From IMG/VR virus record IMGVR_UViG_3300010883_000677, positions 1 through 20,322 of that record: a stretch of DNA of 20,322 bases, one strand, 5' to 3'. Shown here piece by piece: positions 1-20,322 of this stretch. The stretch comes from a virus. Below the pieces are notes generated by a model. It saw only the letters and a program-made list of their open reading frames with translations. It was not told the DNA's origin and ran no database searches. How positions within the stretch are numbered: the stretch's first letter is position 1; the number at the start of each line of letters is the position of its first letter. The position numbers and the translations under genes were made by a program.

Positions 1-384
1 CAGACGATTTATACGCGGGGACAGTGACAGATACTCAGCGGAGTAGTTGGCTCCAACCCCACCACCAAGCATCAGCTGGTCAAAGGTGAACATGCCGTGG
101 CCCGATAGCGTTTCATCCCAGCCGGCACGGTGGCAGTTATACAAACCTAGACTGGTGTCAGCACCAGAGGCCCAGAGGTGTCTCCCAGCAGGCAGAGCCT
201 TCATCTCCAGGAAGAGGTCAATGAGTGCTTCTCTCTCACCAGGTTCATGTCCACCAGCCAGGGCCAGGTTGCCGTCCACCACTCTCTCCACTGTCTCTGG
301 CCAAGTCTCTTGGCGCCCATCATGAAGTGTGCGGCTGTAGGTCCTCTCATAGACCTCTTGACCTATTGGTCCCCAGGTTGGCAT
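1..384 (-). CDS. nrdJ: Class II (B12-dependent) ribonucleotide reductase, N-terminal part, cut by the window edge
   Basis: The reading frame stays open for 128 codons and runs off the left edge, so only the N-terminus is present. The enzyme would reduce ribonucleoside triphosphates to deoxy forms for phage DNA synthesis. Visible family signatures are [15 protein letters not shown] (residues 4-18), [11 protein letters not shown] (30-40), [11 protein letters not shown] (64-74), YNCHRAGW (82-89) and GGGVGANYS (107-115). These match monomeric adenosylcobalamin-dependent reductases of the Lactobacillus RTPR type. Cys84 sits where that family has the first cysteine of the redox pair (inference from position). 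The start is the ATG at 384: an in-frame TGA lies about 30 codons upstream with no other ATG after it in this frame, and GAGAGG precedes it. It follows the terminase small subunit after a 135-nt gap. Catalytic and C-terminal cysteines are outside the window. Confidence 0.9.
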
Positions 385-426
385 TGGGCAAGTCCTCTCA
401 AAGTCAGAGACAGACCTGCCCTGAGA

Positions 427-449
427 GGGATGGCCTGGAGAGCCATCCC
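427..449 (-). other. Hairpin in the leader of the reductase gene
   Basis: An 8-bp perfect inverted repeat (GGGATGGC / GCCATCCC) encloses a 7-nt loop. It lies in the 135-nt gap (385-519) between the terminase small subunit stop and the reductase start, about 43 nt before the ATG. No T-run follows, so it is not a classic intrinsic terminator; it could be an attenuator, a processing site or chance. Nothing else is evident in this gap. Confidence 0.35.
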
Positions 450-519
450 AGGCTCAGAGTGATGATGATGGTGTTCAGTGTGGCTGCTGGTGGCATCAGA
501 TTCTGATGCTGTCAGCAGT

Positions 520-984
520 TCAGTTGTCAGAGTCTTCCATGAACTGGTCCAGCTTTGACTTGGATTCCACGGCAGCAAGTCCAAGTCTCAAGCGGGCCTC
601 TGGGCTCAGGCCAAGCCTGTCCTCCAGGGCTGGGAGCATGGCCTCAGTGGAGATGAGGAGCCTGGCTGCTGGGTGAGCAACGTCCTGGCCTTGAGAGCCT
701 TCAGTGATGAAGCCCTCTTTGTTCAGGAGGTCAATGAGGTGGTGGCGACGGATCAGGAGTGAGACATAGCGCTCAATGACATAGGAGTCAGAGGCTGGCT
801 TGTAGACCTCAGCACCAAAGCTCCAGAGGTCTTCCCAGAGCTGGGTTGCCTCAGTGCGCTGGTTGTAGGCCAAGGACTTCAGAGCTTCAGGCAGAGGAGG
901 AGTTTCTCTGGCCAAGATGTTGGGAGCCACCTTGACCACGGCAGCGTCCCTGGAGTTGCCCTGAGGATTTGCTGCTGGTCTCAT
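520..984 (-). CDS. terS: Terminase small subunit, P27 family
   Basis: This 154-residue protein is probably the DNA-recognition subunit of the packaging terminase. The pattern matches the P27 (Terminase_4) family: an LWEDLWSFG helix (about 50-57), a YVIERYVSLLIRRHHLIDLL helical block (68-87), a GFITEGSQGQDVAHPAARLL stretch (91-110) and the closing RLGLSPEARLRLGL motif (123-136). Length is normal for the family. The ATG at 984 has GAGGAAG in front of it. Upstream lie the DnaA-box-like repeat cluster and the HNH gene, and HNH plus small terminase is a standard packaging pair in HK97-like phages. The large terminase does not follow directly; a ribonucleotide reductase does. Confidence 0.82.
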   Translation of the reverse strand: MRPAANPQGNSRDAAVVKVAPNILARETPPLPEALKSLAYNQRTEATQLWEDLWSFGAEVYKPASDSYVIERYVSLLIRRHHLIDLLNKEGFITEGSQGQDVAHPAARLLISTEAMLPALEDRLGLSPEARLRLGLAAVESKSKLDQFMEDSDN

Positions 985-1013
985 GGCTTCCTCACTCTTG
1001 GTGGTGGATCAAG

Positions 1014-1115
1014 TTGTGCACAGGGTCAAAATAAGATTCTTGGTTGTCCACAGGTTGTCCACAGGTTGCCCACAGGTTTGAGGGAGTTATCCCCCGAATT
1101 TGGAAGTTAACCACA
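1014..1115 (+). repeat. Cluster of DnaA-box-like repeats (candidate origin or terminase binding site)
   Basis: Three near-identical 9-mers repeat exactly every 11 bp: TTGTCCACA at 1044-1052 and 1055-1063, TTGCCCACA at 1066-1074. Weaker relatives are TTGTGCACA at 1014-1022, TTATCCCCC at 1087-1095 and TTAACCACA at 1107-1115, on the same strand and spaced about 20-30 bp apart. TTGTCCACA is the form preferred by actinobacterial DnaA. The cluster fills the gap (985-1169) between the HNH and terminase small subunit genes, so the alternative is a packaging site bound by the small terminase. An imperfect inverted repeat, ATTCAGAC against GTCTGTGAAT, follows at 1117-1137. Confidence 0.7.
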
Positions 1116-1169
1116 GATTCAGACTGTGTCTGTGAATATGGGGCGGGGGAGCCGAGGGGTCAAAGCCCC

Positions 1170-1547
1170 CTATGAGGCCCTTCCCCACACCCCTCCACCA
1201 CGAACAGTGGCAGCTCTGAGGGTTGCTTCCCTTGAGGTCTTGGCCTTGTGGCACTGGGTGCACAGGGTTTGGAGGTTGGTCTCAAGATCAGAGCCACCTC
1301 TGGAGAGCGGGACAACGTGATCAACTTGGCCTCCCCCTATGCCGAAGAAGCTGCAGCAATGATTGCACTGGCCTCCACCCTCTTTGTGGAGTAGCCTGCC
1401 CCTTCTTCGGGCTGCTCCATCTCCCGGAGCTGAAGCTCTCCTGGCCTTGGCCTGCTTGTCTTGATCAGCAGCATGTCCTGGGCATCTTGAAGCCCCACTG
1501 GGAGAGACAGCCAGACACCCTCCTATTGTGCAGGCCCTGGCTGTCAT
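1170..1547 (-). CDS. HNH endonuclease (packaging-associated type)
   Basis: A 125-residue HNH nuclease. An N-terminal zinc-like set (C6, C11, C22, H25) is followed by a basic linker, then the HNH core: CNHC at 61-64, VDHVVPL at 75-81 with the catalytic histidine in DH (76-77), N91, and CTQCHK at 96-101, giving the usual zinc knuckle plus the last H. The start is the ATG at 1547, preceded by AAAGGGACGCACC; an upstream in-frame ATG would run into the tRNA-like element and has no better ribosome site. HNH proteins beside a P27 small terminase commonly help the terminase cut phage DNA, so packaging is the likely role; a free-standing homing nuclease is the alternative. Confidence 0.82.
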   Translation of the reverse strand: MTARACTIGGCLAVSPSGASRCPGHAADQDKQAKARRASAPGDGAARRRGRLLHKEGGGQCNHCCSFFGIGGGQVDHVVPLSRGGSDLETNLQTLCTQCHKAKTSREATLRAATVRGGGVWGRAS

Positions 1548-1569
1548 GGTGCGTCCCTTTGTTAATAGA

Positions 1570-1666
1570 TCCTTGGGCTGGAGTTGCACCAGCGTCCTCA
1601 CTGAGGCTTGCCCTGATCAAAGGGCAGCCTCTCAGTGACGCTCTACTGCTTTGAGCTACGCAAGGA
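1570..1666 (-). ncRNA. tRNA-like RNA with an overlong anticodon arm
   Basis: Read on the minus strand, this 97-nt segment has the parts of a tRNA in order. Acceptor: TCCTTGC (1666-1660) pairs with CCAAGGA (1576-1570), 6 of 7. The D-arm is GCTCAAAGCAGTAGAGC (1656-1640), with TA before it. A TCACT/AGTGA stem sits where the anticodon stem belongs, then a 4-nt variable loop GGAC, then the T-arm GCTGGTGCAACTCCAGC (1593-1577), a 5-bp stem with a 7-nt loop. Instead of a 7-nt anticodon loop there are 31 nt that fold on themselves, capped by GCCCT-TTGATC-AGGGC. One extra base sits between acceptor and D-arm, and the T-loop has G where T55 is usual. It lies 22 nt before the HNH start. A decoding tRNA is unlikely. 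Confidence 0.55.
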
Positions 1667-1812
1667 ATGAAGTGAGGGCCTCTGATGCCTAGTTCAAGCA
1701 GCGTGATTCAACCACTTGGCTAGGGTCTGGTGAGGTCCTCACTGAGTGCCTGAGCTTGGCCACCTCATAGGGCTTGGCCCAGAGGCTCAGGAGGCTCAAG
1801 AGGAGTAGTTCT
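1667..1812 (-). ncRNA. Structured noncoding stretch between promoter-like site A and the tRNA-like element
   Basis: No convincing gene lies here. Two long-range inverted repeats are visible: CCTGAGC/GCTCAGG (7 bp) enclosing 1749-1791, with GGGCCAAGCCC inside, and CCTAG/CTAGG enclosing 1688-1724, with CAAG/CTTG inside. The 12-mer GTCCTCACTGAG (plus strand) occurs at 1735-1746 and again at 1594-1605 inside the tRNA-like element. The segment would be the first part of a transcript starting at site A and continuing through the tRNA-like fold into the HNH gene. Function unknown. Confidence 0.35.
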
Positions 1813-1820
1813 CCCTCTCA

Positions 1821-1852
1821 AGTAAGTATCCCCAGAATCTAGGAATCTGTGC
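1821..1852 (-). promoter_or_regulatory. Promoter-like element, copy A
   Basis: GCACAG (1852-1847), 16 bp, then GATACT (1830-1825) inside CTGGGGATACTTACTTGAG. It shares 23 identical bp with copy C. It begins right after the stop codon of the upstream gene and stands before the structured noncoding stretch and the HNH gene, 277 nt from that gene's ATG. See copies B, C and D for the shared pattern. Confidence 0.6.
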
Positions 1853-1853
1853 A

Positions 1854-2147
1854 CTATCTAGGAAGGGCCTTGAGGACAGTGGTGATGGCCTCAGGCCTGA
1901 AGGAGCGCCACTGTCCATGATGCTTAGGACCCCCGAAGGCAGTGATGCTAATGTTTCCATTCGGGTCAGTGACGACTTCATGGAACCTGAAGTGAGCACC
2001 ACGCTCACCACGAACCTTGAACTCTCTGCGCTTGATCAGCTTGTAGCGCTTCCCAGGTACGTCAAAGGTGTCCTCATAGAGCCAGCCAGCCTCTCTACGC
2101 TGGTCTCTTAGGCCCTGGCCCTTGATGGTGGATCGCTTGACTGTCAT
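1854..2147 (-). CDS. Small basic protein of unknown function
   Basis: A 97-residue protein with a basic N-terminus (many K and R in the first 40 residues), a mixed beta-like middle and a C-terminal GGPKHHGQWRSFRPE segment (about 73-87). That ending resembles small proteins common in actinophages, but I cannot assign a role. The ATG at 2147 overlaps the stop of the upstream gene by 4 nt (ATGA), and AGGGAG precedes it. Its TAG stop is immediately followed by promoter-like copy A, so it closes a transcription unit. Low predicted membrane content; a cytosolic role is likely. Confidence 0.72.
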   Translation of the reverse strand: MTVKRSTIKGQGLRDQRREAGWLYEDTFDVPGKRYKLIKRREFKVRGERGAHFRFHEVVTDPNGNISITAFGGPKHHGQWRSFRPEAITTVLKALPR

Positions 2148-2404
2148 TGGTCAGACTCCCTGTGATCCTCCAGAGCCAACTGGACCAGCTCCAGCTTCTG
2201 CTCAATGGTAGCTGGAAGAGGGATGCCAGCAGCTCTCTGGATCATGGTCTCGGTCTGGTCAGCCATGGTGATGGGATTCTGATCAAACAACTGAGCCAGA
2301 TCATCAATGGCCTCTTCCCAGGTCTCTGCGTAGCACAGGGCCTCAGCCACGATGCTGACGGCAGCAGTAGCCTGCTGGTCAAGCCTCTTGGATTCACTTG
2401 TCAT
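2144..2404 (-). CDS. Small acidic protein of unknown function
   Basis: An 86-residue, helix-rich acidic protein (EEAIDDLAQLFDQ, LELVQLALEDHRESD). I recognise no family. The start chosen is the ATG at 2404 because AAGGAGG sits 6 nt before it; an ATG 18 nt further upstream is in frame but overlaps that ribosome site. Its stop overlaps the next start by 4 nt, so the two are probably coupled. It sits downstream of the DUF932 gene. Confidence 0.68.
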   Translation of the reverse strand: MTSESKRLDQQATAAVSIVAEALCYAETWEEAIDDLAQLFDQNPITMADQTETMIQRAAGIPLPATIEQKLELVQLALEDHRESDQ

Positions 2405-2429
2405 ATCAAACCTCCTTGTCACTGCCTCA

Positions 2430-2457
2430 GGCCCTCACTCCAATAGGAGCAAGGGCC
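2430..2457 (-). other. Intergenic hairpin after the DUF932 gene
   Basis: GGCCCT/AGGGCC (6 bp) plus an inner CTCC/GGAG around a 4-nt loop, in the 78-nt gap between the DUF932 stop and the next start. There is no U-run on either side, so termination is uncertain; it could lower read-through or protect an mRNA end. Confidence 0.4.
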
Positions 2458-2482
2458 AGGAGGCTTGGTATGGGATGGAGGA

Positions 2483-3430
2483 TCAGACGCCAGCCAGCAC
2501 CCGGCCCTTCATGGCCTCAGCCATTGGCTGCTGCTCCTTCATGACCATCTCAACCTGGCGCTTGACCTGGGCCTTGCCCTCAGTGAAGTCATGACTCTCA
2601 GCTGACTGGACAGCATTGAAGGCAGCCCACGCAGTACCGGCAGCAGGACCATCAGACTCCTCAGACCAGTAGTAGCGCACGGCAGCCAGCTTGCGCTCGA
2701 AGGTGTTGATGGTCTTGGTGTGAGCATCCTCGCCAGGCTCAGGCATGATCTCAGATAGGATCTTCAGAAACTGAACGCCACTGATCTTGATTGACTTGAG
2801 CGTAGAGACACCCTCAATAAAGACAGCCATACGATCCATAACCTGAGCCAAGATCTGGCTACGGTACGCAAACATAGAATCGTGGTTCAAGGTGCGCCTA
2901 GCCGATATATGCGCCTTGGATAAAGGCAACTGGTTGGCACAGAAGAACCTGTGAGCCAGACCATGGCAGCCTGTCGCCCAGGTTGAGTTGAGGCTTCCTG
3001 TCCAGAGTAGGTGAGGCCTGATGGTGTCACCACCGCCAAGGTCAATCTCAGAGCCAATCTCCTGAGTGAGCATGACCTGCTCACCGTCGTCGATGACCTT
3101 TACCGCCGTAGTGCTCTCAGGGAAGAGGGCCTCAGCAGTCTCAAACAACTGGAGATAATTGGACTCAGGGAAGCTGGGGTGGACTACGTTGAGGACCTTG
3201 ATGGTGCCATCAGGCTGGATACGGTGGAGGATCTTCTGGATAGGGTCGCCCTTGTACTTGCCTTCTTTGATCGCAGGTGTCTCACCGCTCACCGTCAGAG
3301 GCTCTGAGTGCACCTTGAAGAGCGCTCCAGCCTCGATGGCTGCGTCAACTGCGTTAGTAGTGTCTACTGTCATATTTGATGCTCCTAGCATCATGTTGTC
3401 ATGGGCTCGGGTTCTTGCTGCCATTGTCAT
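2483..3430 (-). CDS. DUF932-family phage/plasmid protein
   Basis: A 315-residue protein whose layout fits the DUF932 / TIGR03299 group found in phages and plasmids: an N-terminal region ending in beta-rich SFPESNYLQLFETAEAL (about 85-101), a core with IRPHLLWTGSLNSTWATGC (137-155), then a helical part with NTFERKLAAVRYYWSEE (about 243-259) and a Gln/Lys-rich tail. The biochemical function of the family is not established; it often lies among replication and recombination genes. The ATG at 3430 has AGGAG at good spacing; an ATG two codons in is possible. A 69-nt gap separates it from the zinc-ribbon gene upstream. Confidence 0.75.
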   Translation of the reverse strand: MTMAARTRAHDNMMLGASNMTVDTTNAVDAAIEAGALFKVHSEPLTVSGETPAIKEGKYKGDPIQKILHRIQPDGTIKVLNVVHPSFPESNYLQLFETAEALFPESTTAVKVIDDGEQVMLTQEIGSEIDLGGGDTIRPHLLWTGSLNSTWATGCHGLAHRFFCANQLPLSKAHISARRTLNHDSMFAYRSQILAQVMDRMAVFIEGVSTLKSIKISGVQFLKILSEIMPEPGEDAHTKTINTFERKLAAVRYYWSEESDGPAAGTAWAAFNAVQSAESHDFTEGKAQVKRQVEMVMKEQQPMAEAMKGRVLAGV

Positions 3431-3499
3431 TGTGATCTCCTGGGTTGGTAGAACTTCTGAAGCTTCACCCTACCATGTCGGCAGGGCTTCTAGGCGAGT

Positions 3500-3661
3500 T
3501 CAGCTATATTCCTCCAGATATTTCTTGGAGGGCTTGGTGGAGCACTTGTGGCCCTTCGAGCATTGAACCTCTGCCTCGGGCAGTGTGTCCACCACTGCGT
3601 CAAGGCATCGGTTGCAATAGAAGCGCTCCAGGCCCGCTGGGACTGGTCCTGAGACTGTCAT
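3500..3661 (-). CDS. Tiny zinc-ribbon-like protein
   Basis: A 53-residue protein with CNRC at 16-19 and a second pair in CSKGHKC at about 38-44, the arrangement of a small zinc ribbon. The lysine-rich tail ends KPSKKYLEEYS. The start at 3661 has AAAGGAGGAGG in front and overlaps the previous stop by 4 nt (ATGA). It is the last of three tiny genes that follow the sigma factor in one coupled run. Zinc ribbons of this size often bind nucleic acid or a protein partner, but no target can be read from the sequence. Confidence 0.68.
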   Translation of the reverse strand: MTVSGPVPAGLERFYCNRCLDAVVDTLPEAEVQCSKGHKCSTKPSKKYLEEYS

Positions 3662-3798
3662 GCCTCCTCCTTTGCCCAAGACTGCTGCTGTAGCCTTTGA
3701 TACTTGGTGCCTGTGTGGAAGCCTCCACGCTTCCTGAGGATGGCCTGGCCAGCTCTGGAGATGCGCCTGGTGACCTTGGACTGCTCAGACATCGTCAT
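3658..3798 (-). CDS. Tiny basic protein of unknown function
   Basis: A 46-residue basic protein (VTRRISRAGQAILRKRGG) with a Gln-rich end. It starts at the ATG at 3798, inside the last codons of the gene before it, with GGGGAG upstream; the ATG at 3792 is an in-frame alternative. The stop overlaps the zinc-ribbon start by 4 nt. The basic helix suggests nucleic-acid contact, which is inference only. Confidence 0.55.
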   Translation of the reverse strand: MTMSEQSKVTRRISRAGQAILRKRGGFHTGTKYQRLQQQSWAKEEA

Positions 3799-3964
3799 GG
3801 GGATCATCTCCCCAGCCTGCCCTGAGGGCCTGGAATAGGTCCTTGGTTGGGTTCATGGGCTTGGGCTCAGGGTCCAAGGGGATCACACCAGGAGTGGAGA
3901 AGAGCCTTGCGGGCTTGTCCTCATCGGTGAGGTGGTCATATGGCTTGCGCTTGTTGTTGGTCAT
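3785..3964 (-). CDS. Small protein of unknown function following the sigma factor
   Basis: A 59-residue hydrophilic, proline-rich protein starting MTNNKRKPYDHLTDEDKPARLF and ending in an acidic tail. The start at 3964 overlaps the sigma factor stop by 4 nt (ATGA) and has AAGGAGGATCAGC before it, a strong ribosome site. Tight coupling to the sigma gene could mean a linked role, for example a regulator of that factor, but no motif proves this. Confidence 0.62.
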   Translation of the reverse strand: MTNNKRKPYDHLTDEDKPARLFSTPGVIPLDPEPKPMNPTKDLFQALRAGWGDDPHDDV

Positions 3965-4701
3965 TGCTGATCCTCCTTGAGGATGCTTCTGAGGGCCTTG
4001 AGAGCCCTGTTGCGTATTCGGTTCACTCCTGAGCGGTCAATCCCGAGGGCCTGACCAACCTCATAGTCATTCATGCTATCACCATAAGTGAGCCCATAGG
4101 CCATCTCCAGGACCATTCTGTCCCTGGGAGCAAGGCATTCAAGCAGCTCCTCCAAGTCAGGCTGGTCCTCTGTGATGTTCGGAGCAATCCAGTCTTGCCT
4201 GGAGAACTGGCTGACGTTGAAATCACCATCAGCAGGCTCATTGTCACTGTCCTCACCACTCTCCATGGCATCCAGGCTCCAAGTATCTGTCACCAGGTTG
4301 TGGATGGCATCGAAGGTTAGGTGATCCATATCAGAGACCTCTCTGGCCTCCAGGATTGTGGCAGTGCTGGACACTGCTGACCAGTATTGCTGGAGCCTGG
4401 TCTTCGGGACGGTGGCTCCTTGGTAGTAGTCACCAGCCCTGTTGAGGATGGTGCCTTTGATGAGCAGGAAGACAAAGGTCTCAAAGGGATGGCCTTTGGA
4501 AGGGTCAAACCTCTGGAGAGCTTCAAGCACAGCCAGCCGGGCATCCTGGAGGAAGTCCTCAGGGTCCAGATGGGTGGTAGTTACCTTCTTCACTGCTGTC
4601 TTGATAAATGGGTCCACTCTGTCCATGATAGCAGCCTGAGCGGCGCTGTCTCCAGCTTTGGCAGAGAGGATGATGGATGTTGGAAGGTTGTCTGGATTCA
4701 T
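3961..4701 (-). CDS. Sigma70-family RNA polymerase sigma factor
   Basis: A 246-residue protein with two sigma domains. The region 2 signature is DPEDFLQDARLAVLEALQRF (46-65), followed by DPSKGHPFETFVFLLIKGTI (66-85), the core-binding and -10 recognition part. An acidic linker (about 140-165) follows. Region 4 is LAPRDRMVLEMAYGL (about 190-204) and a helix-turn-helix near YEVGQALGIDRSGVNRIRNRALKALR (about 213-238) that would read the -35. Region 1.1 and most of region 3 are missing, as in alternative or phage sigma factors. It would redirect host RNA polymerase to phage promoters; the GCACAG/GATACY elements in this window are candidate targets (inference). The ATG at 4701 has CAGGAG upstream. 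It lies 53 nt after the endolysin stop. Confidence 0.83.
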   Translation of the reverse strand: MNPDNLPTSIILSAKAGDSAAQAAIMDRVDPFIKTAVKKVTTTHLDPEDFLQDARLAVLEALQRFDPSKGHPFETFVFLLIKGTILNRAGDYYQGATVPKTRLQQYWSAVSSTATILEAREVSDMDHLTFDAIHNLVTDTWSLDAMESGEDSDNEPADGDFNVSQFSRQDWIAPNITEDQPDLEELLECLAPRDRMVLEMAYGLTYGDSMNDYEVGQALGIDRSGVNRIRNRALKALRSILKEDQQ

Positions 4702-4754
4702 TCAGTGACTCCTGAGTTGTGAAATATGGCATTCAGTTCAAGTGTAGCACACTC

Positions 4755-5687
4755 TCAGACCACCACAGGCCTGCCCTCAAAGTCAGCTCCACCAAAGGCA
4801 AAGATGCCTCCATCAGAGGCTGCCAGCCAGTAGCCACCAGGCTCAACCTCAATGGAGATGACTGGCGCCACGAGGTCAAGATGGCCCAGGCCTCCCATGA
4901 AGACAGCGTCCCCAAAGGTGAAGACACCTCCATCAGAGGCCACTAGATAGTAGCCCTGGCCTGATGGAGTGGCCTCAGCGTCCACAATGGGCTCGTTGAG
5001 GACAGTGCCGTCCATGTCTCCCTTGTGGGCAGCAGTGCCAAAGACCTGGACCTCACCAAGGTAATCACAGACTGCATAGCCACCAGCCTGGTCAAAGATG
5101 GCCACAACTGGACCCATGGAATCAACCACAGGCTCTCCTGGTGTGGGGTCCACTGCTCCAGGTTCCTCATCCTCAGCATTCAGCTCAGAGAGCTGGCCAT
5201 AGAGAAAGTCACCAGGGCAGGCTGTCTGCTTCCAGTCCCTGTGCCCCACTGTCAGGTCCTGGGCATTGGTGTTGTTGGCAATCCAGAGGACAGACTCATC
5301 CAGGTTGTCAACGGACTCCTGGAGGACAGGAGGGTCACCAAGGCCAGTGGCAGTGAAGATGGAATGAGAGGTGTCATTGCCAACAGTGGTGCCTTGTGAG
5401 GCTGTCCTGACATTGAGGCCTCTGCCTTCCCAGAGGTAATGACCCCAAGGATCGTTGCCAAAGCTGTAGGCGTAATCGCTCCAGCCTCTGCCGTTCATAT
5501 GGAAGCCCTGGACCGCTCTCATCCTGCGCTCCATCCAGTTGACCTGGGCATCCTTGTTGTTGTCCACAGAGGCCCACTTGGTGCCTCCTCCATTCCAGTG
5601 GAGTGTTGTCGGTCCTGTCAGGTCCTGGACTGTCCTGAACTTGGCAGGTAGGGCATCCCATTGGTCTCTGATCCACAATTCAATCAT
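4755..5687 (-). CDS. Endolysin: N-acetylmuramoyl-L-alanine amidase with DGGxFxFG repeats
   Basis: A 310-residue lysis enzyme that would cut the amide bond between muramic acid and the stem peptide. Residues 1-170 form an amidase_2/PGRP-like domain: zinc ligands are likely H30 (LHWN), H149 (GHRDW) and C157 (ACPGD), and Y72 in the WSDYAYSF segment fits the catalytic tyrosine. After a Pro/Glu-rich linker (about 171-190), the C-terminus carries beta-propeller-like repeats, clearest as GYYLVASDGGVFTFGDAVF and GYWLAASDGGIFAFGGADF, with a degenerate one before them. Such repeats are common in secreted actinobacterial proteins and probably bind the cell wall. No signal peptide. The ATG at 5687 has GAGGAG before it. 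It is far from the holin-like genes near 17.5-18.0 kb. Confidence 0.87.
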   Translation of the reverse strand: MIELWIRDQWDALPAKFRTVQDLTGPTTLHWNGGGTKWASVDNNKDAQVNWMERRMRAVQGFHMNGRGWSDYAYSFGNDPWGHYLWEGRGLNVRTASQGTTVGNDTSHSIFTATGLGDPPVLQESVDNLDESVLWIANNTNAQDLTVGHRDWKQTACPGDFLYGQLSELNAEDEEPGAVDPTPGEPVVDSMGPVVAIFDQAGGYAVCDYLGEVQVFGTAAHKGDMDGTVLNEPIVDAEATPSGQGYYLVASDGGVFTFGDAVFMGGLGHLDLVAPVISIEVEPGGYWLAASDGGIFAFGGADFEGRPVVV

Positions 5688-5696
5688 ATTATCTCC

Positions 5697-6029
5697 TCAG
5701 CTCCATCTTTCTAGAGCGCTGCTCAGGCTAAACCGCAGCCCTGCAACGTCCCTTGCCATTCGGTCTATTCCCTCAACGCTTCGCTTCCTCGCTGACCTCA
5801 ACGCTCCCCGCCGGGGATCTGTGGCAGTATCGCCAGTCGGATCAGAGTGTCCGCCCTTCGAGCGTATCCCAGCGTCCTCAGCGTCGCTTGAAGCCACAGG
5901 AGACAACCACTGTAGCTCCTCGGTCTCTCTCAGCAGCACAATCAGTGCATTGAGGTCTGTAGCTAAGCTAGCCAAATTGGAGTTCAGGTAGCCCTCTTCT
6001 GTCATTGGCGCCTTCGGTTTGTACATCAT
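5697..6029 (-). CDS. Small phage protein of unknown function
   Basis: A 110-residue protein: a helical N-terminus (TEEGYLNSNLASLATDLNALIVLL), then HSDPTGDTATDPRRGALRSA (about 61-80), a motif I associate with small conserved proteins in actinophages, then a helical end. Function unknown. The start at 6029 overlaps the stop of the GIY-YIG gene by 4 nt (ATGA) and has GGGAGAGG upstream. CpG content is high, like the gene before it and unlike the endolysin after it, so the pair may have arrived together. Confidence 0.7.
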   Translation of the reverse strand: MMYKPKAPMTEEGYLNSNLASLATDLNALIVLLRETEELQWLSPVASSDAEDAGIRSKGGHSDPTGDTATDPRRGALRSARKRSVEGIDRMARDVAGLRFSLSSALERWS

Positions 6030-7147
6030 GATTCCTCTCCCTCTGGGTGGCCCTTTTCTGCCACGTCTTTAGCTCTAGCCTTCACTAGGTCCCAAGCTGC
6101 CAGGTTCAGCAGTTCGCCGCTAGCTAGCATCCCCCTAAGACGCCACATCTCATTACGTCCAGTTATCGGATCTTCAAACAATTCGGTCGTGGGTCTGCCT
6201 GGGTAGTTGTGATTGTCTGCACGCTTCCCGCCAACCTTGAGAGCCGCCCTCTCAATATAGAGAGCCATAACTAGCGGCATCCTCCAGTGGATCACTAGCT
6301 CTGCGTCACCGTCCACCCAACGCAGCTCGGCGCCGATTCCGACCTTCCACCACAAGGCACCGTACTTGTCTCGATACATGACAAGGTACACGGTAGACGG
6401 CGCCCAAGGGTCCCGACCGCCGGGCCTAGAAAGCGTCTTCATAGTGATGGGGCCTCTAAGGTTGCACGTTCTGCAGCCGTAGCCATGGCTCAAGTCGTTT
6501 GGCCTTATGCTAGAGTCGTGGTCAGAGCCCTCACCATCAGAGCACCTGTAAGTGATAGGCGTGACAGAGTTCACATAGACCCCAGTCCAAGCCGAGCATT
6601 TGCCTACCCGGCCCTCTCTACCGGCCTCCTCAAGAGCTGCTTTCAGTCTGGCAGCGTCCCACTTCGGCGGAGCCATGCCAGTCATACGCAGCGCACCGTT
6701 GGCCGATCTCGATTTCATATCGCCGAAACGGCAATCGAACTCTACCCCATCCTTGTCTTTCCAAGTGCTCTTACGAGGATGCCCACGCCCTCGGAACACA
6801 ACCAGCTCCGGTGTATAGCTCCCAGCCCTAGCGGCCTTGACCTCAGCCTCAGCTGCATCAAACTCTTTGCCCTCAGTCAAATCTCGTTGGGCTAGAGGCA
6901 CAATCGAGCCTGTTTCAGCTAAACGTTTCGCCAACAGCTTGGCCCGCGCCTTCAAGTCGCCGACCGTGGTGCTTCCCCGTTTACCCGTCAAAGGCTCCCA
7001 CCAATCGACCTTATAGCGAGCGCCGGTATAGTCGCTTGTCAGTATCAGCCACACACCCACAGCATCGAACAATGCCTCGACCTCATCAGCCATATCGGCA
7101 TGAGAGCGCTTCTTTCTGCTGTAAGGCTTGGTATCTGCTACAGCCAC
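6026..7147 (-). CDS. Putative GIY-YIG-type (T5orf172/MUG113-like) homing endonuclease
   Basis: A 373-residue protein. A zinc-ribbon-like module near 202-228 (C202, C225, C228) resembles DNA-binding zinc modules of homing-type endonucleases. The C-terminal third looks like the T5orf172/MUG113 branch of GIY-YIG nucleases: TVYLVMYRD (252-260) and WWKVGIG (266-272) stand for the GIY and YIG halves, R276 follows, and E299 in ALYIERAALK fits the catalytic glutamate; a TELFE segment closes the domain. The start is GTG at 7147, because an in-frame TAG lies 21 nt upstream with no ATG between. My count of 41 CpG in 6121-6720 against 8 in 7621-8220 of the neighbouring polymerase gene marks it as compositionally foreign. 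Probably a mobile free-standing nuclease beside the polymerase gene. Confidence 0.62.
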   Translation of the reverse strand: MAVADTKPYSRKKRSHADMADEVEALFDAVGVWLILTSDYTGARYKVDWWEPLTGKRGSTTVGDLKARAKLLAKRLAETGSIVPLAQRDLTEGKEFDAAEAEVKAARAGSYTPELVVFRGRGHPRKSTWKDKDGVEFDCRFGDMKSRSANGALRMTGMAPPKWDAARLKAALEEAGREGRVGKCSAWTGVYVNSVTPITYRCSDGEGSDHDSSIRPNDLSHGYGCRTCNLRGPITMKTLSRPGGRDPWAPSTVYLVMYRDKYGALWWKVGIGAELRWVDGDAELVIHWRMPLVMALYIERAALKVGGKRADNHNYPGRPTTELFEDPITGRNEMWRLRGMLASGELLNLAAWDLVKARAKDVAEKGHPEGEES

Positions 7148-7266
7148 TGAGCCCCCCTGAGTGGCTCCCTAAACGATCCTGGACCCTCTGAGCCCTGGTC
7201 ATCCATCCCAATATTCTCTGTGGCCCCTGAAACATAAGCCCTGGTCACAGCGTTGCGAATTCTCAT
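7138..7266 (-). CDS. Small open frame between polymerase and endonuclease genes
   Basis: A 42-codon frame that starts at an ATG overlapping the polymerase stop by 4 nt (ATGA) and ends at a TAG a few codons inside the GTG-started endonuclease gene. The peptide begins MRIRNAVTRAYVSGATENIG and ends in REPLRGAQWL. No family is recognised. The ATGA coupling is the arrangement seen at most real junctions here. It could be a genuine small gene or the first part of a gene cut short when the endonuclease arrived. Confidence 0.42.
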   Translation of the reverse strand: MRIRNAVTRAYVSGATENIGMDDQGSEGPGSFREPLRGAQWL

Positions 7267-9068
7267 GTCATCGCTCCATATCCGTGACCCCAGCTTGGTC
7301 CGTAGACCTCGCCAGTTGCCTCAAAGAGGACTCCCATGGCCTCCATCGTCATGACCTCTCCGATGGCTTGAGCCACCTCTTTGATGTCAGCCTCTGGGGC
7401 TTCAAAGAGGAACTCATCATGGATGGGAAGAAGGATGAAGTCACTAAGGCCAGCTTCCTCCAGGTTGAGGAGGCTCTGGCAGAAGAGATCTCTGGCAGTG
7501 CTCTGGACTGTGTAATTGGTGGCTGCGTAGATCCTGGAGCGGTCCAAAGGGATGCGTCTTCCAGTGGCAGTGGTGACAGCAAGCCTGCCCATGCCAGCCT
7601 GGTCAATGAGCCTCTTGGAATATCTGGCGACCTTGGGATAAACCCTCTTCCAGCCTCTGATGGCAGCAGTGGCTTCAACCAGGGTGATGCCAGCCTGCTG
7701 AGCCAGAAGCTTGGCTCCACCACCAAAGCAGATGAGGAAGTTGGTCATCTTAGCTAGCTTTCTGGAGATGCCTACCCTCTGGGCAGTCAGGTCATGGAGG
7801 TCAATTCCCTCCTTGATGGCCTGAAGGATGGCAGGCTCCTTGGCCAAGGCACCCAAGACTCTCAGCTCCACTTGAGAGTAATCAGAGGAGCCCATGAGGC
7901 AGCCTGGAGAGGCAATGAAGAGCCGTCTGACTCTCCAGTCATTGGCAGGTATCTGGTGGAGAGGAGGGTCTGAGACTGCCATCCTGGCTGTCCTTGCCCT
8001 GAGAGAGTTGATGGAGGGATGAGAGCGCCCATCAGCACCGAGAGTGTCCATGACCTTGTTGACGTAGGTCTTGCGGAACCTGCCCATTGACTTGCCAACA
8101 CTGACAGCTTTGGCCAGCTCAGAGGCTGGACCCAGGTCAAGGTTCTCAATGCCCTCCAGGACATCCTTGTCCACGCAGAGGTTGCCTTTGTCGGTCTTCT
8201 CTATCAGCTCCACTCCCAGGGTCTGGAAGGCAGAGGCAACTTGGGCAGTAGAGTTGACGTTGTCTACTCCCCAGGTGGCAGCAGTCTGCCTGGCCTTGTC
8301 ACCATGCTCATCCAGCCAGGCTCCAAGCTCTGGAGCGTAAGCAGCGTCAACGGCAATGCCCTTGCGCTGCATCTTGGAACAGAGCCTAGCCACCTCATGC
8401 TCAAAGCCCGAGAGGTCAGTGAGACCCTGAGCCTTGATCAGAGGAGCCATGACCTCAAACAGCCAGGCAGTGTGGAGGACATCGACAGCACCGTATTGGT
8501 GGAAGAGAGGAAGCTGGATGTCAACATTGCAGTATCCCTCAGGAGACTTGATCTTCCAACCCTTGGCCCTGAAGTGGTCCATCAACTCATCGTGGTATTG
8601 CCAAGCACCAGGGTCTCCAAGGTAATGGGCAGCCAGAGCCTCCAGCTTGTGGCCTGGGCCTCCATCAGCCTTGGCCCTTGGGTCCAGGAGATGTGCCAAG
8701 AGATAGGTGTCCACTGTCCTGGACCAGGCCTCCTCAAGGTCAAGGTATTGGAAGCGATCCAAGGCCAATAGGTCATAGCTAGCATTGTGAGCCAGCAGGA
8801 CAGGCCTGGAGGCCAAGATGGAGCTGATGAGGACCTCCATGCCATTATCACCCTCCTCCACCAGGAAGACCCACGCCTGCGCCATGGAGGCAATCTGGAT
8901 GGTCCTGAGGCTGTAACTACTGCTGAAGATATCCAGGCCAGTGGCCTCAACGTCAATCGCCAGAGGCCCAGTCTCTAGAGCTACCTTGTTGAATATAGCG
9001 TCGTAATCTGTAGTGGTCCTTACCACGTTCACAGTGCGAACATCACCAGCTATCTTCACAGATGGCAT
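7263..9068 (-). CDS. Family A DNA polymerase with 3'-5' proofreading domain
   Basis: A 601-residue replicative-type phage polymerase, lacking the 5'-3' exonuclease of bacterial Pol I. Exonuclease motifs: DVEATG with D39 and E41, LAHNASYDLLAL with N95 and D99, and YGAVD with Y192 and D196. Polymerase motifs: A, SSDYSQVELR with catalytic D396; B (O helix), R436 and K440 with F444 at the position that sets dideoxy discrimination and F448-G449 after it; C, IHDEF with D551. All catalytic residues are present. Start at the ATG at 9068 with GGGGTGAG upstream, overlapping the DUF4406 gene by 13 nt. CpG is strongly depleted over most of the gene. It works with the primase-helicase encoded upstream. 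Confidence 0.93.
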   Translation of the reverse strand: MPSVKIAGDVRTVNVVRTTTDYDAIFNKVALETGPLAIDVEATGLDIFSSSYSLRTIQIASMAQAWVFLVEEGDNGMEVLISSILASRPVLLAHNASYDLLALDRFQYLDLEEAWSRTVDTYLLAHLLDPRAKADGGPGHKLEALAAHYLGDPGAWQYHDELMDHFRAKGWKIKSPEGYCNVDIQLPLFHQYGAVDVLHTAWLFEVMAPLIKAQGLTDLSGFEHEVARLCSKMQRKGIAVDAAYAPELGAWLDEHGDKARQTAATWGVDNVNSTAQVASAFQTLGVELIEKTDKGNLCVDKDVLEGIENLDLGPASELAKAVSVGKSMGRFRKTYVNKVMDTLGADGRSHPSINSLRARTARMAVSDPPLHQIPANDWRVRRLFIASPGCLMGSSDYSQVELRVLGALAKEPAILQAIKEGIDLHDLTAQRVGISRKLAKMTNFLICFGGGAKLLAQQAGITLVEATAAIRGWKRVYPKVARYSKRLIDQAGMGRLAVTTATGRRIPLDRSRIYAATNYTVQSTARDLFCQSLLNLEEAGLSDFILLPIHDEFLFEAPEADIKEVAQAIGEVMTMEAMGVLFEATGEVYGPSWGHGYGAMT

Positions 9069-9424
9069 GACTCACCCCAAGGGAATACCGGCAGACCCAA
9101 GCAGACAGCCAGATCGAGCTCGACAGTAGCGCCTAGAGACTCCTCGTGGCCAGGCAGCAACACCAGACCCTCAGCGCTGTTACAGATCATTGACAGATCT
9201 TCTCTCATAGCCTTGCGTAGGTCGAAACCCTGTTCAGCTAGCTCCTCCTGCGATCCAAACGGGCAACGCTTCCAACGGAAGCCTCCCTTCTCATCACGCT
9301 TGGCAGGGTTCAGCACCTGAAAGCCTTGTTTGATAAGACCTACTTCAGCCTCAAAGAACGCTGGGAAATTGAAGTAGGGGATTCCTCTCATGGGACCAGC
9401 TATGTAGACCTTCATGCCACTCAT
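9056..9424 (-). CDS. DUF4406 protein (nucleoside deoxyribosyltransferase-like fold)
   Basis: A 122-residue protein with the typical start MKVYIAGPMRGIPYFNFPAF (4-23), an NPAKRDE turn, a DLSMICNSAEGLVLLPG strand-turn (about 75-91) and a GATVELDLAVCLGLPVF end (about 97-113). This matches DUF4406, which is related in fold to nucleoside 2-deoxyribosyltransferases and is common in phage nucleotide-metabolism regions; the exact substrate is not known. The start at 9424 overlaps the previous stop by 4 nt; a second ATG three codons in is the alternative. It overlaps the polymerase start, so the two are likely translated together. Confidence 0.78.
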   Translation of the reverse strand: MSGMKVYIAGPMRGIPYFNFPAFFEAEVGLIKQGFQVLNPAKRDEKGGFRWKRCPFGSQEELAEQGFDLRKAMREDLSMICNSAEGLVLLPGHEESLGATVELDLAVCLGLPVFPWGESCHL

Positions 9425-9873
9425 CGTCCTTCCACTTCTCGGGCAAATGCCTCTTCAGCACTGTCTTCCATGCCTGGGAGCTGCCGACCCCCCTCCTGCC
9501 TGCGCTCCTCCCAAGATGAGCGCTGATGCAAGCCGTCTTTAACAGCCTGGCGATATCCCACTCTCCAGTGATAACGCTCCAGCACCTCCGAGTTTGTTCG
9601 GTCCTTTGACGCTCTCCAAGCCCTGTCCATGGCTTTGTTGATCTGTTGGACAGCGAGCATCAACACAGCCAGCCCACCCCAGACAGCTCCGATCTCAGGA
9701 GCGAACAAAGCGGAAGCAGCAAACACGCCACCAACCACAGCAGTAGCTGCTGCAGTGTAGAGGTAACCTCTCATCGACATTGACGGACCGAACAGGCTGT
9801 AATCGTAAGGACCGCTCTCGGCCTCAGGATGGTCCTCCATCGACTCCATGTTAGGTACTGGGTAGCTCATCAT
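9421..9873 (-). CDS. Two-helix membrane protein of unknown function
   Basis: A 150-residue protein with an acidic N-terminus and two hydrophobic segments, about residues 37-58 (YLYTAAATAVVGGVFAASAL region) and 62-80 (IGAVWGGLAVLMLAV region), then a long charged C-terminal domain rich in Arg, Glu and Gln. The start at 9873 overlaps the primase-helicase stop by 4 nt (ATGA), with GGAGGCGCACG upstream. Promoter-like copy B stands 47 nt before it, inside the end of the primase gene, so it may have its own transcript as well as read-through. Function unknown; membrane anchoring is inferred from the segments. Confidence 0.7.
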   Translation of the reverse strand: MMSYPVPNMESMEDHPEAESGPYDYSLFGPSMSMRGYLYTAAATAVVGGVFAASALFAPEIGAVWGGLAVLMLAVQQINKAMDRAWRASKDRTNSEVLERYHWRVGYRQAVKDGLHQRSSWEERRQEGGRQLPGMEDSAEEAFAREVEGR

Positions 9874-12365
9874 CGTGCGCCTCCAAATATGCTGTCTGAT
9901 TGCGTTGTGGTCTCTGAATAGGTATCCCCAGCAGCCTGGGATTCTGTGCAAGTCTTGGTGTGAGTGAGGTGTATACCATCTGTCTTCTTGGTCCTCAAGG
10001 CACCTCGCTCCTCCATCTTGGCTGAGAAGGTTCTCCTGCCCCATCTCTCTTTGTCAGGAATCTCCTCCTCATCAGCCCAGGTCTCATAGGTCTTGAAGGC
10101 ATCAGTGAGAGTGACAGCCTCATCCCTGGTGCCTCTCACCAGAGGGCCATCAGGGTAGAAACCGGCCAGGTCATCAGAGGTGGCCTTGTAATCAGCAGTG
10201 GCAGCCACCACCACAGGAGGCTCCTTGAGCCCTGATGCGTACCACTCAGCAGCTCCCTGGACAGCCCAGGTGAGGATTCCCTGAGCCTCATCCTTGGTCA
10301 TGGTGGCAACCAGAGTGTGGTCTCTCTCCTCAGGCTTGAAGTATCGGGAGAATGGAATGAGCTTGACCCTGCGCCAGAGGCCTTCATCCTGACCTCTAAA
10401 GGAGGGCTTATGATTGGTGGCCAGGAGGATGAGGAAGGAGGGTCTGAACTCGAAGAACTCAGCCCTCATGAACCTGGCAGCAATGAGGTCCTGGCCTGTC
10501 ACCCTCTTCAAGGTGGCCTCAGCCATGGTGGTGCCAAGCTCACCCTCTGAGGCAAAGACCAGCCTGGAGCCTCTGAGGGCAGCCAGGTCATTTGGGATGC
10601 TGCCTCCTCCAGCCTTCTTCTCAAAGGTGGTGAATGGAGTTGTGCTGGATATGGAGGCAAAGACCCTGGAGAGAGTATCAGTGAAGACTGATTTGCCGTT
10701 GGCACCAAGACCCCAGAGGACAGCAAAGCATTGCTCAGAGGTCTCTCCAGTAATGCCATAGCCAATGAGCCTCTGGATGTAGGGAGGCAGCTTGGCCTGT
10801 CCGGGGAATATCTCAGAGAGGAACCGGTGCCAGCGCGGGCAGGAGGCCTCATCGTCATACGCAATGTCAAGCCTATGGGTGATTAGGTGGTCTCTGTCAT
10901 GAGGACCCAGCTCACCAGTCCTGAGGTTGATGGTGCCATTGGCCACAGTGATGAGATGGCCATGGCTATCAAAGGCCTGAGGATCAACATTGATCATGGC
11001 GGCCAGCTCTGTGAGGGCCTGGTCCAGCGTCCTGGTGGACTTCAGCCTCTTCACCATCTTCCTCTTGGTGGCGCGGAGTCTGGTAGCCATGTCAAAGGCG
11101 TCCTGGTCAGCCCTGTCCCTCTCCAGCTCCAGAATCTTGGCCTCGTACTCAGCCTCAGCATCCTCAGAGAGCTGGTCAGCAGCCTCATGAGCCGAGTTGC
11201 GTATGGTGTCCAGCGTGTCTCTCTCCCAGGCTCCAGCGTGGTAGAGGAAGAAGCCCAGGCCAGGACTGTGGAGGACATTGCCTTCAAGGAACTCCTGGAG
11301 GAAGATAGCCAGACCATGGTCAGTGGCATATTGCTGGAGGTCCTCATTGGCCTCCTTGTCCTCCTCGTTGGTGGCTTCCCTGGTAACAGCCTTGGCACCA
11401 GTGACAGCCTCCTGGAACTCCTGGACAAAGGTGTCCAGAGAGCCCTCATACCATTCACTGAGGTCATTGAACTGCTCAGGGATGGCTAGAGCAAAGACCT
11501 GGTAACCAGCAGGGATGAGGACATCAGCCAGGTCAGCATTGAACTGCCTGCCTGCGTCGTCATTATCGCCAGCAAGAACAAAGGGCCTGTCATCCATCTC
11601 AGCAAAGAGGACGACGGACTCAGCCACTGACTTGGCCAGAGAAGCTCCTCTGATAGCTATGGCGTCATAACCAGCAGCATGGGCAGTGAGGCCATCACCA
11701 GGACCCTCAGTGACCACAATGTTATCAAGGCCTGTGTAGGCCCCCATGAAGGCATGCTTGCTCCAAGAGCCCTCAGCAGGGTTGGATGGACCACTCCACT
11801 TGACCCTTGTGTCCTCCAAGGCTCTGGACTGGAAGCCTCTGGGGATGCCTCTAAAGTCCTTGAAAGGCACCACAACCCTAGGCACAACCTTGTAGGCCTG
11901 GCCAAGGAGGCCATAGGAGATGGAGCCATCATCAACACCAATGCCCAGGTCATTAGCCTGGTCCACACTGAGGCCAAACCTCTGCCAGAGGTAGTCATAA
12001 GCCTCACCACCAAGACGGGCATGAGAGGAGGCTTGTATGAGCTGCTTGGTCTGGTGAAGGTAAGCAGCCATGAGGGTCTGCTCCTCAGCACCAGCAGGCA
12101 TGGCACCAGAAGTGACAGCCAAAGGAGTGTCAGGCATATTGCGTGGCACCTCCATCAGGTCAGAGAAGGAGAGGCCCTTGGTGGCCAGCAGTGCGTCTGT
12201 CTTACATCCAGCTCGGCACTTGACAATGACCTTCAGCCCTGTCCCAAGAGCAACCCTGAGAGAAGCCTGGGAGTCATTGTGACCAGGGCAGTGGATGATC
12301 CAGCCAGTCCCCTCAAAGGTTGGGTTGGAGTCTCCAAGGGCAGTGAAGAGTTCAGTGAGCTTCAT
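9870..12365 (-). CDS. Primase-helicase: zinc, Toprim and superfamily 3 helicase domains
   Basis: An 831-residue fusion that would both prime and unwind phage DNA. N-terminus: C26-PG-H29 and C50-RAG-C54 form a CHC2-like zinc motif. The Toprim domain has E220 in TEGPGD and the DND pair at 267-269 in GDNDDAG. A helical, charged linker runs from about 320 to 450, then a D5_N-like region. The SF3 (D5/P4) helicase has Walker A GLGANGKS (552-559), a Walker B-like strand RLVFASE (601-607), sensor N651 in LLATNHKP and an arginine finger in GLWRRVKLIPF (662-672). The final part (about 760-831) resembles a winged-helix end. Start at the ATG at 12365, overlapping the methyltransferase stop. CpG-poor throughout. 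Confidence 0.92.
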   Translation of the reverse strand: MKLTELFTALGDSNPTFEGTGWIIHCPGHNDSQASLRVALGTGLKVIVKCRAGCKTDALLATKGLSFSDLMEVPRNMPDTPLAVTSGAMPAGAEEQTLMAAYLHQTKQLIQASSHARLGGEAYDYLWQRFGLSVDQANDLGIGVDDGSISYGLLGQAYKVVPRVVVPFKDFRGIPRGFQSRALEDTRVKWSGPSNPAEGSWSKHAFMGAYTGLDNIVVTEGPGDGLTAHAAGYDAIAIRGASLAKSVAESVVLFAEMDDRPFVLAGDNDDAGRQFNADLADVLIPAGYQVFALAIPEQFNDLSEWYEGSLDTFVQEFQEAVTGAKAVTREATNEEDKEANEDLQQYATDHGLAIFLQEFLEGNVLHSPGLGFFLYHAGAWERDTLDTIRNSAHEAADQLSEDAEAEYEAKILELERDRADQDAFDMATRLRATKRKMVKRLKSTRTLDQALTELAAMINVDPQAFDSHGHLITVANGTINLRTGELGPHDRDHLITHRLDIAYDDEASCPRWHRFLSEIFPGQAKLPPYIQRLIGYGITGETSEQCFAVLWGLGANGKSVFTDTLSRVFASISSTTPFTTFEKKAGGGSIPNDLAALRGSRLVFASEGELGTTMAEATLKRVTGQDLIAARFMRAEFFEFRPSFLILLATNHKPSFRGQDEGLWRRVKLIPFSRYFKPEERDHTLVATMTKDEAQGILTWAVQGAAEWYASGLKEPPVVVAATADYKATSDDLAGFYPDGPLVRGTRDEAVTLTDAFKTYETWADEEEIPDKERWGRRTFSAKMEERGALRTKKTDGIHLTHTKTCTESQAAGDTYSETTTQSDSIFGGAR
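9921..9949 (-). promoter_or_regulatory. Promoter-like element, copy B, inside the primase gene end
   Basis: GCACAG (9949-9944), 17 bp, GATACC (9926-9921), within CTGCTGGGGATACCTA. A CCCAG/CTGGG inverted repeat lies in the spacer. It overlaps the last codons of the primase-helicase and stands 47 nt before the membrane-protein ATG at 9873. Confidence 0.55.
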
Positions 12366-13093
12366 ATCAGTTCCATCTTGTCTGCCAATACTTCTGCCTC
12401 TTCCAACCTGTCGGCAGCTATTTCTGCGTACTGCGCCACCAGCTCTATGCCGACAGCTTTGCGACCTGACAACACGGCTGAGACCAGCGTTGACCCAGCT
12501 CCAGCGAAAGGGTCCAGGACTGTCTCACCAACTAGGGAGGAGGATTCAACGAGCTGAGTTAGAAGTTGAACAGGCTTCTCAGTGGGGTGTCTGCGTGGTC
12601 CAGTCTGTTGAGGTCTTGGGACTCTAAGCACTGAACTTTGTCGAAGTCTGGCCACTAGGCCTCCTCTACCCTTGGATCTTTCCGCTTTGGAGTACCAGAC
12701 ATTACCAAACTGGATAGGTTCCCAGCTAGGAGCCCATGGAGACGCTAGATGACCCATGCCAAGCTTCATCTTATCCCATACTAGAGGGTTGGCTGCTGCC
12801 ACTATTCTGGAATCAATAGCCCCCAAATCAAATGGCCCAAATACGTACACGTGCCTGCCTTGGCACTGGATTCTAAGCTCCATCACTGCGCTGATAACTG
12901 CCTGAGCTATGTCTTGGTCAGCGTCTCCGGCAATGGCGTCAAAGGAGTCCTCTCTATAGTTGCTCCTATACTTAACACCATAGGGTGGGTCAGTGATGAG
13001 GAGATCAGAAGACCCTCTACCCAGTGATGGAAGGATCTCCATAGAGTCTCCACAGTAGAGAGTGGCTCTGGAGGTTTCATAAATAGGCTTCAT
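12362..13093 (-). CDS. DNA methyltransferase, N6-adenine or N4-cytosine type
   Basis: A 243-residue methylase of the N6_N4_Mtase family. Motif IV DPPY is at 35-38, HPTEKP at 169-174, and motif I DPFAGAG at 194-200 followed by GIEL at 215-218. The order IV then I is that of the beta class. It would transfer methyl from S-adenosylmethionine to an amino group of A or C, probably protecting phage DNA; no partner restriction enzyme is evident, though a PD-(D/E)XK nuclease gene overlaps its start. The ATG at 13093 is chosen because the family begins near here (KPIYETSRATLYCGDSMEIL); an upstream start would overlap the nuclease gene by about 95 nt. It overlaps that gene by 17 nt. Confidence 0.88.
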   Translation of the reverse strand: MKPIYETSRATLYCGDSMEILPSLGRGSSDLLITDPPYGVKYRSNYREDSFDAIAGDADQDIAQAVISAVMELRIQCQGRHVYVFGPFDLGAIDSRIVAAANPLVWDKMKLGMGHLASPWAPSWEPIQFGNVWYSKAERSKGRGGLVARLRQSSVLRVPRPQQTGPRRHPTEKPVQLLTQLVESSSLVGETVLDPFAGAGSTLVSAVLSGRKAVGIELVAQYAEIAADRLEEAEVLADKMELI

Positions 13094-13445
13094 TGGTCTT
13101 GTCCCTAGATAGGTCTTGGATGTAGCGCTCCAAGAGGGTCCAGGTATGGAGGTCCATGACCACCAGAGCATCCTCTGGGCGCTGGTCTCTGCGCTTGACG
13201 ATTACGGCAGAGAGAGGTTTGTGAGAGTTGTGTGCTTCATCTTTGGCCTGAGCAACCCAAGCACCAAGAGACATGCGGGTCTGGTCCTTGCAGTCCAGAG
13301 CCCATCGGTGAAAGCCACCAATGTCTCCATGGTCCTTGGGTCCCTCTAGGCCTCTCAAGCGATAGGCGTCAGTGAGGCCACGGCTCTGGAGATACTCCAC
13401 AACCTTGGACTCCCATTGCTGACCTATCACTTGAGGGCTGGTCAT
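13077..13445 (-). CDS. PD-(D/E)XK nuclease-like protein (possible Holliday junction resolvase)
   Basis: A 122-residue protein with the order of a small PD-(D/E)XK nuclease: E12 in the first helix (WESKVVEYL), D41 in DHGDIGG (38-44), DCK with D51 and K53 in RWALDCKDQ, and a following W63-Q66-A67 helix. The fold is shared by archaeal-type resolvases and restriction-like enzymes. In a phage replication region, resolving branched DNA is a reasonable guess, but a nicking or restriction role with the adjoining methyltransferase is also possible. The start at 13445 overlaps the membrane-protein stop by 4 nt. Confidence 0.68.
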   Translation of the reverse strand: MTSPQVIGQQWESKVVEYLQSRGLTDAYRLRGLEGPKDHGDIGGFHRWALDCKDQTRMSLGAWVAQAKDEAHNSHKPLSAVIVKRRDQRPEDALVVMDLHTWTLLERYIQDLSRDKTNEAYL

Positions 13446-13624
13446 GACTTCGGGTTGGGCTTTGTTACTGGTGCCAGGATGAACCTAGCCAGCAGGGCCA
13501 GGACCAATGCCTCCCAGAAGGAGACAGAGACACCAACCATACCTAGACCAATCATCATGGCCCAACCATAGAGAGGCAGGGCAATGAGGGAGGCCACGAT
13601 GATGGCAGCAGCAAGCTTGGTCAT
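13442..13624 (-). CDS. Small two-helix membrane protein
   Basis: A 60-residue, very hydrophobic protein with two membrane segments (about 5-22 and 24-50, the second possibly split) and a short basic C-terminus KPNPKS. The start at 13624 and the stop at 13442 both overlap neighbours by 4 nt, so it is embedded in the coupled run. Role unknown; an accessory lysis or superinfection function is possible but nothing in the sequence decides it. Confidence 0.65.
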   Translation of the reverse strand: MTKLAAAIIVASLIALPLYGWAMMIGLGMVGVSVSFWEALVLALLARFILAPVTKPNPKS

Positions 13625-14313
13625 GCTGGGACTCCAACCTCCTCCATCACTTTGAGCTGTGGCTTGGTATAAGTGACTTCGGTTCCATCCTTGGCAGTGA
13701 ATTCAACTTGCTCCAAGCTCAGAACGGCATGGCATGGGCCAGAGGCCTGCCCCAAGGCATCCTCTGCTGCGTTGAAATTCTCGACGGCAGTCCAAGAGCC
13801 GCTGAAATAGCGAAACTTGCCTAGGGCCGGAGCATCAGCCAACCTGAAATATGCCTGGAGGCTGGCTGACGGACCAACACCATTGCTGGCATCCTGCTTG
13901 ATTTCCTTCAAGGACTTGGTGGAACCAGACCAAGGCTTGTCAGTTAGCTTGCCATCCTCATAGAGGTACTCACCGTCGGTCTCCACGATCTTCTTGCCCT
14001 TGTTGGACCAGAGGACCATTGAAGTCCGCACAGCACCAGGTTCCAGGATGATGTCAATGGTGTCAGTGGTGGTGAAGACCTGGAGAACTTCCTCTGTGGA
14101 GGTCTCCCATTCACTGACACCAGTGTCATCAGCACCCATGATGTCAGCCACCATGGCTGCCACGTCAGGGTCACCAGTGGTGATGCGGAACTGTCCCAGA
14201 CCTACAGGTAGACCAGACTTGGTCTGGTAGCCAGAGCGGAACCGCCCAACTACGTCATTGGACTCACCTTCCTCTTGTGTCGCATTGTTGAATGAGATGG
14301 ATTTGATTGTCAT
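13621..14313 (-). CDS. Gp3-like family protein (phiC31 Gp3 / recombination directionality factor-like)
   Basis: A 230-residue protein whose pattern I recognise from actinophage proteins annotated as Gp3-like: DVVGRFRSGYQ (20-30), a FRITTGDPDVAAMVADIMG stretch (about 42-60), WETSTEEVLQVFTTTDTIDI (about 69-88), RTSMVLWSNKGKKI (96-109), and a C-terminal half with repeated beta strands. In phiC31 the relative controls integrase direction; in virulent phages the family occurs without integrase, so the role here may differ. No integrase is in this window. The ATG at 14313 has AAGGAGACACAAGAC upstream, and promoter-like copy C lies 44 nt before it. Confidence 0.55.
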   Translation of the reverse strand: MTIKSISFNNATQEEGESNDVVGRFRSGYQTKSGLPVGLGQFRITTGDPDVAAMVADIMGADDTGVSEWETSTEEVLQVFTTTDTIDIILEPGAVRTSMVLWSNKGKKIVETDGEYLYEDGKLTDKPWSGSTKSLKEIKQDASNGVGPSASLQAYFRLADAPALGKFRYFSGSWTAVENFNAAEDALGQASGPCHAVLSLEQVEFTAKDGTEVTYTKPQLKVMEEVGVPA

Positions 14314-14357
14314 GTCTTGTGTCTCCTTGTTGGTGAGGGTCTCTGGACTCTCAAGTA

Positions 14358-14386
14358 AGTATCCCCAGAAAGGCTCTGGAGTGTGC
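14358..14386 (-). promoter_or_regulatory. Promoter-like element, copy C
   Basis: GCACAC (14386-14381), 17 bp, GATACT (14363-14358). A CCAGA/TCTGG inverted repeat occupies the spacer. It lies in the 119-nt gap between the diphosphohydrolase-like gene and the Gp3-like gene, 44 nt before the latter's ATG. Confidence 0.62.
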
Positions 14387-14432
14387 GGTCAGGACCAGTC
14401 TCTTTGAGGCTGCGTCCAACTAGGTTGTCAGC

Positions 14433-14978
14433 TCACCCACTGTCTTCTCCCTTGTAGCGGTCATCAAAGACTGCCTTGTCTTCTTCCATGCTCCACTGGA
14501 GCAGAGCCATAGCGTGCCACGCCACAGCAGTCATATGGTGAGAGCCAGAAGGGCCATCTATGTCCTCACCGCTCAGCCACGCCAGAGCATGACGCTGGAG
14601 AGCAGCATACGACTTCGACCACTCGAAGCCCTTGCGCCAGTTGTTGGACTGGTACTTGCCCACTGTGCCATTGCCGCCATTCTTCCCATAGTGCTCAGCC
14701 AGAGCCTGGAGAGCTTCAGGAGGAATGAGGTCATGGCGTTCCAGCTTGGTGCCTTTGACTCCACCAGTGGTGGAAGTGGAGGAGGTCTCTCCTGGTGAGG
14801 TCAGCTCCACTGGAGCGCTCTTGAGTTGCTCCAACTCATTGAGCCTGGAGGCCCTTCCCAGAGCAACGCTCTGGTCACTGAAGGCCTGGTCCTGAGCAGT
14901 GATGTCATCCTGGTTGGTGACCATCCAACGTTGATCGGACACCCTCACCACCATCCATGGGTGGGTGAGGTCAATCAT
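14433..14978 (-). CDS. dATP/dGTP diphosphohydrolase-like protein (DUF5664 type)
   Basis: A 181-residue protein. After a variable N-terminus it shows the family block: KGTKLERHDLIPPEAL (75-90), a Gly-rich turn, NNWRKGFEWSKSYAALQRH (112-130), GEDIDGPSGSHH (137-148) and an AVAWHAMALLQW helix (151-162). The His and Glu/Asp residues would hold metal. Relatives are named for splitting dATP or dGTP; in 2-aminoadenine phages a related activity trims the dGTP pool. The start is the ATG at 14978, overlapping the nuclease stop by 4 nt with GGAG upstream; a GTG nine nt earlier is less likely. Its role here is probably adjusting nucleotide pools. Confidence 0.66.
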   Translation of the reverse strand: MIDLTHPWMVVRVSDQRWMVTNQDDITAQDQAFSDQSVALGRASRLNELEQLKSAPVELTSPGETSSTSTTGGVKGTKLERHDLIPPEALQALAEHYGKNGGNGTVGKYQSNNWRKGFEWSKSYAALQRHALAWLSGEDIDGPSGSHHMTAVAWHAMALLQWSMEEDKAVFDDRYKGEDSG

Positions 14979-15757
14979 GCCAACCACTCCTCAGGATCAA
15001 TAGCATCACCAATGACAGTCTTGGCAATGGACTTGTCCCACTGCCAGACCTTGATGAGGGCAGTGAAGACCTCCATCAGCTTGTCACGATCAAAGAGGAC
15101 AGGGATGAATTGCCACCCGTCAGGGACAATGTGGAGAACAGCCGCACCGGCCAGCTCAGGCATGGGAGTCTTGTTGCCATCCTTGTCCATGAGCCAAGGA
15201 GCAGCTCCATAGGCATTGAGCTGGAGAGCCACCTCCGGGAAGACACCAGACCTGGTGGTCTTGTTGTCACCAATGATGACCTCATCTCCAATCTTGGCAA
15301 TCCAGTCAAAGCTGCCAGCGTAGGCAGGATCATCACTCCAGACAGTACCCTCCAAGTGGAGGAACTCTGGCTGGAAGGTATCCACAAAGGACTGGAAGTG
15401 AGTGGCGAATATCTCCATATCTGGATGGAGCTTGCCAGTCGGCACCCCTCCAGCCATGTCCTCAAAGATGACATGAGCATCAGTGCCTCTGGCGGCAGCA
15501 GCTCCGGTGTTCCGCATGGGCGCCCTCTTCAAGTAGTCAATGGCACCCTGCTTGTCTCCTGCCAGGGCCATGCCTATCCATGAGCCTGCATGATCCACCG
15601 CTGTCTCAGCCACCAGCTTGGCAGCCCAGAACTTGAGGAATGGCTTAGGCAGCATATCCAGGACAGAGGTGACTCCTGGGACTTTGTCTCCTGTCTCTGG
15701 GTGAACGTAGAGACGAGACCCTCCACGCTTGATGGTTGCGACTTTCGGTGTTGTCAT
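14975..15757 (-). CDS. RecB/Cas4-like PD-(D/E)XK exonuclease
   Basis: A 260-residue nuclease of the RecB-like group. Motifs: GTDAH with H95, GSFD with D151, IIGDNKT with D164 and K166, and QLNAY with Q179 and Y183. I see no cysteine cluster for the iron-sulphur site of true Cas4, so it is better called RecB-like. In phages such enzymes resect DNA ends for recombination or process replication products. The ATG at 15757 has AAAGGA upstream; the open frame continues further but has no supported start and crosses promoter-like copy D, which lies 26 nt before this ATG. First gene of the replication cluster. Confidence 0.82.
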   Translation of the reverse strand: MTTPKVATIKRGGSRLYVHPETGDKVPGVTSVLDMLPKPFLKFWAAKLVAETAVDHAGSWIGMALAGDKQGAIDYLKRAPMRNTGAAAARGTDAHVIFEDMAGGVPTGKLHPDMEIFATHFQSFVDTFQPEFLHLEGTVWSDDPAYAGSFDWIAKIGDEVIIGDNKTTRSGVFPEVALQLNAYGAAPWLMDKDGNKTPMPELAGAAVLHIVPDGWQFIPVLFDRDKLMEVFTALIKVWQWDKSIAKTVIGDAIDPEEWLA

Positions 15758-15776
15758 GAGTGTTCCTTTGTTGCGG

Positions 15777-15833
15777 TCAATTAGGTATCCCCAGAAGGGG
15801 TTGAGACTGTGCGCCAGCGTTGAGTTTATCCAT
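15777..15833 (-). CDS. Possible leaderless 18-codon peptide
   Basis: An ATG at 15833 stands exactly 7 nt after a good -10 (TATACA, 15846-15841), the spacing seen at the other mini-genes. The frame (MDKLNAGAQSQPLLGIPN) ends just before the RecB-like ribosome site and runs through copy D. The -35 is weak. It may be a regulatory peptide or a chance frame. Confidence 0.25.
   Translation of the reverse strand: MDKLNAGAQSQPLLGIPN
15784..15812 (-). promoter_or_regulatory. Promoter-like element, copy D
   Basis: GCACAG (15812-15807), 17 bp, GATACC (15789-15784). A CCCC-TTCT-GGGG hairpin sits in the spacer. It is 26 nt before the RecB-like ATG, which leaves room for a short leader with the AAAGGA ribosome site. 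Confidence 0.62.
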
Positions 15834-15890
15834 CTAAAGATGTATAGGCCTAGTTGCCAGATTAGGGCATGTTCCTGCCTTCCCACCAAA

Positions 15891-15922
15891 GCGAAAGAAA
15901 CCCCCCGACCGAAGCCGGAGGG
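15891..15922 (-). terminator. Intrinsic terminator T1 (UUCG loop)
   Basis: On the minus strand, CCCTCCGGC-TTCG-GTCGGGGGG forms a 9-bp stem with two G-T pairs and a UUCG tetraloop, followed by TTTCTTTCGC. On the plus strand the same bases give A-C mismatches, so it works for leftward transcription. It closes the gene at 15968-16222. Confidence 0.85.
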
Positions 15923-15967
15923 TTCCTAGAGCCCTAGCGGGCGCCCCTTAAAGCTTGCCCGTGGCAC

Positions 15968-16222
15968 TCATGGTGCTACAAGGAACCCGTCGGCGTCAGT
16001 AGCCCAGCCTTCGGCGTCGATGTAGTCGACCATGTAGGCCAGAATCGCCACCCCGCCGGTAGGCATCAAGGGATCGTCGTCGCTTTCCGCAGCGATCTCG
16101 CAAAGGACTGAGGCTTCCCAAGAGTCGTGTCGAGGTGCACCTATCAAAGCGTCGATTGCGTCGTACGCAGCGTTAAGTTCTTCCGCTGTGGCGGCCATCG
16201 GGTTGTTCGGGGTGTTGTTCAT
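15968..16222 (-). CDS. Leaderless small acidic protein, cassette 1
   Basis: An 84-residue acidic protein (MNNTPNNPMAATAEELNAAY at the start, a EIAAESDDDPLMP middle, ending DADGFLVAP). No family recognised. The ATG at 16222 is chosen because a sigma70-like promoter ends 7 nt before it (-10 TATAGT, 16235-16230), so transcription should begin at or near the A of ATG; no ribosome site is present. It ends just before terminator T1, so it is an independent one-gene unit. CpG content is high. An early host-takeover or defence-blocking role is possible, by position only. Confidence 0.65.
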   Translation of the reverse strand: MNNTPNNPMAATAEELNAAYDAIDALIGAPRHDSWEASVLCEIAAESDDDPLMPTGGVAILAYMVDYIDAEGWATDADGFLVAP

Positions 16223-16229
16223 GAATAGA

Positions 16230-16258
16230 ACTATACAGGCACCACACACCAGCAACAA
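16230..16258 (-). promoter_or_regulatory. Leaderless promoter of cassette 1
   Basis: -35 TTGTTG (16258-16253), 17-bp spacer, -10 TATAGT (16235-16230), then 7 nt and the ATG at 16222. About 70 bp around it are nearly identical to the cassette 2 promoter. Confidence 0.75.
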
Positions 16259-16269
16259 CCTCGACACAA

Positions 16270-16287
16270 AAGAAACCCGAAACTTTC
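16270..16287 (-). repeat. 18-bp upstream box, copy 1
   Basis: GAAAGTTTCGGGTTTCTT on the minus strand. It is identical at 16589-16606 and 17030-17047, each time 47-48 bp before the ATG of a leaderless gene and 12 or so bp beyond the -35. Fixed spacing suggests a binding site for an activator or repressor. Confidence 0.65.
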
Positions 16288-16299
16288 CCACCAAACAAA

Positions 16300-16331
16300 A
16301 CGAAAGAAACCCCCCGACCGAAGCCGGAGGG
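16300..16331 (-). terminator. Intrinsic terminator T2 (UUCG loop)
   Basis: Same 22-nt hairpin as T1, base for base, followed on the minus strand by TTTCTTTCG. It closes the gene at 16365-16541 just before the box and promoter of cassette 1. Confidence 0.85.
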
Positions 16332-16364
16332 TTCCTAGAGACCTAGCGGGCGCCTATTTGGCAA

Positions 16365-16541
16365 CTAGGCCATATCGGCGGTGTGCAGGTGAGCTATCAG
16401 TAGGCCGCTCTTAGTTTCCGAGACTGCCCGGTTGCAGACTGAGCAGAGACCGCTGTGGATTTCGCCGGACCCTGCACATGCTGGGCGATCCATGCCGACT
16501 GTCTTGGTGGGGTGCTGGTGGGCGGTGCGTGTGGTGTTCAT
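16365..16541 (-). CDS. Leaderless small zinc-finger-like protein, cassette 2
   Basis: A 58-residue protein. Residues 19-37 read RPACAGSGEIHSGLCSVCN, with C22, H29, C33 and C36 as a likely zinc site, and H49 and H52 near the end. It resembles very small actinobacterial zinc proteins, but the partner is unknown. The ATG at 16541 stands 7 nt after a TATAGT -10, so the mRNA is probably leaderless. A longer frame runs through the promoter but is rejected, because the same promoter DNA serves cassettes whose frames differ. Flanked by T2 downstream and T3 upstream. Confidence 0.68.
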   Translation of the reverse strand: MNTTRTAHQHPTKTVGMDRPACAGSGEIHSGLCSVCNRAVSETKSGLLIAHLHTADMA

Positions 16542-16548
16542 GTATAGA

Positions 16549-16577
16549 ACTATATAGGCACCACACACCAACACCAA
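16549..16577 (-). promoter_or_regulatory. Leaderless promoter of cassette 2
   Basis: -35 TTGGTG (16577-16572), 17-bp spacer, -10 TATAGT (16554-16549), 7 nt, ATG at 16541. Differs from the cassette 1 promoter at only a few positions. Confidence 0.77.
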
Positions 16578-16588
16578 CCTCGACACGA

Positions 16589-16606
16589 AAGAAACCCGAA
16601 ACTTTC
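16589..16606 (-). repeat. 18-bp upstream box, copy 2
   Basis: Identical to the boxes at 16270-16287 and 17030-17047; 48 bp before the cassette 2 ATG. Confidence 0.65.
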
Positions 16607-16613
16607 CCACCAA

Positions 16614-16646
16614 AGCGAAAGAAACCCCCCGACCGAAGCCGGAGGG
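16614..16646 (-). terminator. Intrinsic terminator T3 (UUCG loop)
   Basis: Third copy of the same hairpin (16646-16625) with its T-rich tail. It closes the unit made of the genes at 16738-16983 and 16658-16741. Confidence 0.85.
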
Positions 16647-16656
16647 TTCCTAGAGC

Positions 16657-16701
16657 CCTAGGGCGAGGTCCTACCCCCGACGGCACCTAGGGCGAGGTCC
16701 T
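16657..16701 (-). repeat. 16-bp direct repeat pair
   Basis: CCTAGGGCGAGGTCCT at 16657-16672 and 16686-16701, 29 bp apart start to start, inside the 27-codon frame. Related CCTAGCGGGCGCC runs follow T1 and T2. Confidence 0.7.
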
Positions 16702-16741
16702 CTTCCGCCCGGTAGATGTCTGGTGTTGCTGTGTTGTTCAT
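16658..16741 (-). CDS. Possible 27-residue peptide coupled to cassette 3
   Basis: The ATG at 16741 overlaps the stop of the cassette 3 gene by 4 nt. The peptide begins MNNTATPDIYRAEEDLALGA; its MNNT start echoes cassettes 1 and 2. It contains the 16-bp direct repeat and stops just before T3. The coupling favours translation, but the length is small and no homology is recognised. Confidence 0.4.
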   Translation of the reverse strand: MNNTATPDIYRAEEDLALGAVGGRTSP

Positions 16742-16983
16742 CGGTGGTCTTCAGAGTCGATGTGGCCTAGGCATCCATCGTGTAGCTGGGCTGCGTCCCA
16801 TTCGCCCGCCCAGAAGAAGGAGTCCTGCTCGAAAGCGTTCTCCAGGTAACCGTAGTATCCGCTGCGGTCAGTCTCGTTGCCGACATAGGTCACGTCTGGG
16901 TCGGGGAGGTTCGAGAAGTCAAGAGCTTCTCTCCACTGGGTCCAGGTTTGGCCTGCGCTGTTGATGTGTGTGGTGGGTTCCAT
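16738..16983 (-). CDS. Leaderless small acidic protein, cassette 3
   Basis: An 81-residue, acidic, aromatic-rich protein (WTQWREALDF, GYYGYLENAFEQDSFFW, then a His/Asp-rich end). Function unknown. The ATG at 16983 lies 7 nt after the -10 TACGGT, giving a leaderless mRNA as in cassettes 1 and 2, and the 18-bp box lies 47 bp upstream. The protein itself is not similar to those of cassettes 1 and 2, so the shared parts are regulatory, not coding. Confidence 0.65.
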   Translation of the reverse strand: MEPTTHINSAGQTWTQWREALDFSNLPDPDVTYVGNETDRSGYYGYLENAFEQDSFFWAGEWDAAQLHDGCLGHIDSEDHR

Positions 16984-16990
16984 GTAGATA

Positions 16991-17019
16991 ACCGTACACA
17001 GTGAGTGGTACGAAACCAA
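16991..17019 (-). promoter_or_regulatory. Leaderless promoter of cassette 3
   Basis: -35 TTGGTT (17019-17014), 17 bp, -10 TACGGT (16996-16991), 7 nt, ATG at 16983. The spacer is unlike the other two, so the hexamers and spacing are conserved while the rest is not. Confidence 0.6.
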
Positions 17020-17029
17020 CGTCAGGTAG

Positions 17030-17047
17030 AAGAAACCCGAAACTTTC
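17030..17047 (-). repeat. 18-bp upstream box, copy 3
   Basis: Identical to copies 1 and 2; 47 bp before the cassette 3 ATG. Flanking bases differ, so conservation is limited to the box. Confidence 0.65.
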
Positions 17048-17088
17048 TTCAGGCCCCGTACCGAGTCCTCAGCTGGAACTCATGGCTG

Positions 17089-17145
17089 CTATTTGACCCA
17101 AAGGATCGTGGACAGAACGATAAGACCCATAAGTAGAGGGAGCAT
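17089..17145 (-). CDS. 18-residue hydrophobic micropeptide
   Basis: MLPLLMGLIVLSTILWVK: one continuous hydrophobic segment long enough to enter a membrane. The ATG at 17145 shares one base with the stop of the 37-codon gene (TGATG), and GAGGAGG lies 7 nt upstream, an excellent ribosome site for a frame this short. Role unknown. Confidence 0.5.
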   Translation of the reverse strand: MLPLLMGLIVLSTILWVK

Positions 17146-17258
17146 CAAGACACCTCCTCAGCGCTACGGCGACGCCCGGCCCAGAATGGGCTGAGACTGT
17201 GCGCTGCTGTCTCTTCTTTGATGGTGGTGGTGGTTGAGCTGGCCTGCGTGCGGGTCAT
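17145..17258 (-). CDS. Leaderless 37-residue basic peptide
   Basis: The ATG at 17258 lies 7 nt after -10 TACAGT, the same spacing as the three cassettes. The peptide starts MTRTQASSTTTTIKEETAAH and ends in an Arg-rich AGRRRSAEEVS. Its middle (HSLSPFW) is encoded by the decayed promoter-like copy E. It is coupled to the membrane micropeptide after it. No family recognised; it could be a leader peptide for that micropeptide. Confidence 0.5.
   Translation of the reverse strand: MTRTQASSTTTTIKEETAAHSLSPFWAGRRRSAEEVS
17174..17202 (-). promoter_or_regulatory. Promoter-like element, copy E, -10 part missing
   Basis: GCACAG (17202-17197), the TCTCA after it and TTCTGGG match copy D, but the -10 position reads CCGGGC. 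A GCCCA-TTC-TGGGC hairpin is kept. It is probably a decayed copy, or shows that the left half has its own function. Confidence 0.35.
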
Positions 17259-17265
17259 GTCCAAC

Positions 17266-17293
17266 ACTGTATCAGCCTGAGGAGCAATGCCAA
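17266..17293 (-). promoter_or_regulatory. Leaderless promoter next to the long inverted repeat
   Basis: -35 TTGGCA (17293-17288), 16 bp, -10 TACAGT (17271-17266), 7 nt, ATG at 17258. The -35 is only 8 bp from the edge of the 116-bp inverted repeat, so that repeat could act as its operator. Confidence 0.65.
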
Positions 17294-17301
17294 CCTCTCT
17301 G

Positions 17302-17417
17302 AACCCATGACGTTATGACGATAGAGAGGTCATTATGAGGTCTCTACCAAAAAGAGATAATTATAGAATTCGGTAGAGACCAAAAATCATCTCTGTATCG
17401 TCATAACGTCATGGGTT
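17302..17417. repeat. 116-bp long inverted repeat with AT-rich core
   Basis: Perfect 22-bp outer arms, 17302-17323 and 17396-17417 (AACCCATGACGTTATGACGA followed by TA and its complement). Inside are imperfect arms and a perfect 10-bp pair GGTCTCTACC (17339-17348) / GGTAGAGACC (17372-17381). The centre (17349-17371) is nearly all A and T. It separates the late-operon terminator from the first early-type promoter. Candidate roles: operator, replication origin or recombination site. No coding frame is evident. Confidence 0.85.
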
Positions 17418-17420
17418 ACA

Positions 17421-17469
17421 ACGCAAAGAGGGCCCTGCCTTCACTCTGGTGAGTGGTGACAGGGCCCTC
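17421..17469 (-). terminator. Terminator of the tail operon
   Basis: GAGGGCCCTG / CAGGGCCCTC (10 bp, 17428-17437 with 17460-17469) and an inner CACTC/GAGTG stem, followed on the minus strand by TTTGCGTTG. It lies 39 nt after the stop of the last tail-operon gene. The tail is only modestly T-rich, but the stem is very stable. Confidence 0.75.
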
Positions 17470-17508
17470 AGGGCTAACTAGTTCTCTCCAGGATGAACCT
17501 GGTGGAGG

Positions 17509-17748
17509 TCACTCCATCTCAGAGTCCTCATCCAAGAAGGCAGAGGTGGCAGCCACGATGTCCTCAAAGATGACAACGTCAGCCAGCGGCACAGTCTTGG
17601 CCCTGACAGCCTCACCAGTTCCCAGGACAGCACCAACCACCATCAGCCAGAGGGCAGTGGGGATGTCTGGGTTGTAATGGGCCACCACTGACATGATGGC
17701 AGTGGCTATGGCGTAGAGCCTCACAGGCTCAAAGGACATCCATCTCAT
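17509..17748 (-). CDS. Small membrane protein at the end of the tail operon (holin-like)
   Basis: A 79-residue protein: FEPVRLYAIATAIMSVVAHY (about 6-25) and TALWLMVVGAVLGTGEAV (about 31-48) are two membrane segments, followed by an acidic tail (FLDEDSEME). Size, topology and the position after the tail genes fit a holin or a holin accessory of actinophages, but no motif is decisive. The start at 17748 overlaps the previous stop by 4 nt. It is the last gene before the operon terminator. The endolysin is some 12 kb away, so lysis genes are split. Confidence 0.65.
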   Translation of the reverse strand: MRWMSFEPVRLYAIATAIMSVVAHYNPDIPTALWLMVVGAVLGTGEAVRAKTVPLADVVIFEDIVAATSAFLDEDSEME

Positions 17749-18038
17749 GGGAACAGCTCCTCAAGGTGTCTAATTCTAGCTTCATCAACCGCTACCTTTA
17801 TAGATAGAGCGGTCACCTTATCGTGCAGATCTTCGCAGTAGGCATCGATCTTATCTATCGAAGTTTCGAGCCTCGCCAAACCTACAGTCAAGCCTTTGAT
17901 CATCGCTACGACCTCACTCCTTGCGGAGTCTCGCCGTAGCTCTGCCTTCATGTTGCTAGCGTTCTTCAGAAGTGGTACCGCAGCTATCAGGGCCACAACC
18001 ACAGGGACACACAGGAGCAGCCAATCAGATACAGTCAT
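17745..18038 (-). CDS. Membrane-anchored coiled-coil protein (holin-like or lysis accessory)
   Basis: A 97-residue protein with one N-terminal membrane segment (about 4-25, LLLCVPVVVALIAAVPLL) followed by a long helical region (ARSEVVAMIKGLTVGLARLE, then DKIDAYCEDLHDKVTALSIK) with heptad-like spacing, probably a coiled coil. The layout recalls phage membrane proteins near holins, or spanin-like anchors, but the identity is uncertain. Overlaps both neighbours by 4 nt. CpG content is high, like the gene before it and unlike the one at 18781-19875. Confidence 0.62.
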   Translation of the reverse strand: MTVSDWLLLCVPVVVALIAAVPLLKNASNMKAELRRDSARSEVVAMIKGLTVGLARLETSIDKIDAYCEDLHDKVTALSIKVAVDEARIRHLEELFP

Positions 18039-18781
18039 GCTCCAGCCACTAGCCCGCCGGTAGTAGCTGTGACTGCTTCCACGTCGCAGAGAGCCAGACC
18101 GCGAGGCTCATACACATTTATGTCAGCGGTAGAGCCTGCGCTGCGGCGAGCGTACACCCCAATGTTGAACGGTCCGGCGCCTAACGTGTGTGCGTGGTCC
18201 CACTTCAGGTCCACGGTCCATTGTGTCCGAGTGCTGCCGGGCATAGACACAGTATCGGTTTGGGTGGAACCCTCGATTTTTATGTAAAGCTCAGCAGTGT
18301 CCGCAGCGTTGAGAGTCACTATCAGCGACGACTGCATGGCGTCAGCGTCTAGCGCCCAAATTCGGGCGTCATAAACTTTAACGAACGATGCCGACGAAGT
18401 CGAGAACAGCGTACCAGCTGGACCCAATCGCCAAGGATGTGAACGTTGAGGGATACCGACGCCTTTACCGTCAGCGAACTTTGCCACAGAATACCCGGCA
18501 GCGTTGCGGACTCTGAAGCCAAGCTCATCGACAGTGGCGCCAGCGAATTCTCCAGCCACAACAATCTCATTGCCTGAAGTGTCCTTGACTCGTATGCCAT
18601 GGTAGCCAGCTGCGTACTCACCCAAGCTGACAATCTCATTGCCACTCTCATCGAGGATGCGTAACGCTCCACCCTCAATGGAGGAGCTGAGCAGCTGAGG
18701 GCTACGCTCCAACGCTGCCAGCCTGCGCTTCAGGCTGATTATCTCATCTTCCAGAGAGTGTGGTAAAGCTGGGTCGAGCAT
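18035..18781 (-). CDS. Minor tail protein, probable tip or receptor-contact component
   Basis: A 248-residue protein. A short helical start (LEDEIISLKRRLAALERSPQ, about 10-29) that could trimerise leads to two similar strands (RILDESGNEIVSLGEY and RVKDTSGNEIVVAGEF), then a C-terminal beta-rich domain with many Ser, Thr and Ala. This coiled start plus repeated ESGNEIV/TSGNEIV strands is common in actinophage minor tail proteins. The start at 18781 shares one base with the preceding stop (TGATG). CpG-rich, in contrast to the tail gene before it, which suggests module exchange as expected for host-contact genes. Confidence 0.62.
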   Translation of the reverse strand: MLDPALPHSLEDEIISLKRRLAALERSPQLLSSSIEGGALRILDESGNEIVSLGEYAAGYHGIRVKDTSGNEIVVAGEFAGATVDELGFRVRNAAGYSVAKFADGKGVGIPQRSHPWRLGPAGTLFSTSSASFVKVYDARIWALDADAMQSSLIVTLNAADTAELYIKIEGSTQTDTVSMPGSTRTQWTVDLKWDHAHTLGAGPFNIGVYARRSAGSTADINVYEPRGLALCDVEAVTATTGGLVAGA

Positions 18782-19875
18782 CAGAAGACCTCACTGGCTG
18801 TCATTGAGAGAGTGGCAACTTCTGCCCTATCAGGAGAGACAGCAGCCCCTATGGACGTAATTCTGTAGAAGTCGTTGAGGCTTATGTAACCATAGGAGCC
18901 CTTGATCTTAATCTGGTCTCCCACAACATATGACCCTAACTTTGGCACTTCATCAGGGAAGACCGCAACTGAGAGAGTCTTGATGGTGGAGCTGCCTCTG
19001 GTGATTGCCCTGGCAGCGTGCTCATCCAGAGTGGCCTCCACAGAGACAGAGGACAGAGACAGCACTGATTCGAGGAGAGGTCTGTCCAGGAGGCTGTCTG
19101 GATTGTGAGCTGTCCTCACCAGGAGGTCATTGCCGTCACCGGCTCCAATGGCATCAGTGGTGTTTGTCAATGATCCGCCATGGCTGCGATAATTGAGGAG
19201 CTGGACATTGGTGCCAAGCTCAAAGACTATCTCAGTGCGTCTACCCTGGGCAGGGTAGGTGGTCCTGAACTCTGTCTGGATGTCTCCAGAACCATCCCTG
19301 AAGGAGTCAAACCGGAAGTCAAACCCATTGTCCACACTGGCAAGCTGGACCAGAGCCTCAGCAACTTCCTTGCGTTCATAGCCCTTGAAGGTCCTGTCCC
19401 TTGTGACACCAGCGGTCTGAGTCTCAGAGGTGCTCATGCCGATGGAGCCCTCAGGAACTGCCTGGGCATTGTCGATGAGAGCCCTGGCAATATTCAGCTG
19501 GTCAGTGGCTGACCAAGTGGTGTCCACTCTGATATATCTGCGTCTGAAGTATGAGAGGAAGCCCATGCCCTCAATGTTGAGGAGGTTGGCACCCACGTCA
19601 GCAGAGACCCCCCAGACAATGCCTCCCCAAAGGACAGCGTTGTCCCTCTGGAAGTAGATAGCAGTGCCTCCTTCTTGGAGTTCAGCCACGTTGAGCTGGA
19701 TAGCACTGGCATCATTTGTGAGCCTGCCAGTTGGAGTGGTGGTCACCAGTGGAGTGGTGACAACAAAGCTGCCATCCCCGTTGAGGGCATCAGTGAAGCT
19801 GAAGCTCTGAGCAGGGAGCTCACCCAGGACAGTGCCTGCTTTGAGGTCTGTGTAGATAATTCTCCAGGTCGTCAT
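18781..19875 (-). CDS. Minor tail protein (tail tip / Gp37-like)
   Basis: A 364-residue protein with the start typical of siphovirus tip proteins: WRIIYTDLKAGTVLGELPAQ (4-23), GDGSFVVTTPL (34-44), a DNAVLWGGIVWGVSAD stretch (about 78-93), LLNIEGMGFLSYFRRRYI (97-114), then beta-rich repeats ending in GDQIKIKGSYGYISLNDFYRI (about 322-342). This resembles the Gp37-like (ReqiPepy6 type) minor tail family. It is CpG-poor. The start at 19875 overlaps or abuts the S74 gene end; that gene lies immediately upstream. Confidence 0.72.
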   Translation of the reverse strand: MTTWRIIYTDLKAGTVLGELPAQSFSFTDALNGDGSFVVTTPLVTTTPTGRLTNDASAIQLNVAELQEGGTAIYFQRDNAVLWGGIVWGVSADVGANLLNIEGMGFLSYFRRRYIRVDTTWSATDQLNIARALIDNAQAVPEGSIGMSTSETQTAGVTRDRTFKGYERKEVAEALVQLASVDNGFDFRFDSFRDGSGDIQTEFRTTYPAQGRRTEIVFELGTNVQLLNYRSHGGSLTNTTDAIGAGDGNDLLVRTAHNPDSLLDRPLLESVLSLSSVSVEATLDEHAARAITRGSSTIKTLSVAVFPDEVPKLGSYVVGDQIKIKGSYGYISLNDFYRITSIGAAVSPDRAEVATLSMTASEVF

Positions 19876-20322
19876 CAGTCCTCCAGCTTGCTGATCCTTG
19901 CTTCTAGCGATGCGCTAACTGCTGCCTGCTCGTCTAGCTTCGCGGACAACTCCTGGACTGCTCCGACAAGCATCCACGTGAGCACACTTGTCTTGATTTG
20001 AAGCTGCCCATTCACGTCGCTCTCATCAACGAGACCAGGAGCGAACTCTTGGACCTCCTGCGCTACAGCACCGAGCATCTCATAACTGGGTATCTCTCTG
20101 TCTGTAATCTCCCAGGTAGTTTCCTGGTTGTCTAGCTCCTCCCCGATGGCTTCCACCCGAGTGAACTCTCTGTCTAAGACGTACTTGACCAAGTCGAACT
20201 TGTTCAGCTTGGCAAGGTAGTTGCTGTCAGTAATTCTCTCGGTGATAGTCTTGAGGCGTGCGTCGGAGATCGTCCCCCATGTCCCGCCGTCGTTGTATGC
20301 GGCGCTTGTACCTGAGCCTCTG
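19875..20322 (-). CDS. Tail protein with C-terminal S74 self-cleaving chaperone, cut by the window edge
   Basis: The frame is open to the right edge, so the N-terminus is missing; about 148 residues are visible. WGTISDARLKTITERI holds the S74 (intramolecular chaperone) autocleavage pair: serine codon at 20267-20265 and lysine at 20252-20250. Then come MLGAVAQEVQEFAPGLV, the usual AQE...P helix, and a coiled-coil end (QELSAKLDEQAAVSASLEAR). Such domains help a tail fibre or spike fold as a trimer and then cut themselves off. An internal TTG would give a start at 20192 but the motif lies upstream of it, so that start is rejected. CpG-rich. Confidence 0.85.
   Translation of the reverse strand, partial: RGSGTSAAYNDGGTWGTISDARLKTITERITDSNYLAKLNKFDLVKYVLDREFTRVEAIGEELDNQETTWEITDREIPSYEMLGAVAQEVQEFAPGLVDESDVNGQLQIKTSVLTWMLVGAVQELSAKLDEQAAVSASLEARISKLED

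Follow-up and report, generated by a model that had tools for sequence, protein, structure and literature searches.

A tRNA-like RNA with an extended anticodon arm at the tRNA position of phiC31-type phages in a virus contig, and its likely relatives among phage tRNA-like RNAs

Genes and features around the tRNA-like RNA

The window, which is the whole stretch of 20,322 nt analysed here, is a 20-kb virus contig. A tRNA-like RNA is read from its minus strand, and the features of this RNA and of its surroundings are listed in Table 1. In the direction of reading, the promoter-like repeat (1837-1815), the tRNA-like RNA, an HNH endonuclease gene (ATG at 1547), cos and the gene for the terminase small subunit (TerS) follow one another. 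The order in phiC31 is late promoter, tRNA-Thr, gp29, HNH, cos and TerS. Because the order in the window matches this phiC31-type order, the RNA occupies the tRNA slot. The end of contig L018 resembles the end of phiC31 DNA before TerS, so that position 1138 of the window is most probably cos, as judged from this resemblance. The distance from cos to TerS is 154 nt in the window, as measured from the end of L018, and 144 nt in phiC31. The initial annotation had placed the RNA directly before an HNH gene and behind a promoter-like repeat. The first placement is correct, and the RNA adjoins the HNH gene because the locus has the phiC31-type cos layout. The repeat is real, as an exact copy of TTCTGGGGATACTTACTTGAGAG and a variant are also present in the window.

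Table 1. Positions of the tRNA-like RNA, its parts and neighbouring features in the window
Feature	Position	Strand	Remarks
tRNA-like RNA with extended anticodon arm	1570..1666	-	97 nt; no encoded CCA, next base T
Acceptor stem, 5' strand TCCTTGC	1660..1666	-	pairs with 1570-1576, 6/7
D arm GCTC-AAAGCAGTA-GAGC	1640..1656	-	stem 4/4; loop without the usual GG
Extended anticodon arm, TCACT/AGTGA and 11 further pairs	1598..1638	-	loop TTGATC; no anticodon loop
T arm GCTGG-TGCAACT-CCAGC	1577..1593	-	stem 5/5; U55 of the loop replaced by G
Acceptor stem, 3' strand CCAAGGA	1570..1576	-	
Promoter-like 23-mer TTCTGGGGATACTTACTTGAGAG	1815..1837	-	about 150 nt upstream of the tRNA-like RNA
Promoter-like TTCTGGGGATACTTACTTGAGAG, exact copy	14348-14370	-	upstream of the gene starting at 14313
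Promoter-like TTCTGGGGATACTTACTTGAGAG, variant	~15775-15796	-	upstream of an exonuclease gene
HNH endonuclease gene	1170..1547	-	ATG 22 nt past the RNA; AAAGGGA is the likely ribosome site
Probable cos site	1138..1139		99.7% identical contig L018 ends here
Terminase small subunit (TerS)	520..984	-	only named relatives are phiC31-type Streptomyces phages

Several other features of the window are recorded. In addition to the repeated promoter-like elements, the window encodes a sigma factor, at 3961-4701. Four DnaA-box-like repeats of the GGTTGTCCACAGG type, three of them at 11-bp spacing, are located between cos and TerS (1012-1078) and are possibly terminase-binding or origin sites. Past TerS, where TerL is expected, the minus strand at 1-389 contains the first part of a gene for a ribonucleotide reductase that depends on adenosylcobalamin (RTPR). 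An inverted repeat with 20-nt arms that are 90% complementary lies at 14049-14131, within the gene 13621-14313, and a hairpin with 19-nt arms and a 4-nt loop lies at 17428-17469.

Fold of the RNA and its detection

Direct reading of the minus strand from 1666 to 1570 gives 5' TCCTTGC-G-TA-GCTC-AAAGCAGTA-GAGC-G-TCACT-(31 nt)-AGTGA-GGAC-GCTGG-TGCAACT-CCAGC-CCAAGGA 3'. When this sequence is read and folded, the acceptor (6/7), D (4/4), anticodon (5/5) and T (5/5) stems are formed at the spacing of a tRNA, with a C.C mismatch as the seventh acceptor pair and a variable loop of 4 nt (GGAC). A decoding tRNA has a 7-nt anticodon loop. The RNA does not have such a loop with U33 and a purine at position 37, and 31 nt are enclosed by the TCACT/AGTGA strands instead. 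These 31 nt form 11 additional pairs, so that the arm contains 16 pairs in total, interrupted by GA and A bulges and closed by the terminal loop TTGATC. Thus, the coordinates, stem counts and 31-nt replacement of the anticodon loop given by the initial annotation agree with both direct reading and folding. A perfect 5-bp anticodon stem that is located 3-6 nt from the T stem and encloses more than 7 nt is present. The RNA deviates from a tRNA at other positions as well, which the initial annotation did not mention. It contains one extra base ahead of T8, and neither the G18-U55 nor the G19-C56 elbow contact can be made, because the D loop AAAGCAGTA lacks GG and the T loop is TGCAACT, with TGC at the position of T54-T55-C56.

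The RNA is not readily detected by standard programs. ARAGORN at default settings calls neither a tRNA nor a tmRNA in the window, and the Rfam tRNA model (RF00005) does not match the RNA in the window or in 401 bases. ARAGORN with introns allowed and a relaxed score (60%), which had been proposed as a check, does list the element, as c[1568,1666], but amid many false calls. It labels the RNA tRNA-Gln(ttg), as would be expected if the RNA were a tRNA that contains a small intron or needs editing and decodes once the insert is removed. This explanation is highly improbable, because neither T33 nor a purine at position 37 stands beside the stem, because the extended-arm elements described below share no consistent anticodon or splice site, and because small protein-spliced tRNA introns are not known in bacteria.

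A covariance model (R1) was trained on 21 other extended-arm tRNA-like sequences, with the element of the window left out. R1 matches the window at 1666-1570 on the minus strand over its full length (1-87) with 35.8 bits and an E value of 4.4e-9, and the next-best place in the window scores 8.4 bits. Because this score rests mainly on the tRNA core, it shows a tRNA origin of the element and not homology of its insert. A rule-based search of both strands, which uses an ad hoc, hand-made criterion fitted to this element, gives one match in the window, as compared with one in 13,605 random sequences. These sequences were generated by a first-order Markov model with the length (about 20 kb) and dinucleotide make-up of the window.

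The folding-energy z-score of the RNA is -3.3. The cloverleaf lies 0.9 kcal/mol above the minimum-energy fold, with the D region paired with the T region (about 2% of the ensemble). This advantage in the nearest-neighbour model speaks for a long, imperfect single hairpin unrelated to tRNA, formed by pairing between the D and T regions, with a resemblance to tRNA that arose by chance. There is, however, very little probability left for this explanation, because the tRNA consensus letters TAGCTCA..GTAGAGCG are present, because the R1 match and the rarity of rule-based matches in random sequences are not expected by chance, and because the element is located in a syntenic tRNA slot.

A close homologue of the element was found neither by a DNA search in phages, nor by a search of IMG/VR for the exact D-arm pattern, nor by look-ups with HNH, DUF7246, DUF932 and primase. 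Likewise, no homologue with a similar arm was found in the searched phage DNA and IMG/VR. A second degenerate tRNA considered at about 1750-1670 on the minus strand (TAGCCAAGTGGTTGAA) was rejected, because it gives no R1 match and leaves too little space for a T arm.

Extended-arm tRNA-like RNAs in other phages

A search of IMG/VR with a TerS profile yielded 58 loci and opened the family after the other look-ups had given none. The slot before the HNH gene contains tRNAs in Euratis, Heather, Shawty, Vash, TG1, Samora, Lilbooboo and RemusLoopin, and the slot tRNAs of the phiC31 relatives are tRNA-Thr, tRNA-Lys or tRNA-Asp. The tRNAs at the HNH-cos end (tRNA-Thr of phiC31, Euratis and Vash; tRNA-Lys of Heather) resemble the RNA of the window in position, orientation and tRNA core, and that of phiC31 has a promoter upstream, like the promoter-like repeat of the window. 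However, these tRNAs are able to decode with an anticodon loop of 7 nt, whereas the RNA of the window has a self-paired 31-nt insert. Extended-arm tRNA-like RNAs occupy the same slot in ten IMG/VR relatives (L019, L022, L031, L033, L034, L036, L065, L066, L070 and L073). Their anticodon regions are 31 to 49 nt long, as compared with 23 nt in an ordinary tRNA, whereas the rest of the core (acceptor, D arm and T arm) is intact, and ordinary tRNAs stand beside them. A 3' CCA is encoded in L031, L033 and L036. AbbeyMikolon carries two extended-arm genes, annotated as 'tRNA-OTHER', ahead of its HNH gene.

Other variants are found in this slot. The element at L073 1973-2041 has a shortened arm with a CCCC-GGAA-GGGG tetraloop, and those at L034 2067-2137, L036 1834-1903 and L041 2231-2299 have shortened or non-U33 anticodon loops; these four are non-decoding by shortening. 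In L067, L071, L074 and L075, genes called Leu(UAG) are without the long variable arm that tRNA-Leu has in bacteria. An unannotated remnant or variant follows tRNA-Thr in Euratis (L008, about 10843-10946), in which the T arm and acceptor are kept and the D arm is gone. In Arthrobacter relatives identified by primase (Soondubu), there is a gap ahead of the HNH gene in which no tRNA is called.

A second group of these RNAs is found in phiC31 itself. An unannotated tRNA core with an extended arm is located between gp13 and gp14 (31424-31511), and the same element is found at the same place in Vash, Euratis, Lilbooboo, Samora, RemusLoopin, Sebastisaurus and Heather, as well as in two IMG/VR phages and one Streptomyces genome. 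It is annotated only in Lilbooboo, as tRNA-Gly, and is present in a shortened version in phiBT1. In an alignment of 11 sequences, 98% of the cells pair, and seven pairs change on both sides, three of which (columns 26-59, 28-57 and 40-49) are located within the extended arm. The covariation score is reached by none of 500 shuffles. In Samora, the GNRA tetraloop is swapped together with its stem for CCCC-UUCG-GGGG. The covarying pairs and this swap argue that the gp13/gp14 pattern is, as read from the alignment, that of a maintained structure and not of a pseudogene. The gp13/gp14 element is similar to the RNA of the window in that a structured hairpin replaces the anticodon loop, but its genome position is different and its arm sequence is unrelated. 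In addition, its elbow nucleotides are intact and the members scanned with the Rfam tRNA model score 42 to 54 bits, whereas the RNA of the window has lost the elbow and is not matched.

These elements bear on the explanation that the RNA of the window is processing punctuation. According to this explanation, a tRNA shape heads the right-end transcript, so that RNase P and 3' tRNase cut the messenger just before the HNH and packaging genes, and the anticodon arm is free to vary. The promoter-like repeat and the HNH start on the two sides of the RNA, the equivalent arrangement in phiC31, where the late promoter is annotated, and the retention of the acceptor-T stack are consistent with it. It leaves unexplained, however, both the conserved, covarying extended arm of the phiC31 family and the presence of extended-arm copies between gp13 and gp14, and ordinary tRNAs would serve equally well. 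Punctuation is therefore considered improbable.

The design was also surveyed with a pattern that consists of a class I D arm, a gap too long for an ordinary tRNA, and a T arm. It matches at least 120 stretches of IMG/VR, some of which are class II tRNAs, and is found in 14 of 295 Streptomyces genomes; the reversed pattern gives no match in these 295 genomes. In 28 of the 91 non-canonical matches listed, a perfect anticodon stem of 5 bp stands at the spacing of a tRNA, as compared with 7.1 +/- 2.5 in shuffles, and most of these 28 have acceptors with 6 or 7 pairs. R1 matches of at least 79 nt are found in 22 of 35 phiC31-type records, a count that includes several training members and several mutually related records, and in which G417 could be a class II tRNA. 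Imperfect (4/5) anticodon stems were dropped as evidence, because shuffles give 43 of 91. Class II tRNAs among the long matches (e.g. L114, L119, L124 and the Leu tRNA in L045) were not counted as evidence; the classifier removed only five of them, so that some remain in the loose counts. Palindromic loops for dimerisation in all arms were also considered and dropped, because they are inconsistent across members.

Another family of extended-arm tRNA-like RNAs (TAGCTCAGTCAGGAAGAGC...) is found in accessory regions of Streptomyces, at L218 1491-1587, L220 1494-1589, L224 1494-1590 and L219 1494-1587. In L218, L220 and L224, the element is located about 220 nt upstream of a gene for a PCMT-type methyltransferase related to ATP-grasp peptide maturase systems, and in L219 it adjoins a PCMT-type methyltransferase gene as well. 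A non-decoding tRNA of this type beside a peptide-modifying enzyme is worth separate study.

Possible role of the non-decoding tRNA-like RNAs

The initial annotation had offered two readings, a tRNA mimic that is unable to decode and a decayed tRNA with an insertion. The former is supported by the presence of a tRNA core in the tRNA slot of relatives, and by the recurrence of the design in these relatives with conserved cores and covarying arms. The latter is made less likely for the class by the extended arms that are found on intact cores. It may still apply to the copy in the window, which would then be an ordinary slot tRNA whose anticodon loop received a palindromic insert and whose sequence has since been drifting. 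The loss of the D-loop GG and of U55, the acceptor mismatch, the extra base, the failure of the Rfam model to match this copy, and the presence of remnant tRNAs in the slot of other genomes (for instance that of Euratis, which follows tRNA-Thr and retains the T arm and acceptor) point to such decay. Nevertheless, 31 of 32 pairs hold in this copy, its changes are located at loop positions only, and relatives show the same design on cores that are intact, with arms that covary, so that decay appears rather unlikely. The copy in the window is the weakest member examined, as its elbow contacts are lost and its arm has no homologue, and the evidence for the class is stronger than that for this copy. 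On balance, the element is probably a maintained, non-decoding tRNA mimic, and comparison of the sequences places it, most likely, as a divergent copy among a class of such mimics in phages.

An acceptor-T stack of the kind retained in this RNA is recognised by RNase P and 3' tRNase. The acceptor, D and T arms, kept as helices, would form the end that is bound by tRNA-processing and tRNA-binding proteins, and the hairpin would stand in place of the codon-reading loop. The phage would transcribe the RNA at the right end of its genome, from the phiC31-type tRNA position, and host RNase P and 3' tRNase would excise it. It may then be used as a decoy or uncleavable competitor for tRNA-binding host factors, above all for defence nucleases that target tRNAs. 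Anticodon nucleases cut in the region that is rebuilt here, and this region varies strongly between phages around a constant core, as would fit an arms race. The decoy for anticodon nucleases put forward in the initial annotation is thus plausible, but as a mechanism by itself a decoy that acts on host factors targeting tRNAs is a tentative proposal, made by analogy.

tmRNA and the tRNA-like structures of plant viruses have the shape of a tRNA without decoding and act outside translation. The RNA of the window differs from tmRNA in that it has no tag reading frame, its insert is only 31 nt long and ARAGORN does not call it as one; it differs from the plant-virus structures in that it is not the 3' end of a genome and only its anticodon arm is rebuilt. 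Other tRNA-shaped RNAs encoded by phages, such as tRNA-Tyr of T5 and SP15 against retron-Eco7 and tRNA-Lys against PrrC170, are proposed to counter defences that cleave tRNAs. They decode and replace the cleaved tRNA (PMC11555353), whereas the RNA of the window cannot decode. Phage tRNAs that counter tRNA-cleaving defences have intact anticodons (PMC11555353), and such tRNAs also appear to be the subject of PMC10264068. In the 2024 paper on retron-Eco7, the rescuing phage tRNA needed its anticodon (PMC11555353), which indicates replacement and not a decoy, so that a decoy would represent a different mode. A literature search with partial coverage gave no description of extended-arm phage tRNA-like RNAs, which is not proof of novelty. 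It is conceivable, but doubtful at present, that such RNAs, including those of phiC31 and the window, are widespread, essentially unrecognised phage tRNA mimics that are handled as tRNAs, do not decode, carry a fast-changing arm hairpin and act against tRNA-targeting defences of the host.

Because tRNA gene callers mislabel such RNAs, as tRNA-Gly or 'tRNA-OTHER', counts of phage tRNA repertoires include them unnoticed. Phage tRNAs are usually accounted for either by codon supply or by the replacement of tRNAs that are cleaved by defences. Non-decoding tRNAs that keep the end by which tRNAs are handled, and carry a non-decoding arm with compensatory evolution, fit neither account. Because phiC31 is among the best-studied actinophages and its copy can be deleted or probed with existing tools, the question of what phage tRNAs are for becomes directly testable in this phage. 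These results suggest that phages use tRNA-like RNAs for something besides translation.

Follow-up and report, generated by a model that had tools for sequence, protein, structure and literature searches.

A virus fragment of 20,322 nucleotides (IMGVR_UViG_3300010883_000677:1-20322; hereafter the window, meaning this whole stretch) encodes a sigma factor and carries several copies of a two-block, promoter-like element, which raises the question of whether the one reads the other. We conclude that the phage very probably carries a sigma factor of its own that reads a private promoter at the starts of its gene groups.

Searching the window for GCACAS-N16-17-GATACY returned exactly four matches, all on the minus (coding) strand and ahead of gene groups; in 100 dinucleotide shuffles the pattern turned up 0.02 times on average and never more than once, and the figures apply to this one 20,322-base virus fragment. 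The copies and the features around them are as follows.

1825..1853, minus strand: element copy A, with -35 TGCACA (1853-1848) and -10 GATACT (1830-1825)
9921..9950, minus strand: element copy B, with -35 TGCACA and -10 GATACC, within the primase gene at its 3' end
14358..14387, minus strand: element copy C, with -35 CGCACA and -10 GATACT, upstream of the Gp3-like RDF gene
15784..15813, minus strand: element copy D, with -35 CGCACA and -10 GATACC, upstream of the PD-(D/E)XK/Cas4-like exonuclease gene
17180..17204, minus strand: a degenerate fifth relative, GCACAGTCTCAGCCCATTCTGGG, which matches copy D over 25 nt at 92% identity
1570..1690, minus strand: tRNA-like stretch that lies between copy A and the HNH gene (fold z -1.8)
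9421..9873, minus strand: small gene with hydrophobic stretches, the first after copy B (called from open reading frame, start, and spacing)
9870..12365, minus strand: primase/helicase gene, whose 3' end holds copy B (domain match)
13621..14313, minus strand: RDF gene (Gp3-like), the first after copy C (PF18897, 4.9e-14)
14975..15757, minus strand: exonuclease gene, the first after copy D (phrog_298, 2.7e-49)

The sequence-only reading had reported the same four copies facing one way, and the search bears this out, except that copy A begins at 1825 rather than 1821 (1825-1852 in the register used there). Copies A and C indeed have 23 identical bp in common (TTCTGGGGATACTTACTTGAGAG), all four contain the longer core GCACAS-N11-12-CTGGGGATACY, and three lie, as had been claimed, 26 to 47 nt before an ATG (B at 47 nt, C at 44 nt, and D at 26 nt). 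Copy A, correctly described as preceding a tRNA-like stretch, sits directly 3' of the stop of a DUF7246 gene and 5' of that stretch and of HNH and terminase-small-subunit-like genes.

The product of the small gene after copy B, which matched no family with known function, is a probable membrane protein. The stretch at 1570..1690, where neither ARAGORN nor Rfam found an RNA gene (the sole Rfam match in the window, mir-598, lies elsewhere and far below the gathering score), is probably a degenerate tRNA; a very long hairpin occupies the position of the would-be anticodon arm, and in KeAlii and Moss real tRNAs are annotated close to the HNH genes of the right end. A further, conserved tRNA-like stretch lies between the primase and PolI genes of L014, L019, L021, L022, and L023. 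It has paired GGCCGG/GGCGGC ends and a T-arm-like GGGAGGTTCGACTCCTCC, and it contains GTCCCCATGAACTTCGCCTAATGA, which resembles a very small reading frame within an RNA.

Shifted one base upstream, the -35 half reads [TC]GCACA, 17 to 18 bp from GATACY and ending in ACA as TTGACA does, and we consider this a better reading than GCACAS. The earlier statement that this half is unlike TTGACA holds in its original register only, as [TC]GCACA matches TTGACA at three to four of six positions, and GATACY likewise matches TATAAT at three to four of six. The layout is that of a promoter class: two blocks at promoter spacing, with all four copies in coding orientation before gene groups. The site at 17180-17204 lies at the start of the early region, as does the first element of the Azeevirinae; it retains the -35 and spacer of copy D at 92% but has lost the GATAC -10, with CCGGGC in its place. 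Downstream of it come a ribosome site and a short hydrophobic open reading frame (ATG near 17140). Allowing up to three mismatches revealed no further convincing copy in the window, the extra sites being at chance level only. Nine IMG/VR contigs with the exact window element have one strict copy each and were set aside as probable chance matches.

The candidate reader of this element is the sigma factor that the sequence-only reading had placed at 3961-4701, an assignment upheld by profile matches to both conserved regions.

3961..4701, minus strand: sigma factor of 246 aa, with Pfam matches PF04542 Sigma70_r2 (1.2e-11) and PF04545 Sigma70_r4 (1.5e-8)

It also matches PHROG sigma factors, and both region 2 and a region 4 with its recognition helix were found, as expected of the sigma-70 family. 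The earlier description of a factor with only regions 2 and 4 was half right: both are present, but because a phmmer alignment to SigA structures spans residues 34-239, the stretch between the regions included, the protein is not strictly of that kind. Since its sequence matches SigA structures, we regard the fold as settled. With region 4 aligned through SigA vtreriRqieakalrklr, the window recognition helix is DRSGVNRIR, and Ser218 aligns with the position that we take to be E585 in sigma70 numbering.

Relatives were informative as to whether sigma and element belong together. A megablast search with the window among known phages returned no DNA-level relative, and single-sequence scans of IMG/VR with the window sigma and with PolI found none either. 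At the protein level, the window resembles Arthrobacter Azeevirinae (cluster AZ) and Curtobacterium phages (primase, 44 to 46% identity; PolI, 41 to 43%), with which it has a common gene order of exonuclease, nucleotide gene, RDF, RusA-like resolvase, primase, PolI, and sigma. The identities and the lack of a megablast match place the window phage outside the Azeevirinae; it is, as judged by these comparisons, a syntenic lineage more distant than they are. The annotations of the relatives mostly name the sigma homologue a "DNA binding protein," and the genome paper on cluster AZ is silent on promoters and sigma factors (PMC8758107).

Because the exact window motif is absent from the Azeevirinae, it first seemed that the element was not conserved, a view overturned by reading the regions upstream of orthologous genes. 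Upstream of both the exonuclease and the RDF orthologues lies a bipartite element with a common sequence within each phage and a different one between phages. In the Azeevirinae it takes the form TGAGCA-N11-12-C[TC]GG followed by a phage-specific hexamer (GCAACC, as in Phives; CCGACT, as in Crewmate; CCCTCT, CTCTCT, CGCACT, or CCCCCT; Pixelle has GCACCC with the -35 TGAGTA), the distance from TGAGCA to the hexamer being N15-16 and the spacing as in the window. Each Azeevirinae genome read carries about seven copies, each on the coding strand; these lie before the dNMP kinase, exonuclease, RDF, and primase genes, in the primase 3' end, after the integrase gene, and at the right-end operon. The copy in the primase 3' end is present in every Azeevirinae phage read and has window copy B as its counterpart; copies D and C occupy the exonuclease and RDF places, and copy A, before the HNH gene, is comparable to the right-end element. 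The Azeevirinae and Curtobacterium phages are thus like the window in synteny, in the position of sigma after PolI, and in bipartite elements at the same places, and unlike it in combining TGAGCA with other -10s and in their sigma (25 to 30% identity) and PolI sequences.

A prior-free motif search on 80 RDF-bearing IMG/VR loci recovered bipartite coding-strand elements in many of them, adding the -35s TGAACA, TGGGCA, TGAGCC, and CGAACA. Over 44 records, 246 copies lay on the coding strand and 0 on the opposite strand, a count to be read with the facts that the per-phage patterns were fitted on coding-strand copies, that nearly all genes lie on one strand, and that some patterns were too tight, so that L014, L044, and L099 are undercounted. 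Altogether, about 40 related phages have a bipartite, coding-strand-only element at the window's positions.

These variants bear on the idea that the element is a weak promoter of the host primary sigma, conserved for other reasons, with the phage sigma acting elsewhere. The form [TC]GCACA-N17-18-GATACY does match the consensus at 6 to 8 of 12 positions, but a consensus scan misses the window elements, and the -10s of relatives (e.g., CCGACT, CCCTCT, CTCTCT, and GCAACC) are unlike TATAAT and vary with the phage sigma. Moreover, TATAGT-like -10s sit elsewhere in the window, in cassettes at 15880-16690, so that host-type promoters are seemingly used separately. We therefore think it very unlikely that the host factor reads the element, and highly probable that the element serves as a promoter for host core RNA polymerase equipped with the phage sigma of 3961-4701. 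The cassettes themselves are three in tandem on the minus strand with a near-identical terminator (AGGAACCCTCCGGCTTCGGTCGGGGGGTTTCT); two have in common a 94-nt upstream block with the TATAGT-like -10 a few bases before the ATG, a promoter that appears leaderless and of host type.

If the element is read by a protein of the phage, the gene for that protein should be recognizable by its covariation with element type. We compared 34 gene families in the 17 Azeevirinae that allowed a comparison of all genes, with types assigned from the element sequence alone. Sigma was the only family to separate the types perfectly (AUC, 1.000), with a minimum identity of 76.0% within types and a maximum of 63.6% between types. 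Values for other families were far lower (PolI, 0.69; RDF, 0.62; exonuclease, 0.58; RNA-binding gene, 0.57; HTH gene, 0.48). The separation persists between close relatives: Phives and Janeemi have PolI proteins that are 98% identical, sigmas that are 58% identical, and different element types, and the pairs Adumb2043/Powerpuff and IttyBittyPiggy/TforTroy likewise differ in type at 98% PolI identity, with sigmas 58 to 64% identical.

Primase also separated the types (AUC, 0.988), and the copies are located among replication genes, as would be expected if the primase/helicase or some other replication protein used the element as a site of replication or recombination. However, the primase signal is weak over residues 1-300 and grows stronger toward the element-bearing 3' end, and it is therefore best explained by linkage; in addition, the copies are unclustered, in one orientation, and before functionally mixed operons. 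We find a replication site scarcely credible, and we retain the reading of the element as a promoter of the phage sigma. The covariation was obtained in relatives whose sequences are not independent, and the window contributes one point to it. Because the window sigma is only 25 to 30% identical to the other sigmas, its own pairing amounts to one genome plus extrapolation.

The two halves of the element follow different parts of the protein. Within the Azeevirinae, the first 125 residues of sigma follow the variable -10 (AUC, 1.0), and region 4 tracks type poorly (0.68 to 0.77), the -35 being constant there. Across 34 diverse sigmas, we computed partial correlations of sequence with -10 distance and with -35 distance. 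The correlation with -10 distance peaked in region 2 and in a single stretch between the regions (top columns, window Leu80 and Gly83), and that with -35 distance was highest in the region 4.2 helix (top single column, window Ser218). At the Ser218 position, TGGGCA goes with Ser (4/4), TGAGCA with Pro or Gln (25/26), TGAACA with Leu or Ile (2/2), and TGAGTA with Ala (1/1); for TGGGCA versus TGAGCA, the Fisher P value is 1e-4, with relatedness not removed. In a tree built without region 4, the TGGGCA/Ser phages fall on separate branches (L050 versus L058, L068, and L079), and L062, inside the latter group, is back to TGAGCA with Pro. The pairing of the -10 with region 2 and of the -35 with region 4.2 amounts to the double dissociation that a sigma factor and its promoters should show, and the comparison shows the two to behave as a matched pair.

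The same results weigh on the alternative that the sequence-only reading had named, in which the element is an asymmetric repressor-binding stoperator that, as in mycobacteriophage L5, silences operons in lysogens. Many one-directional, phage-specific copies close to operon starts would fit it, and the RDF gene implies that the phage is temperate. Stoperators specific to immunity groups have a similar look, and those of cluster A mycobacteriophages, like the start-associated sequences of cluster K, are many one-directional intergenic repeats specific to phage type. Yet cluster A stoperators pair with a repressor, and here the covariation is with sigma. Among the 34 families in 17 Azeevirinae, no gene other than sigma (and primase, by linkage) tracks element type, the HTH and RNA-binding genes included. 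The separate mapping of the halves to sigma regions 2 and 4.2, the bipartite spacing of 15 to 18 bp, which fits a promoter, and the presence in Azeevirinae of separate palindromic, operator-like repeats upstream of sigma also speak against it. Because no other DNA-binding gene tracks element type in these Azeevirinae, we judge a stoperator most improbable and continue with a sigma-dependent promoter. The operator-like repeats (e.g., CTACTTGCGTA...TACGCAAGTAG) lie upstream of sigma in L014 (33800-34045), L019 (32640-32870), and L023 (33420-33620), and a repressor bound there could silence sigma and so control lysogeny.

That a phage sigma factor can have promoters of its own is established. The Streptomyces phage phiC31 has phage-specific early promoters, described in older literature, and resembles the window in its gene order (dNMP kinase gp52, gp1, RDF-type gp3, gp9a, PolI gp11, and sigma-like gp12). 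It differs in element sequence and layout and in the length of gp12 (396 aa), which matches Pfam region 2 (4.9e-6) and the PHROG RNA polymerase sigma factor (5.9e-190), but which a profile built from the sigmas compared here does not find. A de novo motif search upstream of phiC31 genes found no element because the layout there is different; reading the intergenic regions revealed GGTTGCCGACNNCCTT, with 12 matches, all on the plus strand and at comparable places. In the phiC31 record, L123, gp12 (11959-13149) adjoins PolI, and the 12 GGTTGCCGACNNCCTT sites stand before most early operons; gp12 and GGTTGCCGACNNCCTT are a candidate activator/promoter pair for phiC31. Eight copies of a palindrome, CCACCGACTCACGTGAGTCGGTG, resembling the CTCACGTGAG inverted repeats of phiC31, occur in L067 (2872-18328).

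The nearest described parallel lies in phages 7-11 and phiEco32, whose sigmas have diverged and read different promoters located at similar positions in the genome (PMC8948821). The 7-11 promoter is bipartite, GTAAtg-(16)-aCTA, and its sigma is 15% identical to the phiEco32 homologue (PMC8948821). As proposed for the window, a phage sigma there brings host core RNA polymerase to phage-specific promoters. Those phages and their hosts are, however, unrelated to the ones studied here and represent two lineages rather than many, and phiEco32 differs further in having a single-element promoter and a sigma without region 4 homology. A literature search whose reach left out most subscription journals found no such system described in actinophages. 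What we consider new beyond the known kind is the specificity class of the window sigma and the apparent switching, across the family, of sigma together with about seven promoters; the window system itself is, by prediction, a phage sigma of a new specificity class.

We propose that region 4.2 of the sigma would read the -35 half [TC]GCACA and region 2 the -10 half CTGGGGATACY, with host core polymerase and the phage sigma starting transcription a few bases past GATACY. The sequence-only idea that the factor at 3961-4701 recognizes the element is thereby supported, through covariation and through conserved positions in about 40 related phages. Its idea of a regulon is kept with a revised membership: in place of replication genes, a membrane protein, and a noncoding RNA, the sigma would switch on the exonuclease, RDF, post-primase, and right-end operons, presumably at one stage of infection.

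The larger finding, as read from sequence, is that sigma and promoters have diversified in concert, and discretely, throughout the family. It is conceivable, although we hold it only as a tentative suggestion and rather doubt it, that sigma and the roughly seven promoters it would read fall into discrete "specificity types," which switch as a unit even at 98% PolI identity and act as a transcriptional lock against coinfecting or resident relatives, and that by the same logic gp12 activates the early promoters of phiC31. The region-by-region covariation of sigma and promoter, spanning about 40 phages and at least 15 distinct -35/-10 pairs, provides natural data for the code by which sigma recognizes DNA, as well as candidate orthogonal sigma/promoter pairs for use in actinobacteria. 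For a large group of phages it offers a model of temporal control, together with an evolutionary puzzle: how a regulator and some seven scattered promoters change together.

Follow-up and report, generated by a model that had tools for sequence, protein, structure and literature searches.

The window analysed here, a stretch of 20,322 bases of DNA, is a fragment of an uncultured phiC31-like actinophage: a Cas4-type exonuclease, a Gp3-like RDF, a primase and polA are all present and keep the phiC31 order. No serine integrase or repressor was seen in the searched part of this 20-kb fragment. The exonuclease (14975–15757, minus strand), at the position of phiC31 gp1, has a Shine-Dalgarno-like AAAGGA. 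A near-DNA search of the whole window against phages gave no match, and the only close relative found, L005, is 100% identical across 3,897 bp.

Before the exonuclease lies an array of short genes, wholly on the minus strand, in which units 1–3 each consist of an 18-bp box, a promoter, an unrelated ORF and a UUCG-loop terminator. The box, AAGAAACCCGAAACTTTC in plus-strand letters, occurs as exact copies at 16270–16287 (unit 1), 16589–16606 (unit 2) and 17030–17047 (unit 3); no further copy with three or fewer mismatches was found across the 20,322 bases, and the count expected by chance was 0 (100 shuffles). Among other phages, the box was found only in L005, which has the same sequence, and in one chance-looking match in an AT-rich contig; therefore, what can be said of its function comes from the present array. 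The boxes precede the –35 elements by 11, 11 and 10 nt, respectively. The promoters are TTGTTG-17-TATAGT in unit 1 (16230–16258), TTGGTG-17-TATAGT in unit 2 (16549–16577), where the palindrome TATAGTTCTATA lies over the –10 element and the start, and TTGGTT-17-TACGGT in unit 3 (16991–17019). The terminators, three identical copies of a 32-nt stem-loop with a C(UUCG)G loop, stand 3΄ of each of these genes on the same strand (15896–15927, 16305–16336 and 16620–16651 for units 1, 2 and 3, respectively), and their RNA folds have energies of –25 to –29 kcal/mol (z –3.1 to –3.6). The predicted three-unit anatomy was thus reproduced exactly by repeat and pattern searches, and the 7-nt spacing proposed for a fourth unit was likewise found (TTGGCA-16-TACAGT-7-ATG, 17266–17293, minus strand).

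All four promoters end 7 nt before an ATG, and no Shine-Dalgarno-like sequence is present at any unit start. The pattern TTGnnn-16/17-TAnnnT-7-ATG occurs four times in the window, each time inside the array, with –35 elements starting at 16258, 16577 and 17019 (spacer 17) and 17293 (spacer 16); the chance expectation is a mean of 0.2 per window, and the same promoter-ATG pattern was absent elsewhere in the window on both strands at gaps of 3–12 nt. The original prediction also held that the regulatory shells are constant, and this applies to units 1 and 2, which are 0.90 alike over the 42 nt upstream of the ATG and have terminator and flanks in common as well, but not to the other five pairs (0.24–0.62). 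The likeness of unit 3 to the other units is limited to box and terminator, and unit 4, without box or terminator copy, has only the spacing in common with them. An inverted repeat at promoter or box is clear only in unit 2 and is weak in the box of unit 3.

A possible fifth unit (15777–15846, minus strand) shows the expected spacing, with TATACA at 15846–15841 and ATG at 15833. However, no TTG lies 16–18 nt upstream of this TATACA, and the 18-codon ORF has a codon score of 0.058, compared with 0.367 ± 0.134 in known genes. Since the –35 element is missing, we did not count it as a cassette; more probably, the stretch belongs to the exonuclease transcript, as its start and leader.

The cargo proteins, all encoded on the minus strand, show no homology to one another and no trace of common origin. 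ORFs 1 (15968–16222; 84 aa, 16 D/E and 1 K/R) and 3 (16738–16983; 81 aa) are acidic orphans, both of pI 4.1, with codon scores like those of known genes (0.38 and 0.29). ORF 2 (16365–16541; 58 aa, Cys/His-rich and zinc-finger-like by eye) and ORF 4 (17145–17258; 37 aa) score weakly, at 0.09 in the best frame and 0.12 in the best of the three frames on its strand. Two further small ORFs were read from the sequence: an 18-aa hydrophobic one in unit 4 (17089–17145), joined by the stop/start overlap TGATG behind GAGGAGG, and a 27-aa one in unit 3 (16658–16741; score 0.30), starting MNNT at an ATGA overlap. In phages, tblastn with ORFs 1 and 3 found nothing and with ORF 2 two weak matches (E 0.3), and no relative of ORF 1 appeared in the viral scan. 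The window cargo had only weak sub-threshold matches in Pfam and PHROGs and none in PADLOC or NCBIfam; as the PADLOC models describe defence, not anti-defence, this absence counts neither for nor against an anti-defence function. Single-sequence AlphaFold2 models of ORFs 1 and 3 had mean pLDDT values of 65.9 and 55.9, and were not taken into a fold search.

The upstream border of the array is formed by an inverted repeat (17302–17417) with 33-nt arms, 91% complementary, around an AT-rich centre (fold –67 kcal/mol, z –11). An inverted repeat of at least 14 pairs was found within 300 bp before the exonuclease in 51 of 94 relatives (random segments, 11/262), its centre lying at a median of 154 bp before the exonuclease ATG. 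In the window, the 300 bp directly before the exonuclease contain no such repeat; here the array lies between the conserved inverted repeat and the exonuclease. Between phages, the locus is fixed and its gene content varies.

We then counted promoter-to-ATG gaps in 12 relatives' records (TTGnnn-16/18-TAnnnT to ATG, gaps of 0–20 nt). On the coding strand, 29 gaps were of 6 nt and 27 of 7 nt, whereas the other 19 gap lengths together gave 6 cases (56/62 at 6 or 7 nt); the opposite strand gave 3. The –10 elements of the window units all fall into this range (4/4). Codons 2–6 contained 84% A+C and 2% T in 59 leaderless-type genes, compared with 67% and 12% in 169 SD-led ORFs (P = 3e-18). According to the available text of PMC9031893, CA repeats after the start codon raise leaderless translation. 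GGAG, AGGA or GAGG was found at positions –18 to –4 in none of 61 leaderless-type genes, a result partly forced by the –10 pattern. At a distance of 30–150 nt upstream, a terminator-like hairpin was present for 14 of 65 leaderless-type and 10 of 145 SD-led starts, compared with 19 of 660 random points; an upstream terminator was thus detected for no more than 22% of the leaderless-type starts. The units are not shared by every relative: their number was 0 in Liebe and SpecialK and 1 each in phiMiGM15 and phiC31. In Zeta1847, annotated gene starts lie upstream of the ATGs predicted from the promoters. These results suggest leaderless mRNAs across much of the phage group, and the messages of the window units themselves appear to be leaderless, judging from the promoter-ATG spacing. 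As originally proposed, mini-genes of leaderless type, apparently separately terminated and with a common shell, are seen in the window and in relatives.

A distant relative, L086, carries a four-unit array at the same locus. Its shells are 88–100% identical, first codons included, and number exactly four in the 31,857-base record; its cargo is entirely different from that of the window, every protein starting MNNTTTT. One of these cargo proteins, of 264 aa, has 48% identity over ~70 aa to leaderless-type genes of Honk and Zeta1847, and the shells of this family in the three phages are at most 10% alike. The pattern GGTTGG-N19-22-TATANT-N6-7-ATGAACA was found in 13 viral stretches, with arrays only in the contig of L086 and in L005, and in none of 396 genomes from the G002 phylum. 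In phages, blastn with the L086 shell gave two chance-level matches, in a Lactobacillus prophage, and with the window shell mostly chance-level matches, the best (E 0.03, Big4) covering the terminator part only. The chance-level matches of the window shell pointed to Gretchen, Percival and Floof.

The claim that cargo is exchangeable is therefore supported between phages, by an array with other cargo at the same locus and by one cargo family under unrelated shells, but not within the window's own phage, for which we do not claim cargo swapping because L005, the sole close relative, is 100% identical. The arrangement that speaks against the claim, the same genes under diverged shells, is also present in part, in several orthologous leaderless-type genes. 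We further considered whether shells track the genome rather than the cargo, leaving Gretchen (near-identical to Percival) and integrases out of this and the codon-composition statistics. Pooled mean similarities agree with the idea, at 0.75 for shells of one genome with non-homologous cargo (n = 188), 0.63 for shells of different genomes with homologous cargo (n = 33) and 0.54 for all remaining pairs (n = 1609). Yet gene by gene, when means are compared, the shell was nearer to the other shells of its own genome than to those of orthologues for just 19 of the 33 genes (19 versus 14); a cruder version gave 17 versus 15, and the nearest shell, a biased comparison, gave 24 versus 7 with 2 ties. 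Because the per-gene test leaves the matter unsettled, we do not claim this idea.

Leaderless transcripts of actinobacteria were reportedly described by Cortes in 2013 and Shell in 2015, both cited in PMC11855218. In such transcripts, the –10 element lies ~7 nt before the start codon and no SD sequence is present. The window units resemble them in both features, but belong to a phage and repeat one shell before many genes. The early region of phiC31 has early promoters and repressor sites. Its gene order (NC_001978) is repressor, gp54, exonuclease, gp3, primase and polymerase, and the window array takes the place before the exonuclease; unlike the window, phiC31 has a single leaderless-type start, which precedes int. 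In Cluster K mycobacteriophages, as far as described in the available text of PMC3203893 and PMC11373665, start-associated (SAS) and extended start-associated sequences (ESAS) are likewise motifs that recur within one genome in front of many small, unrelated genes, and ESAS comprises a putative SigA-like promoter with an inverted repeat, its consensus varying between subclusters. However, the conserved SAS is itself a ribosome-binding region, which means that the mRNAs concerned carry a leader; the window units have no 13-bp SAS at a ribosome-binding site and no SD sequence, and differ in the apparent start at the ATG, the tandem array and the copied terminators. Microbacterium phages of clusters EC, EF, EG and EI also repeat short motifs upstream of the starts of non-structural genes, but 14–30 bp upstream or at the RBS; for phages of cluster EH (Percival, Floof) and for Zeta1847, the available text of PMC7302621 names none, and the word 'leaderless' is absent from the paper. 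Phage morons (see PMC6469090) are independently transcribed added genes, whereas the window has transcription shells copied from one another and apparently leaderless messages.

We interpret the locus as a set of accessory-gene cassettes that are insulated, co-regulated and leaderless and whose cargo turns over fast, a reading to which we assign a probability of about 0.7. Each unit would be an insulated transcription unit of one gene, or of one gene and a coupled micro-ORF, arranged in tandem and driven by a host-type sigma promoter. Transcription would start at the A of the ATG, and the mRNA would consequently lack a leader and be translated without a Shine-Dalgarno sequence, possibly aided by the A+C-rich first codons. 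One phage regulator probably binds the box of units 1–3, the –10 palindrome of units 1 and 2 and the spacer palindromes of relatives, and may switch the units together. Cassettes of accessory cargo, expressed early, would come and go next to the conserved inverted repeat that precedes the exonuclease, and the array may be a local concentration of the kind of leaderless genes that are scattered over the genomes of many relatives.

Recent tandem duplication alone, with cargo later diverged or replaced and a box without regulatory role, would explain the 90% likeness of units 1 and 2 across the promoter, with common terminator and flanks, and the inclusion of the same first codons in the L086 shells, beyond regulatory need. 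However, what unit 3 has kept is precisely the 18-bp box and terminator, next to a different promoter spacer, indicating that the box outlasted its surroundings, and neither the unrelated cargo nor the recurrence of the 6–7-nt gap across many relatives is expected; we therefore consider duplication alone improbable. It is very improbable that the transcripts are leadered or non-coding, with incidental ATGs at 7 nt and some units being small RNAs: the cargo are orphans and ORFs 2 and 4 score weakly, but the concentration of gaps at exactly 6 or 7 nt, the A+C-rich codons after the ATG and the scores of ORFs 1 and 3 speak against it.

Two accounts of what the cassettes do are less easily set aside, each possible without being favoured. 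The units might be morons, on in the lysogen, for example for superinfection exclusion or host fitness, and not in early lytic growth. Many relatives bear integrases, and the classic moron is a single gene with its own promoter and terminator; the operator-like palindromes that relatives have over their promoters point to repression in the lysogen, and the array adjoins the exonuclease, where the early region presumably begins, although neither point is decisive. The original prediction of an anti-defence or host-takeover island may equally apply, as the cargo is small, orphan and partly acidic and the locus is fixed with variable content. Acidic small proteins are, however, common in such phages, the window cargo has no defence-related match, the only L086 cargo whose fold is known is a 2OG-Fe(II)/AlkB-like oxygenase, and SprT-like proteases occur as leaderless-type cargo in relatives.

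Beyond the cassette interpretation, we regard as speculative and rather unlikely a genome-wide leaderless regulon in many actinophages, in which promoter, operator and A+C-rich first codons would form an exchangeable 'plug' evolving in concert within a genome, cargo would be swapped by recombination at the plug, and translation would persist when host or phage shuts down Shine-Dalgarno-dependent initiation. The cultured phages Honk, Cen1621, Zeta1847 and Percival are open to direct test. If the cassette interpretation is true, the promoter-to-ATG rule would find many small unknown actinophage genes and correct their starts, and the shells would help to trace which genes are under a common regulator and how phages load accessory genes.

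The array runs on the minus strand from position 17293 to 15896, with its units in the order 4, 3, 2 and 1. Unit 4 comprises a promoter (TTGGCA-16-TACAGT-7-ATG), a 37-aa ORF and, overlapping it at TGATG, a hydrophobic ORF of 18 aa. In unit 3, an 18-bp box precedes the promoter (TTGGTT-17-TACGGT-7-ATG), an 81-aa ORF, a 27-aa ORF starting with MNNT at an ATGA overlap and a terminator; units 2 and 1 each contain the box, a promoter (TTGGTG-17-TATAGT-7-ATG and TTGTTG-17-TATAGT-7-ATG), an ORF (58 and 84 aa, respectively) and a terminator. When gaps of 3–12 nt to the ATG were allowed on both strands, the window yielded four promoter matches, all in the array, with 0.2 expected at gap 7. As originally predicted, the box is identical in three units (three exact copies, and no further copy with one to three mismatches), the three terminators do not differ along 32 nt, and the fourth unit keeps the 7-nt spacing. 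The wider claim of identical shells (the regulatory parts of a unit) was supported in part: the 42 nt preceding the ATG are 0.90 identical between units 1 and 2 and 0.24–0.62 identical in the remaining pairs, and constancy holds for the promoter in two units, for the box and terminator in three and for the spacing in four, and not beyond those. The proposed fifth unit was discarded, as its promoter lacks a –35 element and its ORF lacks a coding signal by codon score; a start at this position would instead yield a Shine–Dalgarno (SD)-led exonuclease transcript with a leader of ~76 nt. The array itself is real and non-random.

The 18-codon hydrophobic ORF (17089–17145) has a strong SD sequence and possibly encodes a membrane micro-protein. 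The first residues and codons of the 27-aa ORF (16658–16741; ATGAACAACACAGC) resemble the first codons of the shell, and this ORF is perhaps the remnant of another cassette. An exact 16-bp direct repeat (16657–16672 and 16686–16701) lies immediately ahead of the first terminator, and an inverted repeat matching at 15 of 16 positions (15847–15862 and 16356–16371), which could be due to chance or be a trace of rearrangement, flanks unit 1 and its terminator. A 25-bp repeat with 92% identity (17180–17204 and 15790–15814) reads AHSLxPFW, with one copy in the unit 4 ORF and the other in the exonuclease reading frame, immediately 5′ of the gene; among the fetched relatives, it was found only in L005, a contig of the same sequence, and as one partial match in L066.

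We scanned 12 records of cultured relatives, selected as exonuclease relatives, as relatives of those or because a weak blastn match to the window shell led to them, for TTGnnn-16/18-TAnnnT followed by ATG. On the coding strand, 29 matches had a gap of 6 nt and 27 a gap of 7 nt, compared with six in total for the remaining gaps in the 0–20 range; the opposite strand had three. Listed leaderless-type starts numbered 70 in 12 records, window and locus L086 included. This trait was uneven, with nine to eleven starts each in Honk, Cen1621 and Zeta1847, four or five in EH phages and Gretchen (integrases counted), one each in phiC31 and phiMiGM15, and none in Liebe or SpecialK. Codons 2–6 of leaderless-type genes were 84% A+C and 2% T, compared with 67% and 12% in 169 SD-led ORFs; because the scan pattern stops at the ATG, this composition is independent support. 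According to one review, leaderless translation is enhanced by CA repeats after the start codon (PMC9031893). In Zeta1847 (NC_047992), the annotated starts look wrong: each of the 11 leaderless-type starts is in the same frame but 15–48 nt further downstream, and the first annotated codons would lie within the promoter.

Fifteen cargo groups (cargo being the ORF of a unit) were shared by two or more records; for one of these groups, the records were Percival and Gretchen alone, which are near-identical. Singletons made up 26 of the starts and included the four in the window. Leaderless-type genes in Honk and Zeta1847 match the 264-aa cargo of L086 with 48% identity over ~70 aa; identity between their shells and the L086 shell does not exceed 0.10. 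A 58-aa cargo precedes the integrase in Honk and its homologue lies behind it in Zeta1847; a 244-aa cargo lies behind the integrase in Cen1621 and its homologue ahead of it in Zeta1847. Cargo thus moves between places and stays leaderless. For closer phages, pooled identities favored shell swapping independent of cargo, although the per-gene comparison was not decisive. A –10 palindrome of the GTATAG-NN-CTATAC type (arms of 5–7 nt) was present in all 11 non-integrase units of Percival, Gretchen and Floof, and almost the same palindrome occurs in window units 2 and 1, whereas Honk, Cen1621 and Zeta1847 mostly carry GTGTTTACAC or GTGTAAAC in the promoter spacer instead. These elements are probably operators.

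The exonuclease relatives comprised 75 loci from viral contigs, 22 from genomes and ten obtained earlier, some from the same contig. A scan of L006–L112 for repeats of at least 18 bp, 120–2,000 bp apart, revealed one other multi-unit array of the same kind at this locus, in L086, whose exonuclease is 37% identical to that of the window. The exonuclease and the four units of L086 lie on opposite strands; each unit carries a promoter GAGGTTGGTTTTCTAAACAAACCCCCCTATATT, 6 or 7 nt and then ATGAACAACACCACAACAAC, a shell present exactly four times in the whole record; the cargos (264, 77, 175 and 70 aa) are separated by terminator-like hairpins, and one of them (175 aa) is a 2OG-Fe(II)/AlkB-like oxygenase. 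In L025, a promoter-like 20-bp repeat (GGGGTTGACAAGCGTGCTGG) occurs twice, 1548 and 794 bp ahead of the exonuclease. Of 94 relatives, 51 have an inverted repeat in the 300 bp preceding the exonuclease (median center 154 bp ahead of the ATG), compared with 11 of 262 random segments. There was none in the corresponding 300 bp of the window; a long nested inverted repeat with an AT-rich center (17302–17417; –67 kcal/mol) lies ~1.6 kb upstream of the exonuclease, with the array between the two, and the L086 units are on the far side of that record's repeats. We infer that the window array is an insertion beside a conserved inverted repeat, itself a candidate origin or operator.

The window (an IMG/VR virus record of 20,322 bases, 55.6% G+C) resembles none of 50,697 phage records closely at the DNA level. 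It follows the phiC31 gene order and encodes a Gp3-like recombination directionality factor, and its exonuclease and primase are at most 56% and 45% identical, respectively, to proteins of Arthrobacter, Microbacterium, Curtobacterium and other actinophages. The box and terminator occurred together in one further contig, L005, which is 100% identical across 3,897 bp and provides no independent data. Searches with the window cargo gave no match in NCBIfam or in PADLOC, which holds defense models; matches in Pfam and PHROGs were unconvincing, the best being that of ORF 2 (E 0.034). Codon scores back ORFs 1, 3 and 3b (the 27-aa ORF) and, weakly, ORFs 2 and 4; ORFs 1 and 3 encode acidic proteins (pI 4.1), and single-sequence structure models were poor. 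An anti-defense role of the cargo is possible.

In the available portions of the open-licence literature (including PMC7302621, PMC8758107, PMC4351075, PMC3203893, PMC11373665, PMC11855218, PMC10586113 and PMC9031893), nothing we found describes these phages as having a set of leaderless promoters. Repeats in PMC7302621 are given for clusters EC, EF, EG and EI, with none named for EH or Zeta1847 in the text consulted; the word "leaderless" is absent from that paper. Adephagia gene 90 is reported as a predicted leaderless phage transcript (PMC11373665), and the Adephagia ESAS motifs have putative promoters inside them. The shell pattern GGTTGG-N19-22-TATANT-N6-7-ATGAACA was found in none of 396 actinobacterial genomes. 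Two further viral scans returned 11 and 28 stretches, mostly unrelated or single matches. Among these viral loci, L160 (1–4354) packs nine leaderless-type mini-genes into 4.4 kb; one of them is SprT-like, and several have an inverted repeat surrounding the –35. L152 has two units whose shells are identical over 65 bp and whose cargo differs, and three units each are present in L158 and L161. In these partly fragmentary records, the exonuclease profile had no match in L160, L158 or L161 and a weak match in L152, and no primase match was found in any of the four. The array is of a known kind, the repeated start-associated promoters of actinophages, and what is new here is a leaderless (as we infer), terminated and tandem arrangement; judged from these sequences, the mini-gene design does not seem to be confined to phiC31-like phages.
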